From Aminobacter aganoensis (lineage in GTDB: Bacteria > Pseudomonadota > Alphaproteobacteria > Rhizobiales > Rhizobiaceae), in contig NZ_JACHOU010000003.1 in assembly GCF_014206975.1 (NCBI RefSeq), positions 496,001 to 560,000 on the forward strand: a stretch of 64,000 nucleotides of DNA, written 5' to 3'. Under the pieces are notes generated by a model, which had not been told where the DNA came from, ran no database searches, and saw nothing but the letters and a program-made list of their open reading frames with translations. The translations under genes were made by a program, and so were the position numbers. Of the stretch, positions 1-64,000 are shown in pieces. Position 1 is the first letter of the stretch, and every line of letters starts with the position of its first letter.

Positions 1-149
1 TCGGTCGGATCGAAAGCTGACCGGATGAGATCAAGGGCCCGGCTCCGGCCGGCCCCTTGCAAGCACGGCCCGTACGAGAGCGCGAGCCGAACAGCAGCAA
101 CGAGCCACTACCCCCAACGAACATGGCTCATCACCCCCAGGAGACGACA

Positions 150-836
150 ATGAGCACGAACAACAACATCGCGAACTTCAACGGCCAGCGCCCGGTCATC
201 GACCCCAACGACGCCGTGCTGCTGCTGATCGACCACCAGAGCGGCCTGTTCCAGACCGTCGCCGACATGCCGATGACGACGCTGCGCAACCATGCTGCCG
301 CGCTCGCCAAGATGGCGACGCTCTCCAACATCCCCGTCATCACCACCGCCTCGGTGCCGCAGGGCCCGAACGGCCCGCTGATCCCGGAGATCCATCAGAA
401 CGCACCGCATGCCAAGTACGTGGCCCGCAAGGGCGAGATCAATGCCTGGGACAATCCCGACTTCGTCGCCGCGGTCAAGGCGACCGGTCGCAACACGCTG
501 ATCATCGCCGGCACCATCACCAGCGTTTGCATGGCCTTCCCGTCGATCAGCGCCGCCTATGACGGCTACAAGGTCTTCGCCGTGATCGACGCTTCCGGCA
601 CCTATTCGAAGATGGCGCAGGAGATCACCCTTGCTCGCGTCGTCCAGGCCGGCGTCGTGCCGATGGATACCGCGGCAGTTGCCTCGGAGCTGCAGAAGAC
701 CTGGCACCGCGAAGACGCCCAGGAATGGGCCGAAGTCTACACCAAGATCTTCCCTCCCTACCAGCTGTTGATCGAGAGCTACCTCAAGGCGCAGCAGGTC
801 GAGAAGGATCACGAGCAGCTCGACTCGCAGAAATAA
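150..836 (+). CDS. YcaC-like isochorismatase-family hydrolase
   Basis: A 228-residue cysteine hydrolase of the isochorismatase fold, resembling E. coli YcaC along its length (for example the INAWDN and ITSVCMAFP blocks). Asp28 (in IDHQSG) and Cys127 (in TSVCM) are the expected acid and nucleophile. The family acts on amide or ester-like substrates, but YcaC's own substrate is unknown. The start is set by an AGGAG box eight bases upstream of the ATG; an ORF extension to base 57 is possible but has low-complexity, non-family sequence. A hairpin terminator lies just downstream. A paralogue sits about 31 kb away in this window. Confidence 0.88.
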   Translation: MSTNNNIANFNGQRPVIDPNDAVLLLIDHQSGLFQTVADMPMTTLRNHAAALAKMATLSNIPVITTASVPQGPNGPLIPEIHQNAPHAKYVARKGEINAWDNPDFVAAVKATGRNTLIIAGTITSVCMAFPSISAAYDGYKVFAVIDASGTYSKMAQEITLARVVQAGVVPMDTAAVASELQKTWHREDAQEWAEVYTKIFPPYQLLIESYLKAQQVEKDHEQLDSQK

Positions 837-847
837 GGACGACAGAT

Positions 848-871
848 CTGGCGGGGCATTTGCCCCGCCAG
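848..871 (+). terminator. hairpin terminator after the YcaC-like gene
   Basis: An 11-bp perfect stem (CTGGCGGGGCA with TGCCCCGCCAG) has a two-base loop and is followed within six bases by a short ATTTT run. It starts 11 bases after the stop codon, so it probably ends that transcript. Confidence 0.6.
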
Positions 872-973
872 GTCCGATTTTGAGAACACTGCGTCCCGGA
901 ATGCGCTCTTATAGGGCGATGCAAGAACGACGATATGACTGCTGCAATCACAGAACACATGCAGGAGGCACCA

Positions 974-1927
974 ATGACTTTGCAACTGACGGGCATCCAC
1001 CATCTGACCGCGATCACCGCGGACGCGCCGGCGAACCTGCGCTTCTACACCAACACGCTCGGCCTGCGGCTGGTCAAGAAGACGGTCAACCAGGACGACA
1101 CCAGCGCCTACCACCTGTTTTATGCCGACGGCGAAGCGACGCCGGGCACCGACCTGACCTTCTTCGACTGGCCGGTCGGCCGCGAAAGGCGTGGCACGCA
1201 CAGCGTCGCCCGCACGGGCTTGCGGGTTTCGAGCGAAAAGAGCCTGGGCTGGTGGCAGGAGCATCTGAAGCAGTCGGGCGTGGCGGCCAGCGAGATCGCC
1301 GAAATCGCCGGCCATCGCGCCATTGATTTCGAGGATCCCGAAGGCCAGCGCTTCCGCCTCATCGACGATGGCGGCAAGGGCGATGCCCATCCGTGGGCAA
1401 AGAGCCCGGTTCCGGCAGAACACCAGATCAGGGGGCTTGGCCCGATTGCGCTCAGCGTTCCCGACCTTGCGCCCACCGAGCTGGTGCTGACCAAGGTCAT
1501 GAACATGCGCCAGGTGCGCGACCATGCCTCCGCCGACGGCAACGGGCATGTCCACGTCTTTGCCATGGGCGAGGGCGGTCCGGCGGCCGAGCTGCATGTC
1601 GCGGTGGAGCCCAAGCTCCAGCCGGCCCGGCAGGGCGCGGGCGCGGTACACCACGTCGCCTTCCGCACGCCGGACCTGGACTCGATGCATGAATGGACCG
1701 AGCGGCTGGCCAGCGTGCGCCTGCCGTCGAGTGGCGAGGTCGAGCGCTACTATTTCCGCTCGCTCTATTTCCGCGAGCCGAACGGCATCCTGTTCGAGAT
1801 CGCCACCGACGGTCCGGGCTTCACCGCCGACGAGCCGCTGGAAACGCTGGGCGAACGGCTGGCCCTGCCGCCCCTCCTCGAGCCGAAGCGGGCCTCGATC
1901 GAAGCCAAGCTGAAACCGCTTGTTTGA
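974..1927 (+). CDS. glyoxalase-fold ring-cleaving dioxygenase (MhqO-type)
   Basis: A 317-residue protein with two vicinal-oxygen-chelate (glyoxalase/bleomycin resistance) modules, at about residues 1-150 and 155-300. The first opens with the typical [11 protein letters not shown] and carries a metal-site His; the second has VHHVAFRT and the terminal metal Glu in the [14 protein letters not shown] block. It resembles the MhqO/MhqA 'ring-cleaving dioxygenase' group linked to hydroquinone and quinone resistance. The real aromatic substrate is unknown. A strong GGAGG at 964-968 selects this ATG over an upstream one at 935. The FMN/quinone reductase next door fits a quinone-processing pair. Confidence 0.87.
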
Positions 1928-1935
1928 GCGTCACC

Positions 1936-1961
1936 TGCCGGGAGGCGACAACCTCCCGGCA
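1936..1961 (+). terminator. hairpin between dioxygenase and reductase genes
   Basis: A 10-bp perfect inverted repeat (TGCCGGGAGG / CCTCCCGGCA) with a six-base loop starts nine bases after the dioxygenase stop codon. There is no T-run, so it may be a processing or attenuation hairpin rather than a true terminator. Confidence 0.4.
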
Positions 1962-1987
1962 ATCGATGACGGTGTGGAGTGAATGAC

Positions 1988-2560
1988 ATGACGAAGCTTC
2001 TGGGAATCTCGGGCAGCCTCAGGCACGGCTCCTACAACTCCGCCCTGTTGCGGGCGGCGGTTGCGATGACGCCGCAAGGCGTCGAGCTCCACCCCGCCTC
2101 GATCCGGGGCATTCCGCTCTACGACGCCGACGTCGAGGCGACCGACGGCATTCCCGACACGGTTGCGCAACTCAAGGAGCTTGTCGCCGGCGCGGACGGC
2201 CTGATGTTGTTCACTCCCGAATACAACAACTCGATCCCCGGCGTGTTCAAGAACGCCGTCGACTGGATGAGCCGTCCGGCGAGCGACATCAAGCGCGTCT
2301 TCGGCGGCAAGCCCGTTGCCGTGCTCGGCGCATCGGCAGGTGGTTTCGGCACGGTGCTCAGCCAGAATGCCTGGCTTCCGGTCCTGCGCACGCTCGGAAC
2401 CGAACCGTGGTTCGGCGGCCGCATGCTCGTCGCCCGCGCCCACAGCGTCTTTGACCAGGCCGGCGCCATCGTCGACGACGGCGTGCGCCAGCAGTTGCAC
2501 GATTTCGTCCGCGGCTTTGCCGAGTTTGCCGAGCGCACGAAGACCCAGGCAGGCCGATAG
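1988..2560 (+). CDS. NADPH-dependent FMN/quinone reductase
   Basis: A 190-residue flavodoxin-fold reductase of the NADPH-dependent FMN reductase (ChrR/YieF-like) family. The phosphate-binding loop GISGSLRHGSYN is at the N-terminus, the TPEYNNSIPGVFKNAVDW block is central, and a GASAGGFG loop follows. Members transfer two electrons from NAD(P)H to quinones, azo dyes or free flavin. A GGAG box eight bases upstream supports this ATG; an in-frame GTG three codons earlier is an alternative. It probably shares a transcript with the ring-cleaving dioxygenase upstream and ends convergently with the LacI gene. Confidence 0.9.
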   Translation: MTKLLGISGSLRHGSYNSALLRAAVAMTPQGVELHPASIRGIPLYDADVEATDGIPDTVAQLKELVAGADGLMLFTPEYNNSIPGVFKNAVDWMSRPASDIKRVFGGKPVAVLGASAGGFGTVLSQNAWLPVLRTLGTEPWFGGRMLVARAHSVFDQAGAIVDDGVRQQLHDFVRGFAEFAERTKTQAGR

Positions 2561-2570
2561 CGGCCTCGGG

Positions 2571-3602
2571 TCAGTGCGCTGCCTGGGCAGTGCTTTCGCG
2601 GACGATGATCTCGACGGGCAGGATCGTCTCCATCGGCACGTTTTCGGCACTCTCGCCGTTCATCAGCTGCAGCAGCACGGTCGCCGCGGTGCATCCGGCG
2701 ACATGCGACTGGATCCGAACGGTCGTCAGCCTTGGCCGGATCAGCTCCAGGAAGGGCATGTCGTTGAAGCCGGTGACCGACACCTGGCGCGGGCAGTCGA
2801 TGCCTCGCTCGCGCAACTCGTCGATGGCACCAAGGGCGAGACGGTCATTGGCGCACAGGATCGCGGTGAATTTCCTGCCCGAGGCCAGCAGGTCCTGGAC
2901 ACAGCGCGCCCCGTCCTTTTCGTCGAAGCGCCTGGCGGTGACGACAAGCTCGGGTCGGAATTCGACCGACAGCCTTTTTGCGGCATTGCGGAAGGCGGCG
3001 AGGCGGAGCTGGCCGGTCGACAGGTCCTGCGGACCCGCGACGTGCGCGATGTCGCGATGTCCGAGGTCGCGGAGGTGGCCCAGCATCTCGCAGATGCCGG
3101 CGTCCTCGTCGTTGATGATGTAGGGGATCTGGGAATTTTCGACCATGCGGTTGAGCGTCACCACCGGAAGGCCCTCGGACGCGGCCCGCGCGATGGTGGG
3201 GTCGCTTCTCAGCACGGCGGCGTGGATGATGCCGTCGACGCCACGGTCGCGCAGAACGTCGACGAGGCGGCTTTCGCGGTCCCGTTCGCTGTCAGTGTTG
3301 ACGATGATCGATGCATAGCCGAGCGGTTCCAGCACGCTTTCGATGCCGCGCAGGATCGGCGGAAAGATGACGTTGGTGATGTCGGGGATCATCACTCCGA
3401 CCGTCATCGTGCGATTGGTGCGCAGGCCGGCGGCGATGCGGTTCGGCCGATATCCCAGCGCGTCCGCCGCAGCCTGGATGCGGCTTGCGACTTCCTCGGT
3501 GATCGACTTGCGCTCGACCGGGTCCAGGGCGCGGGACACGGTCGATACGTGGACCCCCGTCTCGCGCGCAATGTCCTTAAGTGTGATCCGCTTCTGCCGC
3601 AT
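2571..3602 (-). CDS. LacI-family transcriptional repressor
   Basis: A 343-residue LacI/GalR regulator. The N-terminal helix-turn-helix (ITLKDIARETGVHVSTVSRAL, about residues 6-26) is followed by a hinge and a periplasmic-binding-protein-like sensor domain (GVMIPDITN onwards). The start is placed at the ATG beginning MRQKR, because the 65 residues before it in the open frame are not family sequence. It is divergent from the ABC importer operon. Two LacI-type operators lie in the 312-bp gap, so it most likely represses the importer/dioxygenase operon and perhaps itself. The effector is unknown, presumably the imported compound or a breakdown product. Confidence 0.93.
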   Translation of the reverse strand: MRQKRITLKDIARETGVHVSTVSRALDPVERKSITEEVASRIQAAADALGYRPNRIAAGLRTNRTMTVGVMIPDITNVIFPPILRGIESVLEPLGYASIIVNTDSERDRESRLVDVLRDRGVDGIIHAAVLRSDPTIARAASEGLPVVTLNRMVENSQIPYIINDEDAGICEMLGHLRDLGHRDIAHVAGPQDLSTGQLRLAAFRNAAKRLSVEFRPELVVTARRFDEKDGARCVQDLLASGRKFTAILCANDRLALGAIDELRERGIDCPRQVSVTGFNDMPFLELIRPRLTTVRIQSHVAGCTAATVLLQLMNGESAENVPMETILPVEIIVRESTAQAAH

Positions 3603-3625
3603 GCTGACAACCCCTGATTTGTGCA

Positions 3626-3654
3626 AATTAACAGACCCGGCATGTGTCACGCAA
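3626..3654 (-). promoter_or_regulatory. possible LacI gene promoter
   Basis: On the minus strand TTGCGT and TTAATT hexamers are separated by 17 bases, just upstream of the repressor gene. The -35 hexamer overlaps the upstream LacI-type operator, which would allow autoregulation. The match to consensus is only moderate. Confidence 0.35.
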
Positions 3655-3662
3655 TCGTTTGC
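3651..3662 (+). promoter_or_regulatory. LacI-type operator O1
   Basis: GCAATCGTTTGC is a near-perfect palindrome (10 of 12 positions) with the central CG that LacI-family operators usually have. It lies just upstream of the predicted -35 box of the importer operon. Confidence 0.6.
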
Positions 3663-3671
3663 GAAAATTCC

Positions 3672-3700
3672 TTGACCGTCTTGCGGGGCCGTGGTACTCC
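3672..3700 (+). promoter_or_regulatory. promoter of the importer/dioxygenase operon
   Basis: TTGACC (3672-3677) and TACTCC (3695-3700) are separated by exactly 17 bases. The two LacI-type operators flank this promoter, and the downstream one would cover the transcription start at about 3707. This leaves a leader of roughly 200 bases before the first gene. Confidence 0.55.
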
Positions 3701-3706
3701 ATCCTC

Positions 3707-3718
3707 GCAATCGATTGC
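3707..3718 (+). promoter_or_regulatory. LacI-type operator O2
   Basis: GCAATCGATTGC is a perfect 12-bp palindrome with a central CG pair, placed at the expected transcription start. It shares the half-site GCAAtC with O1; the two centres are 56 bp apart. Confidence 0.68.
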
Positions 3719-3914
3719 ACGGAGGAGCTTGTGCATCGAGGCGGAATGCTTTGTCGTCTGGGAGGATGGCGAAGCGGATACCCCAACAGTTGCGCAAGAG
3801 GGAGCAGGCAAAGCCGCAGGACGAGATCTGTCGGGGTTCGGAATCCAGCCAGCGTGTCTCGATAGGTAGACGCCTGGTTACGCATACAGTCGATCGCTAA
3901 CGGGAGGAAAGCGT

Positions 3915-5192
3915 ATGAGATTGAATACATTGCTCGCTGCGGCAGCCGCAGCGGCGCTGATGGCAAGCGCGGCTCATGCCGAAAATCTGAGGATAGGCGC
4001 CTCGCTGCCGATCACCGGCGGATTGTCGGTCAGCGGCGAGAAGCACAAGCGGGGCTACGAGCTCTGCACCAAGCTGATCAATGAGGCCGGGGGCATTCTC
4101 GGCCGCCAGGTCGAGCTGGTCGTCAGCGACAACCGTTCTGACACGGCAACCGCGATTAACCAGTACGAGCGCTTCATCAACGTTGACAAGGTCGAGGCGG
4201 TCTACGGCACGTTTTCGAGCCGCCTGACCTTCCCGGTCGCCAGCATCCTGTCGAAATACAACATGGTGCACGCCATCCCTTCGGGCGGCGCGCTGCGTAT
4301 CTATGAGCAGGGCTACAAGAACCTGTTCTACTTCCAGGTCAATGCCGCCGAATATACCGGCAAGGACGTGGCCGCGGTGATCAAGCAGCTCATCGCCGAG
4401 GGCCAGGCGCCGAAGACGGTTGCCGTCGTTTCCGCTGACGACTTCTTTGCCAATGCCATCGAGGCCGGCCTGCTCGGACAGAAGGTGAAGGACCCGGCGA
4501 CCGACAAGGAGATCGCCGATCTCGCACCGGGCTACCTCGCCGATGTCGGCATCGAAGTGGTGATGAAGGAGAAATGGCCCGAGGAAGGCTTCAACGACTG
4601 GCTGAACCTCGCCAACTCGATCAAGCGCTCCGGCGCCGAGATGATCATCGGCCTGACCGCCTCGGCGGAAGAGGCGGTGCAGTTGACGCGCAGCCTGAAG
4701 ACGGTCGGCGCCACGCCCAAGTTGGTCTACCTCAGCCAGGGTGCGCAGACCGAGTTCATCGAGGGCGTGGGCAAGGAGGCCGCCGACGGCGTGCTGATCC
4801 ACACCACCTGGCACAAGGACGTGCCGTTCGAGAGCACGCTGGCCGGCAAGCCGTTCAACAATGCCGACTTCGTCAAGGCCTTCACCGCTGAATACGGCGT
4901 CGAGCCGGACGAGGACAGCGCCATTCCGTTCGCTGTCTGCCAGGGCATCGAGCAGGCAATGATCGGCGCCGGCACCACCGACAACGCCAAGATGGGCGAA
5001 TGGCTGCACGCGCGCACCAAGGACAACCCGGTCCGCACCGTGCTCGGCCGCTTCTCCTGGGACGAGGTCGGCCTGCCGGTCGAGAAGTCCCACATCATGA
5101 CGCAGTGGCAGGGCGGCGAGCTGAAGTTCGTCTACCCGACGGGCGAGTTCGAAGGCGTGTCGCCGTTCAGCTACCCCAAGAACGGGTTCTGA
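3915..5192 (+). CDS. branched-chain-amino-acid-type ABC substrate-binding protein
   Basis: A 425-residue periplasmic binding protein of the LivJ/LivK type (Peripla_BP_6). The signal peptide ends at about residue 22 (SAAHA/ENL) and the mature start IGASLPITGGLSVSGEKHKRG is typical. It should capture the substrate for the two permeases and two ATPases that follow. Many relatives of this subfamily bind aromatic acids, amides or urea rather than amino acids. Location in one operon with ring-cleavage enzymes suggests an aromatic or related ligand here; that is inference. GGAGG precedes the ATG. Confidence 0.92.
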   Translation: MRLNTLLAAAAAAALMASAAHAENLRIGASLPITGGLSVSGEKHKRGYELCTKLINEAGGILGRQVELVVSDNRSDTATAINQYERFINVDKVEAVYGTFSSRLTFPVASILSKYNMVHAIPSGGALRIYEQGYKNLFYFQVNAAEYTGKDVAAVIKQLIAEGQAPKTVAVVSADDFFANAIEAGLLGQKVKDPATDKEIADLAPGYLADVGIEVVMKEKWPEEGFNDWLNLANSIKRSGAEMIIGLTASAEEAVQLTRSLKTVGATPKLVYLSQGAQTEFIEGVGKEAADGVLIHTTWHKDVPFESTLAGKPFNNADFVKAFTAEYGVEPDEDSAIPFAVCQGIEQAMIGAGTTDNAKMGEWLHARTKDNPVRTVLGRFSWDEVGLPVEKSHIMTQWQGGELKFVYPTGEFEGVSPFSYPKNGF

Positions 5193-5260
5193 CAAGACTG
5201 GCAGGGAGGACGCCCCACCTGGGCGTCTTCCCACCGCCGGCGGCTGCCGGCGTAGTCTGG

Positions 5261-5318
5261 CCCGCCGCCGGTGCTCCGGCGCAATTCGGCCCACCGCCGG
5301 TGCTCCGGCGCAACTCGG
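5261..5318 (+). repeat. 29-bp tandem duplication between importer genes
   Basis: Two head-to-tail 29-bp units (5261-5289 and 5290-5318) differ at only two positions, with a degenerate third copy just upstream (from 5230). The units are rich in CCGCCGG and CCGGCG and could pair in RNA. They separate the abundant binding-protein message from the ATPase genes. Confidence 0.75.
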
Positions 5319-5335
5319 AATGGGAGATCGGGCGG

Positions 5336-6082
5336 ATGCTCGAAGTCAAGAATCTTTGCAAGCATTTCGGCGGCATCAAGGCCGTCGACGGAGCCACGTT
5401 CACGGTCGAAAGAGGGTCGATCACCGCCCTGATCGGACCGAACGGCGCCGGAAAGACCACCGCCTTCAACTGCATCAGCCGGACGGCGGCGCCGTCCTCC
5501 GGCGAGGTCTGGCTCGACGGTGAGCGCATCGACCATTTGCGGCCGCACAAGGTCACGGCCAAGGGCCTGAGCAGGACCTTCCAGATTTCGCGCAACCTCG
5601 GCGACATGACGGTGATCGAAAACGTCATCGTGCAGTCCAAGGTCGACGGCCTGCGCGGCCTTTTCCGCCCGGCGATGACGTCGGAAGAAAAGGACAAGGC
5701 GATGTCGATCCTCGATTTCCTCGGCATCACCCGCATCGCCCACGAGGACGGCCACAACCTGTCCTACGGCCAGAAGAAGCTGATGGATCTGGCCGCACTG
5801 CTGATGTCGGACCCCAAGATCATCCTGCTCGACGAACCGGCCGGCGGCGTCAACCCGTCGCTGATGGAAGAGATCGTCGGCCATATCCGCGCCCTCAACG
5901 ACAAGGGCCTGACGGTGCTGATCGTCGAACACAACATGGAACTGATCATGCGGCTTTCGCACAAGGTCGTGGTCATGGCGCATGGCAAGGTCATCTGCGC
6001 CGGCACCCCCGACGTCGTCCGCAAGGACCCGCATGTGCTCGACGCCTATCTTGGCGGCGTGCTCGAAGACGAGGCGGCATGA
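5336..6082 (+). CDS. ABC transporter ATP-binding protein, LivG type
   Basis: A 248-residue ATPase of the branched-chain-amino-acid importer family. Walker A GPNGAGKTT (about residue 37), signature LSYGQKK, Walker B IILLDEP and switch His in VEHNME are all present. It pairs with the LivF-type ATPase encoded next. The start MLEVKNLCKHFGG follows a GGGAG box; the reading frame is open much further upstream, but that part covers the 29-bp repeats and the end of the preceding gene. Confidence 0.93.
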   Translation: MLEVKNLCKHFGGIKAVDGATFTVERGSITALIGPNGAGKTTAFNCISRTAAPSSGEVWLDGERIDHLRPHKVTAKGLSRTFQISRNLGDMTVIENVIVQSKVDGLRGLFRPAMTSEEKDKAMSILDFLGITRIAHEDGHNLSYGQKKLMDLAALLMSDPKIILLDEPAGGVNPSLMEEIVGHIRALNDKGLTVLIVEHNMELIMRLSHKVVVMAHGKVICAGTPDVVRKDPHVLDAYLGGVLEDEAA

Positions 6083-6083
6083 G

Positions 6084-6812
6084 ATGACCAAGCTACTGGA
6101 AGTCACCAACATCACCGCCGGCTACGGCGACGGCCCTGCCATCCTCGACGGCGCCCACCTGACTGTCGAGCCAGGCAAGGTCCACTGCATCATCGGCCCG
6201 AACGGCGCCGGCAAGTCGACGCTGCTCAAGGCGATCTGCGGCATGCTGTCGATCCGCAAGGGTGACGTCGTGTTCAAGGGCGAGCGGCTGAACGGTCTGC
6301 GCCCCGACCAGATCCTGCGCAAGGGCATCTGCTTCGTGCCGCAGGAACGCGCGCTGTTTCCGAAGATGACGGTGCGCGAGAACCTGCGCATGGGCGGCTT
6401 CATCCTCGACGACAAGAAGGAGCTCGAACGCCGCATCGACGGCATCCTCGAACGCTTCCCGATCCTGCGCGAGCGCGCCGAGCAGCATGCCGGCACCATG
6501 TCCGGCGGCCAGCAGCAGACGCTGGCCATGGCCCGCACCCTGATCATCAAGCCCGACATCGTCATGCTCGACGAGCCCTCGCTCGGCCTGGCGCCGAAGA
6601 TCGTCCAGGAAATGTTCGACATCATGAAGATGATGTCGGCGGAGGGCGTCACCGTATTGCTGGTCGAGCAGAACGCCCTGATGGGGCTGAAGAACGCCGA
6701 TTGGGGCGTCGTGCTCGACCTTGGCCGGACGCTGTTCGAAGGACCGGCAGCAACGGTGCTGGCCGATCCGCGCATCCAGGAACTTTACCTCGGCGGCAAG
6801 AAGGCCGCCTGA
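6084..6812 (+). CDS. ABC transporter ATP-binding protein, LivF type
   Basis: A 242-residue ATPase, partner of the LivG-type subunit, starting one base after its stop codon. Walker A GPNGAGKSTLLK, signature MSGGQQQTL, Walker B IVMLDEPSLGLAP and switch His replaced by Gln (VEQNA), as is normal in LivF proteins. Its length matches the family (about 235-245). Tight coupling with both neighbours indicates a single transporter complex at the cytoplasmic face of the membrane. Confidence 0.94.
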   Translation: MTKLLEVTNITAGYGDGPAILDGAHLTVEPGKVHCIIGPNGAGKSTLLKAICGMLSIRKGDVVFKGERLNGLRPDQILRKGICFVPQERALFPKMTVRENLRMGGFILDDKKELERRIDGILERFPILRERAEQHAGTMSGGQQQTLAMARTLIIKPDIVMLDEPSLGLAPKIVQEMFDIMKMMSAEGVTVLLVEQNALMGLKNADWGVVLDLGRTLFEGPAATVLADPRIQELYLGGKKAA

Positions 6813-6823
6813 CGGGGAACACC

Positions 6824-7702
6824 ATGGCAGAGATTTTGCAGATACTGATTTTGGGCCTGGCGCTTGGCGGCGTCATTGCCCTGATGGGCTCGGGCCTGTC
6901 GCTCGTCTTCGGCGTGATGCGCATCGTCAATCTTGCCCATCCCTCGCTGATCATCGGCGGCGCCTACATCACCTACCTGGCCTTCAAGGCGCTCGGCGTC
7001 GATCCGATCGTCATGCTGCCGGTCGCCGCCGTCATCATGGCCGCCATCGGCGTGGTGCTCTACCGGCTGGTGTTCCAGCGCGAGGCCAAGAGCGCCAAAT
7101 ATTCGGAAATGACGGTGCTGCTCACCTTCGCGTTGGCGATGATGGTGGAAGGCCTGCTCGGCGGCCTGTTCACCAACACCCAGCGGGTGACCTCGCCCGA
7201 CTACGCCACCGCGGCGTTCTTCATCGGCGACGTCTTCATCCCCAAGGGGCAGTTCTATGCCGGCGTCGTGTCTCTTACGATCATCGCCGCGCTGTCCTTG
7301 TTCCTCAAATACTCGCGGCTCGGCTACGCCATCCGTGCCACCACCCAGAACCGCGAGGCGGCGGAACTGCTCGGTGTCAACGTCCAGTTCATCAGCATCC
7401 TTGCCTTCGCCATCGGCATCGGCCTTGCGGGTGCCGCCGGATCGCTGGTCAGCTTCGTCTTTAGCTTCTTCCCGGCCAAGCACTGGGAGTGGATCGCCAT
7501 GCTGATGTCGGTGGTGGTGCTCGGCGGCATGGGCAGCATCCTCGGCACAGTGGTGGGGGCGCTGTTCCTCTCCGTGGTCGCCGCGTTCGTCGGCACCTGG
7601 ATCGGGGCGACCTGGTCGACGCTGACCTTCTTCCTCGCCCTTTTCATCATTCTGCTGGTCCGGCCCCAGGGGCTGTTCGGCGAAAAACCGGAGTTGGCAT
7701 GA
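6824..7702 (+). CDS. ABC transporter permease, LivH type
   Basis: A 292-residue inner-membrane permease with about eight hydrophobic segments. It has the family opening ILGLALGGVIALMGSGLSLVFGVMRIVNLAHPS and the late GGMGSILGTVVGAL loop that contacts the ATPase. It forms the translocation pore with the LivM-type permease. Its stop codon overlaps the next start (ATGA), so the two are probably co-translated. Confidence 0.93.
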   Translation: MAEILQILILGLALGGVIALMGSGLSLVFGVMRIVNLAHPSLIIGGAYITYLAFKALGVDPIVMLPVAAVIMAAIGVVLYRLVFQREAKSAKYSEMTVLLTFALAMMVEGLLGGLFTNTQRVTSPDYATAAFFIGDVFIPKGQFYAGVVSLTIIAALSLFLKYSRLGYAIRATTQNREAAELLGVNVQFISILAFAIGIGLAGAAGSLVSFVFSFFPAKHWEWIAMLMSVVVLGGMGSILGTVVGALFLSVVAAFVGTWIGATWSTLTFFLALFIILLVRPQGLFGEKPELA

Positions 7703-8745
7703 TGGCCGTCACCCTCCAGGACACCAGCGCCAGCGCTGTGATCGAGGCGCGCCGCGCCCACAACGAAAAACTGGCGCTCAAGGCCGACCAGACCCGGGCG
7801 ACGTGGTTCCCGGTCGCGGTTCTGGCCGTCCTCGCTGCCCTGCCGTTGCTGCAGTTCTACGGCAACTACAACTATGTACTGCACCTGGTACTGTTCACAG
7901 CCTCCTATGTCGCCATGGCTTCGGGATGGAACATCCTCGGCGGCTTCGCCGGTTACGTCTCGCTCGGCCACGCCGTGTTCTTCGGCGTCGGCGGTTATTT
8001 CTCCGGCATGATCCTGGCGCGCTATGGCATCTCGACGCTGATCACTGCACCGCTCGCCGGGCTTGTCGCTGCCGCTCTTGGCTATCTCGTCGGCATGGTC
8101 ACGCTCAAGGTGCGCGGCCCGAGCTTCATCATCTCCTCGATCGCTCTGCTGATGATCGCCCGCATCCTGTTCGACAACTGGCACTTCATCGGCGGCGCCA
8201 ACGGCCTGACCCTTCCGCCCAACGACCTGTCGGTGCAGTGGTCCAAGGTCCCGTATTATTATGCGATGGTGGCGATCGCGGCGTTCACCGTGTGGGCGAC
8301 CTACAAGATCAAGCACTCGAAGTTCGGGCTTGGCCTGCGCGCCATCTCCAAGGACGAGATCAAGGCCGAAAGTGCCGGCATCGACACGCGCTTCTACAAG
8401 GTCGTCGCCTTCGCCCTGTCGGCATTCTTCGTCGGCATGGCGGGTGCGGTGTGGGGCGAATACCTGACCTATCTCCGGCCCAACATTTTCCTGCTCATCC
8501 TGATCTCGGCCAACATGGTGCTGATGTGCATCCTCGGTGGCAAGGGCACGATCGCCGGCCCGGTCATCGGGGCGATCCTGATCGTCGCGCTCAACGAGCT
8601 CTTCGTCGCCACCATGGGTGCATCCGAAATCAACATCCTGGGCACCGGTTTGGTGATGGCGCTCGGCCTGATGTTCTTCCCGCTCGGGCTGGTGGGCACG
8701 CTCGCCAGGAACGGCAAGCTCCCGCGCATCCTCAACTGGGACTAG
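7699..8745 (+). CDS. ABC transporter permease, LivM type
   Basis: A 348-residue second permease of the importer. A cytoplasmic N-terminal stretch of about 38 residues precedes the hydrophobic core with GYVSLGHAVFFGVGGYFSGM and, late in the protein, GGKGTIAGPVIGAIL. It begins inside the LivH-type stop codon; a second ATG follows immediately, so the exact start may be one codon later. Only 64 bases separate it from the glutathione transferase gene, which argues that importer and degradation genes share a transcript. Confidence 0.93.
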   Translation: MMAVTLQDTSASAVIEARRAHNEKLALKADQTRATWFPVAVLAVLAALPLLQFYGNYNYVLHLVLFTASYVAMASGWNILGGFAGYVSLGHAVFFGVGGYFSGMILARYGISTLITAPLAGLVAAALGYLVGMVTLKVRGPSFIISSIALLMIARILFDNWHFIGGANGLTLPPNDLSVQWSKVPYYYAMVAIAAFTVWATYKIKHSKFGLGLRAISKDEIKAESAGIDTRFYKVVAFALSAFFVGMAGAVWGEYLTYLRPNIFLLILISANMVLMCILGGKGTIAGPVIGAILIVALNELFVATMGASEINILGTGLVMALGLMFFPLGLVGTLARNGKLPRILNWD

Positions 8746-8809
8746 CTGGAAGCAACTGAGCCACAAAGCCTGCGAATGCAGCTCGTGCAATCTGCGAGAG
8801 GAGAAAGAC

Positions 8810-9595
8810 ATGTCGGAATTCGTGCTTCACAATGCGCCGCAGTCCACCTGCAGCCAGCGTGTCCGCTATGTCCTTCACGCCAAGGGCAAGACCTTCGAGG
8901 AACACAAGCTCGACCTGTTCAAGGGCGACCAACTCAGGCCCGAGTACCTCGCGATCAACCCCAACGGTGTGGTGCCGACGCTGCTGCACGACGGCGCTCC
9001 GGTCACCGACTCCGCCGTCATCGTCGAATATCTCGAAGACATCCTCGGTGACGTCGCGCCGCTGAGGCCGCGCGACCCGCTGAAGGTGGCGGAGATGCGG
9101 GCAATGATGCGCTTCATCGACGAGGTGCCGACGCCGGCGATCCGGGTGCCGTCGTACAACCTCGCCTTCCTGCCGCACTACCAGGCGATGACCGAGGAGG
9201 AGTTCCAGGCGCTTTGCGACAGCAAGCCCCTGCGCCGCGAATTCCTGATGAAGATGGGCCGGACAGGCTTCCCCAAGGCCGACATGGACGAGGCGCTCGG
9301 TCGCTTGCAGCGCGGCATCGACCGCATGGCGGCATGGCTCGAAGCCAGTGGCGGCCCCTGGCTGATGGGCAAGGACCTGACGCTCGCCGACATCTCGATC
9401 ATGCCGGTCATCGTCAGGATGGACGACATCAATCTCGGCAATATGTGGGATCAGGCCCCCGAAATCGGCCGCTGGCTGGACAACATCCGGGCAACCGGAG
9501 CCTTCGCCAGGACCTACTACCACGGCTCGTTGCTGACCGAAAAATACCCGCATCTGCAGGCCGGCGCGAAGCGGGCGGAACCTGTCGAAGCCTGA
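8810..9595 (+). CDS. glutathione S-transferase, beta-etherase (LigF)-like
   Basis: A 261-residue GST with a thioredoxin-like N-terminal domain and an all-helical C-terminal domain. The N-terminus has a Ser/Cys-type active site (STCSQRVR), the cis-Pro block NGVVPTLLHDG, and DSAVIVEYLED. Its length, the TDSaVIvEYLED block and a later GFPkadmDEAL segment recall LigF-type GSTs that cleave beta-aryl ethers of lignin dimers, but I judge this by eye. It could instead be a maleylacetate or maleylpyruvate isomerase-like GST. It is first in a block of six to eight closely spaced genes; the ring-opening dioxygenase follows after 23 bases. GGAG precedes the ATG. Confidence 0.88.
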   Translation: MSEFVLHNAPQSTCSQRVRYVLHAKGKTFEEHKLDLFKGDQLRPEYLAINPNGVVPTLLHDGAPVTDSAVIVEYLEDILGDVAPLRPRDPLKVAEMRAMMRFIDEVPTPAIRVPSYNLAFLPHYQAMTEEEFQALCDSKPLRREFLMKMGRTGFPKADMDEALGRLQRGIDRMAAWLEASGGPWLMGKDLTLADISIMPVIVRMDDINLGNMWDQAPEIGRWLDNIRATGAFARTYYHGSLLTEKYPHLQAGAKRAEPVEA

Positions 9596-9618
9596 CTTCG
9601 AACGCATTGGAGACTGAA

Positions 9619-10545
9619 ATGGACCACACCAGGATCGAGCCGAAGCTCATCACCAAGGAAGCCGACGTCACGCCGACCGTGCTGGCGGCGATGGACGACA
9701 CCGACAATCTCCGCCTCAAGCAGATCATGACGGCGGCGGTAAACCATCTGCACCAGTTCGTGCTCGAAACACGCCCGACGGAAGAGGAGTTCGAGTATGC
9801 ACTGCGCTGGATCGTCGAGATCGGCCAGCGCACCAACGAGTTCCACAACGAGGTCGTGCTTGCGGCCGACGTGCTGGGTGCCTCGACGCTGATCGACCTG
9901 ATCAACAATGACGGCATGCAGGGCGAGACGATGTCGGCGCTGCTCGGGCCGTTCTACCGTGGCGGTGCTCCGGTCTGCGCGAACGGCGATTGCATCGCGC
10001 GCTCGGACACTCCCGGCTCTTCGCTGTTCTTCTCCGGCAAGGTCGTCGGCCCCGACGGCGAGCCGGTGGCGGGCGCCTCGCTGGATGTCTGGCAGGCTTC
10101 GCCGGTCGGCCTCTACGAGAACCAGGACGAGACCCAGGAGGATTGCAACCTGCGCGGCAAGTTCACCAGCGGCGCCGACGGCAGGTTCCATTTCCAGTCG
10201 GTGAAGCCGGCAGGCTACCCCGTCCCGACCGATGGCCCGGTGGGTGTCCTGCTGCGTGCCCAGAAGCGCACGCCGATGCGGCCGGCGCACATCCACTTCA
10301 TCGTCTCGGCACCGAAGCACAAGACACTGATCACGCAGATATTCTCCGACTCTCCGGAGGCGCTCGCCGCCGACGTGGTGTTCGGCGCCAAGCAGCAGAT
10401 CGTCGGCGACTTCGTCATGCACACGGAGCCGCATCCCGATTATCCCGGAGCGACGCTGCCCTTCTACACCTGCGTGTACAATTTCAAGCTGGTGGCCGGC
10501 ACGCCGACTTTCCCCGTCCCGCCGATCTCGGGAAAGAAGAGCTGA
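9619..10545 (+). CDS. hydroxyquinol 1,2-dioxygenase (intradiol)
   Basis: A 308-residue non-haem Fe(III) intradiol dioxygenase. It has the N-terminal helical dimer domain (residues 20-115, ending LLGPFYRGGAP) and the C-terminal barrel. Fe ligands are visible as Tyr166, Tyr200, His224 and His226 (the last two in RPAHIHFIV). The LLGPFYR and DVWQASPVGLYE blocks favour the hydroxyquinol/chlorocatechol branch. It would convert benzene-1,2,4-triol into 3-hydroxy-cis,cis-muconate, which tautomerises to maleylacetate. Plain catechol 1,2-dioxygenase activity cannot be excluded. No maleylacetate reductase of the usual iron-alcohol-dehydrogenase type is encoded nearby. Confidence 0.92.
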   Translation: MDHTRIEPKLITKEADVTPTVLAAMDDTDNLRLKQIMTAAVNHLHQFVLETRPTEEEFEYALRWIVEIGQRTNEFHNEVVLAADVLGASTLIDLINNDGMQGETMSALLGPFYRGGAPVCANGDCIARSDTPGSSLFFSGKVVGPDGEPVAGASLDVWQASPVGLYENQDETQEDCNLRGKFTSGADGRFHFQSVKPAGYPVPTDGPVGVLLRAQKRTPMRPAHIHFIVSAPKHKTLITQIFSDSPEALAADVVFGAKQQIVGDFVMHTEPHPDYPGATLPFYTCVYNFKLVAGTPTFPVPPISGKKS

Positions 10546-10548
10546 GCG

Positions 10549-11310
10549 ATGACTGCGCAGAATTCCCATCGTCCGCTTGAAGGCAAGGTCGCGGTCGTCG
10601 TCGGCGGCTCGGGCGGCATTGGCCGTGAAACCTGCCGGATGCTGGCCGATGCCGGCGCCATCGTCGTCGTCGGCTATCGCTCAGGCAAGGACAAGGCCGA
10701 GCAGATCGCCACAGGTCTGGCCGGCGAGGGCCACCTCGCGCTGCCGGTTTCGATCGAGGACACGGCCACGATCGAGGCGTTCAGGGACGCGGTCGCGGAC
10801 AGGTTCGGACGGGCCGACATCCTGGTCAACACGGCAGGCATCACCGAGCCGGTGGCGCATGGCGATCTCGACGCGCTGACCGACGAGCTGATCGACCGCA
10901 TCTTCATCAACAACTGGCGCGGCGTGTTCGCCACGATCCGGGCTTTCGCGCCGGCGCTCAAGGCGAGCGGCGACGGGCTGATCGTCAACGTCTCGTCGAT
11001 CGCAGCCTTCACAGGCATCGGTTCCAACGTCGCCTATTGCGGCGCCAAGGCCGGTGTCGACATCATGACCAACTCGCTCGGTCGTGCGCTGGCGCCGGCG
11101 ATCCGGGTGATGGCGGTGTCGCCCGGCGCGGTCGACACGCAGTTCGTTCCCGGCCGCGGCAAGGAATTCACCGACAAGGTCGCCGCAACCACGCCGCTTA
11201 AGCGGATCACCAGCCCGGTCGACGTCGCCGAGGCGATCGCCGCCTGCGCAACGCATCTGAAATTCTCGACTGGCAGCCGCATTGTCGTCGACGGGGGAAG
11301 GCACCTGTAA
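10549..11310 (+). CDS. short-chain dehydrogenase/reductase
   Basis: A 253-residue classical SDR. The NAD(P) loop GGSGGIG is at residues 19-25, NTAG at about 94-97, and the catalytic Ser150, Tyr163 and Lys167 (YCGAK) are all present. The cytosolic reaction is alcohol/ketone interconversion; the substrate is unknown. It starts three bases after the dioxygenase stop codon and its own stop overlaps the BKACE start (TAATG). Its placement suggests it processes the ring-opening product or makes the keto acid for BKACE. Confidence 0.92.
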   Translation: MTAQNSHRPLEGKVAVVVGGSGGIGRETCRMLADAGAIVVVGYRSGKDKAEQIATGLAGEGHLALPVSIEDTATIEAFRDAVADRFGRADILVNTAGITEPVAHGDLDALTDELIDRIFINNWRGVFATIRAFAPALKASGDGLIVNVSSIAAFTGIGSNVAYCGAKAGVDIMTNSLGRALAPAIRVMAVSPGAVDTQFVPGRGKEFTDKVAATTPLKRITSPVDVAEAIAACATHLKFSTGSRIVVDGGRHL

Positions 11311-12188
11311 TGCAGCCGAAAGTCATCATCACCTGTGCCGTGACCGGCAATTTGACCACCCGGGAAAACCATCCCGGCCTGCCGGTGACCCCGGAGGAGA
11401 TCGCCAATGCCTGCCTCGATGCGGCGGATGCCGGCGCGGCCATCGCCCATATCCATGTCCGCGACCCCGAGACGGCGAAGCCGTCGATGGAGCTGAAGCA
11501 CTATCGCGAGGTGGTCGAGCGGATCCGGGCGAAGAACAACGCGCTGATCCTCAACGTCACCACCGGACCCGGCGGGCGCTACCATCCGAGCGACGAGAAC
11601 CCGGCGGTGGCCGGGCCGCGCACGACGCTGATCCGGCCGGAAAAGCGCGTCGAGCATATCGTTGCGCTGAAGCCCGACATCGCCACGCTCGACCTCAACA
11701 CCATGACCTTCGGCAATGAGGTGGTGATCAACACGCCTGCCAACGTCAAGATCATGGCCGACATCATCAACGAGGCCGGCTCCAAGCCGGAGCTCGAGGT
11801 CTTCGACACCGGCCACATCGTGCTGGCACAGGACCTGATCAAGGCGGGCGTGCTGAAGTCGCCGGCCATGTTCACCATCGTCACCGGCGTCAAATACGGC
11901 TTCCCGTCGACGACCGACGTCATGGCCACCGCCGCGCGGATGCTGCCGCGCGACGCGGTCTGGACCGGCTTCGGTGTCGGTCGGATGTCGTTTCCGATGG
12001 CGGTCCAGGCCTATCTGCTCGGCGGCCATGTCCGCGTCGGCCTGGAGGACAATTCGTACATCGCCAAGGGTGTGCTCGCCAGGGACAACGGCGAACTGGT
12101 GGAGCGCGCCCGCGACCTTATCGAAAAACTCGGCGGGCAGATCGCCAGCCCGTCGGAAGCCAGGGAAATGCTGGGGCTTGCCGCCTGA
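11310..12188 (+). CDS. beta-keto acid cleavage enzyme (BKACE family)
   Basis: A 292-residue TIM-barrel, zinc-dependent BKACE (formerly DUF849). Zinc ligands are His47 and His49 (AHIHVRD) and Glu246 (VGLEDN). The family condenses a beta-keto acid with acetyl-CoA to give acetoacetate and a new acyl-CoA. Known members use 3-keto-5-aminohexanoate, dehydrocarnitine or 3-oxoadipate. Between a hydroxyquinol dioxygenase and reductases, 3-oxoadipate (giving succinyl-CoA and acetoacetate) is an attractive candidate substrate, which is inference. It is coupled to the SDR by a one-base overlap. Confidence 0.93.
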   Translation: MQPKVIITCAVTGNLTTRENHPGLPVTPEEIANACLDAADAGAAIAHIHVRDPETAKPSMELKHYREVVERIRAKNNALILNVTTGPGGRYHPSDENPAVAGPRTTLIRPEKRVEHIVALKPDIATLDLNTMTFGNEVVINTPANVKIMADIINEAGSKPELEVFDTGHIVLAQDLIKAGVLKSPAMFTIVTGVKYGFPSTTDVMATAARMLPRDAVWTGFGVGRMSFPMAVQAYLLGGHVRVGLEDNSYIAKGVLARDNGELVERARDLIEKLGGQIASPSEAREMLGLAA

Positions 12189-12220
12189 GCGGCGCAGCTT
12201 GAGTCAAGGAGATTGAGAAG

Positions 12221-13225
12221 ATGAACATTCAAGCAAGCGCCAAGTCCGGCAACGCCCTCAGGGTGTCGCAGAAATCGCCCGACCTCGACAATCTCCTGAT
12301 CGACGTGGCCGAAGTGGGTGCTCCGCGCCCCGGTCCCGGCCAGGTGCTGGTCGAGATCGTGGCGGCGGGCGTCAACCCGAGCGACGTCAAGGCATCGCTC
12401 GGCCACATGCCGCATGCCATCTGGCCGCGCACGCCGGGCCGCGACTTCGGCGGCATCGTCCGCGAAGGCCCCCCCCAGATGATCGGCATGGAAATCTGGG
12501 GCGGCGGCGGCGAACTCGGCATCAGCCAGGACGGCAGCCACGGCAAGTGGATGGTGCTCGACCAGAAGGCGGTGCGCGCCAAGCCGAAGAACTTCTCCAT
12601 GGAGGAGGCCGGCTCGGTCGGTGTCCCGTTCATCACCGCCTATGAAGGCCTGCGCGAGGCCGGCGGCGCCCAGCCGACCGACGTGGTCCTGGTCTGTGGC
12701 GCCAATGGCAAGGTCGGCCAGGCCGCGATCCAGCTTGCCACCCTGGCCGGCGCCACGGTCTTTGCCGTCGAATACAACGACCAGCCGCTGATGGGACACA
12801 CCAACGGCCCGGTCACGATGCTGAACAGCGCGGTCGACGACGTCGCGGCGATCGTCCGCGACATGACCGGCGGCCACGGCGCCGACATCGTCTTCAACAC
12901 CGTCGGCAGCCCCTATTTCGAGATCGCCAACAAGGCGATGGCCAAGCAGGCGCGGCAGATCTTCATTTCGACCTTCGATCGCGCCGTGCCCTTCGACATC
13001 TTCAACTTCTTCCGCGGCCGCCACAAATACATCGGCGTCGACACGCTGGCCTTGTCTTCGATCGATGGTGCGCGGATCTTCGACAAGCTGAAGCTGAAGT
13101 TCGAGGGAGGCCTGCTCAAGCCGTTCCCGATCAACCCGGCCTGCTGCTACGGTCTGGGCGATGCCGCCAAGGCCTATGCCTCGGTGCTGCGCGGCACCCC
13201 CGAGCGCGTGTTGCTCAAGCCGTAA
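12221..13225 (+). CDS. MDR-family (quinone oxidoreductase-like) reductase
   Basis: A 334-residue medium-chain reductase of the zinc-free quinone-oxidoreductase branch. It has an N-terminal GroES-like domain with AAGVNPSDVKASLG and TPGRDFGGIV, and a Rossmann domain with CGANGKVGQAAIQLA at about residue 160. The structural zinc cysteines are absent. Relatives reduce quinones or activated C=C bonds with NADPH. Since no classical maleylacetate reductase is present, this enzyme or the SDR could reduce maleylacetate; this is a hypothesis. It sits 32 bases after BKACE, with an AGGAG-like box. Confidence 0.88.
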   Translation: MNIQASAKSGNALRVSQKSPDLDNLLIDVAEVGAPRPGPGQVLVEIVAAGVNPSDVKASLGHMPHAIWPRTPGRDFGGIVREGPPQMIGMEIWGGGGELGISQDGSHGKWMVLDQKAVRAKPKNFSMEEAGSVGVPFITAYEGLREAGGAQPTDVVLVCGANGKVGQAAIQLATLAGATVFAVEYNDQPLMGHTNGPVTMLNSAVDDVAAIVRDMTGGHGADIVFNTVGSPYFEIANKAMAKQARQIFISTFDRAVPFDIFNFFRGRHKYIGVDTLALSSIDGARIFDKLKLKFEGGLLKPFPINPACCYGLGDAAKAYASVLRGTPERVLLKP

Positions 13226-13237
13226 GGAGAAGCCGCC

Positions 13238-13570
13238 ATGCAGGTCACCCGCTACAGCGAGGCCAAGCCCTACGAGGCGCCGGAGCACTACGACATGCGC
13301 TGTCTGCGCCTGCAGGGCAAGGAGGCGACGACGACCGACACGATCTGGATCGGTCTGTCGCATCTGCTGCCGGGCGGGCGCACGTCGCTCAAGGACGCGG
13401 CGGTGGAGAAGATCTACATCGTCGTTGCCGGCGAGGTGACGGTCGAGACCGTGGACGGCGCGGTGACGCTTGGCGTGCTCGACAGCTGCCGGCTGGCGCC
13501 CGGCGAGGCGCGCGCGCTGGTCAACCGCACCAACGCCCCGGCCTCGATCCTCCTGGCGATGCCGACGTGA
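13238..13570 (+). CDS. cupin-domain protein
   Basis: A 110-residue single-domain cupin, 12 bases after the MDR gene. Conserved beta-barrel features are visible (LPGGRTSLKDAAVEKIYIVVAGEVTV, then SCRLAPGEARALVNRTNAPASILLA). In the first cupin motif the usual G(X)5HXH is replaced by GGRTSLKD, so the metal-binding His pair is missing and a metal-dependent reaction is doubtful. It may bind a small molecule or act as an accessory or isomerase protein for the pathway. The role is unknown. Confidence 0.82.
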   Translation: MQVTRYSEAKPYEAPEHYDMRCLRLQGKEATTTDTIWIGLSHLLPGGRTSLKDAAVEKIYIVVAGEVTVETVDGAVTLGVLDSCRLAPGEARALVNRTNAPASILLAMPT

Positions 13571-13580
13571 AGCGCAACCA

Positions 13581-14138
13581 ATGGGCAGGCACAGCGTGAC
13601 CAAGGCGACGATCTACCGGCTGGGCGAACGCATGCCCAGCCTGCCGGCGGACGGCAATTGCTACGTTGCTCCGGGCGCTGCCGTCATCGGCGATGTGCGC
13701 CTCGCCAGCGGCACCAGCATCTGGTTCAACGCCGTGCTGCGCGGCGACAACGAGCCGATCACCATCGGCAAGGGTTCCAATGTCCAGGATGGCTGCGTCA
13801 TCCACACCGACCCCGGATATCCCGTCGAGATCGGCGAGGACGTCACCATCGGCCACAACGCGATCATCCATGGCTGCAGCATCGGCAATGGCAGCCTGGT
13901 CGGCATGGGGGCGACGGTCCTCAACGGAGCCAGGATCGGCGAACGCTGCCTGGTCGGCGCCAATTCGCTCGTCCGCGAGGGCATGGTCGTGCCGGACGGC
14001 TCGCTCGTCATCGGCGTTCCTGCCAAGATCGTCAGGCAACTCGATGCGGAGGCGGCCGCGAAGCTGTCCCAGGGGGCCGTTCGATACCGTTCAAAAGCCG
14101 AAACCTATCCGCTCGAACTCGAGGCGATCGACCCGTAG
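13581..14138 (+). CDS. gamma-carbonic anhydrase-like protein (PaaY/CaiE-like)
   Basis: A 185-residue left-handed beta-helix protein. Hexapeptide repeats run from about residue 25 to 150, and the metal His set typical of gamma-carbonic anhydrases is visible in VIHTDPG and TIGHNAIIHGC. Relatives include CaiE (carnitine operon) and PaaY, a thioesterase that hydrolyses dead-end CoA thioesters in phenylacetate breakdown. In this operon of CoA-dependent catabolism a PaaY-like proof-reading thioesterase role is plausible. The ATG at 13581 follows the cupin stop by ten bases; the longer frame overlapping the cupin gene is not family sequence. Confidence 0.88.
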   Translation: MGRHSVTKATIYRLGERMPSLPADGNCYVAPGAAVIGDVRLASGTSIWFNAVLRGDNEPITIGKGSNVQDGCVIHTDPGYPVEIGEDVTIGHNAIIHGCSIGNGSLVGMGATVLNGARIGERCLVGANSLVREGMVVPDGSLVIGVPAKIVRQLDAEAAAKLSQGAVRYRSKAETYPLELEAIDP

Positions 14139-14190
14139 CGGCCAAGCGATGACCGGCACCCGACGTGCCAACCCTGGAAGGACACTGAGA

Positions 14191-15243
14191 ATGAGCGAGA
14201 CTGAAAACCGGCTGTTGAGCGTGGTGGAACACTGGCTGCCCCGCATGGAGGTCGCCGGCATTCCATCGGCAACGGCCAAGTCGGTGATCGAAGCCGCCGG
14301 CGTCTGGGAGAACTGGCTCACGGCCTGGAGCGCCGAAGGCGACCGCCACGACGCGATGGGCGAAGAAGCGCTCGCGCTTGGACGTAGGATCACCGCCGGC
14401 GAGGCCTTTTCCCGCGCCAGCCTGTTTTATCACTTCGGTCAGTTCATGGCCTTCGACGATCTCAAGGCCAAGGACGTGGCGTTGGCTCGCAAGGTCGCGC
14501 TGTACCGCAAGGCCGCGCCCTTGCTCGAGCAGCCGGCCGAACTGGTCGAGGTGCCGTTCGAGGACGGCGTGCTGCGCGCCTATCTCAGGCGGCCACAGGG
14601 CTCGGGGCCGCATCCGCTGGCACTGATCATTCCCGGTTCCGATTCCACCAAGGAGGAGTTTCCGGCGTTCGAGCGTCATTTCCTCGGGCGTGGCATCGCA
14701 ACGCTGTCGCTCGACGGCCCGGGGCAGGGCGAAGGACGCTCGCACGGCCACCTGCGCGCCGACATCACCGCCGCGATCGCGGCGACCATCGCGGCGGTCA
14801 AGGGAAAGCCTGGCTTGTCGGGTGCCGTCGGCTTGGTCGGCATGGCCTTCGGCGGCTTCATGGCGCTGCGGGCGGCAGCGGCGCTGGACGGCCTCGCAGG
14901 CGTGATCTCCATCAACGGCTTCCATGACCTTGGCGCGATGTGGCCGACGCTGCCGAAGGTCTATCAGGACAACATGACCTTCGCGCTCGGCGGGGACGAC
15001 GTTCTCGAAAGCGCCCGCCGCTTCACCCTGGCCGGCGTCGAGGGGCCAACGGTCCCCGCGCTCATCCTGCATGGCGCCCGCGACAAGATTTTCCCGCCTT
15101 CGGAAGCGCAGAAAAGCGCCGACATGTGCCGAGGGGACGTCGAACTGCATGTCTTTCCCACCGGAAACCATGTCTGCAACAACATCCCCTGGCTCTACCG
15201 GCCGCTGGTCGCCGACTGGCTGTCGGAGCGGTTCAAAGCCTAG
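14191..15243 (+). CDS. alpha/beta-hydrolase-fold protein lacking its nucleophile
   Basis: A 350-residue protein with a helical N-terminal region (1-115) and an alpha/beta-hydrolase core. The layout resembles the C-C hydrolase group that includes 2,6-dihydroxypseudooxynicotine hydrolase. The oxyanion strand (IIPGSDSTKEE, about 147-157), Asp298 (HGARDKIFPP) and His327 (TGNHVCNN) are in place. The nucleophile elbow reads G-M-A-F-G (217-221), so Ala219 replaces the usual Ser, Cys or Asp. It is therefore probably not a standard ester hydrolase. GGAAGGA lies upstream of the ATG; it is last in the dioxygenase operon and is followed by a hairpin. Confidence 0.87.
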   Translation: MSETENRLLSVVEHWLPRMEVAGIPSATAKSVIEAAGVWENWLTAWSAEGDRHDAMGEEALALGRRITAGEAFSRASLFYHFGQFMAFDDLKAKDVALARKVALYRKAAPLLEQPAELVEVPFEDGVLRAYLRRPQGSGPHPLALIIPGSDSTKEEFPAFERHFLGRGIATLSLDGPGQGEGRSHGHLRADITAAIAATIAAVKGKPGLSGAVGLVGMAFGGFMALRAAAALDGLAGVISINGFHDLGAMWPTLPKVYQDNMTFALGGDDVLESARRFTLAGVEGPTVPALILHGARDKIFPPSEAQKSADMCRGDVELHVFPTGNHVCNNIPWLYRPLVADWLSERFKA

Positions 15244-15269
15244 AGAGGATCAATTTTCCCACGCAGACG

Positions 15270-15291
15270 TCAGCCGGCATTCGCCGGCTGA
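15270..15291 (+). terminator. hairpin at the end of the dioxygenase operon
   Basis: A 9-bp perfect stem (TCAGCCGGC / GCCGGCTGA) with an ATTC loop begins 27 bases after the stop codon. It has no long T-run. It separates the first catabolic operon from the AraC-type sites of the next. Confidence 0.45.
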
Positions 15292-15324
15292 CTGGTTGAT
15301 TGTGCAAGCGTGTTGCGAGAAACA

Positions 15325-15362
15325 TCCACCAATAATCGGACGATAGTCCACCATTAGCGGAC
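15325..15362 (+). promoter_or_regulatory. AraC-type direct repeats upstream of the ACAD/ETF operon
   Basis: TCCACCAATAATCGGAC (15325-15341) is repeated as TCCACCATTAGCGGAC (15347-15362). The starts are 22 bp apart, two turns of DNA, as in AraC activator sites. A weak promoter (CTGACC at 15371, ATACCA near 15394, spacing 17) lies eight bases downstream. The AraC-family gene 3 kb downstream is the obvious candidate binder. Confidence 0.6.
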
Positions 15363-15458
15363 ATCACGGCCTGACCCTGGATCACCGGCGCTGATACCAA
15401 TTTCGGCATGGACGGAAGGCACTGGCAGCCGACCGAATTGTACTCGAAGGGAGCGAAA

Positions 15459-16703
15459 ATGATTCACGCCGATGATGGGATCCTGTCCCAGGAACAGCGC
15501 CTGATGCGCGACAGCTGCCGGTCGTTTGTCGACGACGTGGTGACACCGTTCATCCGCTCGAACTGGCAGCGCGAATGGGACATGAGCCCCGGCGAGCGCC
15601 TGCCGAGCGCGATCCTCGAAGGTGCTGAGGCGATTGGCGTCCGCACCCTCGGCGTGCCGGAGGAATTCGGCGGCATCGACCTGGAGAAGGAGACGGAGGT
15701 TCGCACCTTCGCCCTGATCTCCGAGGAAATCGCCCGCGGCGATTCCGGTCTCGCCGACAAGCTGGTGCAGAACTGGAAGGTCTCGATCGTGCTGCGGCAG
15801 TTCGCGCCGAAGCATCTTCAGGAGAAGTGGTTCCCGCGCCTGCTGGAAGACCCCAAGTTCCTGCTGGCGCACTGCCTGACCGAGCCGCGCGGCGCATCCG
15901 ACCGCTGGCTGCCCTACAACGTGCCCGAGGCCTCGATGCACACCAAGGCCGTGCTCGACGGCGACCATTGGGTCATCAACGGCCGCAAGCAGTTCATCTC
16001 CAACGGCTTCGATGCCAGCCTCTACGTCGTCTATGCCAACACCGATCCTTCGGTCGGCATGCTGCAGGGCACGTCGAGCTTCCTGGTGCCCCGCGGCACC
16101 CCCGGCCTCACCATCACCAAGTGCAACGAGACGATGGGCTGCCGTTTCATGAACAATGGCGAGCTGGTCTTCGAGGATTGCCGCGTGCCGGCCGACCACC
16201 TGCTCGTCAAAAGCACCGCGCTGGCCTCCGCCGGCCAGTATTTCCGGGCCGGCAAGATCATCCAGGCGGCCAAGAACCTCGGCGTCGGCGTCGCCTGTTT
16301 CGAGCGCACCGCCGACTACGTCCAGAACTATGTCCAGGGCGGCCGCATCCTGATCAAGCACCAGGCCGTGGCCCTCAGGCTCGCCGACATGGCGACCCGC
16401 ATCGAGGCGGTCCGGTCGCTGGTCGAGCGTGCGGCGAAGGCGGTCGATGAAGCCCATCCCGACGCCGACATCCTCTGCAACATGGCCAAGGTCTATGCTT
16501 CGGAGGAGATCATGAAGGTCGCCACCCATGCGCTCGAACTGCACGGCGGCAACGGCGCGATGCTCGAGTTCGGCATCGAGAAGCTGTTCCGCGACGCCGC
16601 GATCTTCCTGCACATGGATGCGACGGTCGACGTCAGCCGGATGAAGATCATCAAGAACATGTTCCCCGCGACCGCCGGCAAGTACGCCGGTCCGGAAAGC
16701 TGA
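15459..16703 (+). CDS. acyl-CoA dehydrogenase-family flavoprotein, divergent
   Basis: A 414-residue FAD enzyme with the three ACAD regions: N-terminal helices, a central beta domain ([10 protein letters not shown] near 140, a variant of the FAD motif) and C-terminal helices (LHGGNGAML). At the site of the classical catalytic Glu (YEGT) it reads MDAT, so Asp387 stands in for Glu. The usual R..FG signature before the IKHQ block is also altered ([11 protein letters not shown]). The next two genes encode ETF, so it is probably an ETF-linked dehydrogenase rather than a reductase-coupled monooxygenase. The substrate is unknown and may not be a simple acyl-CoA. AGGGAG precedes the ATG. Confidence 0.88.
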
Positions 16704-16768
16704 GGCAATCGGCCGGGGCGGCGGCGCCAGCAGGCGTGGCCGTCCCTGATCGGGCAAGGGAGGAACAG

Positions 16769-17518
16769 ATGAAGGTAGTGGTTGCGGTGAAGCGGGTTGC
16801 CGATCCCAACGTCAAGGTGCGCGCCTTGGCGGACGGTTCGGGCGTAGACCTCGCCAACGTCAAGATGACGATGAATCCTTTCGACGAGATCGCCGTCGAG
16901 GAGGCGGTTCGGCTCAAGGAAGCCGGGCATGCGACCGAGATCGTGGTCGTTTCGGTAGGCCCGGAGAAATCGGCCGAAACGTTGCGCACGGCGCTCGCCA
17001 TGGGCGCCGATCGTGGCCTGCTGGTGCGTTCGGACGCGGTCGTCGAGCCGCTTGCCGTCGCAAAGATTCTGAAGGCTGTCGCCGAGACGGAGAAGCCGGA
17101 CCTGATCATCGTCGGCAAGCAGGCGATCGACGACGACGCCAACCAGACCGGCCAGATGCTGGCGGCCTTGCTCGGCTGGGGCCAGGGCACCTTTGCCTCG
17201 AAGATCGCCATTGGCGGCGCTGCGATCGAGGTCACCCGCGAGGTCGACGGCGGCCTGCAGACGGTCAACCTGCCGCTGCCGGCATTGGTCACGGCCGACC
17301 TCAGGTTGAACGAGCCGCGCTACGCCTCGCTGCCCAACATCATGAAGGCCAAGAAGAAGCCGATCGACGAGAAGACCCCCGCCGACTACGGCGTCGCCGT
17401 CGAGCCGCGCCTGACCGTCGTGCGCGTGCACGAGCCGGCAACCCGCAAGGCAGGCATCAAGGTCGGCTCCGTGGCCGAGCTCGTCGACAAGCTGCGCACC
17501 GAAGCAGGAGTTCTGTGA
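16769..17518 (+). CDS. etfB: electron transfer flavoprotein, beta subunit
   Basis: A 249-residue ETF beta subunit that binds AMP and, with the alpha subunit, accepts electrons from flavin dehydrogenases. It has the family start [33 protein letters not shown], and [29 protein letters not shown] box sits close to the ATG. It follows the divergent acyl-CoA dehydrogenase by 65 bases and overlaps the alpha subunit (TGATG). Whether this is the cell's only ETF or a dedicated second copy cannot be told from this window. Confidence 0.95.
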
Positions 17519-18468
17519 TGACCATTCTCGTTCTGGCCGAACATCAGGACACGCAGCTCGACGAGGCCACCGCCAAGGCGGTCTCGGCCGCTGGCCGCAT
17601 GGGCGGCGACGTGCATGTGTTGGTGGCCGGGTCAGGTTGTGGTGCCGCAGCCGAAGCCGCCGCTCGGCTGGAGGGCGTCGCCAAGGTCCTGCTTGCCGAC
17701 GACCCAAGCCTGGCGAACCGGCTTGCCGAGCCGGTTGCGGCCCTGGTCGTCAGCCTCGCCGGCGGCTACGATGCCTTGCTTGCACCCTCGACCACCAGCG
17801 GCAAGAACATCATGCCGCGCGTGGCCGCATTGCTCGACGTGATGCAGATATCCGACGTCATTGCGGTCGAAGGCCCGGATCTCTTCCAGCGCCCGATCTA
17901 TGCCGGCAACGTGATCCAGACCGTGCGCTCTACCGATGCCAGGAAGGTGCTGACCGTGCGCGTGTCGTCCTTCCCGGCTGCCGCGGTCACCGCTGCCACA
18001 CGGCCGATCGAAGCCGCGGCCATTTCGGCCGATCCCGCGCGGTCGTCATTCGTGCGAAGCGAGCTGTCAGGTTCGGAGCGCCCCGAACTGACCGGCGCCC
18101 GCATCGTCGTCTCGGGTGGACGCGCGCTGGCCTCGGCCGAGAACTTCGAGACCGTCCTGGCCCCGTTGGCCGATCGGCTCGGTGCCGCGATCGGCGCGAG
18201 CCGGGCGGCGGTCGATGCCGGATACGTCTCGAACGACCTGCAAGTCGGCCAGACCGGCAAGATCATCGCGCCCGACCTCTACATCGCCTGCGGCATTTCG
18301 GGAGCGATCCAGCATCTCGCAGGCATGAAGGATTCCAAGGTCATCGTCGCCATCAACAAGGATCCGGAAGCGCCGATCTTCCAGGTCGCCGACTATGGCC
18401 TGGTCGCCGACCTGTTCGAGGCGGTGCCGGAGTTCCACGCGACGGTTGCCGAAAAGATGAGGGCGTGA
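17518..18468 (+). CDS. etfA: electron transfer flavoprotein, alpha subunit
   Basis: A 316-residue ETF alpha subunit. It has an N-terminal domain starting [15 protein letters not shown] and the C-terminal FAD domain with the signature [33 protein letters not shown] and a Leu-rich end. It forms a heterodimer with the beta subunit and passes electrons to the ETF:quinone oxidoreductase encoded about 4 kb downstream. The ATG shares a base with the etfB stop; a GTG one codon earlier is possible. Confidence 0.95.
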
Positions 18469-18519
18469 GTCAATCGGGCTAGCCGCTTGCCGCGGCGATG
18501 TCGGACCGGAGGAGCCAAC

Positions 18520-19596
18520 ATGGCAAAGGGTGGGATCGAAAAGCCTGTGCGTTTTCGTCCTGAACGCGATGCGGAGGAGGAAGGGACCCTGGCGGCTCCG
18601 TTCCGCTCCTATGCGCTCGACCGGTCCGACAGTCCGCGGTTCCACATCCGGCTGGTGGAAAACACCCAGCGGCTCTACCCCGCCCACAAGCACGACTACT
18701 TCCAGATCATTTATTTCATGTCCGATGCGCCGATGACCCGGATCGGCCTGACCTCGCACAAGCCGAAGGCCGGGTCGATCTATTTCATCGCGCCGATGGT
18801 GCCGCACCAGATCAGGTTCGACCATGCCACGCGCTGCGCGGTCATCTACTTCGATCTCGACTTCCTCCGCCCCAGCATCACCCGGTCCTACCCGGTGACG
18901 GAACTCGTCCGGCTGGCGCCGGAATTGACGCCCTTTGCCTGGCAGAACCATGTCAATTTCGATCTCGGGAGTTCACAGGCGGAGCGCACGGATCGCGCGG
19001 TCGCCTCGATGATCGCCCAGCATGGTTCCGAGCGCATGTGCGAGACCGAGATCGTGCGTGCGGAACTGACACTGATGCTCGCCACCCTGTGCCAGGACTA
19101 CGAGGCCGAGTTTGCCGAACTGTCGAAGAAGCTGCCGGTCGTCGGGCGCGACAGCGGCCATATGCGCCGTATCGCCGAATTCATCGGCGAGAACTACACG
19201 CGCGGCCCGAGCCTGGACGAAGCGGCGGACGCGGCGCGCCTCTCCAAGAGCCGGCTCTGCGCCCTGATCCGACAGTATACCGGCACCAGCTTCAATGCCC
19301 TGATCCGCGAGATGCGCATCGAGGACGCGCGCGAGCGCCTGGTGCTGACCGACGAAACCATCGGCCAGATCGCCTATTCCGTCGGCTACAACGATGAGAA
19401 GTATTTCCTTCGCGCCTTCAAGAATTCCGTCGGCATGACGCCGAGCGCCTACCGGCTGAAGCGGGCTAAGGAAAGCCTCGCCGCGGCATCCGAGCCCGAT
19501 GCCGGTCCCCCGCGCGTGCGCACTGCGCCGCGGCCAGGCGCGAAACTCGCGGCCTCCAGGGACAGCCGCGACAAGGTTGCGGGGCGCAAGTCATGA
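18520..19596 (+). CDS. AraC-family transcriptional regulator
   Basis: A 358-residue regulator. The N-terminal cupin-like sensor domain (YPAHKHDYFQIIYFM near residue 55, then GSIYFIAPMVPHQI) is followed by two C-terminal helix-turn-helix motifs (SLDEAADAARLSKSRLCALIRQ and IGQIAYSVGYNDEKYFLRAFKNSVGMTPSAYR, about 235-320) and a basic tail of some 35 residues. GGAGGAG precedes the ATG. Its stop overlaps the start of the molybdenum hydroxylase small subunit (ATGA), so regulator and enzyme are co-translated. It probably activates this cluster, with 22-bp-spaced repeats upstream of the ACAD gene as a candidate site. Confidence 0.93.
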   Translation: MAKGGIEKPVRFRPERDAEEEGTLAAPFRSYALDRSDSPRFHIRLVENTQRLYPAHKHDYFQIIYFMSDAPMTRIGLTSHKPKAGSIYFIAPMVPHQIRFDHATRCAVIYFDLDFLRPSITRSYPVTELVRLAPELTPFAWQNHVNFDLGSSQAERTDRAVASMIAQHGSERMCETEIVRAELTLMLATLCQDYEAEFAELSKKLPVVGRDSGHMRRIAEFIGENYTRGPSLDEAADAARLSKSRLCALIRQYTGTSFNALIREMRIEDARERLVLTDETIGQIAYSVGYNDEKYFLRAFKNSVGMTPSAYRLKRAKESLAAASEPDAGPPRVRTAPRPGAKLAASRDSRDKVAGRKS

Positions 19597-20069
19597 GCAA
19601 TTCCATCTCGTTTCGGCTCAACGGCTCCGAGGTGAGCCTGAAAGCCAGTGGCGACGAGCCGCTTCTCTTCGCGCTCCGCAACGCGCTCGATCTAAAGGCG
19701 ACGCATTTCGGCTGTGGCCTCGAGCAGTGCGGGGCCTGCGTCGTCGCCATCGACGGCGAGGCGCGCTATTCCTGCACGCTGCCCGTGTCGGCGCTGGGCG
19801 GCGCCAACGTGACGACCCCCGAGGCGCTTGGCGACGACCCTGTCGGGGCGGCCTTGCTCGATGCGTTCGAGCAAGAGCAGGCCGGCCAGTGCGGCTACTG
19901 CATCTCCGGCATCCTGATGAGCGCCTACGCGCTGCTCAAGGCCGAGAGCCGGCCTGGCCGCGAGGCGATCGTCTCGGCACTCGACAAGCACCTGTGCCGC
20001 TGCGGCGCCCATGGCAGCATCCTGCGCGCCGTCGAGCGCGCCGCCGCCAGCCTTGGTGGAGGCGCATGA
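19593..20069 (+). CDS. molybdenum hydroxylase 2Fe-2S subunit (IorA/NicA-like)
   Basis: A 158-residue iron-sulfur subunit with two [2Fe-2S] domains. The plant-ferredoxin type cluster uses Cys41, Cys46, Cys49 and Cys61. The helical-bundle cluster uses Cys100, Cys103, Cys135 and Cys137. It carries electrons from the molybdenum centre in the large subunit encoded next. The two-subunit form without an FAD subunit matches the isoquinoline 1-oxidoreductase and nicotinate dehydrogenase group. It starts inside the stop codon of the AraC gene and overlaps the next gene by four bases. Confidence 0.94.
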   Translation: MSNSISFRLNGSEVSLKASGDEPLLFALRNALDLKATHFGCGLEQCGACVVAIDGEARYSCTLPVSALGGANVTTPEALGDDPVGAALLDAFEQEQAGQCGYCISGILMSAYALLKAESRPGREAIVSALDKHLCRCGAHGSILRAVERAAASLGGGA

Positions 20070-22165
20070 TGATCGGCAACGCGCTGCCCAAGAGCCTCCA
20101 GGACAATCCCGAGCTCGGCTGCTGGGTGTCATTCGACCGGCCAGGCCTGATCGGTGTCGGCTCCGGCAAGGTCGAGCTCGGCCAGGGCATCCTCACCGCG
20201 CTGGCCCAGATCGCCGCCGACGAACTGGCGGTCGATCCAGTGCTGGTTGCGCTGCTGCCGGTAGATACCGACAGTGCGCCGGACGAAGGCATCACCGCCG
20301 GCAGCCAGTCCGTCGAGGTCTCCGGCGCGTCGATCCGGCTCGCGCTGGCGCAGGCTCGGTCGGCCCTGGTCGACGCCGCCGCGACACGCCTTGGTGCCGA
20401 TGTCGCCAGCCTGTCTTGCCGGGACGGCGCGATCCTGATCGACGGCCAGCCGACCGGCCTCGACTACTGGATGCTGGCAGCCGACGTCGACTGGCGCCAG
20501 CATGTCACGGGCAACGTCCCGGCCATGCCCGTCGGTGCCTATTCCGCGGTCGGCGCCAGCCAGCCGCGCATCGACATGGCGCAGAAGCGCGGCGGCGCCG
20601 GCTTCATCCACGACCTGTCGCTTGCAGGCATGCTCCATGTCAGGGTGATCAGGCAGCCGTTCCGGCTGGCCTGCCTGGCCGATGTCGACATGGCGTGGCT
20701 GCAGCGCCGCTACCCCGGCGTCAGGGCCGTGAGGAAGAACGACTTCCTCGCCTTGGTCGCCGCCGACGAACATGCCGTACATTCGGCCCATGGGGAGGCC
20801 GAAAAGTTTGCCCGCTGGGAGGAGGTCGCCGGCCTCTGGCAACCGGCCGCGACTTCTGGCGAGAAGATCACGGTCCTGGGCGCCGCGGCGCCCCATGCCG
20901 GATCGCCAGGCATCGCCGCCCGGTATTCGCGGCAGCATGTCGCCCACGCCTCGATCGGGCCGTCCTGCGCGCTGGCGCAGTTCGACGCCGGGCGGCTGAC
21001 AGTATGGAGCCATTCGCAGGGCATCTTCCCGCTGCGCGGCCAGATCGCCAAGTGCCTTGGCCTCGACCCCTCGATGGTGCGTGTCATCCACGCCCATGGC
21101 TCCGGCTCCTACGGCCACAACGGCGCCGACGACGTGGCGCTCGATGCGGCCATCGTGGCGATGGAAATGCCGGGCCAGCCGGTGCGGGTGCAATGGTCGC
21201 GCGAAGACGAACTCAGCCGCGGCCCGCTTGGCGCGGCGATGTCCGCTTCGGTCGAGGCCGAGCTCGATTCCGGCGGGCAAGTGGCCTCATGGAAACTTTC
21301 GGTGGTGAGCGCGCCGCACGCCCAGCGTCCCGGTTTCGGTGGCCATTTCAATCTCAGCTCGGCCGAAGCGCTCGACGGTGCGCGCCTGCCGCAGAAGGTC
21401 GACGACCTTCCCGATGCAGCGGGCGGGGGAGCGGCGCGCAACTCGGTCGCGATCTATGATTTTCCCGGCCAGGAGGTCGCGGTCCGGCTCGACACGGCAA
21501 GCCGCATCAGGACATCGTCGCTGCGTTCGCTCGGCGCCCACCTCAATGTCTTCGCCATCGAGTCGGCGGTGGACGAACTGGCTGATCTTGCCGGCGCCGA
21601 TCCGCTCGATTTCCGGCTCCGCCATCTGAGCGACGACCGCTGCCGTGCCGTGCTCCAAGGCGTGGCGGACATGAGCGGCTGGCCCGGCAGCCATCCGGCG
21701 GGCGAGGGCCGGGCGTTCGGCATCGCCGCCGCCCGCTACAAGAACAAGGGCGCGTGGCTGGCCGCCGTCGCCGAGGTTTCGGTCGACGAGGAGATCAGGC
21801 TGGAGCGGCTGTGGCTGTGTGCCGACATCGGGCTGGTGATCAATCCGGAAGGCGCCCGCAGCCAGATCGAGGGCGGCGCGATCCAGGCGGCAAGCTGGAC
21901 CCTGAAGGAAGAGGTCAGGGTCGAGGACGACCGCGTGCCGGCCTTCGACTGGAGTGCCTATCCCATCCTCAAATTCTCGGAGATCCCCGAGATCGAGACG
22001 CGCTTCATCGTCGACCCGGCGAGACCGCCGCTCGGCGCCGGCGAGGCGTCGCAAGGGCCGGTGGCCGCGGCGATCGGAAACGCCGCGTCGCGGGCGCTCG
22101 GACTCAGGATGCGCGACCTGCCGCTGACGCGCGACAGGCTGGTCGAAGCACTCATGGGCGCCTGA
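20066..22165 (+). CDS. molybdenum hydroxylase molybdopterin-binding subunit (IorB/NicB-like)
   Basis: A 699-residue large subunit of the xanthine dehydrogenase superfamily. FTGK-like VGSGKVELGQGILTALAQIA near the N-terminus, GSGSYGHNGADDVALDAA in the middle and the catalytic Glu660 in GAGEASQ are as in isoquinoline oxidoreductase and nicotinate dehydrogenase. These enzymes hydroxylate a carbon next to nitrogen in N-heteroaromatics, or oxidise aldehydes. No twin-arginine signal and no cytochrome c extension are present, so it is probably cytoplasmic with an unidentified electron acceptor. The start overlaps the small-subunit stop (ATGA); the longer frame upstream lies over that gene. Confidence 0.92.
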   Translation: MMIGNALPKSLQDNPELGCWVSFDRPGLIGVGSGKVELGQGILTALAQIAADELAVDPVLVALLPVDTDSAPDEGITAGSQSVEVSGASIRLALAQARSALVDAAATRLGADVASLSCRDGAILIDGQPTGLDYWMLAADVDWRQHVTGNVPAMPVGAYSAVGASQPRIDMAQKRGGAGFIHDLSLAGMLHVRVIRQPFRLACLADVDMAWLQRRYPGVRAVRKNDFLALVAADEHAVHSAHGEAEKFARWEEVAGLWQPAATSGEKITVLGAAAPHAGSPGIAARYSRQHVAHASIGPSCALAQFDAGRLTVWSHSQGIFPLRGQIAKCLGLDPSMVRVIHAHGSGSYGHNGADDVALDAAIVAMEMPGQPVRVQWSREDELSRGPLGAAMSASVEAELDSGGQVASWKLSVVSAPHAQRPGFGGHFNLSSAEALDGARLPQKVDDLPDAAGGGAARNSVAIYDFPGQEVAVRLDTASRIRTSSLRSLGAHLNVFAIESAVDELADLAGADPLDFRLRHLSDDRCRAVLQGVADMSGWPGSHPAGEGRAFGIAAARYKNKGAWLAAVAEVSVDEEIRLERLWLCADIGLVINPEGARSQIEGGAIQAASWTLKEEVRVEDDRVPAFDWSAYPILKFSEIPEIETRFIVDPARPPLGAGEASQGPVAAAIGNAASRALGLRMRDLPLTRDRLVEALMGA

Positions 22166-22216
22166 GCGATTGCCGCCTTCCGACCAGATTATTGCCAAGA
22201 CCGCAGTGAGGGACAG

Positions 22217-23899
22217 ATGAGCGATATCGAACGCGAGAGCATGGAATTCGACGTTGTCATCGTCGGCGCCGGGCCGGCGGGACTGGCGGCGGCGATCCGG
22301 CTCAAGCAGGTCAGTCCCGAGCTTTCGGTGGTGGTGCTGGAGAAGGGCGGCGAGGTCGGCGCGCATATCCTGTCGGGTGCTGTCGTCGATCCGATCGGCA
22401 TCGACCGGCTGTTGCCGGACTGGCGCGACGATGCCGACCATCCGTTCAGGACACCGGTCACCGACGATCATTTCCTGGTGCTCGGGCCGGCCGGCTCGGT
22501 CAGGCTGCCCAACATCCTGATGCCGCCGCTGATGGGCAACCACGGCAACTACATCGTCTCGCTAGGCAATGTCTGCCGCTGGCTCGCGACCAGGGCCGAG
22601 GCGCTCGGCGTCGAGATCTATCCCGGCTTTGCCGCAGCCGGCCTGCTCTACAATGACGACGGTGCCGTCACCGGCGTCGTCACCGGCGACATGGGCGTCG
22701 AGCGCGACGGCAGCCATGGTGCTGGCTTTGCGCCCGGCATGGCGCTGATGGGCAAATACGTGCTGATCGGCGAGGGCGCCCGCGGTTCGCTCGCCAAGCA
22801 GCTGATCGCAAAGTACGACCTCGGCGCCGGCAAGGAGCCGCAGAAGTTCGGCATCGGCCTGAAGGAGCTGTGGCAGGTCGCGCCCGAAAAGCACAAGCCG
22901 GGCCTGGTCCAGCATTCCTTTGGCTGGCCGCTCGACTTCAAGACCGGCGGCGGCTCGTTCCTCTACCACCTCGAAGACAACATGGTGGCGGTCGGCTTCG
23001 TCGTCCACCTCAACTACAAGAACCCCTATCTCGCGCCCTTCGAGGAGTTCCAGCGTTTCAAGACCCACCCGGCGATCCGCGCCACCTTCGAGGGCGGCAA
23101 GCGCCTGTCTTATGGGGCGCGTGCCATCACCGAGGGCGGCTACCAGTCGGTGCCGAAGCTGTCGTTCCCCGGCGGCGTCTTGATGGGCTGCTCGGCCGGC
23201 CTGGTCAACGTGCCTCGCATCAAGGGCTCGCACAACGCCGTGCTGTCGGGCATGCTCGCCGCAGAGCACGTCGCCGACGCCATCGCCGCCGGCCGCGCCA
23301 ATGACGAGCTCGTCGCTTACGAGGCGGCCTGGCGCTCGACCGACATCGGCAAGGACCTGAAGAAGGTCCGCAACGTCAAGCCTTTGTGGTCGCGCTTCGG
23401 CACCATCCTCGGCGTCGGCCTCGGCGGCCTCGACATGTGGCTCAACACGCTGTTCGGCGTGTCGCCCTTCGGCACGCTCAGGCACGGCAAGACCGACGCC
23501 CAGTCGCTCGAGCCGGCGTCGAAGCACAGCAAGATCGACTATCCCAAGCCCGACGGCGTGCTCACCTTCGACCGCCTGTCGTCGGTGTTCTTGTCCAACA
23601 CCAACCACGAGGAGAACCAGCCGGTTCACCTCCAGGTCAAGGACATGGAGCTGCAGAAGCGCTCGGAATACGGCGTCTTCGCCGGCCCGTCGAGCCGCTA
23701 CTGCCCGGCCGGCGTCTACGAATGGGTCGATGCCGACGGCAATTCGATCGCCGGCGATCCCGGCCATGCCGATGCCAGGTTCGTCATCAACGCGCAGAAC
23801 TGCGTCCACTGCAAGACCTGCGACATCAAGGACCCCAACCAGAACATCAACTGGGTCCCGCCCCAGGGCGGCGAGGGGCCCGTCTATCCGAACATGTGA
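22217..23899 (+). CDS. electron transfer flavoprotein:ubiquinone oxidoreductase
   Basis: A 560-residue membrane-associated flavo-iron-sulfur protein of the usual ETF-QO length. The FAD loop [16 protein letters not shown] starts near residue 15. The C-terminal [4Fe-4S] domain has Cys in [11 protein letters not shown] and three more in [16 protein letters not shown]. It oxidises reduced ETF and reduces ubiquinone, linking the dehydrogenase/ETF set upstream to respiration. It follows the molybdenum hydroxylase by 51 bases on the same strand, so it is probably in the same transcript. Confidence 0.95.
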
Positions 23900-23957
23900 C
23901 GAGCATCGCTGCGGCGCTCAACCGCTGCGGCCAGAATTCCTGCTGAAGAGACGTGAA

Positions 23958-25778
23958 ATGACGATCGACAATATTGGCCTCTCAAACTGGATCGACGAGG
24001 TCCGCGCGCTGTGCCGGCCGGATGCCGTGCATGTCTGTGACGGCAGCACCGAGGAGTATGACCGCATCTGCGCTGCGATGGTGGCGAGCGGTGCGCTCAT
24101 CCGGCTCGACCCGCAAAAGCGCCCCAACTCCTACCTGTGCCGTTCCGATCCGGGCGACGTCGCGCGCCTCGAACATCGGACCTTCGTCTGTTGCGCGAAC
24201 GAGGAGGATGCCGGCCCGACCAACAACTGGGCCGACCCCGAAACCATGCGCGCCGAACTCAGGCCGCTGTTCGACGGCTGCATGCAGGGGCGGACGATGT
24301 ATGTCATCCCGTTCTCGATGGGACGGGTCGGGGCCGAGCATGCGCAGATCGGCATCCAGATCACCGATTCCCCCTATGTCGTGGTCAGCATGAAGCTGAT
24401 GGCCTATGTCGGCGCCGACGTGCTCCGACAGCTGGGCGATGGCGATTTCGTGCACTGCCTGCATTCGGTGGGCGCGCCGCTCCGGGTCGGCGAGGCGGAC
24501 GTGCACTGGCCCTGCAACAAGGACAGGAAATACATCGTCAGCTTCCAGGACGACGGCTCGATCGTCTCGTTCGGTTCCGGCTATGGCGGCAATGCGCTCC
24601 TCGGCAAGAAGTGCCTCGCTTTGCGGACGGCCTCGTACAACGGCTTCCGCGAGGGCTGGCTGGCCGAGCACATGCTCATCCTCGGTGTCGAAAGCCCTGG
24701 CGGTGAGACGACCTATGTCGCCGGCGCCTTCCCGTCCGCCTGCGGCAAGACCAATTTCGCCATGCTGGTACCACCGGAAGGGTTCGAAGGCTGGAAGGTC
24801 AAGACCGTCGGCGACGACATCGCCTGGATCCGGCGCGGCGCTGACGGCGGGCTGTGGGCGGTCAATCCGGAAGCCGGCTTCTTCGGCGTGGCGCCCGGCA
24901 CCAATGCCAGGACCAACCCCAACATCATGGAAGCGCTGCAGCAGGACGTCATCTTCACCAACTGCGCCCTGACCCCGGATGGCGATGTCTGGTGGGAAGG
25001 CCTGACGCCCGAGGCGCCGAGCCGTCTCGTCGACTGGCAGGGGCAGGAGTGGACCCCCGGCTGCGGTCGCCCGGCCGCGCATCCCAATGCCCGCTTCACC
25101 GTCTCGCAAAGCCGCTGCCCGAGCATGGACCCGGCCCGCGACGATCCGCGCGGCGTGCCGATATCCGCCTTCATCTTCGGGGGCCGGCTGTCGCACACCT
25201 ATCCGCTGGTGTTCGAGGCGACCGACTGGCGCAGCGGCGTCTACTGGGCGGCCACGCTCGGCTCGGAAGCGACGGCCGCGGCCGCCGACCAGCCGCCGAT
25301 CCGCCGCGATCCGTTCGCGATGCTGCCCTTCTGCGGCTACAACATGGCCGACTACTGGGGCCATTGGCTGAAGCTGGGCGAGGGGCTGGACACGGCCCCG
25401 GCGATCTTCCGCGTCAACTGGTTTCGCCGCGACGGCAATGGCGATTTCATGTGGCCGGGCTTCGGCCAGAACATGCGCGTGCTTAAGTGGATCGTCGAAA
25501 GGGTGCGCGGCACGGCCGCCGCAACCGCTTCCCCTGTCATCGGCCACGTTCCCCGCTACGAAGACATCGAGTGGCGCGGGCTTGATTTCGGTCCGTCGCG
25601 GTTCGCGGCGCTGATGGCCACCGACATGGACGAGCTTGGCGAAGAACTGCGCGACCACCGGACCTTGTCTGCGTCCTTCGGCGAGCGGCTGCCGCAGGAC
25701 ATCGATGCCGTGCATGCCCAACTCACCGGGGCCTTGCTCGCTGCCGACCCGGCGGTAGCGCGCAAAGCCGCATCCTGA
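23958..25778 (+). CDS. pckG: phosphoenolpyruvate carboxykinase (GTP type)
   Basis: A 606-residue GTP-dependent PEP carboxykinase converting oxaloacetate to PEP at the start of gluconeogenesis. The kinase loop [15 protein letters not shown] (with the reactive Cys), [22 protein letters not shown] and [26 protein letters not shown] are family signatures. The well-known rhizobial PEP carboxykinases are ATP-type, so this form is notable. Its place behind ETF-QO suggests it returns TCA intermediates from the catabolic substrate to sugar synthesis. The ATG at 23958 starts the family sequence; upstream residues are read-through. Confidence 0.93.
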
Positions 25779-26101
25779 ACCGGCAAGCGCCGTCCAAGCA
25801 ATGAAACCTACTGGAGAACACCTCATGACCCGGCTGCTGCGGACCACCGTGCTGACAATGACCCTGCTGTGCAGCCCGCTTGCCTTGAGCGCTGCCTTTG
25901 CCGAGTCGCCGGACCTGATCCTGCGCAACGGCGAGGTCATCACCATGGATCCGGCAAACCCCCAGGCGCAGGCGCTGGCGATTTCGGGCGAACGGATCGT
26001 CGCCGTCGGCTCCAACCAGGACATCGATGCCCTCGCCGCCAAGGACACCCGGGTTGTCGACCTCGCGGGCAAGACGGTCATCCCCGGGTTGATCGATACC
26101 C
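25773..26101 (+). repeat. duplicated segment, copy 1 (5' end of amidohydrolase 1)
   Basis: This segment covers the 5' flank, ribosome site, signal peptide and first 90 codons of the first amidohydrolase. It is nearly identical to 27545-27879, and 100 bases (25951-26050 and 27729-27828) match exactly. The rest of the two genes is much more divergent. Confidence 0.85.
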
Positions 26102-27513
26102 ACATGCACGCCATTCGCGCGGCACAGACATTTGATGGCGAGACGCTGTGGCTGGGTGTGTCCAGCTTGCAGGACGGGCTCGACGTCATTCGCCGCGAGG
26201 CGGCACGGCGTGGCCCGGGTGCGTGGATCGCCGTTGTCGGCGGCTGGCATCCGCGCCAGTTCGTCGAGAACCGCATGCCGACGATAAAGGAGCTGAATGA
26301 TGCGGCGCCGAACAACCCGGTCTATGTCCAGTACCTCTATGACGAGGCGTTCCTGAATGCCAAGGCCGTCGAGGCGCTGGGCATAACGTCGGAAACCAAG
26401 TTCCAGCCTGGCGGCTACCCCGAGCTCGACGCGCAGGGCAAGCCCACCGGTGTCCTACGCGGCAACATCCCAGCGTTTTCGGGTCTGTCCAATCGCATTC
26501 TCGCCGCCGAGCCCGCGCAGCGCCTTGAAAGTTCGCGCCGCTTCTTCAGCGAACTCAACGGTCTGGGCATCACCAGCGTGATCGACGCCGGCGGCGGCGG
26601 CATGACGCCTCCGCAATACGACACGATCTTTCAGCTTTGGCAGCAGGGCGGCATGAGCGTGCGCGTGGCCTATCGTATCAGCGCGCCGACCCCCGACAAC
26701 GAGGCTGCCAGCTTCAAGGACGTGCTGGGCTACATGCCGCCGAGCTTCGGCGACACCATGCTGCGCTTCGCCGGGCTGGGCGAGGTTCTGGTATGGAAGA
26801 TGCACGACGGCGAGCAGATCGGCCCGGGCTTCAAATCGTCGGACGCGGCAAGAGGCGAACTGTTGGAAGTCCTGCAACTGGCGGCAGCGCGCGGCTATCA
26901 GGTGGAGATTCATGCGTTCTCCAACGATGCCGGCGGCCAGATCCTGGACATCGTCGAGAAGGTCAACGCGCAAACGCCCATCGAGAGCCTGCGCTGGACG
27001 GTGACCCACCTGACCGACGGCACCGAGCAGACGTTCTCGCGCATGAAGGCCATGGGCATGAGCTATACGGTGCAGGACAACATGTTCCTGAGGGGACAAG
27101 ACGTTGCCGGCAAGCTCGGCGACGAGGCGGCCGAGATCCTGCCGCCGATCCGCAAGGCCATGGACCTTGGCCTCGTCGTCGCCGGAGGCTCGGACGCGAC
27201 GCGCGTGTCGTCCTACAATCCGATGATCGGCTTGCAGTGGCTGGTCGACGGGCGCTCGGTCGGGGGCTCGCCTCAGCGCATCGCCTCGGATCGGCTTACC
27301 CGCGAGGAAGCCCTTGCTCTGTACACGCGCAACGCCGCCTGGGTGATGCGGCGTGAGAACGAGCTGGGCACGCTTGCTACAGGCAGGATTGCCGACCTTG
27401 CCGTGCTCGACAAACCCTACATGACGATGCCCGTCGAAGACATCCACAGCATCCGGTCGGTGCTGACGCTGCTGGGCGGCAAGGTCGTCCATGACGCCGC
27501 GGCGACGCGATGA
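25825..27513 (+). CDS. exported YtcJ-type amidohydrolase 1
   Basis: A 562-residue metal-dependent amidohydrolase (Amidohydro_3, YtcJ-like) with a signal peptide (LLCSPLALSAAFA/ESP, cleavage near residue 26). Metal-site residues are DTHMHA near 93-98, HAFSNDAGG, VTHLTDG and Asp in AGGSDATR. It would hydrolyse a C-N bond outside the cytoplasm; the substrate is unknown. GGAGA precedes this ATG, which is preferred over one 24 bases upstream that would give a poorer signal peptide. Its stop overlaps the open frame of a close paralogue. Confidence 0.9.
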   Translation: MTRLLRTTVLTMTLLCSPLALSAAFAESPDLILRNGEVITMDPANPQAQALAISGERIVAVGSNQDIDALAAKDTRVVDLAGKTVIPGLIDTHMHAIRAAQTFDGETLWLGVSSLQDGLDVIRREAARRGPGAWIAVVGGWHPRQFVENRMPTIKELNDAAPNNPVYVQYLYDEAFLNAKAVEALGITSETKFQPGGYPELDAQGKPTGVLRGNIPAFSGLSNRILAAEPAQRLESSRRFFSELNGLGITSVIDAGGGGMTPPQYDTIFQLWQQGGMSVRVAYRISAPTPDNEAASFKDVLGYMPPSFGDTMLRFAGLGEVLVWKMHDGEQIGPGFKSSDAARGELLEVLQLAAARGYQVEIHAFSNDAGGQILDIVEKVNAQTPIESLRWTVTHLTDGTEQTFSRMKAMGMSYTVQDNMFLRGQDVAGKLGDEAAEILPPIRKAMDLGLVVAGGSDATRVSSYNPMIGLQWLVDGRSVGGSPQRIASDRLTREEALALYTRNAAWVMRRENELGTLATGRIADLAVLDKPYMTMPVEDIHSIRSVLTLLGGKVVHDAAATR

Positions 27514-27544
27514 CGCCTATGCATGCCGAACCCGGCGCGCCGCC

Positions 27545-27879
27545 TCCTGAACCGGGCAAGCGCCACGTATCCAAGCAACGAAACCGAACTGGAGACCATG
27601 CCATGAGACGGCTGCTGCGGAACACCGTGCTGACAATGACCCTGATGTGCAGTCCGCTCGCCTTGAGTGCTGCCCTGGCTCAGGCGCCCGACCTGATCCT
27701 GCGCAACGGCGAGGTGATCACGATGGACCCGGCAAACCCCCAGGCGCAGGCGCTGGCGATTTCGGGCGAACGGATCGTCGCCGTCGGCTCCAACCAGGAC
27801 ATCGATGCCCTCGCCGCCAAGGACACCCAGGTTGTCGACCTCGCCGGCAAGACGGTCATCCCCGGGCTGATCGATACCC
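27545..27879 (+). repeat. duplicated segment, copy 2 (5' end of amidohydrolase 2)
   Basis: This is the second copy of the amidohydrolase 5' segment. It includes the leader TCCTGAACCGGGCAAGCGCC, which resembles the sequence just after the PEP carboxykinase stop codon. Homology therefore reaches upstream of the coding region. Confidence 0.85.
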
Positions 27880-29288
27880 ATGTCCATGCGATCCGCGGCG
27901 GCCAGACCTTCCAGTTCGAGACCTACTGGTACGACGAGGGCACGCTGGAGCAGGCCCTGGCAAAGCTCTCGTCGGCGGCAGCGAAACGCGACGCCGGCCA
28001 ATGGGTGGCGGTGGTCGGCTCCTGGCACCCGGACCAGTTCAGCGAAAAGCGGGCGCCGACGGTCGCCGAACTGACCAAGGCCGTGCCGGACCATCCGGCC
28101 TATGTCCAGTATCTCTATGACTATGCCCTGGTGAACGCCAAGGGCATCGCCGCCCTGCGCCTCGACGAGCCGGGCGCCGAACTGCCCCCGGGCATCGTCG
28201 TCGAGAAGGACGCCGAGGGGCGCGCCACCGGCAGGCTGTCCGGCGGCATCGGACCCTTCAACGTCCTGTTCGCGCGCATCAGCGCCAGCGGCGACGAGCA
28301 GAAGAAGGCCAGCCTCGAGACGTTCTTCACCAAGCTCAACGAGGCCGGCGTGACCGGCTTCGTCGATCCGTCCGCCGGACCGCCGGCAAGCTACGAGCCC
28401 TTGTTCGCCTTGCGCGACGCCGGCAAGCTGACGGTCCGGGCCGGCTACCGCATTCCCGCGCAGCGCCCCGGCAACGAGGCCGAATGGTTCGCAGGCATGA
28501 TGGCGTTCCGCCAGCCGCATTACAGCGACGGCATGGTCAGCTTCCTCGGCCTCGGCGAGGCGCTGGTGTTCGGCATGAACGACGGCGTGCAGATGGGGCC
28601 GGGCTTCAACCCGCCACAGGCGGCGCGCGACGAACTCGTCAAGGTGGCGACCTTCGCCGCGCAGAAGCGCATACCGGTGGAAATCCACGCCTACACCGAC
28701 GATGCCGCCAAGGCCATTCTCGACGCGTTCGAGACAGTGTCGAAGTCGTTCCCGCTGGATGATCTGCGCTGGTCGATCGCCCATCTCAACACCGGTTCGG
28801 CCGAGACGCTCGACCGGATGAAGAAGCTCGGCCTCGCCTACACCGTGCAGATGGGGCCGTTCTTCGAGGCGCCGGCCATCAAGGAGGCCAGCGGCGCCGA
28901 GGTTGCCGAGGCATCGCCGCCCACCCGGCTGGCGCTCGACAAGGGCCTGATGGTTGCCGGCGGCACCGACTCGACCCGCATCGGCGTGTTCGGCGTCTGG
29001 CGCGCGATCGAGTACCAGCTGACCGGCACCTCGCTCGGCGGCACCGTGCAGAGGCGCCCGGACCTGCTGCTGAACCGCGAGGAGGCCCTCAGGCTCTACA
29101 CCTCGAACGCCGCCTGGATCGCCTTCGACGAGGATGAAAGGGGCGCGCTTGCTGCAGGCAAGCTTGCCGACCTCGCCGTGCTCGACAAGCCCTACATGAC
29201 CGTGCCGGTCGAGCAGGTCCACACCATCCGCTCGGTGCTGACGCTGCTCGGCGGCAAGGTCGTCTACGACGCCAAGGCGCTGCGCTAG
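27603..29288 (+). CDS. exported YtcJ-type amidohydrolase 2
   Basis: A 561-residue paralogue of the preceding gene with the same signal peptide type (LMCSPLALSAALA/QAP). Metal-site residues are DTHVHA, HAYTDDAAK, IAHLNTG and AGGTDSTR. The first 90 residues are nearly identical to amidohydrolase 1, while the rest is clearly diverged, including the substrate-facing middle section. The two enzymes may therefore act on related but different amides. GGAGA lies upstream of this ATG; the frame is open from 27510, overlapping the previous stop, but that extension has no signal-like sequence. Confidence 0.9.
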   Translation: MRRLLRNTVLTMTLMCSPLALSAALAQAPDLILRNGEVITMDPANPQAQALAISGERIVAVGSNQDIDALAAKDTQVVDLAGKTVIPGLIDTHVHAIRGGQTFQFETYWYDEGTLEQALAKLSSAAAKRDAGQWVAVVGSWHPDQFSEKRAPTVAELTKAVPDHPAYVQYLYDYALVNAKGIAALRLDEPGAELPPGIVVEKDAEGRATGRLSGGIGPFNVLFARISASGDEQKKASLETFFTKLNEAGVTGFVDPSAGPPASYEPLFALRDAGKLTVRAGYRIPAQRPGNEAEWFAGMMAFRQPHYSDGMVSFLGLGEALVFGMNDGVQMGPGFNPPQAARDELVKVATFAAQKRIPVEIHAYTDDAAKAILDAFETVSKSFPLDDLRWSIAHLNTGSAETLDRMKKLGLAYTVQMGPFFEAPAIKEASGAEVAEASPPTRLALDKGLMVAGGTDSTRIGVFGVWRAIEYQLTGTSLGGTVQRRPDLLLNREEALRLYTSNAAWIAFDEDERGALAAGKLADLAVLDKPYMTVPVEQVHTIRSVLTLLGGKVVYDAKALR

Positions 29289-29299
29289 CGCCTGAAACC

Positions 29300-29335
29300 A
29301 GCCCGGGTGCAGCTTTGACGAGCGGCACCCGGGCT
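29300..29335 (+). terminator. hairpin after amidohydrolase 2
   Basis: An 11-bp perfect stem (AGCCCGGGTGC / GCACCCGGGCT) with a 14-base loop begins 12 bases after the stop codon. There is no T-run. It probably marks the end of the catabolic transcript. Confidence 0.45.
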
Positions 29336-29399
29336 TGGTGGCTGGCGGACGAGGGCGGTTTCTGTCGGTTATCTTCGCGGGATTCGAGGGGACATTCGC

Positions 29400-31043
29400 A
29401 TGACATCATCGCCGGACGAGCCAGGACAGCCCACCCCGCCCGCGCCAGCCGCAGCTTCGTCATGGGCGCCGTTCCGGCATGCGCCCTTCGCGACGCTATG
29501 GGGCGCCACCGTCGTTTCCAACATGGGCATGTGGATGAACGACGTCGGCGCCGGCTGGCTGATGACCGACCTCAACCCGTCACCGCAGATGGTCGCGCTG
29601 GTTCAGGCCGCGACGACCCTTCCGGTCTTCCTTTTCGCGCTGCTGGCCGGGGCGATCGCCGATTTGGTGGATCGCCGCCGGATGCTGCTGGTGATCAACG
29701 CGCTGACCTTGCTGTGCGCGGCGGCGTTCACCGCGCTGGTGCTGGCCGACAAGGTGACCATCGAAGTGCTGCTGGTCTTCACGTTCCTGCTCGGCACCGG
29801 CGCCGCCTTCATGGCGCCGGCCTGGCAGGCGATCGTTCCTCGGCTTGTCCCGCGCGCCGACCTGCCGGCCGCCGTCGCGCTGAACTCGATGGGCATCAAC
29901 GTCGCGCGTGCCATCGGCCCCGCGCTTGCCGGCATGATCATCGTTCCGTTGGGCATTGCCACGCTGTTTGCGTTGAACGCCGTCAGCCGTATCGGCATCC
30001 TGGCCGCACTGTGCTGGTGGTCGCCGGCCAAGGGGTCGGCGAACGCGCTGCCGCCGGAGCCGATCGGCCAGGCTGTCTTCACCGGCTTGCGCTACGCCGC
30101 CCGCAGCACGCCGCTCAAGGCCACGTTGGCGCGTGCGCTCTGCTTCTTCCTGTTCGCCAGCCTGTACTGGGCGATGTTGCCGTTGATCGCCCGCGAACAG
30201 TTGCGTGGCGGCCCGGCGACATATGGCCTGCTGATGGCGATGATCGGCCTCGGCGCCGTCATTGGAGCCTTTGCGCTGCCCGCGATGCGGCGGAAATTGA
30301 AGCCGGGTGGTCTCGTTCTCGCGGGCTCGGTCGGCACGGCGGTCGCCATGACCCTGTTTGGCCTTGGCCAGCATGTGAGCCTGGGCGTCATCGGCGCGCT
30401 GATCGCCGGTGCGTCGTGGCTCGCCGTACTGTCCACGCTCAACGTATCGGTCCAGTCGTCGCTGCCGGATTGGGTTCGCGCGCGCGGGCTCGCGGTCTTC
30501 ATCACCGTCTATTACGGCGCGATGGCAGCCGGATCGCTGGCCTGGGGCCAGGTGGCTGCCCACATCGGCGTCGCCAACGCCCTGCTCGCCTCGGCAGCCG
30601 TGCTCGTGCTGGTCGGCCTGTGGGCCACCCGCTTCGGTCTTCCCGACGACAAGGCTCCCGATCTTGCCGCATCTGCCCACTGGCCGCAGGTCTTGCCGCA
30701 GCTCGAGTTCGACCGGGATCGCGGTCCGGTGATGGTCGAGATCACCTATCACGTCGATACCGCCGATCGCCCCGGCTTCCTGAAGGCGATCTATGCCTTT
30801 CGCGAGGAGCGCTACCGGGACGGCGCCTATGACTGGAATGTCTTTGAGGATGTCGAGGTGCCGGGGCACTTCACCGAGTATTTCCTGGTCGGCAGCTGGC
30901 TCGACCATCTGCGCCAGCACGACCGGGTCACGGTCGCCGACAAGGAGCTGCAGTCGGCTGTTGCCAGCTTCCACAGCGGCGACGGTCCACCCAAGGTTCG
31001 CCACCTGCTGGCGCCGCAGGTCGACGGACGCAAGCCGGGCTGA
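29400..31043 (+). CDS. MFS transporter with C-terminal soluble domain
   Basis: A 547-residue major-facilitator protein of the EntS-like MFS_3 group. About twelve hydrophobic segments span residues 25-415 (for example TLWGATVVSNMGMWMNDV, and the DLVDRRRMLL loop). A soluble domain of about 115 residues follows (VMVEITYHVDTADRPGFLKAIYAFREERY...). This tail looks like a dimeric alpha/beta-barrel (antibiotic-monooxygenase-like) fold; a separate protein of that fold is encoded just downstream on the other strand. The probable role is proton-driven export of a small molecule from the cytoplasm; the substrate is unknown. Confidence 0.9.
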   Translation: MTSSPDEPGQPTPPAPAAASSWAPFRHAPFATLWGATVVSNMGMWMNDVGAGWLMTDLNPSPQMVALVQAATTLPVFLFALLAGAIADLVDRRRMLLVINALTLLCAAAFTALVLADKVTIEVLLVFTFLLGTGAAFMAPAWQAIVPRLVPRADLPAAVALNSMGINVARAIGPALAGMIIVPLGIATLFALNAVSRIGILAALCWWSPAKGSANALPPEPIGQAVFTGLRYAARSTPLKATLARALCFFLFASLYWAMLPLIAREQLRGGPATYGLLMAMIGLGAVIGAFALPAMRRKLKPGGLVLAGSVGTAVAMTLFGLGQHVSLGVIGALIAGASWLAVLSTLNVSVQSSLPDWVRARGLAVFITVYYGAMAAGSLAWGQVAAHIGVANALLASAAVLVLVGLWATRFGLPDDKAPDLAASAHWPQVLPQLEFDRDRGPVMVEITYHVDTADRPGFLKAIYAFREERYRDGAYDWNVFEDVEVPGHFTEYFLVGSWLDHLRQHDRVTVADKELQSAVASFHSGDGPPKVRHLLAPQVDGRKPG

Positions 31044-31083
31044 CCATCGGCGCAGATACGATACGGCGTCGCCTTGGCCCGGG

Positions 31084-31111
31084 TCATGCCACCCGGCTCA
31101 TGTCACCCGGC
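31084..31111 (+). repeat. 14-bp tandem duplication at a convergent gene end
   Basis: TCATGCCACCCGGC is followed directly by TCATGTCACCCGGC. The stop codon of the minus-strand monooxygenase-fold gene lies in the second unit. The duplication forms most of the junction between the two convergent genes. Confidence 0.7.
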
Positions 31112-31394
31112 TCATGAAGCACACCAGTTCGCGCCGCTCGACATTCCTGTCGCCATTCTCGTGGAACGCACGGATATGGCCCGACAGGTTGTGATGCCTT
31201 TCTTGCGCTGCCGCGTCGCGCCAATGCTCGACGATCACGAAGCGGCGGCGGTCGTTCTCGTCTGCAAACAGCTCATAGCGAATGCTGCCGTCTTCGTTGC
31301 GCGAGCTCTCGGTGACAACGGTCAGGTCGCTGCGCAATTCCCCCTCTTTGCCTTCCTTTGCATACAGGATTGCAAGGACATGAACTTCAGCCAT
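31098..31394 (-). CDS. antibiotic biosynthesis monooxygenase-fold protein
   Basis: A 98-residue dimeric alpha/beta-barrel protein (ABM/YgiN-like). It begins AEVHVLAILYAKEGKEGEL and contains SIRYELFADENDRRRFVIVEHWRD and HHNLSGHIRAF. YgiN-type members oxidise or reduce quinols without a cofactor; others break down haem or are structural. The start is the ATG of MAEVHV; the longer frame upstream is not family sequence. It lies downstream of the YcaC-like gene (56 bases) on the same strand, probably in one transcript. Confidence 0.85.
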   Translation of the reverse strand: MAEVHVLAILYAKEGKEGELRSDLTVVTESSRNEDGSIRYELFADENDRRRFVIVEHWRDAAAQERHHNLSGHIRAFHENGDRNVERRELVCFMSRVT

Positions 31395-31450
31395 CGGTCT
31401 TCTCCGGCCTGTGGAGATGGCGGCATGAGAAGCCGCCATCTCCAGGACGA

Positions 31451-32092
31451 CTAATCGGTGCGGTCGTAAGAGAACTGGATCCCGGCCGTGCCGCCGGTCT
31501 CGATGAACAGGTTCATGAAGGCAGGCACGGTTTCCTTGCGCGACCAGTCGCGTTGCAGTTCGCAGAACAGCTGCGGCACGCTGATCATCTTGCCGCCCGC
31601 CTGCTCGATGCGCCGCAGTCCGGCTTCGTGTGCAGCGACCGATGTGCCGCCCACGGCATCGGCCACGACATAGACCTCGTAGCCTTCGGCAAGCGCGTCG
31701 ATGGCCGGGAAGGTCAGGCAAGCCTCGGTCCACAGTGCCGCCATGATCAGTTTCTTGCGACCGGTCTCCTCGACCGCCCGGCGAAACTCGACGTCTTCCC
31801 ACGAATTGATCGTCGTCCGGTCATAGGTCGGAAAGTCGCTGAGCACCCTCTTGAGTTGCGGCACCGGCGGCTTGTTCAATCCCGTCTTCACGTTCACGGT
31901 GGAGTGGACGATCGGCAGGCCATAGGCGACGGCGGCCTTGGCGGTTCCCACGATGTTGTTGAGCAGCAATTGCCGGTCCATCGATGCGATCGAGTTCACC
32001 TGGACCGGCTGATAGTCGATGATCACGAAAGCCGCGTTCTTGGGTGTCAGCAGACGATCTTTGACAGGATCGCGGATTGTTTCGCTTGTCAT
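31451..32092 (-). CDS. YcaC-like isochorismatase-family hydrolase, second copy
   Basis: A 213-residue cysteine hydrolase of the same family as the gene at the left end of the window but only distantly related to it. The acid Asp is in FVIIDYQPV and the nucleophile Cys in LWTEACLTFP. An AAAGGAC box precedes the ATG of MTSETIRDP. It is transcribed together with the small monooxygenase-fold gene downstream. The substrate is unknown; pairing with a quinol-type monooxygenase fold again suggests handling of small oxidised compounds. Confidence 0.87.
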   Translation of the reverse strand: MTSETIRDPVKDRLLTPKNAAFVIIDYQPVQVNSIASMDRQLLLNNIVGTAKAAVAYGLPIVHSTVNVKTGLNKPPVPQLKRVLSDFPTYDRTTINSWEDVEFRRAVEETGRKKLIMAALWTEACLTFPAIDALAEGYEVYVVADAVGGTSVAAHEAGLRRIEQAGGKMISVPQLFCELQRDWSRKETVPAFMNLFIETGGTAGIQFSYDRTD

Positions 32093-32706
32093 GGTATGTC
32101 CTTTCGTCTCTTCGGAACCCGCCGGCATTCGGCAAAGGCGTGCCGCCTTGCCGCCGGGAGCGGGCGAGCGGTTCCGTTCCCGAGGATGGTGCTGGATGCC
32201 TGAAAAATCTCGACGCACGGTGTGCCTATGGCCAGGGGGCCGGCCAGCAGATCCGTGATATGTTTGTCAGTGGCTAGGAAGGGCCGCGCAAAGCCGTCGG
32301 CGCATCGACAGGCGTGCTGTTCAGCATAGGCATCACTCCAATTCGATTGTTCAGCCGTTGGGTGACAGGCGAATGGAAATCCAGCTCACCATAGCGCGTG
32401 CCGCGGTTATCTTCCACACGGTTTTGCTGACGGCGTCGCCGGGCGACCGGTTTGATGCGCTGGAAGATCCATGGTTGCGGGCAGGTGTTTTGGCGCAGCG
32501 GCTCACGCCAGGGGCGGTGTCACGAGCTCGGCTGAACGCGGCGGCGCATTCGGCCTGCCAATCAGGCCTGCGGGAAGTCTCGCGGAAGAGCGTGGTTCGC
32601 AGCGAATGCGTCCAGGACGCGCCGAATTCGCTGGAGAAGCCGAAGCGCGTCCTGTCGTGACCGTCGCCAGGGCGTGGCGCAGCGGCTGGCTGCGCCGGTC
32701 GGTACG
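32093..32706. other. 614-bp intergenic region, no convincing gene
   Basis: This gap lies between the divergent YcaC-like gene and the end of the small gene below minE. Frames of up to 100 codons exist on both strands, but their predicted proteins are Arg/Ser/Ala-rich, lack ribosome sites and match no family I recognise. I see no repeat or clear promoter apart from a hairpin at its right end. Confidence 0.6.
32676..32696 (-). terminator. hairpin at the end of the min transcript
   Basis: An 8-bp perfect stem (GGCGCAGC / GCTGCGCC) with a five-base loop lies 11 bases beyond the small gene's stop codon. It has no T-run on the minus strand, so the call is weak. Confidence 0.35.
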
Positions 32707-32916
32707 TCAGGCCCTGTTGGCCTGCGTCTGTCCGGCCGCATTGCCGGCCTGTCCAGCGAAGCGCGGCGTGGCGCCGGCGGCTTCCTCGCAGAGTTCCACA
32801 TGCCTGGCCAGAGCCTGGTTGGACAGCACTGCGCTGATGGTGGTGATATCGCGGCCCTGGTGCTTGGGCATCTGCTGGACTTCCTTCAGCCTTTCCAGAA
32901 GTGCGAGTCGGGTCAT
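32707..32916 (-). CDS. small unknown protein downstream of minE
   Basis: A 69-residue protein beginning MTRLALLERLKEVQQMPKHQ and ending in an Ala/Gly/Gln-rich tail. I recognise no domain. A perfect GGAGG five to seven bases before the ATG and position 92 bases after minE on the same strand argue that it is translated, possibly on the min transcript. The sequence is mostly helical and charged, with one Cys. It has no membrane segment or signal peptide. Confidence 0.6.
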   Translation of the reverse strand: MTRLALLERLKEVQQMPKHQGRDITTISAVLSNQALARHVELCEEAAGATPRFAGQAGNAAGQTQANRA

Positions 32917-33008
32917 GGTTTCCCTCCTTTGCCGATAGGGGAGTGGTCGTTCGGAGTATCCCGCGCGGATGCTGCGGGAAGTCCGGCGAACTGGCGGGTT
33001 GGCGGCCG

Positions 33009-33272
33009 TCAGGCCGCCTTCCTGCCCGCGTCGAACGGGATCTCGATGTCGACGGCGAGCGTCGAGACCTTGTCGCCGCGCTCCATCTTGACGCTGACCT
33101 TGTCGTCGTCGATCTGCATGTGCTTGGAGATGGCACGCAGGATTTCGTCGCGCAGCTTGGCGACGAGGTCCGAATCGCCTGCCGAAGCACGCTCGTGGGC
33201 CAGCAGCACCTGCAGGCGCTCGCGCGCGGCTGGGGCCGATTGGGGGCGGGAAAAGAGCTGGAAGAATTTCAT
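33009..33272 (-). CDS. minE: cell division topological specificity factor MinE
   Basis: An 87-residue MinE. The amphipathic N-terminus [29 protein letters not shown] contains the MinD-binding, membrane-sensing region, followed by the dimerisation domain [18 protein letters not shown]. It stimulates the MinD ATPase and confines division inhibition to the poles. Its start overlaps the minD stop by four bases (ATGA). Confidence 0.96.
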
Positions 33273-34084
33273 GCCGCTTTCCTTCCGAAGATCTTGCCGA
33301 AGAAGCCCCGCTTTTCGCCCGGGATGGTGACCGGCAGCTCTTCGCCCTTGAGCCGGCGCGCCGCATTGAAATAGGCGATCGCCGGAGCGCTGCGGCCGTC
33401 CGCCAGGGTGACCGGCGAGCCGACATTGGAGGCGCGCAGCACGTCCATGCTCTCCGGAATGATGCCGAGCAGCGGGATCGACAGGATCTCGAGCACGTCG
33501 TCCACCTTCAGCATGTCGCCGCGCTCGGCGCGCGCCGGGTCGTAGCGGGTGAGAAGCAGGTGTTTCTCCATGCGCTCGCCGCTCTCTGCCTTGAGCGTCT
33601 TGGAATCGAGCAGGCCGATGATGCGGTCGGAATCGCGCACCGAGGAAACTTCCGGATTGGTCACGACGATGGCGACGTCCGCATGGCGCATGGCAAGCGT
33701 CGCGCCGCGTTCGATGCCGGCCGGGCTGTCGCAGATGACCCAGTCGAAGGTCTTCTTCAGCGCGGCAATGACCTTCTCGACGCCTTCCGCCGTCAGGTTG
33801 TCCTTGTCGCGCGTCTGCGATGCCGCCAGCAGGTAGAGCGTCTCCAGGCGTTTGTCGCGGATCAGCGCCTGTGCCAGCTTGGCTTCGCCCTGGATCACGT
33901 TGACGAGGTCGTAGACCACACGCCGTTCAGCGCCCATGACGAGGTCGAGATTGCGCAGGCCGACGTCGAAGTCCACGACGACGACCTTGTCGCCGCTCTG
34001 CGCAAGGGCCGCGCCCAGTGCGGCGGAAGACGTCGTCTTGCCGACGCCGCCCTTACCCGATGTGACCACGACCACCTTGCCCAT
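33269..34084 (-). CDS. minD: septum site-determining protein MinD
   Basis: A 271-residue ParA-type ATPase of exactly the usual MinD length. It starts [17 protein letters not shown] (deviant Walker A) and has the [14 protein letters not shown] switch region. The C-terminal end [14 protein letters not shown] forms the amphipathic membrane-targeting helix. It recruits MinC and MinE to the inner membrane. The ATG beginning MGKVVV has an AGGAG box; the ten residues before it in the open frame are not needed. Confidence 0.97.
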
Positions 34085-34123
34085 AGAGCTCTCTCCTGTT
34101 GTTCGTTTAGGCACGCCTTCGGC

Positions 34124-34867
34124 TCAGCCGAGGGGTACCGCCTTGAGTGCGTCGCCTTCGAGCCAGATCTGGATGGCCTTGCCGCGCAGACCGGGCTCTA
34201 GGTCTTCGGCCGTCTTGTAGAAACCGTCGATGGCGATCAGTTCCGCTTCCAGCTTGCTGCAAAAGATGCGCGCCGACGCGTTGCCCGTCGTGCCGGCCAT
34301 CGCCCGACCGCGCAGGGTGCCGTAGACGTGGATCGATCCGCCGGCCACGACCTCGGCACCGGAAGCAACCGATCCGACGATGGTCACGTCGCCTTCGGGG
34401 AAGAAGAGCGACTGCCCGGAGCGCACCGGCTGGGTGATGACGAGCGATGGCGTGGCCTTGGCGTTGGCGGCCTGAGCCGGGTCGGAGGGCGCGGCGTATT
34501 CGGCGACACCTGCGTCGTCGTCCTCATCCGCCGTCGGCGCCTCGAAGTCCGAGGCCGGGCGCCCGTCGGCCATCGCCGGCGGCAGGTCGGAGCCGAGCAT
34601 TGAGGGCTGTGCGCCTTCGATGCCCATGATCCGCACGTTGCGTGTGCCGAGCTGATGGACGAGTTCGCGAAGCTGCACGCGGTCGATCGGCAGCCCGCCG
34701 ACGTCGAGCACGATCGGGCGGCGCAGGAAGAAGCCGGCCGAGCGGGCGGCCAGGTCGTCGAGCCGCGCCAGCCAGTCCTCGAAGGGGAGTTCCGGGGTCA
34801 GCGCGAGCGCAAGGAAGGATCGCCCCTTGAGGCGGATAGGCCGGGGTTGAGTTAACACTTCGGTCAT
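34124..34867 (-). CDS. minC: septum formation inhibitor MinC
   Basis: A 247-residue MinC. The N-terminal FtsZ-inhibiting domain (residues 1-105, RSFLALALTPELPFEDWLARL) is followed by a linker with an acidic DEDDD stretch and the C-terminal beta-helix (PVRSGQSLFFPEGDVTIVGSVASGAEVVAGGSIHVYGTLRGRAMAG), which binds MinD. The first gene of minCDE, with a perfect CtrA-type box about 40 bases upstream. The ATG starting MTEVLTQ is chosen; the frame stays open another 100 codons, but that part is non-conserved and covers the promoter. Confidence 0.95.
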   Translation of the reverse strand: MTEVLTQPRPIRLKGRSFLALALTPELPFEDWLARLDDLAARSAGFFLRRPIVLDVGGLPIDRVQLRELVHQLGTRNVRIMGIEGAQPSMLGSDLPPAMADGRPASDFEAPTADEDDDAGVAEYAAPSDPAQAANAKATPSLVITQPVRSGQSLFFPEGDVTIVGSVASGAEVVAGGSIHVYGTLRGRAMAGTTGNASARIFCSKLEAELIAIDGFYKTAEDLEPGLRGKAIQIWLEGDALKAVPLG

Positions 34868-35270
34868 CTTGGTAAATTTTCGGTTGCTTCGGTGTAGCGA
34901 GCAAATGGTTAACGAAAGGTTAATTTCTGAAGCGCACGCACCGGGGTCCACCCTCTCGAAAACCGATATGTAACGCAAAACGTCTTTCGGATCAGATGGT
35001 TGGGATTTTAGCCACAAAGTGACTAAAACTGATGCCGTTCTGTTTCGCCAATTTGGTCCGCCGTAATCACGGGCAACCGCGCCGACGTCTTCGGCCATTC
35101 GGGCGAAGGACCATGCGACTCGGCGCGGCAGCCGGGGCAGACAGACCGCCGCAGCCATGGGTTGCAATCATCGAGAGCGATCGGCTTGCTTTCTTGCGCA
35201 GGTTGCTGTAGCTGCAGCTATCGCGAACGCTGCCCTGTTCGCTCAACGAGAGCAAACTACGGGGCATCCG
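34868..35270. other. 403-bp divergent regulatory region, minC / outer membrane protein
   Basis: This AT-richer gap holds the promoters of minCDE (left) and the outer membrane protein (right). Apart from the CtrA-type box I see no strong hexamer pair. GTCACTTTGTGGCTA-like partial inverted sequence near 35015-35030 may be of interest. The open frames across it look non-coding. Confidence 0.5.
34908..34923 (-). promoter_or_regulatory. CtrA-type box upstream of minC
   Basis: On the minus strand the sequence reads TTAACCTTTCGTTAAC, an exact match to the CtrA consensus TTAA-N7-TTAAC. It lies 41 bases before the minC start codon. Confidence 0.7.
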
Positions 35271-35984
35271 ATGAAATTCAGCACAACCAGTTCTGTCCGC
35301 AGCGCGTCTTTGGCAACGCTGCTAGTGGCTTCGATATCAGTGGCGGCGAGCATGCCCTCCGCGGCTTCAGATGTGGCATCGGCGGCGACTGCCGGCTTTG
35401 TCTGGACCGGAGGATATGTCGGTCTTCAGGTCGGACACGCTTGGGGTGATTCGTACTACGACGATGGCTTCGGCTCGTTCATCAACTACGACCCCAAAGG
35501 AGTGATTGGCGGCGCATATGCGGGCTACAATCACCAGTTCGGCAACTTGGTCATCGGTGCCGAAGCCGACTTGAACTTCTCTGGCATTGAAAGAGGCCGT
35601 GCGCCTGAAGAGTACGAAGGCGGCGGTTCAAGCGACGTTCACTACGGTACCGCCGAGATGAAATGGAACGGCGCCATCCGCGCGCGGCTCGGTTATGCCG
35701 TTGATCGCTTCTTGCCCTATGTTGCGGCAGGTGTTGCCTTCGCGAAGTACGACATCGCCTTGATGCACGATGATTTCTCTCACTTTGAACGCAGCACCGC
35801 CGTCACTGGCTGGACCCTGGGCGGCGGTATCGAATACGCGGCCACCGACAACCTGATGGTGAGGGCGGAGTATCGCTACACCGACTATGGCAATGAGACG
35901 TGGGACGACGAGAACTGGGGCGACGGTTTGAATGTCGATTTGAAGACCCACGACCTCCGCCTCGGCATTGCCTACAAGTTCTGA
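35271..35984 (+). CDS. outer membrane beta-barrel protein (Omp25/Omp31-like)
   Basis: A 237-residue porin-family protein. A signal peptide of about 35 residues (LATLLVASISVAASMPSAASDVA) precedes the typical FVWTGGYVGLQVGHAWGDS opening, Gly-rich GVIGGAYAGYNHQFGNLVIGAEADL, and beta-strand repeats ending in the terminal Phe of LRLGIAYKF, the outer-membrane insertion signal. It resembles the eight-stranded barrels of Brucella and rhizobia that maintain envelope integrity. The ATG of MKFSTT is preferred; the frame is open 38 codons earlier. Immediately downstream lies a truncated acetyltransferase on the other strand. Confidence 0.87.
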   Translation: MKFSTTSSVRSASLATLLVASISVAASMPSAASDVASAATAGFVWTGGYVGLQVGHAWGDSYYDDGFGSFINYDPKGVIGGAYAGYNHQFGNLVIGAEADLNFSGIERGRAPEEYEGGGSSDVHYGTAEMKWNGAIRARLGYAVDRFLPYVAAGVAFAKYDIALMHDDFSHFERSTAVTGWTLGGGIEYAATDNLMVRAEYRYTDYGNETWDDENWGDGLNVDLKTHDLRLGIAYKF

Positions 35985-35993
35985 TTTCGGCCT

Positions 35994-36113
35994 TCACAAA
36001 AGAGCCTCGGCTTCCCGGCCGCAGCGGCTTTCCCTCGTAAGATGGCGATAGAGTTGCACCAGTTCGGGCAGGTCTTCGCGCCGTGCCCGACGGATGGTGA
36101 ACTCGGCGGCCAT
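35994..36113 (-). pseudogene. truncated GNAT acetyltransferase (N-terminal remnant)
   Basis: A 39-codon frame encodes MAAEFTIRRARREDLPELVQ followed by LYRHLT, a typical first strand and helix of a GNAT N-acetyltransferase. It then loses homology and stops. The acetyl-CoA-binding motif and the remaining 110 or so residues are absent from both sides of the outer membrane protein gene. It lies 38 bases downstream of the HAD gene on the same strand. It is probably the remnant of a gene cut when the outer membrane protein segment arrived or a deletion occurred. Confidence 0.6.
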
Positions 36114-36151
36114 GGACCTTCCTCGTCGAATGCGGGCGGGTAGGGGCCCGC

Positions 36152-36919
36152 TCATGCCTCGCGGGCGAGGAACGCTGGCAGGTCGGCGATCGAATCGAGC
36201 ACGACGTCGGCCATCGGCGTCAGCGACTCGCGCGTGCCGGTGCCCGAAAGCACAGCGATCGCAAGTCCGGCGCCGCCGGCCTTGGCCATTTCGAGGTCGT
36301 GGCGATTGTCGCCGACCATGGCGATCTCCGACGGCTTCAGTCCGGTGAGGTCGGAGAAGGCGTGGATCGAATCGGGTGCGGGCTTTGGGTTGGCCACCGC
36401 GTCATAGCCGTAGGCGGCATCGAACATCTGGGCGACGCCGAGCGAAAGCAGCGTCTTTTCCGCCCCGCTGGTCGAATCGTTGGTGGCGACGCCAAGCCTG
36501 AAGCCGGCGCTGTGCAGGCTGGCCAGCGCGTCCTTGCTGCCGGGCAGCGGCACGGCCTGCGCCGAGCCCTGCTCGGCCGAAACCTCGTCGAACATCTTGA
36601 CCAGCTTCGCCTGCTCGGCATCGCTGGCATCGGGATACCACAGCGCCACGATGTCGGCGTTGGTGCCGGCGGCAAACACCGAATCGGCCTTGAAGCAATG
36701 GGCACCGAAATCGTAGCCGGCGGCTTCCATCAGGACGGTCGCCCGCTCCCGGTCGCCGTCCGCCGCCTTCAGCGCCATCATCTCGCCGATGGCGAACCAC
36801 GTTGCCTGAAAATCGACGAGGGTGCCGTCCTTGTCGAAAAGTATGCCCTTGATGCCCCGCAAATCGCCTACTCCCTGCGCATCGGCTCCGAAAATCCATT
36901 CGGGATTTTCGGAATGCAC
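36152..36919 (-). CDS. HAD-family phosphatase (phosphoglycolate phosphatase-like)
   Basis: A 255-residue HAD hydrolase. Motif I DKDGTLVDFQ (nucleophile Asp, near residue 29), cap domain with helices, motif II (VATNDST), the Lys of ANPKPAPD and motif IV GDNRHDLEMA are in order. It dephosphorylates a small phosphate ester; 2-phosphoglycolate is a common family substrate. The start is a GTG 28 bases after the pgi stop with a GAGG box. It is probably co-transcribed with pgi. Confidence 0.88.
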   Translation of the reverse strand: MHSENPEWIFGADAQGVGDLRGIKGILFDKDGTLVDFQATWFAIGEMMALKAADGDRERATVLMEAAGYDFGAHCFKADSVFAAGTNADIVALWYPDASDAEQAKLVKMFDEVSAEQGSAQAVPLPGSKDALASLHSAGFRLGVATNDSTSGAEKTLLSLGVAQMFDAAYGYDAVANPKPAPDSIHAFSDLTGLKPSEIAMVGDNRHDLEMAKAGGAGLAIAVLSGTGTRESLTPMADVVLDSIADLPAFLAREA

Positions 36920-36947
36920 GATGCGGACCTCAAACCTGATGCGTCCT

Positions 36948-38609
36948 TCAGGCGGCCGGCTGGCCGCCCGGTGTCCTTAGCCGGTGAATATGCTCCACCA
37001 GCCCGGCTGTCGAGGCGTCGCTTCGCGCGGCATTTTCCCGCCCTTCCACGACAGGCAGCAGTCCGGTCGCCAGTTCCTTGCCCAGTTCCACGCCCCACTG
37101 GTCGAAGGCATTGATGCCGAACAGCTGCGCCTCGACGAAGACGCGGTGCTCGTAGAGCGCGATCAGCCGGCCGAGCATGTGCGGGTCGAGCTTGCGGTAG
37201 AGCAGCGTCACGGAAGGGCGGTTGCCCGAGAAGACGCGGTGCGGCGCGATCTTGTCGACCTCTTCCGGCTTCATGCCCTTGGTCAGCATCTGCCGCCGCG
37301 CCTCTTCCAGCGTGCGGCCCTTCATCAGCGCTTCCGACTGCGCCAGGCAGTTGGCGAGCAGCAGGTCGTGATGCTCCTTGAGGTCGGGCTCGTGCCCTTC
37401 CGCCGCCGCCAGGAACTCCACCGGAATGAAATCGGTGCCCTGGTGCAGGAGCTGGAAGAAGGCGTGCTGTCCGTTGGTGCCGGGCTCGCCCCAGACCAGC
37501 GGGCCCGTGGGGGTCACCGCGGCGCCGCCGGTGATCGTCACGCTCTTGCCATTCGATTCCATGTCGAGCTGCTGCAGGTAGGCCGGCAGGCGCGAAAGCC
37601 GCTGGTCATAGGGGATCACCGCGCGCGCCGGATAATTGCACACCGCGCGGTGCCAGAAGCCGACCAGCCCCATCAGCACCGGGATGTTCTTGAGCAGCGG
37701 CGTCGTCGCGAAATGCCGGTCCATGGCGTGGGCGCCGGCGAGGAAGTCGCGGAAATTCCGCGGCCCGATCGCCATCATGATCGGCAGGCCGATCGCCGAC
37801 CAAAGCGAATAGCGTCCCCCGACCCAGTCCCAGAAGCCGAACACGCGGGACGGGTCGATGCCGAAGGCCGCGACCTTGTCGAGCGCGGTCGACACCGCGG
37901 CGAAATGGCTGCTCACTGCCTTGGCGCCGAGCGCGTTCTCGACCCAGCGCCGGGCCGTCGCGGCATTGGTCATCGTCTCGACGGTGGTGAAGGTCTTGGA
38001 CGCGATGATGAACAGCGTCGTCCCCGCGTCGAGCCCCTTCAGCGTGTCGTGGATGTGGGCGCCGTCGATGTTGGAGACGAAATGGGCGCGCGGCCCGTCG
38101 TGATAGGGCGCCAGCGCCAGCGTCGCCATGACCGGGCCGAGATCGGAGCCGCCGATGCCGATGTTGACGACGTCGGTGATCTTCTTGCCGGTGGCGCCGG
38201 CTGCCTTGCCCGAGCGGATGTCCTCGGCGAAGGCCGCCATGGCGTCGAGCACGCCGTGCACGTCCGCCGACACGTCGTGGCCGTCGAGCATGATTGCTTC
38301 GCCGCGCGGGCTGCGCAGCGCCGTGTGCAGCACTGCCCGGTCTTCGGTGATGTTGATGCGCTGGCCGGCAAACATCGCCGCGCGCTTGCCCTCGAGGTCG
38401 ACCACCCGCGCCAGCTTTTCGAGCAAGCCCATGGTCGTGGCGTCGACGGCGCATTTCGACCAGTCGAACAGCAGGTCGTCGTCGGTGACCGAAAAATTCT
38501 TGAAGCGCTTCGGATCGGACGCGAACGCCGCCCGCATGTTCTTCGGCGCTTCCTGATGATGGTTGCGAAGCGCGGCAAGAGCCGCCTGGAAGGGTTGTTC
38601 GGTCACCAT
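36948..38609 (-). CDS. pgi: glucose-6-phosphate isomerase
   Basis: A 553-residue phosphoglucose isomerase interconverting glucose 6-phosphate and fructose 6-phosphate. Signatures include [58 protein letters not shown], and [18 protein letters not shown] (catalytic Glu and His), with the late catalytic Lys in [15 protein letters not shown]. The length is normal. The ATG is the first in frame. The HAD phosphatase gene follows. Confidence 0.97.
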
Positions 38610-38790
38610 GGAACTCCGGAAGTTTGGGCTGCCCCGTTCGCCTGCCGTGTCATCCTAGCAGACCTCTTGGCTCATTGAGAGAGTGTCGCGGCGGACTATC
38701 GCGGCAAATTTCAATCGATTCAACTGGGCATGTCGGCAACCGCCGATGGAAAGGTTCACTGGCATAAATCCATAGGATTAGAAAAATTGA

Positions 38791-38812
38791 TTGGTGCAAC
38801 CGCTTGTACCAA
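38791..38812 (+). promoter_or_regulatory. inverted repeat upstream of the MocR gene
   Basis: TTGGTGCAA and TTGTACCAA flank a CCGC spacer; the arms pair at eight of nine positions. A second, shorter inverted repeat (GTCCAG ... CTGGAC, 38828-38853, with an inner GTC-AAAAA-GAC) lies between it and the start codon. These are candidate operators for the MocR regulator. Confidence 0.5.
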
Positions 38813-38870
38813 GGATAGCTTTCTATGGTCCAGCAAAGTCAAAAAGACTGGACATGCAGGAAACGTCACT

Positions 38871-40364
38871 ATGCCACAGCGAAACGACACGGCGATCTGG
38901 TCCGGCCTGTTCCGGATTTCGGCGGAATCAGGCCAGACCCTCCAGGCGCAGATCCGGCAGGCGATCGTCGCCGCCATTCTCGACCGGCAGATTGCGGCCT
39001 CGATGCCGCTGCCGTCCTGCCGAATCCTCGCCGAAAAGCTCGGCGTTGCCCGCGGCACCGTGGTTCTGGCCTTCCAGCAGCTGGTCGACCAGGGCTTCCT
39101 CGTGGCGCGTGAGCGCCGCGGCCACTTCGTCAATCCCGAAGTGCTGGCGACCCCGGCCAAGCCGCAGCACAAGGCCCCCGACCAGGCCAATGAAATCGAT
39201 TGGAAGGCGCGCCGCCAGATCGCGGCCTCGGACATGCCGCCGCCGGCCAAGCTCGAGAACTGGATCAAGTCGTCCTATCCCTTCGTCTACGGCCAGTTCG
39301 ATCCGACGCTGTTCCCGACCGCCGAATGGCGCGAATGCAACCGCATGGCGCTGGCCGTGCTGGAGATCCGCAACTGGGCGGCAGACATGGTCGACCGCGA
39401 CGATCCGCTGCTGATCGAGCAGATCCAGGCGCGCCTGCTGCCGCGCCGCGGCATCTTCGCCAATCCCGACGAGATCATCGTCACGCTGGGCGCCCAGAAC
39501 GCGCTCTACATGCTGGCGTCGCTGCTGATGTCCAAGGGCTCCAAGGTGGCGATGGAAGATCCGGGCTACCCGGACGCGCGTTCCATCTTCCGCCTCGCTG
39601 GCGCCGAGATCGAGCCCGTGCCGGTCGATCAGCAGGGCATCGTCACCTCGGCCATCCCGTCGGATGCCGGCTTCGTCTTCGTCACGCCGAGTCACCAGTG
39701 CCCGACCATGGTGCCGCTCAGCGCCGAGCGCCGCCAGGATCTGCTCGCGCGTGCGACCCGCAACAACCAGATCATCATCGAGGACGGCTACGACAGCCAG
39801 TTGCTCGACGAGGCGCCGCAGCAGGCGCTGAAGAGCCTCGATCGCTCCGGCCGCGTCGTCTATGTCGGCTCGATGTCGAAGACGCTCGCGCCGGGCCTGC
39901 GGCTTGGCTACATAGTCGCTTCCGCCGGGCTGATCGCCGAACTGCGCGCCTTGCGCCGCTTCATGCTGCGCCACCCGCCGGCCAACAACCAGCGCGCCGT
40001 CGCGCTGTTCCTGTCGCTCGGCCATCACGAGGCGCTGGTGCGCCGCCTGTCGACGGCCTTCGGCGAGAGGCGCAAGCGATTGGTCCAGGCAATATCGGCA
40101 TTCCTGCCGGACTGGCAGTCCACCGACTCGGCCGGCGGCACGTCGCTGTGGCTTGAGGGCCCGCGTGGAACCGACTCGCGCGGGCTTGCCGCGGCCGCTG
40201 CCGCGCGCAGCGTCATCATCGAGCCGGGCGAGCGCTTCTTCGAGCATGGCGACAAGCCTACGCGCTTCATGCGCTTGGGGATTTCCTCGATCGCGCTGCA
40301 GCACATCGAGCCCGGAATCCGCGAACTGGCGACTGCCGCCGGACGTCGTCCCGCGGCTGCATGA
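38871..40364 (+). CDS. MocR-type GntR/aminotransferase regulator
   Basis: A 497-residue regulator. The GntR winged helix (QAQIRQAIVAAILDRQ to LGVARGTVVLAFQQLVDQGFL, about residues 20-85) is joined to a fold-type-I aminotransferase-like domain. The PLP Lys is in VGSMSKTLAPGLRLGY, with EDGYDSQL as the Asp motif. Members such as TauR and PdxR sense amino compounds through PLP. It lies 178 bases before an MttB-family gene on the same strand, making methylated amines plausible ligands. An AGGAAA box supports the ATG beginning MPQRND; the frame is open 47 codons earlier. Confidence 0.92.
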   Translation: MPQRNDTAIWSGLFRISAESGQTLQAQIRQAIVAAILDRQIAASMPLPSCRILAEKLGVARGTVVLAFQQLVDQGFLVARERRGHFVNPEVLATPAKPQHKAPDQANEIDWKARRQIAASDMPPPAKLENWIKSSYPFVYGQFDPTLFPTAEWRECNRMALAVLEIRNWAADMVDRDDPLLIEQIQARLLPRRGIFANPDEIIVTLGAQNALYMLASLLMSKGSKVAMEDPGYPDARSIFRLAGAEIEPVPVDQQGIVTSAIPSDAGFVFVTPSHQCPTMVPLSAERRQDLLARATRNNQIIIEDGYDSQLLDEAPQQALKSLDRSGRVVYVGSMSKTLAPGLRLGYIVASAGLIAELRALRRFMLRHPPANNQRAVALFLSLGHHEALVRRLSTAFGERRKRLVQAISAFLPDWQSTDSAGGTSLWLEGPRGTDSRGLAAAAAARSVIIEPGERFFEHGDKPTRFMRLGISSIALQHIEPGIRELATAAGRRPAAA

Positions 40365-40542
40365 TCCCTGTCCGGCGGCGTCTCCGTGCCGCCGGCTCAT
40401 ATCAGCGATCTGGCATATCCGGCGGCATATGCTGGCCCATGGTCTGGGCCAATGGACGCTGCATAGTCGCACAAAGGGAACGAGGCGACACGACGGTGGC
40501 ATAATCACTGCGGGCCAGCCTCATAGAATTCGGAGGACCTGC

Positions 40543-42132
40543 ATGTCGGTTGCCATCGAAAGCCATGACCTGTCGGCGGAGCAGCGCTCGCGCCGGTCCG
40601 GCGGCCGGGAGGCGAGGCGGGCGATGCGCGCAGCACCTTTGGCCGACGATATTCGTCCCATCCGCGCCGGCCTCGAAGGTGGCCGCTTCGGCCCGCTCGG
40701 ACAGGACGACCTGGAACGCATCCACGAGGCGGTGCTGGCGCTGCTCGAAACGGTTGGCTTTGCCAACGCCATCCCGAGCTGCATCGAGGCGCTGAAGCGC
40801 GTCGGCGCCAGCTATGGCGACGACGGCCGCATCCGCTTCCCCCGTGAGCTGGTACTGTCGACGATCAGGAACGCCGCCCGCAATTTCACCCTCTGCGGCC
40901 AGGATCCCCGCCACGACATGGTGATCCAGGGCAAGCGCGTGCACTACGGCACGGCGGGGGCGGCGGTGCACCTCGTCGACGTCGAGAAGCGCGAGTATCG
41001 CGAGAGCCTGTTGCAGGACATCTACGACGCCGCCCGCATCGTCGACGGGCTCGACAACATCCATTTCTTCCAGCGCCCCATGGTGCCGCGCGACATTCCC
41101 GACCCGCTGGAGATGGACTTCAACACGCTCTACGCCTGTGTCAGCGGGACGACCAAGCATGTCGGCACCAGCTTCACCGTGCGCGAGAACGTCGCTCCGG
41201 CGCTCGAGATGCTCTACGAGATCGCCGGCGGCGAGGAGAGTTTCCGCGCCCGGCCCTTCGTGTCGAATTCCAACTGCTTCGTCGTGCCGCCGATGAAGTT
41301 CGCCGAGGATGCCTGCGGCGTGCTCGAGGCCTGCGTCGAGGGCGGCATCCCGATTCTGTTGTTGTCGGCAGGGCAGGCGGGCGCCACCGCGCCGGCTGCG
41401 ATTGCCGGGGCCGTGGTCCAGGCGGTGGCCGAGGTGCTCGCCGGCCTCGTCTATGTCAATGCGCTCAAGCCTGGGCACCCCGCGATCTTCGGCACCTGGC
41501 CCTTCGTCTCCGACCTGCGCACCGGCGCGATGTCGGGCGGTTCGGCCGAGCAGGCGCTGCTCACCGCCGCCTGCGCCCAGATGGCGCAGTTTTACGATCT
41601 TCCGGGCGGCTCGGCCGCCGGCATGGCCGACTCCAAGCTGCCCGACATCCAGTCCGGCTACGAAAAGGGCATCACCAATGTCATGGCCGGGCTGTCGGGG
41701 CTCAATCTGGTCTATGAGTCCGCCGGCATGCATGCCTCGCTTCTCGGCTTCTGCCTGGAAAGCCTGATCATCGACAATGACATGCTGGGCCAATGCCTGC
41801 GCTGCGTGCGCGGCATCGAGGTCACCGACGAGGCCCTGTCCATCGCCACCATCTCAGAGGTCTGCCTCAACGGCCCCGGCCACTATCTCGGCAACGAGCA
41901 GACGCTGAGGCTGATGCAGACCGAGTACTTCTATCCTGCCATCGCCGACCGCTTCTCGCCCAAGGAGTGGAATGAAAAGGGCAAGCCCGACATATTGGGC
42001 CGCGCCATCGCCGAGAAGAAGCGCATCCTCGCCGAGCGCTTCCCGCGCCATATCTCGAAGGCGACCGACGACAAGCTGCGTACGCGCTTCGGCGAGATGA
42101 TCAAGCTGCCGCGCAGCGGCATGGGCGGCTAG
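40543..42132 (+). CDS. MttB-family trimethylamine/betaine methyltransferase homolog
   Basis: A 529-residue TIM-barrel protein of the MttB superfamily. It has no in-frame TAG, so it is the non-pyrrolysine type; characterised members demethylate glycine betaine, proline betaine or carnitine onto a corrinoid protein. Recognisable blocks are RKP-like HYGTAGAAVHLVDVEKREYRES, HVGTSFTVREN, MSGGSAEQALLTAACAQMAQFYDLPGGSAAGM and CLRCVRGIEVTDEALS. GGAGG is seven bases before this ATG; the frame extends 130 codons upstream over the MocR end. No corrinoid protein or RamA-like activator is encoded in the window. Confidence 0.9.
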   Translation: MSVAIESHDLSAEQRSRRSGGREARRAMRAAPLADDIRPIRAGLEGGRFGPLGQDDLERIHEAVLALLETVGFANAIPSCIEALKRVGASYGDDGRIRFPRELVLSTIRNAARNFTLCGQDPRHDMVIQGKRVHYGTAGAAVHLVDVEKREYRESLLQDIYDAARIVDGLDNIHFFQRPMVPRDIPDPLEMDFNTLYACVSGTTKHVGTSFTVRENVAPALEMLYEIAGGEESFRARPFVSNSNCFVVPPMKFAEDACGVLEACVEGGIPILLLSAGQAGATAPAAIAGAVVQAVAEVLAGLVYVNALKPGHPAIFGTWPFVSDLRTGAMSGGSAEQALLTAACAQMAQFYDLPGGSAAGMADSKLPDIQSGYEKGITNVMAGLSGLNLVYESAGMHASLLGFCLESLIIDNDMLGQCLRCVRGIEVTDEALSIATISEVCLNGPGHYLGNEQTLRLMQTEYFYPAIADRFSPKEWNEKGKPDILGRAIAEKKRILAERFPRHISKATDDKLRTRFGEMIKLPRSGMGG

Positions 42133-42207
42133 CACCTCGCTCGAAAACCGGAATCAGCTTTGGGGAGGGCACGATGCGCCCGCGGACGCGCGGCGCACTT
42201 GGGCAGC

Positions 42208-42606
42208 CTAATCGGCCGTCAGCTCGAAACGATCGATGACAGTCGGGCTGATCAGCTTGGCATGCAGCGCCAGCAGCACGATGTCGGCGTCGAAGCCGCT
42301 GCCGGCTTCGAGGGCGGCCTCGATGCGCCGCTCCGCTTCCAGCATCTGGTCGCGCCCGTTGGCCTGCTCGAACACCTGCGGCCCGGCGATGCAGTAGCCG
42401 AACAATTGCGCCACCGGTGGATAAGCCTGCGCCGGCGGTTCGTCGGGCCAGTGGTCCTTCATCAGGTTGACGATGGTGAGCTTGACGCCCTCGGGCACCA
42501 GCGCGGGATGCAGGTCGACACTGCGCAATGCGGCGTCAAGCTGGCGCAGGTCGCCCGAGCGGCCGAAGATGCCGAGAAAACCGAGGGAAGAGCGCCGCCT
42601 GGCCAT
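42208..42606 (-). CDS. hypothetical protein
   Basis: A 132-residue protein of unknown function. It starts MARRRSSLGFLGIFGRSGDLR and has a mostly helical, soluble profile (LDAALRSVDLHPALVPEGVK, YPPVAQLFGYCIAGPQVFEQAN, MLEAERRIEAALEAG). I recognise no domain. Codon use is like its neighbours. The longer frame reaching 42738 runs into the promoter of the divergent Ser/Asn-repeat gene and is not used. Confidence 0.65.
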   Translation of the reverse strand: MARRRSSLGFLGIFGRSGDLRQLDAALRSVDLHPALVPEGVKLTIVNLMKDHWPDEPPAQAYPPVAQLFGYCIAGPQVFEQANGRDQMLEAERRIEAALEAGSGFDADIVLLALHAKLISPTVIDRFELTAD

Positions 42607-42768
42607 GATGTCCGTATCCGTTTGTCGACCACGTAGGTGGTCGAGAGGCGGAATGCGAGGGCTGATCGCAGCCGACCGCCCATGAATTTTGGGTCGCTCA
42701 CGGAATAGACCGCGACGTCTCCCGTTCCTCCCGGGCAATCACCAAGATTGTCGAACAGGAGATTAGAG

Positions 42769-43095
42769 ATGAAAAAGATCCTCGCCATCCTTGGCGCATT
42801 GACCCTCGCCGCACCGGTGGTTTCCACGCCCGCACAGGCCGACGACGATGTCTCGAAGTTCTTCAAGTCCATCATCTCGGGTGGCAAGAATGCGAGCGGC
42901 GGCAAGAGCTGGTCGAATTCGAGCAGCAACCGTTCGTCCAATTCGTCGAGCAACTCGAACTCCAACCGCTCGTCGAATTCGTCGAACAATTCGAGCTCCA
43001 ACAGCTCTTCCAATTCGTCGAGCAATTCCAGCTCGAACTCGTCGTCTAACTCCAGCTCGAATTCGAGCTCGAACTCTTCGTCCGACGACGATTGA
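42769..43095 (+). CDS. exported Ser/Asn-repeat protein
   Basis: A 108-residue protein with a signal peptide (MKKILAILGALTLAAPVVST, cleavage after AQA at 24). A short charged stretch (DDDVSKFFKSIISGGKN) follows, then about 70 residues made almost only of Ser and Asn in SNSS/SSN units, ending SSDDD. Ser codons alternate AGC, TCG and TCC, so the repeat is not a simple DNA microsatellite. It is probably disordered in the periplasm or outside the cell. The function is unknown. AGGAG precedes the ATG and a strong terminator follows. Confidence 0.75.
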   Translation: MKKILAILGALTLAAPVVSTPAQADDDVSKFFKSIISGGKNASGGKSWSNSSSNRSSNSSSNSNSNRSSNSSNNSSSNSSSNSSSNSSSNSSSNSSSNSSSNSSSDDD

Positions 43096-43118
43096 TCGCT
43101 GTAGCAAGGCGCCAGGCG

Positions 43119-43151
43119 AAAGGGCCGGTGGAGAAATCCACCGGCCCTTTT
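43119..43151. terminator. strong rho-independent terminator
   Basis: A 14-bp perfect stem (AAAGGGCCGGTGGA / TCCACCGGCCCTTT) has a GAAA tetraloop and a TTTT end. The A-run on the left side makes it usable on both strands. It sits between the Ser/Asn-repeat gene and the convergent unknown gene. Confidence 0.85.
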
Positions 43152-43173
43152 CGTTATGCCCGGACGGTAGCGT

Positions 43174-43881
43174 TCAGCGCGCCGCCCGTGCGACTTTCCT
43201 GTACCAGCCGTCGGCGGCGATGGTGTTGCGGAACACGCGGGTGCGGTCCTGTTCTTCGTTCTCGCGCTCGGCGCGGATGTCGGCGACAAGATCGAGCGCC
43301 TTGCGCTCGAAGGGGATGACCTGCGCGATCGGCGCACCCTTTTCGATGATGTGCAGCCCGTCGGCGCCGGTGGCAAAGAATGGGAAATGGATCTCGGCAG
43401 TGTAGCTGTCGGTGTCGACCACGCCCGAGACGATCTCGAAGATGCCGTTCGGCCGGTTCAACGGCTGCACGAACAGGCAGCTCCAGCCCGGCGGCGTCCT
43501 GACTGTCCAGTAGTTGTGGAACTTGCACGGCGGAAGCGGGGCGCGCGGATTGCCGGCGACCTGGTGGGCACCGTGGTTGCTGACCAGCGTGCGGTCGAAG
43601 TCCCAGGCGCAGTTCACCGTCTTGCCGCCATCCGATATCTCCATGCGCACGGTCGCCGGCAGCCGGATGATCCAGCCTGCCGTCATCGCGTCGAGAAACG
43701 GCATGCAGCGCTTGACCGTCAGCCCGCTGTCGCCGGTCGACAGCTTTTCGGGATCGACCGCCGGCAGCTTGCGGAACCAGTCGGGTAGAAAGGTCTTGGC
43801 CGGCACCGGGGGCGGGATCACCCCTTCGTCCTCGGGGCGGCAGAGAAAGCGTATCGAGCGCGGCTTGGGCGAGAGGAACAT
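43174..43881 (-). CDS. uncharacterised protein (DUF6065-like)
   Basis: A 235-residue soluble protein with IPPPVPAKTFLPDWFRKLP near the N-terminus, then FLDAMTAGWIIRLP, FHNYWTVRTPPGWSCLFVQPLNRP and FEIVSGVVDTDSYTAEIHFPFF. The pattern recalls the DUF6065 group, whose function is unknown; I am not certain of the match. No signal peptide or membrane segment. It is divergent from the ArsR gene and ends against the strong terminator. Confidence 0.75.
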   Translation of the reverse strand: MFLSPKPRSIRFLCRPEDEGVIPPPVPAKTFLPDWFRKLPAVDPEKLSTGDSGLTVKRCMPFLDAMTAGWIIRLPATVRMEISDGGKTVNCAWDFDRTLVSNHGAHQVAGNPRAPLPPCKFHNYWTVRTPPGWSCLFVQPLNRPNGIFEIVSGVVDTDSYTAEIHFPFFATGADGLHIIEKGAPIAQVIPFERKALDLVADIRAERENEEQDRTRVFRNTIAADGWYRKVARAAR

Positions 43882-43985
43882 CTGACATCTCCTGATTGGT
43901 TGTCAGGGAAAACGGGCGAGGCGGGCCTCTATTCCATCGTGCGGGCTATCTCCGTCGCCATGTCGCGGCGCCGCTTCCGCGTGGC

Positions 43986-44014
43986 TTGACTCAACTCGGT
44001 TTCGGTTGTACTTA
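43986..44014 (+). promoter_or_regulatory. ArsR operon promoter
   Basis: TTGACT (43986-43991) and TACTTA (44009-44014) are separated by exactly 17 bases, one of the best promoter matches in the window. The start site would fall in the adjacent palindrome. Confidence 0.65.
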
Positions 44015-44021
44015 ACGGATA

Positions 44022-44033
44022 TGTTAATTAACA
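44022..44033 (+). promoter_or_regulatory. ArsR-type operator
   Basis: TGTTAATTAACA is a perfect 12-bp AT-rich palindrome at the expected transcription start, 15 bases before the ArsR start codon. Autorepression is likely. Confidence 0.6.
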
Positions 44034-44047
44034 ATCGTGCTAAATAA

Positions 44048-44401
44048 ATGACCGAAGATCGCCTCGACGCCACATTCGCCAGCCTCGCCGACCCCACAAG
44101 GCGGGCGATCCTTGCCCGGCTCGCGCAGGGCGAGGCGACTGTCAACGAACTGGCCGAGCCCTTCGCGATGAGCCTGCCGGCGATCTCGCGCCACCTCAAG
44201 GTTCTGGAGCGCGCCGGGCTCATCAGCCGTGGCCGCGAGGCACAGTGGCGCCCGTGTCGGCTGGAGGCCGGGCCGCTCAAGGACATCGCCGGCTGGGTCG
44301 AACACTACCGCCGCTTCTGGGACGCCAGCTTCGACCGCATGGCCGATTATCTCAAGGAACTGCAGACGCCCAAGGGAGATCCCGATGACCGCAAGAACTG
44401 A
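44048..44401 (+). CDS. ArsR-family transcriptional regulator
   Basis: A 117-residue winged-helix repressor. It begins with the typical ADPTRRAILARLAQGEATVNELA, and the recognition helix is MSLPAISRHLKVLERAGLI. The metal-binding Cys motif of metal-sensing ArsR proteins is missing. This branch usually sits beside an AHSA1/SRPBCC gene, as here (17-base overlap). It probably represses that pair; the signal is unknown. Confidence 0.93.
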   Translation: MTEDRLDATFASLADPTRRAILARLAQGEATVNELAEPFAMSLPAISRHLKVLERAGLISRGREAQWRPCRLEAGPLKDIAGWVEHYRRFWDASFDRMADYLKELQTPKGDPDDRKN

Positions 44402-44846
44402 CACCGTCGCTGCAAGGTCGCTTTCGCTCGAATTCTCACGCGTCTTCGATGCACCTCCGGCGCTCGTCTTCCGCATGTGGTCGAGCCCCGAGCACCTGAC
44501 CCGCTGGTGGGGGCCGAAGGGCTTTACCTCGACATGCCGGACGCACGAGTTCCGCAAGGGTGGGCGCTATCATTTGCTCATCCACGGCGACGACGACAAC
44601 GGCATGACCGGCACCTTCCGCGAGATCGTAGACAACGAGAAGATCGTCTTCACTTTCGCCTGGGATCACGATCCCGACTGGCAGACGCTGGTGACGGTGA
44701 CGCTGAAGGCTGAAGGCGACGGCACGCGCCTGACCTTCCGCCAGGAGCCGTTCCTCGACGTCGAAACCCGCGACTCGCATCTGGGTGGCTGGGGCGAATG
44801 CCTCGATCGCCTCGCCGATGCGCTCGCCGGCCGACCCGTCGTCTGA
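44385..44846 (+). CDS. AHSA1/SRPBCC-domain protein
   Basis: A 153-residue START-like (SRPBCC) protein with a hydrophobic ligand cavity. VFDAPPALVFRMWSSPEHLTRWWGPKGF, GGRYHLLIHGDD and RLTFRQEPF, plus a late GWGECLDRLADAL helix, are family features. It overlaps the ArsR gene and is certainly in its operon. Such proteins bind lipophilic small molecules; no enzyme activity can be assigned. Confidence 0.9.
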   Translation: MTARTDTVAARSLSLEFSRVFDAPPALVFRMWSSPEHLTRWWGPKGFTSTCRTHEFRKGGRYHLLIHGDDDNGMTGTFREIVDNEKIVFTFAWDHDPDWQTLVTVTLKAEGDGTRLTFRQEPFLDVETRDSHLGGWGECLDRLADALAGRPVV

Positions 44847-44957
44847 GTTCTCGCGCACCGGCTGACGCTGCCGGCGCGCCGACCGCCCGATTGAAACCGC
44901 TGTCGCCGATGATCGTTGTCGATCATCGGAACGACGCGCCATGCGAGGAGAACGACC

Positions 44958-45407
44958 ATGCTGAAATCCTATCGCGGCAGTTGCCATTGCGGGGCCGTGC
45001 ATTTCGAATGCCAGCTCGATCTCGCACCGGAGGGTAGTCGCTCGAAGCCGGAGCTCGACGGCGTCTGGTGGACGTCGAGCTTCCGCTGCAACTGTTCCTG
45101 GTGCGCCAAGACCCGTTTCTGGAAGAACTTCGCCCGCCCCGCCGGCTTCCGCGTCACCTCGGGCGCCGACGCGCTGACCGAGTATCGCTTCGGCGAGTCC
45201 GCCATCCGCCACACCTTCTGCAGCCGCTGCGGCGTCCATCCCTTCGCCTCGGCGAGCTTCGAGATGATGGGCGGCGATTTTTATGCCGTGAACCTCGCCT
45301 GCCTCGACGACGTCACGCCGGAGGAGTTGGCCGCCGTGCCGATCATCTACGAGGATGGCAGGCATGACGCCTGGGACCGCCCACCGCCGGTGACGGCCTA
45401 CCTCTAG
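44958..45407 (+). CDS. GFA-family (glutathione-dependent formaldehyde-activating-like) protein
   Basis: A 149-residue zinc protein of the GFA/CENP-V fold. The Cys ligands are in GSCHCGAVHFE, CNCSWC and CSRCGVHPF. The founding member promotes glutathione-formaldehyde adduct formation, but most members have no proven activity. GAGGAG lies before the ATG of MLKSYRG. It may belong with the ArsR/AHSA1 genes 111 bases upstream. Confidence 0.88.
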   Translation: MLKSYRGSCHCGAVHFECQLDLAPEGSRSKPELDGVWWTSSFRCNCSWCAKTRFWKNFARPAGFRVTSGADALTEYRFGESAIRHTFCSRCGVHPFASASFEMMGGDFYAVNLACLDDVTPEELAAVPIIYEDGRHDAWDRPPPVTAYL

Positions 45408-45493
45408 TCGCAAGCATCGAAAGTTCGAGCCGTGCATGACGGCCGCTATCCGGCGGCCGAAGGGAAACCTGTGTCCAAACGATGGAGAGTGGA

Positions 45494-46264
45494 ATGCAGC
45501 ATGAAATCGTGTCCAGGGAAGAATGGGCGGTGGCGCGGCGTGCGCTGCTTGCCAAGGAAAAGGCGATGACCAAAGCGCGCGACCAGCTCAGCGCCGAGCG
45601 CCGCGAACTGCCTTGGGTTCGCATCGACAAGCCGTATTTCTTCGACGCTCCCGAAGGCCGGCTGTCGCTGTCCGACCTGTTCGATGGCCGCAGCCAGTTG
45701 TTCATCAAGCATTTCATGATGGGCCCCGGCCAGGTCCATCACTGCGTCGGCTGCTCGTTCGAACTCGACAATGCCGACAGCGTGCTTGTCCATCTCGAAA
45801 ACCACGATGTCACTTACGTCGCCGTGGCGCGCGCGCCGCTTGCCGAGATCGAGGTGCTGAAGGCGCGCATGGGCTGGCGCGCGCGTTTCGTCTCGTCGTT
45901 TGCCAGCGACTTCAACTACGATTTCAACGTCTCCTACACGCCCGAGCAGCTCGCGGCGAAGAAGGCGGTCTACAATTTCGCGCCGCTCGATTTCCCGATC
46001 GAGGACCTTTCCGGCGACAGTGTCTTCTACAAGGACGACGACGGCCAGATCTACCACACCTACTCGACCTTCGGCCGCGGCGGCGAGCAGTTCCTCGGCG
46101 CCTATGGCTTTCTCGACGTGATGCCGAAGGGCCGCGACGAAAACGGACCGTTCTACCTCCTCGCCGACTGGGTGCGGCCGCACGACATGTACGGCAAGGG
46201 CGGCACCGTCGAGATGACGGGGCGCTATCACCCGGCCGATTGTGGCTGCGGCAAGCACGGCTGA
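45494..46264 (+). CDS. DUF899 thioredoxin-fold protein
   Basis: A 256-residue DUF899 (AhpC-like thioredoxin superfamily) protein. It starts EIVSREEWAVARRALLAKEKAMTKARD and contains ERRELPWVRIDKPYFFD, FMMGPGQVHHCVGCSFELD and DFNYDFNVSYTPEQ. The C-terminal PADCGCGKHG holds two Cys. The function is unknown. A GGAGAG box favours this ATG over one four codons earlier. Confidence 0.88.
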   Translation: MQHEIVSREEWAVARRALLAKEKAMTKARDQLSAERRELPWVRIDKPYFFDAPEGRLSLSDLFDGRSQLFIKHFMMGPGQVHHCVGCSFELDNADSVLVHLENHDVTYVAVARAPLAEIEVLKARMGWRARFVSSFASDFNYDFNVSYTPEQLAAKKAVYNFAPLDFPIEDLSGDSVFYKDDDGQIYHTYSTFGRGGEQFLGAYGFLDVMPKGRDENGPFYLLADWVRPHDMYGKGGTVEMTGRYHPADCGCGKHG

Positions 46265-46271
46265 GCCAACG

Positions 46272-46535
46272 ATGTGCTGCGCGCTGGCCGGCCTGATGCT
46301 TGCGATCGTCGCCGCCTGGCGGCGACTGGCCGGCCTGGCGTCAGGCTGGCACCGGGCACTGCGATGGGGCGCAATGGCCGTCCTGGCTGTTGCGCTTGGC
46401 ATCGGCACTGTCGCTGCCGGCCAGCATGCCAGGCACTATCTCGAACGCGCCGATACTAACCGGCGCAGCATCCTTGCCGAGATCCTGGCGCAGCCGATCT
46501 GCTCGGGAGAGATCCCGGCAACTCAGCCCGGCTAG
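46272..46535 (+). CDS. small hypothetical membrane protein
   Basis: An 87-residue protein with two hydrophobic stretches ([13 protein letters not shown] and [19 protein letters not shown]) separated by a basic loop. It begins seven bases after the DUF899 stop codon. No family recognised and no clear ribosome site of its own, so expression would rest on coupling. It ends four bases inside the convergent dehydratase gene. Confidence 0.45.
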
Positions 46536-48334
46536 TGATTGTCGCGCGGGATGCCCTTGGTCTGGGCGACGCGCTGGTATTTCACCGCCGGCTTCAGCAC
46601 CATGCCCTGCGCCAGCTGGTCGACCATGCCGCGCTGGATTTCCTGCCACGGCGTCTGGTGACCAGGGAAATGGTAGCCGCCATCGGCCTGCAATTCGGCG
46701 CGGCGGCGCGCGATCTCGTCGTCGCCGACGAGAATGTCGGCGGTGCCCTTCCTCAGGTCGATGCGCACCCGGTCGCCCGACTTCAGCAGCGCCAGCCCGC
46801 CGCCGACGGCGGCTTCCGGCGAGGCGTTGAGGATCGACGGCGAGCCCGACGTGCCCGACTGGCGCCCGTCGCCGATGCAGGGCAGCGAGTGAATGCCGCG
46901 CTTGATGAGGTAGGCCGGCGGCTGCATGTTCACCACTTCCGCGCCGCCGGGATAGCCGACCGGCCCCGCACCGCGCATGAACAAAACCGTGTTCTCGTCG
47001 ATGCTCTCCGCCGGGTCGTCGATGCGGGCGTGGTAGTCCTCCGGCCCGTCGAACACTTTTGCGGTGCCTTCGAAGGCTTCGGGATCGGCGGGGTTCGACA
47101 GGTAGCGGTCGCGGAACTCCTTCGAGATCACGCTGGTCTTCATGATGGCGCTGTCGAACAAATTGCCCATGAGATTGATGAAGCCGGCATTTGCCTTCAG
47201 CGGCTCGGCGACCGGGCGGATGACCTTGGCGTCCATGGTCTCGGTCGCGGCACAGTTCTCGCCCATGGTCCGGCCATTGGCGGTGATCGCGTCGGGATGC
47301 GGCAGCAGGCCGGCCTTCATCAGCTCGGCGACCACGGCCGGCACGCCGCCGGCATGGTGGTAGTCCTCGCCGAGATATTCGCCCGCCGGCTGCAGATTGA
47401 CCAGCAGCGGCACATGGTGCCCGACCTGCTGCCAGTCGTCATTGTCGAGCGGCACGCCGAGATGGCGGGCAATGGCGTTGAGGTGGATCGGCGCGTTGGT
47501 CGAGCCGCCGATGGCCGAATTGACGACGATGGCGTTCTCGAAGGCTTCGCGGGTCATGATGTCCGAGGGCTTCAGGTCCTCGCGCACCATGTCGACGATG
47601 CGCCTGCCGGTGTCATACGAAATCTGCCCACGCTCGCGATAGGGCGCGGGGATCGCCGCCGACCCCGGCAGCTGCATGCCGAGTGCTTCGGCCAGGCTGT
47701 TCATGGTCGTTGCCGTGCCCATGGTGTTGCAATAGCCGACCGAGGGCGCCGAAGAGGCGACGATGTCCATGAACTGGTCGTAGTCGATCTCGCCGGCCGA
47801 CAGCCGCTCGCGCGATTCCCACACCACCGTGCCCGAGCCCGTGCGCTTGCCCTTATGCCAGCCATTGAGCATCGGCCCGACCGACAGCGCGATCGCCGGA
47901 ATGTTGACGGTGGCTGCCGCCATCAACAGCGCAGGCGTGGTTTTGTCGCAGCCGATGGTCAGCACCACGCCGTCGAGCGGGTAGCCGTAGAGCACCTCGA
48001 CAAGGCTGAGATAGGCGAGGTTGCGGTCGAGCGCGGCTGTCGGGCGTTTTCCCGTTTCCTGGATCGGGTGGCACGGGAACTCGAACGGCACGCCGCCGGC
48101 AGCCACGATGCCGTCGCGCACCCGCTTGGCGAGCTCGATGTGATGGCGGTTGCAGGGCGACAGGTCCGAGCCGGTCTGGGCGATGCCGATCAGCGGCTTG
48201 CCCGACTGCAGCTCCTCGCGCGTCAGGCCGAAATTCAGGTAGCGCTCGAGATAGAGCGCGGTCATGCCGGGATTGTCGGGGTTGTCGAACCACTCCTGCG
48301 AACGGAGTTTCTTCGTTGTCTTCTGGCCGGTCAT
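46532..48334 (-). CDS. IlvD/Edd-family sugar-acid dehydratase
   Basis: A 600-residue iron-sulfur dehydratase, in the size range of L-arabinonate and D-xylonate dehydratases. Cluster Cys are in [20 protein letters not shown] (with the carbamylated Lys) and [11 protein letters not shown]. The catalytic Ser is in [12 protein letters not shown]. It removes water from a sugar acid to give a 2-keto-3-deoxy acid. Dihydroxyacid dehydratase of isoleucine/valine synthesis is less likely given [18 protein letters not shown]. The ATG beginning MTGQKTT has a GGAGAA box; the frame runs 300 codons further but over another gene. Confidence 0.9.
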
Positions 48335-48517
48335 GACATTTCTCCGTAGTCCGACCTGCATCGTTATTCCAAGCGCGAAAACGCCACAAGCGCGATGCCG
48401 GCGCGACCGCGGTGGCTGGCTTCCGAATGCGCCGCTTGGTGCGCCGCCGGCACGATGGACAAGCCCGATTTGCTGCGTTACCCCTCGTCGGGTGAGTTCT
48501 CTAGGGAGGGATTTGCC

Positions 48518-48970
48518 GTGGCTCTGGTGATTGAAGGCGAGGAGAAGATCGCAGCCCCCATCGACGTGGTCTGGAAGGCGCTGAACGACCCGGCGATCCT
48601 GAAGGAGAGTATCCCCGGCTGCGAGAGCCTGGAGATGTCGTCGCCGACCGAAATGGCGGCCAAGGTGGTGCTCAAGATCGGCCCGATCAAGGCGACCTTC
48701 GCCGGCGAGGTCACGCTGAAAAACCTCAAGCCGCCGCGTTCCTACACCATCGAGGGCGAGGGCAAGGGCGGCATCGCCGGCTTCGCCAAGGGCGGCGCGG
48801 ACGTGACGCTGACCGAGGACGGCCCCGATGCGACGATCCTCAAATACGCCGCCAAGGCCGACGTCGGCGGCAAGATCGCCCAGCTCGGCAGCCGCCTGAT
48901 CACCTCGACCTCGAAGAAACTCGCCGGCCAGTTTTTCTCCACCTTCGGCGAGAAGGTCGGCGGAGCGTAG
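48518..48970 (+). CDS. CoxG-like SRPBCC protein
   Basis: A 150-residue carbon monoxide dehydrogenase subunit G-like protein. It has [55 protein letters not shown] and the C-terminal [19 protein letters not shown]. In coxL operons CoxG anchors the molybdenum enzyme to the membrane; many genomes also carry solitary copies. No CO dehydrogenase is adjacent. The start is GTG, chosen because GGGAGG lies seven bases upstream and the protein then has the family's length. Confidence 0.87.
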
Positions 48971-49182
48971 TTTTCCCTTTTCGCATTGTGGGGTGAGGTG
49001 GTGGCCGAAGGCCAGGAAAAGCCAACGATTTGGCTTTTCCAACGACGAACGCCCGGAGGCATAGCGGAGGGCCGGGCGGATTGGCGCGCAGCGCCAAGAC
49101 GGATGAATGGTGCGGGACGGAGCAGGGCATTTCAGGTTCTGCCTCCGAGATTCTTCCTGCAGACTCTCATTCCTTCCAACAC

Positions 49183-49252
49183 CCCTCATCCGACCTCGCT
49201 TTGCTCGGCCACCTTCTCCCGCAAGGGGAGAAGGCAAGTGCCTGCCTTGCCA
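49183..49252. repeat. rhizobial-type intergenic repeat
   Basis: The segment starting ACCCCTCATCCGACCTCGC and ending in the hairpin CCTTCTCCC-GCAA-GGGGAGAAGG looks like the small dispersed intergenic elements common in Rhizobiales genomes. The identification is from memory of their typical sequence. Confidence 0.5.
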
Positions 49253-49653
49253 CGCTCGCCTTCGCGCCTGGCCATTGCTTGAGAAAAGGTTCGGGAAGCG
49301 GGGCGCGAGGCCGTGCCTTCCGATAGTATTTTATGTGGCGCGACGTTCGCGCCCCGCCCGGTGTTCTTGCCCCGCTCTTCGCGGCGGCGGGGTTTCCGCA
49401 GGCCGCCAGCAAGGCCCAGGCTTGGGGGCTCATCACCCAGCAGAAGATCCGACCTCCTGCCAGCCCGGCACCGGCGCTTCCCCCCGTTGCCCGGTGCGCA
49501 CCGGAGTCCCGTGGAAGATCGCGAGGGTGATGATACGGGAGGTTGAGAGGGGGGTGGAGAAACGCGGGCGGCTATCCACGCGGGATGCTGACAGATGGTG
49601 ACAATCCGCGTGCATGTACGAATGGCATGGGACCGTGGTGTAAGCTCCAGCCG

Positions 49654-49703
49654 TCACGGCATGGATCCCCGGGTCTGCGCAGACCCGGGGATCCATGCCG
49701 TGA
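49654..49703. repeat. perfect 50-bp palindrome
   Basis: The left arm TCACGGCATGGATCCCCGGG plus TCTGC is followed without a gap by its exact reverse complement. An outer pair (GACCGTGG at 49631-49638 and CCACGGTC at 49718-49725) extends the symmetry to about 95 bp. It could form a cruciform or a long RNA hairpin. Confidence 0.9.
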
Positions 49704-49814
49704 AGGTTGGGCTATTCCCACGGTCACAGGAAATGGCCAAGCGCTTCAATCAAATGGTCGTTTGATGCCGTTTGAGAAAATGAGGCGGCGTGACGCGCGG
49801 CGATCGCCGAGGGC

Positions 49815-49857
49815 GAAAATAAGCGGCCGCCGTGGAAAACCTTTCCACGGTGGCCGC
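49815..49857 (-). terminator. terminator of the acyl-CoA synthetase gene
   Basis: On the minus strand a 16-bp stem (GCGGCC and CCGTGGAAA blocks, one G-T position) with a three-base loop is followed by TTATTTT. It starts 26 bases after the stop codon. Confidence 0.75.
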
Positions 49858-49882
49858 ATGTTCGTCGCAATAGGGCGAGGGG

Positions 49883-52198
49883 TCAGCCCCGCAATTCGCG
49901 CCTCAAGATCTTGCCGACATTGGTCTTCGGCAGCTCGGTGCGGAACTCGATGTATTTCGGCCGCTTGTAGCCGGTCAGGTTTTCGCGGCAATAGGCGATC
50001 AGCGTCTCGACGGTGAGGTCGGGATCCTTGCGCACGACGAACAGCTTGGGCACTTCGCCCGAATGTTCGTCCGGCACGCCGACGGCCGCGACTTCGAGCA
50101 CGCCGGGATGCTGGGCGACGACGTCCTCGAGTTCGTTGGGATAGACGTTGAAGCCCGAGACCAGGATCATGTCCTTCTTGCGGTCGACGATCTTGGTGAA
50201 GCCGGCCTCGTCCATGAAGCCCATGTCGCCCGACTTGAAGTAGCCGTCGGGGGTCATCACCTTCGCGGTTTCGTCGGGCCGGTTCCAGTAGCCGGCCATC
50301 ACCTGCGGTCCCCTGATGCAGATCTCGCCGACCTCGCCGAGCGGCATGTCGTTGCCGTCCTCGTCGCGGATGGCGATGTCGGTCGAGGGCAGAGGCAGGC
50401 CGATGGTGCCGGTGAAGTCGGGTGACGAGCACTTGTTGGCGGTCGCCACCGGCGAGGTTTCCGACAGGCCGTAGCCCTCGGTGATGTGGTTGCCCGTCGC
50501 CTTCTTCCAGCGCTCGGCGACCGGCCGCTGCACGGCCATGCCACCGCCGAGCGAGAGGATCAGGCCCGAGAAGTCGAGCTTGCGGAAATCCTCGTTGTTG
50601 GTCAGCGCGTTGAACAGCGTGTTGAGGCCGGGGAAGATGTTGAACTGGAACTTGGCCAGTTCCTTCACGAAGCCGGGGATGTCGCGCGGATTGGGGATCA
50701 GCACGTTGAGGGCGCCCTGCTGCATGCCCATCAGCGCGTTCACCGTCAGCGCGAAGATATGGTAGAGCGGCAGCGCGCAGACGAAGGTCAGGTGCGGCGG
50801 CTTCGGCTTGACCGTGTAGGCGTCCTCGACCCACAGCGCCAGCTGGGCGACATTGGCCAGCACGTTCGAGTGGATCAGCATCGCACCCTTGGAAACGCCG
50901 GTCGTGCCGCCGGTATATTGCAGGAAGGCGATCTCGTCGGGGGCGACGGTGACCGGCTTGAGGCTCTTGCCCGAACCTTCCTTGAGCGCCGCCATGAACT
51001 TGACATGGCCGGGCAGCGACCAGGCCGGCACCAGCTTCTTGACCTTGCGCACCACCAGGTTGACCAGCACGCCCTTGAGCCCGAGCATCTCGCCCATCGA
51101 GGCGACGACGACATGCTTGACCTGGGTCCTGGCGACGACCGCCTGCAGCGTGGTGGCGAAGTTTTCGAGGATGACGATCGCCTCGGCGCCCGAATCCTTG
51201 AGCTGGTGCTCGAGTTCGCGCGGCGTGTAGAGCGGGTTGACGTTGACCACGGTGTAGCCGGCGCGCAGCACGGCCATCATGGCCACCGGGTACTGCAGCA
51301 CGTTGGGCATCATGATGGCGACGCGGGCCCCCTTGGCGAGGCCCTTCGACTGCAGCCAGGCGGCGAAGGCCGTCGACATGCGGTCGAGCTCGCCATAGGT
51401 CAGCGACTTGCCCATGCAGGAAAAGGCGGGGCGGCCGGCATATGTCTGGCAGGCGGCGGTGAGCAGGTCGCCGATCGACTGGTAGGTCAGCGGCGCGATC
51501 TCGGCCGCCATGTTGGCGGGATAGCTCTTCAGCCACGGCTTGGCCCCGGCCTTGACTGGCGCGGCCTTGACAGGAGCGGAGGTGGCAGCGGTGGCCTTGG
51601 CCGGAGCCGCGGCCCTCGCGGCTGGCTTCGCCTTTGCCACGGGAGCCTTGGCGGCTGGCTTGGCCTTCGTCGGTGCAGCGGCCTTGGCCGCGGGCTTTGG
51701 CATTTCGGCAACCTTGGCCGGAGCCGCCTTGGTGGGTTCGGATTTAGCTGCCGCCGGCCTGGCCGCAGACTTGGCCGGCGCGGGGGCGGCCTTCGCCTTG
51801 GACGCGGGCTTGGCTGCCGGTTCGGCCTTTACCGGCGAGGCCTTGGCGGCAGCAGGCTTGGTCTGAGCCGTCTTTGTCTTGGCGGCCGCCGGCTTGGGCG
51901 TTGCCGGTTTGGCACTGGTAGGCTTGGCACTGGCAGGCTTGGCCGGCACGGCCTTCGCCTTGGGCGTTGGTGCGGCGGCGGCTTTCGTTTCGGGCTTCTT
52001 GGCGGGGGCAGTCACCTTGGCCGCCGGCTTGGCGGCGGGTGCTGCCGGGGCTGCCGATCTTGCAGTCTTGGCTGCCTCGGCCTTCGGAGCGGCAGGTTTG
52101 GCGGCTGCCTTGGTTTCGGGCTTTGCCTTGCCGGCGGGCTTGGCTGCCGCCTTTGCTGTGGTGTCTGCCGTACGCGCCTTGCCGGTAGATTTAGCCAA
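49883..52198 (-). CDS. fadD: acyl-CoA synthetase with histone-H1-like N-terminal extension
   Basis: A 771-residue AMP-forming acyl-CoA ligase. The enzyme proper starts near residue 221 (PWLKSYPANMAAEIAPLTY) and carries YTGGTTGVSKGAML, YGLSETSPVA, SGDMGFMDEAGFTKIVDRKKDM and the C-terminal catalytic Lys region. It would activate medium- or long-chain fatty acids. Ahead of it lie about 220 residues almost entirely of Ala, Lys and Pro (AKPAAKA-type repeats), as in histone H1-like proteins and the tail of phasin PhaF. The start is a TTG with GGGAGG five bases upstream; an ATG 51 bases earlier is possible but lacks a good ribosome site. Confidence 0.85.
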   Translation of the reverse strand: MAKSTGKARTADTTAKAAAKPAGKAKPETKAAAKPAAPKAEAAKTARSAAPAAPAAKPAAKVTAPAKKPETKAAAAPTPKAKAVPAKPASAKPTSAKPATPKPAAAKTKTAQTKPAAAKASPVKAEPAAKPASKAKAAPAPAKSAARPAAAKSEPTKAAPAKVAEMPKPAAKAAAPTKAKPAAKAPVAKAKPAARAAAPAKATAATSAPVKAAPVKAGAKPWLKSYPANMAAEIAPLTYQSIGDLLTAACQTYAGRPAFSCMGKSLTYGELDRMSTAFAAWLQSKGLAKGARVAIMMPNVLQYPVAMMAVLRAGYTVVNVNPLYTPRELEHQLKDSGAEAIVILENFATTLQAVVARTQVKHVVVASMGEMLGLKGVLVNLVVRKVKKLVPAWSLPGHVKFMAALKEGSGKSLKPVTVAPDEIAFLQYTGGTTGVSKGAMLIHSNVLANVAQLALWVEDAYTVKPKPPHLTFVCALPLYHIFALTVNALMGMQQGALNVLIPNPRDIPGFVKELAKFQFNIFPGLNTLFNALTNNEDFRKLDFSGLILSLGGGMAVQRPVAERWKKATGNHITEGYGLSETSPVATANKCSSPDFTGTIGLPLPSTDIAIRDEDGNDMPLGEVGEICIRGPQVMAGYWNRPDETAKVMTPDGYFKSGDMGFMDEAGFTKIVDRKKDMILVSGFNVYPNELEDVVAQHPGVLEVAAVGVPDEHSGEVPKLFVVRKDPDLTVETLIAYCRENLTGYKRPKYIEFRTELPKTNVGKILRRELRG

Positions 52199-52677
52199 TG
52201 CACCCTCCCACGTTGTTCTTGTTTTTCCGGCCTGATGGATCGCCGGCATTCGCCCTCGTCACTAGTCGCAGCGCCGCAAGAACAGTGCCGCGTCGGGGCA
52301 TGTTGTAGTTGTTTGTATTGCCACATGACGTTAACGGCAAGTATCACCCAACGTCAGCTCGGCGGCCGAATTTCGCTTTTTTTTGACGCGGCTGGAATCG
52401 GCTATGGCGCGCCAGGACCCATGTCGCGGCCACGACGAGATATGGCGCAGCCGGAGCTGATAAAGCAGCTTCTGATGAAGCGTCGCCAAAGTCGAAATCG
52501 TCTGCCGGATAATCAAATTTCGAAAAAAACAGACTGTCGCCAAGTCATCTGTGGGTAAATTATTCTGCTTACCAAAGGGCACGTAGGCGGGGAGTTCCAA
52601 AGCTGAATAAACGGTGCTTATATGCGCGCCTGCGAGCCTGACGGGTAGGGCTTGGGAAAAATCATAGGGAGTGTTCA
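52199..52677. other. 479-bp divergent regulatory region
   Basis: This AT-rich gap separates the acyl-CoA synthetase from the peptide importer. An eight-T tract lies near 52376 and GGTAA-N10-TTACC at 52554-52573 is a possible operator. GGGAG sits a few bases before the importer start. No gene is supported here. Confidence 0.5.
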
Positions 52678-54273
52678 ATGTTCAAAAAAACGACCTTTGC
52701 GGCCGCGTTGCTGGCTGCAACCGTCCTGAGCGGTGCGGCGAGCGCCAAGACGTTCGTCTACTGCTCGGAAGGTTCGCCTGAAGGCTTCGATCCGGGTCTC
52801 TACACCGCCGGCACGACTTTCGATGCCGCTGCGCACACCGTCTACAACCGCCTGCTCGAATTCAAGAAGGGCACGACCGAGACCGAGCCGGGCCTGGCCG
52901 AGAGCTACACGATCTCCGACGACGGCCTGGAGTACACCTTCAAGCTGCGTCCAGGCGTCAAGTACCAGACCACCGAGTTCTTCACGCCGAGCCGTGACTT
53001 CAACGCCGACGACGTCGTCTTCTCCTTCGAGCGCCAGCTCAAGGCCGACAATCCGTGGAACAAGTACGTTACCGGCGCTTCGTGGGAATACGCTGCCGGC
53101 ATGGGCTTCCCGGAAGTCATCAAGTCGGTCGAGAAGGTTGACGACCTGACGGTCAAGATCACCCTGACCCGCAAGGAAGCTCCGTTCCTCGCCAACATCG
53201 CGATGCCGTTCGCTTCGATCGTGTCGAAGGAATATGCCGACAAGCTGCAGGCCGACGGCAAGATGAACCAGATGAACCAGATGCCGCTCGGCACCGGTCC
53301 GTTCGCGTTCGTCGCCTACCAGCAGGACGCCATCATCCGCTACAAGGCCAACCCCGATTACTGGGGCGGCAAGCAGAAGATCGACGACCTGGTCTTCGCG
53401 ATCACCCCTGACGCGTCGGTTCGCTACCAGAAGCTGAAGGCCGGCGAATGCCACCTGATGCCGTTCCCGAACGCTGCCGACGTCGCCGCGATGAAGGCCG
53501 ACACCAACCTGAAGGTGATGGAGCAGGAAGGCCTCAACGTCGCCTATCTCGCCTACAACACCACCCAGGCTCCGTTCGACAAGGCTGAAGTGCGTAAGGC
53601 GCTGAACCAGGCCATCAACAAGCAGGCCATCGTCGACGCCGTGTTCCAGGGCGCCGCCACCCCTGCGACCAACCCGATCCCGCCGACCATGTGGTCGTAC
53701 AACAAGGCCGTCGAAGACGACAAGTACGATCCGGAAGCCTCCAAGAAGGCGCTCGAGGCAGCTGGCGTCAGCGGTCTCAAGATGAAGGTGTGGGCGATGC
53801 CGGTTTCGCGTCCCTACATGCTCAACGCCCGCCGCGCGGCCGAGCTGATCCAGTCCGACTTCGCCAAGGTCGGCGTCGAGGTCGAGATCGTCTCCTACGA
53901 GTGGGCCGAATACCTCGACAAGTCGAAGGCCAAGGATCGTGACGGTGCCGTCATGCTCGGCTGGACCGGCGACAATGGCGATCCGGACAACTTCCTCGAC
54001 ACCCTGCTCGGTTGCGATGCCGTCGGCGGCAATAACCGCGCCCAGTGGTGCAACAAGGAGTTCGACGACCTGGTGACCAAGGCCAAGGAAACCAACGACG
54101 TGGCCGAACGCACCAAGCTCTACGAAGAGGCGCAAGTGGTGTTCAAGAAGGACGCTCCCTGGGCGACCATCGACCACTCGCTGTCGGTCGTGCCGATGCG
54201 CAAGAACGTCGAAGGCTTCGTCCAGAGCCCGCTCGGCGACTTCGCCTTCGACGGAGTTGACATCACGGAGTAA
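52678..54273 (+). CDS. peptide-type ABC substrate-binding protein (DppA-like)
   Basis: A 531-residue periplasmic solute-binding protein, family 5. The signal peptide ends AASA/KTF at residue 23. The mature protein starts with KTFVYCSEGSPEGFDPGLYTAGTTFDAA and has GLAESYTISDDGLEYTFKLRPGVKY and GWTGDNGDPDNFL, close to dipeptide/haem-binding DppA. The uniform preferred codons (GGC, AAG, CGC, TTC) suggest high expression. A stable hairpin follows before the permease genes, as expected when the binding protein is made in excess. Confidence 0.93.
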   Translation: MFKKTTFAAALLAATVLSGAASAKTFVYCSEGSPEGFDPGLYTAGTTFDAAAHTVYNRLLEFKKGTTETEPGLAESYTISDDGLEYTFKLRPGVKYQTTEFFTPSRDFNADDVVFSFERQLKADNPWNKYVTGASWEYAAGMGFPEVIKSVEKVDDLTVKITLTRKEAPFLANIAMPFASIVSKEYADKLQADGKMNQMNQMPLGTGPFAFVAYQQDAIIRYKANPDYWGGKQKIDDLVFAITPDASVRYQKLKAGECHLMPFPNAADVAAMKADTNLKVMEQEGLNVAYLAYNTTQAPFDKAEVRKALNQAINKQAIVDAVFQGAATPATNPIPPTMWSYNKAVEDDKYDPEASKKALEAAGVSGLKMKVWAMPVSRPYMLNARRAAELIQSDFAKVGVEVEIVSYEWAEYLDKSKAKDRDGAVMLGWTGDNGDPDNFLDTLLGCDAVGGNNRAQWCNKEFDDLVTKAKETNDVAERTKLYEEAQVVFKKDAPWATIDHSLSVVPMRKNVEGFVQSPLGDFAFDGVDITE

Positions 54274-54299
54274 GGTTGCCTAAACAGGGCCAACCTGGG

Positions 54300-54328
54300 T
54301 TGGGGCGCTTGTACGACAAGCGCCCCAA
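54300..54328 (+). terminator. attenuating hairpin between DppA- and DppB-like genes
   Basis: A 13-bp perfect stem (TTGGGGCGCTTGT / ACAAGCGCCCCAA) with a three-base loop is followed by TGCACATTTTG. It lies 26 bases after the binding-protein stop codon inside the operon, so it probably stabilises the upstream message or gives partial termination. Confidence 0.65.
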
Positions 54329-54382
54329 TGCACATTTTGTGCTACCCTTACCTTTCTCGGAACATTCACTTAAAGGTCTGAC

Positions 54383-55387
54383 ATGCTCCGGTTCCTGTTG
54401 GGGCGGCTAGCCGTCCTCATCCCGACATTCGTCGGGGTTTCCATCATTGCATTCTCATTCATCCGACTTCTGCCTGGCGATCCCGTCGCCCTCCTGTCGG
54501 GTGAGCGCGTCATGTCGCCCGAGCGGCACGCGGAAATCTCCGCCGCGCTCGGTTTCGACCGGCCGATCATCATCCAGTATCTCGATTACCTCTGGGGTGT
54601 CGTGCGCGGCGATTTCGGCACCTCGATCGTCACCAAGAGGCCGGTTGTCGACCAGTTCTTCGAACTGTTCCCGGCGACCGTCGAGCTGTCGCTCTGCGCC
54701 ATCATCTTCGCCGTGGTGCTCGGCATCCCGGCCGGCGTGATCGCCGCGATCAAGCGCGGCTCCTTCGCCGACCAGGCGATGATGGGCACGGCTCTCGTCG
54801 GCTTCTCGATGCCGATCTTCTGGTGGGGCCTGCTGCTGATCATGCTGGTTTCGGGCATGCTCGGCTGGACGCCCGTCTCCGGCCGCATCTCGCTGATGTT
54901 CTATTTCCCGCCCGTCACCGGCTTCATGCTGATCGACTCGCTGCTGTCCGGCCAGGCCGGCGCCTTCAAGTCGGCCGTCAGCCACCTGATCCTGCCGACG
55001 ATCGTGCTGGGCACCATCCCGCTCGCCGTCATTGCGCGCCAGACGCGCTCGGCGATGCTCGAGGTGCTGTCGGAAGACTATGTCCGCACCGCGCGCGCCA
55101 AGGGTCTTTCGGCATTCCGCGTCGTCGGCGTCCATGCGCTGCGCAACGCCATGATCCCGGTCGTCACCACCGTCGGCCTGCAGGTCGGCGTGATGCTCGC
55201 CGGCGCGATCCTGACCGAGACGATCTTCTCCTGGCCGGGCATCGGCAAGTGGATGGTCGATTCCGTGTCGCGGCGCGACTACGCAGTCATCCAGGGTGGC
55301 CTGCTGATGATCGCTGCCGTCATCATGCTGGTGAACCTTGCCGTGGACCTGCTTTACGGCCTCATCAATCCGCGTATCCGGCACTAG
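54383..55387 (+). CDS. peptide ABC transporter permease (DppB-like)
   Basis: A 334-residue inner-membrane permease with six predicted segments. The DppB opening MLRFLLGRLAVLIPTFVGVS, the LPGDP loop, and the EAA-like EDYVRTARAKGLSAFRVVGVHALRNAMIPVVT that docks the ATPases are visible. It is followed at ten bases by its partner permease. Confidence 0.95.
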   Translation: MLRFLLGRLAVLIPTFVGVSIIAFSFIRLLPGDPVALLSGERVMSPERHAEISAALGFDRPIIIQYLDYLWGVVRGDFGTSIVTKRPVVDQFFELFPATVELSLCAIIFAVVLGIPAGVIAAIKRGSFADQAMMGTALVGFSMPIFWWGLLLIMLVSGMLGWTPVSGRISLMFYFPPVTGFMLIDSLLSGQAGAFKSAVSHLILPTIVLGTIPLAVIARQTRSAMLEVLSEDYVRTARAKGLSAFRVVGVHALRNAMIPVVTTVGLQVGVMLAGAILTETIFSWPGIGKWMVDSVSRRDYAVIQGGLLMIAAVIMLVNLAVDLLYGLINPRIRH

Positions 55388-55396
55388 GAGGGCGTC

Positions 55397-56305
55397 ATGT
55401 CTCAAGCTGCTGCAACCAGCGCCGTTTCGACTGATCCGTCCCGCCGGGCGCGACTGGCCGAATTCTGGTACTACTTCTCCGAAAACCGCGGCGCCGTCAT
55501 AGGCCTCGTGTTCTTCATCTTCCTCGTTCTGCTGGCGATCTTCGCGCCGCTGATCGCGCCGCACGATCCGACCCAGCAATACCGCGACGCGGTCCTGGTT
55601 CCGCCGGTCTGGCAGGAGGGCGGCCGCGCCGACTTCCTGCTCGGCACCGACGCCGTCGGCCGCGACATGCTCTCGCGCCTGATCTTCGGCACCCAGTTCT
55701 CGCTGTTCGTCGGCGTCATCGTCACGACGCTGTCGCTGGTCGTCGGCGTCGTCTTCGGCGTCATTGCCGGCTACTTCCGCGGCTGGGTCGACACCGCCAT
55801 CATGCGCGTGATGGACATCATCCTCGCCTTCCCGTCGCTGCTGCTGGCGCTCGTGCTGGTGGCGATCCTCGGGCCGGGCCTGGTCAATGCGATGATCGCG
55901 ATTTCGCTCGTCTACCAGCCGCATTTCGTGCGCCTGGCGCGCGCCGCGGTGATGAGCGAAAAGACCCGCGACTACGTCGTCGCCGCCAAGGTGGCCGGCG
56001 CCGGCCATGCCCGGCTGATGTTCAAGACCATCCTGCCGAACTGCATGGCGCCGCTGATCGTCCAGGCGACGCTGTCGTTTTCGAGCGCCATCCTCGACGC
56101 CGCCGCACTCGGCTTCCTCGGCATGGGCGCGCAGCCGCCGACGCCGGAATGGGGCACGATGCTGGCCGAGGCCCGCGAGTTCATCCAGAGCAAGTGGTGG
56201 GTGGTGACGCTTCCGGGCGTGGCGATCCTTATCACCGTGCTGGCGATCAACCTGATGGGCGATGGCCTGCGCGACGCGCTCGACCCGAAGCTGAAGAGGT
56301 CCTGA
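55397..56305 (+). CDS. peptide ABC transporter permease (DppC-like)
   Basis: A 302-residue permease with a cytoplasmic N-terminal stretch, then FWYYFSENRGAVIGLVFFIFLVLLAIFAP, the LLGTDAVGRDMLSRLIFGTQFSL loop and the EAA motif (TRDYVVAAKVAGAGHARLMFKTILPN). It heterodimerises with the DppB-like protein. One base separates its stop from the next start. Confidence 0.95.
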   Translation: MSQAAATSAVSTDPSRRARLAEFWYYFSENRGAVIGLVFFIFLVLLAIFAPLIAPHDPTQQYRDAVLVPPVWQEGGRADFLLGTDAVGRDMLSRLIFGTQFSLFVGVIVTTLSLVVGVVFGVIAGYFRGWVDTAIMRVMDIILAFPSLLLALVLVAILGPGLVNAMIAISLVYQPHFVRLARAAVMSEKTRDYVVAAKVAGAGHARLMFKTILPNCMAPLIVQATLSFSSAILDAAALGFLGMGAQPPTPEWGTMLAEAREFIQSKWWVVTLPGVAILITVLAINLMGDGLRDALDPKLKRS

Positions 56306-56306
56306 C

Positions 56307-57158
56307 ATGGCACTTCTTGAAATCGAAAACCTGGTCGTCGAGTTCGAGACGGCCTCCGGCCCCTTCCGCGCGGTCAACGGCGTATCGATGAAGGTCCACG
56401 AGGGCGAGGTTCTCGCCATCGTCGGCGAGTCCGGCTCGGGCAAGTCGGTGTCGATGCTGGCGGCGATGGGGCTCTTGCCCTGGACCGCCAAGGTCACCGC
56501 CGACAAGCTGACCTTCAATGGCCGCGACCTGCTGTCAATGCCGGCCAGCGAGCGGCGCAAGATCATCGGCAAGGACATTGCCATGATCTTCCAGGAGCCG
56601 GTGGCCAGCCTCAACCCGTGCTTCACCGTCGGCTTCCAGATCGAGGAAGTGCTGCGCGTGCATCTGGGCCTCGACAAGGCGGCGCGCCGCAAGCGCGCGA
56701 TCGAGCTGTTCGAGGCGGTCGGCATTCCCGACCCGGCGGATCGTCTCGGCTCCTATCCGCACCAGATGTCGGGCGGCCAGTGCCAGCGCGTGATGATCGC
56801 CATCGCGATCGCCTGCAATCCCAAGCTGCTCATCGCCGACGAGCCGACCACGGCGCTCGACGTGACGATCCAGAAGCAGATCCTCGACCTGCTGATGAAG
56901 CTGCAGGCCGACCATGGCATGGGCCTGATCATGATCACCCACAACATGGGTGTCGTGGCCGAGACCGCCGACCGCGTGGTCGTGCAGTACAAGGGCCGCA
57001 AGATGGAAGAAGCCGACGTGCTGACGCTGTTCGAGAACCCGAAGAGCAACTACACGCGCGCGCTTCTGGCGGCATTGCCCGACAACGCCACCGGCGACCG
57101 CCTGCCGACGATCTCCGAACTGTTCGTCGACGACCAGGTGGAAGGAGCTGCACGATGA
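56307..57158 (+). CDS. peptide ABC transporter ATP-binding protein (DppD-like)
   Basis: A 283-residue ATPase. Walker [10 protein letters not shown]-loop [10 protein letters not shown], signature [12 protein letters not shown], Walker [12 protein letters not shown] and switch His ITHNM are all intact. The C-terminal oligopeptide-type region ends in ISELFVDDQ and lacks the [4Fe-4S] Cys of some DppD proteins. Its stop overlaps the next start (ATGA). Confidence 0.95.
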
Positions 57159-57982
57159 GCGTCATTCTCGAAGCGCGCAACATCGTGCGCGACTACCACG
57201 TGCCCGGCAGCCTGCTGAAGAAGGCCAAGACCGTTCATGCCGTGAAGGGCGTGAGCTTCACCGTCGAGAAGGGCAAGACGCTGGCCATCGTCGGCGAAAG
57301 CGGCTGTGGCAAGTCCACGCTCGGCCGCATCCTGACGCTGATCGACCCGGCGACCTCGGGCGACCTGCTGATCGAAGGCAAGAAGATCGACATCGCCAAG
57401 GGCGACATGACCCCGGAGATGCGCCGCAAGGTGCAGATCGTCTTCCAGAACCCCTATGGCTCGCTCAACCCGCGCCAGAAGATCGGCGACATCCTGACCG
57501 AGCCGCTGGTCATCAACACCGACACCCCGGCCGACGAACGCCGCGACAGGGCGATGACGCTGTTGAAGAAGGTCGGCCTCGAGGAGAAGCACTACAACCG
57601 CTATCCGCACATGTTTTCGGGTGGCCAGCGCCAGCGCATCGCCATTGCGCGCGCCCTGATGCTGAACCCGAAGCTGCTGGTGCTGGACGAGCCGGTCTCG
57701 GCGCTCGACCTGTCGGTGCAGGCGCAGGTGCTGAACCTTCTCGCCGACCTGCAGGACGAGCTCCAGCTGACCTACGTCTTCATCAGCCACGACCTGTCGG
57801 TGGTGCGCTACATCGCCGACGAGGTGATGGTGATGTATTTCGGCGAGGCGGTCGAATATGGCAGCCGCGACGAGGTCTTCGCCGACCCCAAGCACAGCTA
57901 CACCAAGACGCTGTTTGCCGCGACGCCGCGCGCCGATGTCGAAAGCATCCGTGCGCGCCTGGCCAGGAAGAAGGCCGCTTGA
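57155..57982 (+). CDS. peptide ABC transporter ATP-binding protein (DppF-like)
   Basis: A 275-residue partner ATPase. Walker A GESGCGKSTLGR, FQNPYGSLNPRQKI, signature FSGGQRQRIAIARAL, Walker B LLVLDEPVSALD and switch His ISHDLSVV are intact. It ends the first peptide-importer operon. The start is inside the preceding stop codon; the open frame upstream overlaps the DppD-like gene. Confidence 0.95.
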   Translation: MSVILEARNIVRDYHVPGSLLKKAKTVHAVKGVSFTVEKGKTLAIVGESGCGKSTLGRILTLIDPATSGDLLIEGKKIDIAKGDMTPEMRRKVQIVFQNPYGSLNPRQKIGDILTEPLVINTDTPADERRDRAMTLLKKVGLEEKHYNRYPHMFSGGQRQRIAIARALMLNPKLLVLDEPVSALDLSVQAQVLNLLADLQDELQLTYVFISHDLSVVRYIADEVMVMYFGEAVEYGSRDEVFADPKHSYTKTLFAATPRADVESIRARLARKKAA

Positions 57983-58018
57983 ACGAAAGGTGACTTCTTC
58001 CATCCTGCCTTGAGCCTG

Positions 58019-58047
58019 GGCCCGGAAACCGACATCGGTTCCGGGCC
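58019..58047 (+). terminator. hairpin after the first peptide importer operon
   Basis: A 12-bp stem with one bulged base (GGCCCGGAA.CCG / CGGTTCCGGGCC) lies 37 bases after the last stop codon. A second, smaller hairpin (GTTTTGGG / CCCAAAAC, 58098-58120) follows. Neither has a T-run. Confidence 0.5.
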
Positions 58048-58219
58048 TTCGCACATCTGGCCTGCGAGCGTGGAAACACACGCGCACGGAGCACAATGTT
58101 TTGGGCCACGGCCCCAAAACGCCAATTTCGTCTCTCGCAAAAGCTTCGGCGGCGATCATAATCCGCTGCATCGAATTGACGGGCCGGCCTTTCAGCCAGC
58201 CCGATGCATGGAGGCCGAT

Positions 58220-59827
58220 ATGGCGGGAATTGAATTGTCCAGGCGCAAAGTGCTGGCGGGGTCGGCATTCTTTCTGGCGTCGACGGCCTTGCCGTCGATC
58301 GGCTTGACGCAGGCGAAAAAGGGCGGGCGGCTGGTGGTCGCCGCCGATTCCGAGCCGCGCAACCTGAACCCGGCGATCGTCGCTTCGAACGGCGTGTTCT
58401 TCGTGTCGAGCAAGGTCGTCGAGCCGCTGGCCGAGGCCTCGTTCGACGGCGAGGACGGGCTCGAGCCGCGGCTGGCGACGAGCTGGGAAGGCTCGGCCGA
58501 CGGGCTGTCGGTCACCTTCAAGCTGCGCGAGGGCGTGACCTGGCACGACGGCAAGCCGTTCAGCTCCGCCGACGTGGCGTTCTCGGCGCTCAACGTCTGG
58601 AAGCCGTTGCAGAACCTTGGCCGCGTCGTGTTCAAGAACCTGGAAGCCGTGGAGACGCCGGACGCGAACACGGCCGTGTTCAAGTTCTCCAAGCCGACGC
58701 CGCTGCAACTGATCAGGAATGCGCTGCCGGCGTTGACGGCGGTGCTGCCCAAGCACGTCTACGACGGCAAGGACATCGCCGAGAACCCGGCCAACAACGC
58801 GCCCATCGGCACCGGCCCGTTCAAGTTCGCCGAGCACAAGGCAGGCGAATATTACCGGCTCGAGCGTTACGACCAATACTGGGGCGAGGGCGAACCGGCA
58901 CTCGACGAGATCATCTATCGCGTGCTGCCCGACCGTGCGGCGGCAGCCGGGGCGCTGGAGGCGGAAGAAATCCAGCTTGCGGCCTTCTCGGCCGTGCCGC
59001 TGGCCGACCTCGACCGCATCTCCAAGGTGCCGGGCATCAAGGTCATCACCGAGGGCTACGAGGCGCTGACATACCAGCTGGTGGTGGAGATCAACCACCG
59101 CCGCAAGGAGCTGGCCGACGTCAAGGTGCGCCAGGCGATTGCGCACGCCATCGACAGGGACTTCGTCGTGAAGACGATCTTCCTCGGCTATGCCAAGCCG
59201 GCGACCGGCATCGTTCCGCAGAACGACAAGCAGTTCTACATGGCTGAGGTTGCGACCTATGGCTTCGACGTCGCCAAGGCCAATGCGCTGCTCGACGAGG
59301 CAGGTTATCCGAAAAAGGACGACGGCAAGCGTTTTGCGCTGAAGCTTTTGCCGGCACCCTATTTCAACGAGACCAAGCAGTTCGGCGACTATCTGCGCCA
59401 GGCGCTGGCCGCCGTCGGCATCGACGCCGAACTGGTCAACAACGACTCCGCCGCGCACCAGAAGGCCGTCTACACCGACCACGCCTTCGACATCGCCATC
59501 GCTCCGCCGGTGTTCCGTGGCGACCCGGCGATCTCGACGACCATCCTGGTGCAGTCGGGCATTCCCGACGGCGTGCCGTTCTCCAACCAGGGCGGCTACA
59601 AGAACGACGAGCTCGACGCGCTGATCGCCAAGGCGGCGGAGACGCTGGACCCTGCGGCGCGCATCGATCTCTACAAGGAGTTCCAGAAGAAGGTGGCAGC
59701 CGAGCTGCCGCTGATCAACGTCGCCGAATGGGGTTTCATCACGGTCGCGCGCGACACGGTCAAGAACGTCTCCAACAACCCGCGCTGGGCGGTTTCGAAC
59801 TGGGCGGACACCTATGTCGAAACGTGA
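58220..59827 (+). CDS. peptide-type ABC substrate-binding protein with Tat-like signal
   Basis: A 535-residue family-5 solute-binding protein. Its N-terminus MAGIELSRRKVLAGSAFFLA carries a twin-arginine-like SRRKVL motif, unlike the Sec signal of the first importer's binding protein. The mature part has RLVVAADSEPRNLNPAIVASNGVFF and KLREGVTWHDGKPFSSADVAFS. GGAGG precedes the ATG. The ligand is unknown. It is separated from its presumed permeases by a MITE-like inverted repeat. Confidence 0.92.
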   Translation: MAGIELSRRKVLAGSAFFLASTALPSIGLTQAKKGGRLVVAADSEPRNLNPAIVASNGVFFVSSKVVEPLAEASFDGEDGLEPRLATSWEGSADGLSVTFKLREGVTWHDGKPFSSADVAFSALNVWKPLQNLGRVVFKNLEAVETPDANTAVFKFSKPTPLQLIRNALPALTAVLPKHVYDGKDIAENPANNAPIGTGPFKFAEHKAGEYYRLERYDQYWGEGEPALDEIIYRVLPDRAAAAGALEAEEIQLAAFSAVPLADLDRISKVPGIKVITEGYEALTYQLVVEINHRRKELADVKVRQAIAHAIDRDFVVKTIFLGYAKPATGIVPQNDKQFYMAEVATYGFDVAKANALLDEAGYPKKDDGKRFALKLLPAPYFNETKQFGDYLRQALAAVGIDAELVNNDSAAHQKAVYTDHAFDIAIAPPVFRGDPAISTTILVQSGIPDGVPFSNQGGYKNDELDALIAKAAETLDPAARIDLYKEFQKKVAAELPLINVAEWGFITVARDTVKNVSNNPRWAVSNWADTYVET

Positions 59828-59895
59828 CATCATTCCGCCAGCCGGGATGATGATCCGTTACTGAGCATGCCTCTGGAAATCTCAGTGCCTCCAAA

Positions 59896-60038
59896 CACCC
59901 CCACCCCTAACCCCTCCCCACAAGGGGGAGGGGGACTCGCTGTCGTGCGCCAAGCGCGCGCGCAGCTATCCATCTTGGCGCATCGGGTGACATGGGAATT
60001 CCCCTCCCCCTTGTGGGGAGGGGTTAGGGGTGGGGGTG
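59896..60038. mobile_element. MITE-like element with 38-bp perfect terminal inverted repeats
   Basis: The left arm (59896-59933, CACCCCCACCCCTAACCCCT then CCCCACAAGGGGGAGGGG) is the exact reverse complement of the right arm (60001-60038). The central 67 bp encode nothing. It lies inside a transporter operon, and the G-rich right arm ends five bases before a possible start codon of the next permease, where it could serve as its ribosome site. Confidence 0.75.
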
Positions 60039-60042
60039 CGTC

Positions 60043-61059
60043 ATGCACGCGCCCATCAGGGGCAATGCCTCGATGAACCGCACTTTCCGCCTCCTGAAAC
60101 GCCGGCTGGTCGGCGCCATTCCGGTGCTGCTGATCGTGGTCATCGGCTCGTTCCTGCTGCTCGAGGCTGCGCCCGGCGATGCGGTCGATGCTTATGTCGC
60201 CTCGGTCGGGGGCGACGCCGGCATGATCGAGGCGCTGCGCCAGGGCTGGGGGCTCGATGCCTCGCCGATGACGCGGCTCGCCGCCTATCTCTGGGCGTTG
60301 CTGCATCTCGACCTCGGCCACTCGGTCGCCTTCTCCCGGCCTGTGCGGGATGTCGTGCTGGAGCGGCTGCCGAACACGCTGCTGCTGATGGGCGCGGCGA
60401 CCGCCTTGTCCTTCGCGCTCGGCACGGCACTCGGCATTGTCGCTGGCGCGCGGCCGGGCAGCGCCCGCGACCGGGCACTGTCGATCGGCTCGCTGGCGCT
60501 TTATGCCGTGCCCGGGTTCTGGCTGGCGCTGGTGCTGACCATCGTCTTTTCGGTCGAGCTGCGCTGGCTGCCGCTGTCGGGCATGGAGACCATCGCATCC
60601 GGCAAGGTAGGCTTTGCCCGGGCGCTCGACGTTGCCAGGCACATGGTGCTGCCGGTGACCAGCCTCGGCCTGATCTATCTCGCGCTCTATCTCCGCATGA
60701 TGCGGGCCGGCATGGCAGAGGTCTGGCGCATGGATTTTACCCGGGCCGCCCGCGCAAGGGGGATCGGCCGGCGCCGCATCGTGCTGAGCCATGTCGCACG
60801 CAATGCGCTGTTGCCGCTGGTCACCATGCTCGGCCTGCAGTCGGCGCAGATGCTGGGCGGCAGCGTGGTGATTGAAAGCGTCTTTTCGGTGCCGGGGCTC
60901 GGCCGGCTGGCGCAGGAGGCGGTGGGCTCGCGCGACACGCCATTGCTGATCGGCATCATCCTGGTCAGCGCCGCACTCGTGATCGTCATCAACCTGCTCG
61001 TCGATATCGCCTATGCCGCGCTTGACCCGCGCGTCGGCGCCAGCGAGGCGAGCGCATGA
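60043..61059 (+). CDS. peptide ABC transporter permease (DppB-like), second importer
   Basis: A 338-residue permease with LLKRRLVGAIPVLLIVVIGSFLLLEAAPGDAVDAY at the N-terminus and the EAA loop FTRAARARGIGRRRIVLSHVARNALLP. The ATG at 60043 would use the G-rich arm of the preceding repeat as ribosome site. An ATG ten codons later (60073) matches the usual DppB start equally well. It shares four bases with the next permease (ATGA). Confidence 0.9.
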   Translation: MHAPIRGNASMNRTFRLLKRRLVGAIPVLLIVVIGSFLLLEAAPGDAVDAYVASVGGDAGMIEALRQGWGLDASPMTRLAAYLWALLHLDLGHSVAFSRPVRDVVLERLPNTLLLMGAATALSFALGTALGIVAGARPGSARDRALSIGSLALYAVPGFWLALVLTIVFSVELRWLPLSGMETIASGKVGFARALDVARHMVLPVTSLGLIYLALYLRMMRAGMAEVWRMDFTRAARARGIGRRRIVLSHVARNALLPLVTMLGLQSAQMLGGSVVIESVFSVPGLGRLAQEAVGSRDTPLLIGIILVSAALVIVINLLVDIAYAALDPRVGASEASA

Positions 61060-61883
61060 GCCTCGCCCGCCTGCTCCGTTCGCCCGATGCCGTCGCCGGC
61101 TTCGTCATTCTCGGCCTGCTTGGCGCGATGGCCTTGGCAGCACCGCTGCTGTTTCCCGGCGATCCTCTGGCGATTGCCGGCCAGCCCTTGCTGCGGCCGT
61201 TCCAGGACTGGGCGCTGCCGCTCGGCACCGACCGCCTCGGCCGCGACGTACTGGCCGGGCTGTTCCATGGCGCGCGCACTTCGCTGGCCGTGGGCCTTGC
61301 TGCGGCTGCCGCCTCGATCCTCGTCGGCAGCATCGTCGGAACCATTGCGGGCTTTGCCGGCGGGCTGGTCGACGAGGTGCTGATGCGCATCACCGACGCC
61401 TTCCAGACTGTGCCGGGCTTCCTGTTGTCGCTGGCGCTGGTCAGCGTCGTCGGGCCGTCGCTCGGCGTGGTGGTGATGGCGATCGCGCTGAGCGCCTGGA
61501 CCGGGCCGGCGCGCATCGCGCGTGCCGAGGTGCTGTCGATCCGCGAGCGCGACTATGTCGCCTCGGCGCGAGTGATCGGCATGCACCCGGTCGAGATCGC
61601 CTTCCGCGAGGTGTTGCCCAATGCGCTGCCGCCGGTGCTGGCGCTGTCGTCGGTGATCGTCGCCGCCGCCATCCTGACCGAGGCGGCGCTGTCGTTCCTC
61701 GGCCTCGGCGACCCCAACCGCGTCACCTGGGGCGGCATGATCGCGGAGGGCAGGGCGGTGCTGCGCTCGGCACCTTACCTCTCCGTCATCCCCGGCATCG
61801 CCCTGGTGCTTGCCGTGCTCGGCGTCTACCTCGCCGGCGAGGGTGTCGTCGAAGGCACTGCGGCACGGGAGCGGCAGGCATGA
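61056..61883 (+). CDS. peptide ABC transporter permease (DppC-like), second importer
   Basis: A 275-residue permease, short at the N-terminus compared with the first importer's DppC-like protein. The LPLGTDRLGRDVLAGLFHGARTSL loop and EAA motif (RDYVASARVIGMHPVEIAFREVLPN) are present. Overlapping start and stop codons on both sides show tight translational coupling. Confidence 0.94.
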   Translation: MSLARLLRSPDAVAGFVILGLLGAMALAAPLLFPGDPLAIAGQPLLRPFQDWALPLGTDRLGRDVLAGLFHGARTSLAVGLAAAAASILVGSIVGTIAGFAGGLVDEVLMRITDAFQTVPGFLLSLALVSVVGPSLGVVVMAIALSAWTGPARIARAEVLSIRERDYVASARVIGMHPVEIAFREVLPNALPPVLALSSVIVAAAILTEAALSFLGLGDPNRVTWGGMIAEGRAVLRSAPYLSVIPGIALVLAVLGVYLAGEGVVEGTAARERQA

Positions 61884-62638
61884 GCGCGCTGCTCGAACTG
61901 CGCGGACTGGGCGTGCGCTACAGCGGCGCTGCGACCGCTGCCCTTGAGGGCGTCGACCTTGCACTTGCCGCCGGCGAACGGCTCGCTGTCATCGGCGAGA
62001 GCGGCTCGGGCAAGAGCACGCTGGCGCGGGCGATAGCTGGTTTGTTGCCACGAACGGCGAGGCTCCATGGCACGATCACATGGCCCGGCCTCGACCATCC
62101 GGCGCGCAACGGCCGCGACATCGGTTTCGTCTTCCAGGACCCCGGATCGAGCCTCGACCCCGTCATGGCTCTCGGCGACCAGGTGGCAGAGGTGGCGCAT
62201 GCCAATCTCGACATGGGCTGGCGCGCAGCACGGCGGCTGGCGGTCGAATTGCTTGACCGGGTCAAGCTGCCCGAGCCGGCTGCCTTGGCGCGGGCCTATG
62301 CGCATCAGCTGTCGGGCGGGCAGAAGCAGCGCGTGGCGATTGCCGCCGCCATCGTGGCGCGCCCGAAGCTTTTGATCGCCGACGAGGCGACGAGCGCGCT
62401 CGACACCATCGTGCAGGCCGAGATCGTGGCGCTGATCCGGGCACTGGTGACCGAGGACGGCATGGCGCTGATCTTCGTCAGCCACGACATCGGGCTTGCC
62501 GCCAACCTCGCCGACCGCATCGCCGTCTTTCGCCATGGCCGCATGGTCGAGCAGGCCACGACGGCCGCGCTGGTGGCTCGTCCGAGGACCGACTACAGCC
62601 GTGCGCTGCTCGTCGCCCATCTGGGGCTGGAGGCATGA
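61880..62638 (+). CDS. peptide ABC transporter ATP-binding protein (DppD-like), second importer
   Basis: A 252-residue ATPase with Walker [24 protein letters not shown], signature LSGGQKQRVAIAAAI, Walker B LLIADEATSALD and switch His VSHDIGL. It lacks most of the C-terminal oligopeptide extension, so it is shorter than its counterpart in the first importer. Start and stop overlap both neighbours. Confidence 0.94.
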   Translation: MSALLELRGLGVRYSGAATAALEGVDLALAAGERLAVIGESGSGKSTLARAIAGLLPRTARLHGTITWPGLDHPARNGRDIGFVFQDPGSSLDPVMALGDQVAEVAHANLDMGWRAARRLAVELLDRVKLPEPAALARAYAHQLSGGQKQRVAIAAAIVARPKLLIADEATSALDTIVQAEIVALIRALVTEDGMALIFVSHDIGLAANLADRIAVFRHGRMVEQATTAALVARPRTDYSRALLVAHLGLEA

Positions 62639-63423
62639 GCGCGCTGCTCGACGTCCAGGGACTGTCGAAACGCTACCGGCGCGGCGACAAGGAGTTCGCC
62701 GCCCTCGACGGCGTCTCGTTCTCGATTGCTTCCGGCGAGACCCTGGCGCTGGTCGGTCCATCAGGCTCGGGCAAGTCGACGGTGGCGCGCATCCTGCTGC
62801 GGCTGGTCGAGCCCGACGGCGGCGGCGCCCGCTTCGACGGCGAGGACCTGCTGGCGCTGCGCGGGGCCGCGTTGCGCGCCATCAGGCCAAAACTGCAGAT
62901 GGTGTTCCAGGATCCACTCGCCGCCTTCAACCCACGCGCCGCGGTGGCCCGGCTGATCGACGACCCGCTGCGCATCCATGGCATCGCCGGCCGGGCGGCC
63001 CGCCCCGGGGCAATTGCGGCGCTGCTCGAACGCGTCGGGCTTGCGCCCGAACTTGCCGGCCGGCGCGTCCACGAAATCTCGGGCGGCCAGCGCCAGCGCG
63101 TGGCGATTGCCCGGGCGATCGCCACGCGGCCACGTCTGATCGTGCTCGACGAGGCGGTGGCCGCACTCGATGTGCTGGTGCGCGGCGACATCTTGCGGCT
63201 GCTCATGGAGTTGCAGGCGGAAGAGGGCATCGCCTATCTGTTCATTTCGCACGACCTCGGTGCCGTCAGGGCGATCGCCCACCGCATCGCCATCATGGAC
63301 GGCGGCCGTGTCGTCGAACAGGGCGAGGCGAGGGCGGTGATCGCCGCACCCGCCTCAGCCATCGGCCGGGCCCTGGTGGCGGCCACGCCGGAACTACCGA
63401 AATTCAGGGAGACCGCCTCGTGA
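62635..63423 (+). CDS. peptide ABC transporter ATP-binding protein (DppF-like), second importer
   Basis: A 262-residue ATPase with Walker A GPSGSGKSTVARI, FQDPLAAFNPRAAV, signature ISGGQRQRVAIARAI, Walker B LIVLDEAVAALD and switch His ISHDLGAV. It completes the second importer. Its stop codon overlaps the GTG start of a hydrolase gene, tying transport to enzymatic processing. Confidence 0.94.
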   Translation: MSALLDVQGLSKRYRRGDKEFAALDGVSFSIASGETLALVGPSGSGKSTVARILLRLVEPDGGGARFDGEDLLALRGAALRAIRPKLQMVFQDPLAAFNPRAAVARLIDDPLRIHGIAGRAARPGAIAALLERVGLAPELAGRRVHEISGGQRQRVAIARAIATRPRLIVLDEAVAALDVLVRGDILRLLMELQAEEGIAYLFISHDLGAVRAIAHRIAIMDGGRVVEQGEARAVIAAPASAIGRALVAATPELPKFRETAS

Positions 63424-63923
63424 CCGAACATGCCGAACGGGCCGAAAGGCTGGCTCTCGAACTCGACTCCGCCTTCCGCAACCGCGCCGACCTCTACCGG
63501 CTGATGCTGGAAGAACTGTCGGCGGAGCTGGGCGAGGCGAAGGCGGAGGAGGTGCTGGTGCGGGCGATCGAGCGGCGCGGCCGCGAGGTGGCGGAGGTAG
63601 CGTTCGCCCGGTTCGGTCCCAACGACGCGCGCGCCATCGGCGAGGCCTTCCTGGCCGTCAGCCCGGATGACGGGCGCATGTACCCCACCGACGTCGAGCG
63701 CAGCGACAGCCACATCGCCTTCAAGGTCAGGCGCTGTCCGCTGAAGGACGCCTGGCTGGCGGCGGGCGTCGCGGAAGGCACGCTGGCGACATTGTGCCGG
63801 ATCGCCGGCGCCTTCGATCGCGGCCTGTTCGAGGCCACCGGCGTGCGCTTCGACAATGTCACCTGGACGCCCGGCCACGGCACCGGATGCTGCCACATCT
63901 GCCTGACCGACAGGGACGCCTGA
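63420..63923 (+). CDS. probable L-2-amino-thiazoline-4-carboxylate hydrolase-family protein
   Basis: A 167-residue protein with RRCPLKDAWLAAGV, RIAGAFDRGLFEATGVRFD and a Cys-rich TWTPGHGTGCCHICL end, which I read as the ATC hydrolase family (PF14196). The founding enzyme opens L-2-amino-thiazoline-4-carboxylate to S-carbamoyl-cysteine, but the family is broad. The start is a GTG within the stop codon of the ATPase gene, so it is translated together with the second importer. The importer may therefore bring in its substrate. Confidence 0.8.
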   Translation: MTEHAERAERLALELDSAFRNRADLYRLMLEELSAELGEAKAEEVLVRAIERRGREVAEVAFARFGPNDARAIGEAFLAVSPDDGRMYPTDVERSDSHIAFKVRRCPLKDAWLAAGVAEGTLATLCRIAGAFDRGLFEATGVRFDNVTWTPGHGTGCCHICLTDRDA

Positions 63924-64000
63924 CACGCTTGCCGCGAGCCGGCCACGCGCCGATGCAACCGTGATGGACTTTCGCCGCTTGCCTGTGCGACGATTCGCCA

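Follow-up and report, generated by a model that had tools for sequence, protein, structure and literature searches.

A conserved dioxygenase–BKACE gene module in Aminobacter aganoensis as a candidate hydroxyquinol-type route to succinyl-CoA and acetoacetate

The window analysed here, a stretch of 64,000 nucleotides from Aminobacter aganoensis (contig NZ_JACHOU010000003.1, positions 496,001 to 560,000), carries a self-contained catabolic cassette. At 9619-13225 lie four closely packed genes that encode an intradiol dioxygenase (DIOX), an SDR, a BKACE and an MDR (Table 1). The preliminary description had placed these four, with intact iron ligands in the dioxygenase and intact zinc ligands in the BKACE, in one tight gene run, and the coordinates, Pfam domains and conserved ligands confirm it. 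The SDR and BKACE genes overlap by one base at 11310; Pfam assigns Dioxygenase_N and Dioxygenase_C to DIOX, adh_short to the SDR, PF05853 to the BKACE, and ADH_N and ADH_zinc_N to the MDR. The run is longer than these four genes: a divergent LacI gene, two operator-like sites, a five-gene ABC transporter and a GST gene lie 5′ of DIOX, and genes for a cupin, a gamma-carbonic-anhydrase-like protein and an alpha/beta hydrolase lie 3′ of the MDR gene, followed by acyl-CoA dehydrogenase, ETF and molybdenum-hydroxylase-like genes. A PDB search with the LivK-type binding protein returned mostly amino-acid or generic binders, and a promoter scan found 0 promoters.

Table 1. Features of the cassette and its surroundings, in window coordinates.
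Feature	Position	Strand	Basis and occurrence
LacI-family regulator, transcribed away from the run	2571..3602	-	longer ORF has the Pfam domains LacI and Peripla_BP; 343 aa from ATG
Operator-like site 1, GCAATCGTTTGC	3651..3662	.	LacI binding predicted
Operator-like site 2, GCAATCGATTGC, perfect palindrome	3707..3718	.	LacI binding predicted
LivK-type substrate-binding protein	3915..5192	+	named after its Shinella counterpart (PGAP)
ABC transporter ATPase, LivG type	5336..6082	+	
ABC transporter ATPase, LivF type	6084..6812	+	
ABC transporter permease, LivH type	6824..7702	+	
ABC transporter permease, LivM type	7699..8745	+	
GST-family protein, weakly maiA-like (76.1 bits, cut-off 171)	8810..9595	+	near 29/55 cassette DIOX rows
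Intradiol dioxygenase (DIOX), hydroxyquinol type	9619..10545	+	domains, residues, tree
SDR oxidoreductase	10549..11310	+	near 52/55 cassette DIOX rows
BKACE	11310..12188	+	PF05853; near 54/55 cassette DIOX rows
MDR, quinone-oxidoreductase/enone-reductase-like, candidate maleylacetate reductase	12221..13225	+	near 52/55 cassette DIOX rows
Small cupin protein	13238..13570	+	Pfam 24.6 bits, under the 27.2 cut-off; near 49/55 cassette DIOX rows
Gamma-carbonic-anhydrase/PaaY-like hexapeptide protein, accessory	13581..14138	+	near 10/55 cassette DIOX rows
Alpha/beta hydrolase, accessory; best PDB match 2,6-dihydroxypseudooxynicotine hydrolase	14191..15243	+	near 19/55 cassette DIOX rows

The survey of genomes that the preliminary description called for revealed a conserved module with a common operator-like site. 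Among the best 80 of 368 DIOX relatives, the BKACE gene lies directly downstream in 46 of the 47 loci with a DIOX at least 50% identical, as opposed to one of the 33 below 50%. The sole exception in the upper group, L033, ends 150 bases 3′ of DIOX, and the sole BKACE-linked locus in the lower group, L048, has the full cassette and a DIOX at 49%; two further loci are cut by their edges, L019 starting 49 bases 5′ of DIOX and L083 stopping about 2.1 kb 3′ of it. Carriers among these best 80 are rhizobia, roseobacter relatives and some Burkholderiales. The palindrome GCAATCGWTTGC beside the LacI gene, with any position in the fetched locus counted (about 10 kb from DIOX in L032), is present in 47/55 cassette loci and in 0/32 others; together with the BKACE counts, this argues for linkage beyond chance. 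A LacI at least 36% identical is encoded within 9 kb of 47 of the 55 cassette DIOX rows, and the cassette is probably controlled by its own LacI through predicted binding to these sites. The exact palindrome is confined to two places in the A. aganoensis genome, with the other copy preceding two amidohydrolase genes. In other genomes, ten stretches with palindromes outside the cassette were searched, including one from a contig that also has a cassette, and only weak transporter matches were found, in two of them; a literature search found nothing linking LacI with hydroxyquinol, nor anything on the dioxygenase Asp83 discussed below.

The dioxygenase carries hydroxyquinol-type features that suggest hydroxyquinol as its substrate. 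It has the N and C domains of catechol dioxygenases, and its four iron ligands, two Tyr and two His (Y166, Y200, H224 and H226), are kept in 56/56 cassette DIOX rows. Its Asp84 aligns with Asp83 of the hydroxyquinol dioxygenase 1TMX, a position that presumably has a role in that enzyme; the residue is Asp in 56/56 cassette dioxygenases, in 10/10 linked to a maleylacetate reductase and in 7/7 second dioxygenases (see below), and Gly in 37/38 of a sister group. Relatives below 50% identity are less readily taken for ordinary hydroxyquinol enzymes, as most belong to this Gly-for-Asp84 clade and several lie beside hydratase/aldolase genes. Known hydroxyquinol pathway clusters, such as the gamma-resorcylate cluster of Rhizobium leguminosarum (L148), share the dioxygenase superfamily and the Asp but, unlike the cassette, have their own iron-dependent maleylacetate reductase; the ten reductase-linked dioxygenases fetched share 37-41% identity with DIOX, and within 9 kb of them no MDR reaches 40% identity to that of the cassette. 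It is also a point against the favoured route (set out below) that DIOX clusters with a hydratase-linked clade and not with the reductase-linked one, in a quick tree with several long branches flagged, from which matches below 100 bits and proteins shorter than 220 residues were excluded. Moreover, a second, classic-type dioxygenase lies within 10 kb of the cassette in L010, L012, L022, L013, L018 and L043, with a maleylacetate reductase match nearby in the first three. Such pairs count against the favoured route, since two enzymes for the same compound would be odd, and the cassette substrate may be a substituted hydroxyquinol.

A classical maleylacetate reductase, previously reported as not seen in this stretch, did not turn up as a close match anywhere in the genome either: the best of four Fe-ADH matches aligns with the L145 reductase over part of its length, at 92.9 bits and 31% identity, whereas close relatives in other cassette genomes score 363-500 bits. 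Such an enzyme is likewise missing, as assembled, from 12/26 other cassette genomes (a count made without L042). The direct genome search is the relevant test here: a negative result against NCBIfam says little, since of three annotated maleylacetate reductases those of L155 and L156 gave no family match at 1e-40, while that of L145 hit only a 4-hydroxybutyrate dehydrogenase model. The MDR, whose relatives include enoyl reductases, has no GHE motif, no four-Cys motif and three Cys overall.

The BKACE is a secure family member (327.1 bits to PF05853, gathering score 24.8), and its zinc ligands H47, H49 and E246 are present in 52/52 cassette rows. It falls outside the curated 3-oxoadipate:acetyl-CoA acetyltransferase family NF053568, scoring 191.2 bits where the cut-off is 350, which is a point against the favoured route; two further cassette BKACEs reach 189.3 and 163 bits. 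The window protein shares with NF053568 the BKACE family, the zinc ligands, the Arg of the GGR loop and a Phe in place of Tyr, but the five rows compared show 30-36% identity to it. The closest solved relative, at 384.7 bits, is BsfD of flavophos biosynthesis (taken to be PDB 9zsc from the residue numbering and the apo/ligand set), with which it has an insertion and an Arg in common; the zinc ligands align with His48, His50 and Glu247, the zinc ligands of BsfD, and R90 corresponds to BsfD Arg91, which in the published account of that enzyme sits near the phosphonate (PMC12871164). R90 is kept in 52/52 cassette rows and has a counterpart, across a two-residue gap, in 33/33 rows of the 3-oxoadipate kind. 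Its value as a specific indicator of a dicarboxylate substrate is weakened by the occurrence of R90 in the BKACE L151, which has no dioxygenase among its annotated neighbours. The same account implicates in catalysis a Tyr stated to be present in all BKACEs (PMC12871164). Its equivalent is Phe165 in the window protein and Phe in 52/52 cassette rows, and Phe is likewise found in 30 NF053568 loci, three more of that kind (L062, L065 and L081) and the carnitine-context BKACE L141. Hence the Tyr is not general to BKACEs, and the substitution does not disqualify the protein, as the curated 3-oxoadipate kind has it too.

The CoA-transferase and thiolase reported as not seen are indeed missing from the window, but not from the genome. 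At 54-57 kb of contig C13 lie a pcaF gene (696.3 bits, cut-off 597) and genes for two CoA_trans proteins (57.1 and 143.8 bits), called a 3-oxoadipate CoA-transferase by context only; the pair reaches 24.3 bits with the pcaJ model (cut-off 243.55) and has no NCBIfam match at 1e-30. pcaF exceeds its cut-off in 23 of 26 cassette genomes, again counted without L042. The idea that the BKACE fills a gap left by absent pcaIJF genes is therefore rejected: there is no gap to fill, which counts against the favoured route. As for a remote pcaIJF set in the same regulon, a pcaF gene with a transferase pair does exist, but outside the gene run and on a contig without the exact palindrome.

The likeliest reading, given about an even chance, is that maleylacetate is reduced by the MDR or the SDR to 3-oxoadipate, which the BKACE cleaves to succinyl-CoA and acetoacetate. 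An imported compound would be, or become, hydroxyquinol or a close derivative; DIOX, judging by family and residues, would open the ring to maleylacetate; a cassette reductase, the MDR more likely than the SDR, would replace the missing iron-dependent enzyme; and the BKACE, to judge from its family, conserved Arg and analogous operons, would convert 3-oxoadipate and acetyl-CoA to the two products. Support for this route, which the preliminary description had proposed, comes from module conservation with the shared palindrome, the hydroxyquinol-type DIOX, the lack of a close maleylacetate reductase match in the genome, the conserved R90, and two Roseobacter plasmids on which genes for a maleylacetate reductase and a dioxygenase accompany that of a BKACE exceeding the 3-oxoadipate threshold (491.6 and 475.4 bits); the position of the BKACE outside NF053568 and the pcaF genes elsewhere weigh on the other side. 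L040 and L044, which encode DIOX, BKACE and MDR in this order and, within 9 kb, no SDR reaching 50% identity, count in its favour, these being the three enzymes that the route requires. Conversely, it is a point against it that no MDR was found in L097 and no SDR in L040 and L044; either could be the reductase.

It is scarcely credible that the four genes belong to no common pathway. An SDR or MDR gene is now and then missing or displaced, but the BKACE linkage, the shared palindrome and the packed, overlapping genes argue strongly against a chance neighbourhood. A more serious alternative, possible though clearly less probable than the favoured route, is that the ring substrate is substituted and hydroxyquinol-like, or freed from an amino-substituted or N-heterocyclic precursor; the BKACE would then act on a substituted 3-oxo acid, and succinyl-CoA would not be the exact product. 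The classic-type dioxygenases beside six cassettes are consistent with this, as are the hydrolase, acyl-CoA dehydrogenase, ETF and molybdenum-hydroxylase-like genes of the window run and the amidohydrolases behind the other palindrome copy, relatives of the first of which accompany the cassette in L029, L030 and L047 (L150 has one of a different kind). However, the accessory genes are absent from many cassettes, for example those of Rhizobium sp. T136 and Skermanella, and DIOX keeps the hydroxyquinol-type Asp.

It is rather unlikely that the BKACE cuts maleylacetate itself with acetyl-CoA, giving acetoacetate and maleyl- or fumaryl-CoA that the enone-reductase-like MDR would reduce to succinyl-CoA, with the GST as an optional cis-trans isomerase and 3-oxoadipate never made. 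Maleylacetate is chemically a beta-keto acid, enoyl reductases are among the MDR relatives, the GST is weakly maiA-like and the gene order in L040 and L044 would suit; but little can be built on gene order, 3-oxoadipate is the substrate after which the related curated family is named, and no BKACE is known to accept an unsaturated substrate. Very improbable is a chemistry like that of BsfD, in which a beta-keto acid is acetylated with loss of CO2 instead of undergoing retro-Claisen cleavage: the Phe and Arg are common to the window protein and BsfD, its nearest relative of solved structure (PMC12871164), but the curated 3-oxoadipate kind carries the same Phe, and the diketone would presumably be a dead end in a catabolic gene run. 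BsfD, as described there, is biosynthetic and acetylates a phosphonate keto acid that then loses CO2, unlike what is proposed for the window BKACE (PMC12871164).

The replacement of CoA-transferase and thiolase by a BKACE (DUF849) has already been proposed for a Methylobacterium protocatechuate operon without pcaIJF (PMC8963497). The general idea is thus not new, and the hydroxyquinol-type setting appears to be a variant of known chemistry. The Methylobacterium system belongs to the protocatechuate branch and has a G4 BKACE (PMC8963497), unlike the window with its hydroxyquinol-type dioxygenase, BKACE outside NF053568 and non-iron reductase candidate. The operons of Phaeobacter gallaeciensis (L156) and Pseudosulfitobacter (L155) place the BKACE directly after the dioxygenase, as in the module, but contain an annotated maleylacetate reductase and a BKACE above the NF053568 cut-off. 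Public annotation names the products of these cassette genes 3-keto-5-aminohexanoate cleavage protein and zinc-binding alcohol dehydrogenase, and the pathway is thereby hidden. The palindrome beside the LacI gene makes the regulon and the inducing compound directly testable. If the route is true, the hydroxyquinol branch would have a second ending that yields acetoacetate among its products and uses a reductase of other descent than the known maleylacetate reductase.

The four enzymes of the preliminary description, an intradiol dioxygenase (DIOX), an SDR, a BKACE and an MDR, are indeed encoded side by side in the window and are close-packed: 3 bases separate DIOX from SDR, SDR and BKACE overlap by 1 base, and 32 bases lie between BKACE and MDR. 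The gene run extends beyond these four genes on both sides. For the small cupin, NCBIfam gives a match (97 bits, cut-off 175) to a model called beta-D-galactosidase, a name that is probably misleading for this protein.

Features of the gene run and its surroundings (window positions)
Feature	Position	Remark
LacI gene	2571-3602	divergent from the gene run
Palindrome GCAATCGWTTGC, two copies	3651 and 3707	between LacI and transporter
ABC transporter, branched-chain-amino-acid type, five genes	3915-8745	start of the gene run
GST	8810-9595	between transporter and DIOX
DIOX, SDR, BKACE, MDR	9619-13225	cassette enzymes
Cupin, hexapeptide protein, alpha/beta hydrolase	up to 15243	after MDR; end of the gene run
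Small cupin	13238-13570	
Alpha/beta hydrolase resembling 2,6-dihydroxypseudooxynicotine hydrolase, acyl-CoA dehydrogenase, and genes reading as ETF, AraC regulator, two-subunit molybdenum hydroxylase and ETF-QO	14191-23899	3' of the cassette; perhaps an upstream route
Two adjacent Amidohydro_3 proteins, N termini alike	25801-29288	apparently a tandem duplication

The survey of other genomes that had been suggested earlier shows the cassette to be conserved. Genome contigs were searched with DIOX, and the best 80 of 368 relatives' loci were kept for neighbour counts. Counted within 5.5 kb downstream of DIOX on the same strand, BKACE is present in 46 of the 47 loci whose DIOX is at least 50% identical, versus 1 of the 33 with a less similar enzyme (L048, a complete cassette with DIOX at 49%); the sole exception among the 47 is L033, a locus whose sequence stops 150 bases past DIOX. 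By the same rule, MDR accompanies 44, a cupin 41 and SDR 39 of the 47. A wider rule (within 9 kb of DIOX, either strand), applied to 55 cassette dioxygenase rows exclusive of the window, finds BKACE in 54, MDR and SDR in 52 each, cupin in 49, LacI in 47, GST in 29, the alpha/beta hydrolase in 19 and the hexapeptide protein in 10. Small versions occur in Rhizobium sp. T136 (LacI, transporter, GST, DIOX, SDR, BKACE, MDR, cupin and hexapeptide protein) and in Skermanella (LacI, cupin, TRAP transporter, DIOX, SDR, BKACE and MDR). Three further loci (L094 13101-15879, L150 and L152) encode a BKACE 82-95% identical to that of the window, yet a DIOX of just 49-53% identity that clusters with Bradyrhizobium and Bosea cassette dioxygenases; the dioxygenase seems to have been swapped within the cassette.

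The operator-like palindrome goes with the cassette. The pattern is present somewhere in the locus in 47/55 cassette loci (all except L019, L020, L037, L048, L054, L055, L096 and L097) versus 0/32 other dioxygenase loci; its exact form is found in 38/55, compared with a mean of 0.04 loci and a maximum of 1 for 50 palindromes with shuffled half-sites. In the 64-kb window taken by itself, four matches at up to one mismatch are not unusual by chance (10 of 100 shuffles), and the weight of the palindrome is therefore carried by its conservation. A scan of the whole genome places the pattern at the gene run (two copies) and at C12:99104, nowhere else, and gives no hit for the reversed control. The 26 other cassette genomes hold 48 exact copies on the forward strand versus one of the reversed control: 38 at the cassette, one on the cassette's contig (G319) and nine elsewhere, with five genomes having none. 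We infer that LacI binds this site.

The dioxygenase itself points to a hydroxyquinol-type substrate. Among its five best solved relatives, three bear the name hydroxyquinol dioxygenase or chlorohydroxyquinol dioxygenase; the other two are PnpC and an intradiol domain protein. A quick tree of 113 dioxygenases, with several long branches flagged, places the maleylacetate-reductase-linked enzymes in one group and the cassette enzymes together with a hydratase-linked clade in the other. At the position of 1TMX Asp83, Asp is found in 56/56 cassette, 10/10 reductase-linked and 7/7 second dioxygenases beside cassettes, versus Gly in 37/38 of the remaining, sister-group dioxygenases. We take this Asp to contact the third hydroxyl; its conservation favours a hydroxyquinol-type substrate for DIOX, intradiol cleavage of which would yield maleylacetate. 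Sister-clade dioxygenases with Gly for Asp84 lie beside hydratase and aldolase genes in nine loci (L052, L062, L065, L068, L076, L081, L142, L143 and L154), an arrangement that suggests a 2-hydroxymuconate-type product, possibly from pyrogallol.

No close relative of the classical maleylacetate reductase, which the preliminary description did not see in the window, was found in the genome. There are four Fe-ADH matches, and the L145 maleylacetate reductase as query reaches at best 92.9 bits (31% identity, covering the query in part), compared with 363-500 bits for its close relatives in other genomes. Among 26 cassette genomes (27 were intended; that of L042 was left out), a close relative is present in 14 and missing from the assemblies of the other 12. 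NCBIfam is no help in finding this enzyme, since the annotated maleylacetate reductases of L155 and L156 match none of its models at 1e-40. MDR belongs to the quinone-oxidoreductase/enone-reductase group and lacks the usual zinc motifs. It appears to be a better reductase candidate than SDR, because L040 and L044 retain DIOX, BKACE and MDR with no SDR nearby; against this, L097 retains SDR, and MDR was not found within its 28.9 kb.

The BKACE is a clear family member, and alignment bears out its intact zinc ligands. Its closest solved relative, 9zsc, aligns without gaps across 287 residues and is taken to be BsfD of flavophos biosynthesis, in which, according to PMC12871164, an Arg sits near the phosphonate. 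The counterpart, R90, is present in 52/52 cassette rows, and an equivalent Arg, aligned across a two-residue gap, in 33/33 rows of the 3-oxoadipate kind. Since L147 and L151 also carry R90, it fits a distal acid group but does not prove one. The same paper describes a Tyr thought to be catalytic as common to all BKACEs; Phe takes its place in every aligned 3-oxoadipate-kind row and in the carnitine-context BKACE. Against NF053568, the curated 3-oxoadipate:acetyl-CoA acetyltransferase family, the window BKACE scores 191.2 bits versus a cut-off of 350, and so falls outside it. Among 297 genomes from the order, 74 have a match to this family above the cut-off.

The earlier proposal was that SDR or MDR together with BKACE turns maleylacetate into succinyl-CoA and acetoacetate, bypassing CoA-transferase and thiolase. 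The lack of a CoA-transferase and thiolase in the window does not extend to the genome: contig C13 carries pcaF (696.3 bits) together with two CoA_trans proteins, which are named 3-oxoadipate CoA-transferase from their context, because the pcaJ model scores there far short of its cut-off (24.3 versus 243.55 bits). Of the 26 cassette genomes, 23 have pcaF above cut-off. The exact palindrome was not found at the C13 genes in the window-genome search. Its only other exact copy in this genome, on C12 (L163, C12:93000-105000, locus position 6105), precedes two amidohydrolase genes, which are followed by a binding protein of the SsuA family. Of the two, the first is a PRK08204 member, at 490.9 bits against a cut-off of 391, and the second is more distant (263.3 bits); two amidohydrolases above that cut-off lie ahead of DIOX in L030, and relatives lie near the cassette in L047 (49-55%, one 32%) and L029 (33%). 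These links hint at an upstream precursor with a hydrolysable amine or amide and, thus, at the rival reading of a substituted substrate. Six loci (L010, L012, L013, L018, L022 and L043) point the same way: each has another dioxygenase, of the classic type, no more than 10 kb from the cassette, close to a maleylacetate reductase match in L010, L012 and L022, and the two would be redundant if both acted on plain hydroxyquinol; the conserved Asp of DIOX speaks for the hydroxyquinol-type substrate. Overall, the gene set stands as observed and its interpretation in part: cassette conservation, the Asp and the lack of a close maleylacetate reductase argue for it, the C13 genes and the NF053568 score against it. 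We give a 3-oxoadipate route with a non-iron reductase an even chance.

That a BKACE may replace pcaIJF is a known idea, given an earlier proposal and BKACE precedents. Methylobacterium protocatechuate operons without pcaIJF have a DUF849 gene, its product being proposed to act on beta-ketoadipate (PMC8963497, citing Bastard et al. 2014), deoxyribonate catabolism uses an SDR-BKACE pair (PMC6365646), and a BKACE-family enzyme of phloroglucinol degradation is characterised (PMC10470551). The hydroxyquinol-type cassette is a new version of this idea: a literature search with most subscription journals outside its scope found no paper joining hydroxyquinol and 3-keto-5-aminohexanoate cleavage and, among the matches listed, no hydroxyquinol or maleylacetate paper with a BKACE term. 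In Pseudosulfitobacter (L155, 7022-8700) and Phaeobacter (L156, 6965-8684), a BKACE above the NF053568 cut-off (491.6 and 475.4 bits) comes directly after a dioxygenase from the reductase-linked group, and both clusters include an annotated maleylacetate reductase; operons that are probably for hydroxyquinol and are finished by a BKACE thus exist. Beside these clusters, the window cassette, with its BKACE from outside that family and a different reductase, would represent another answer, put together separately.
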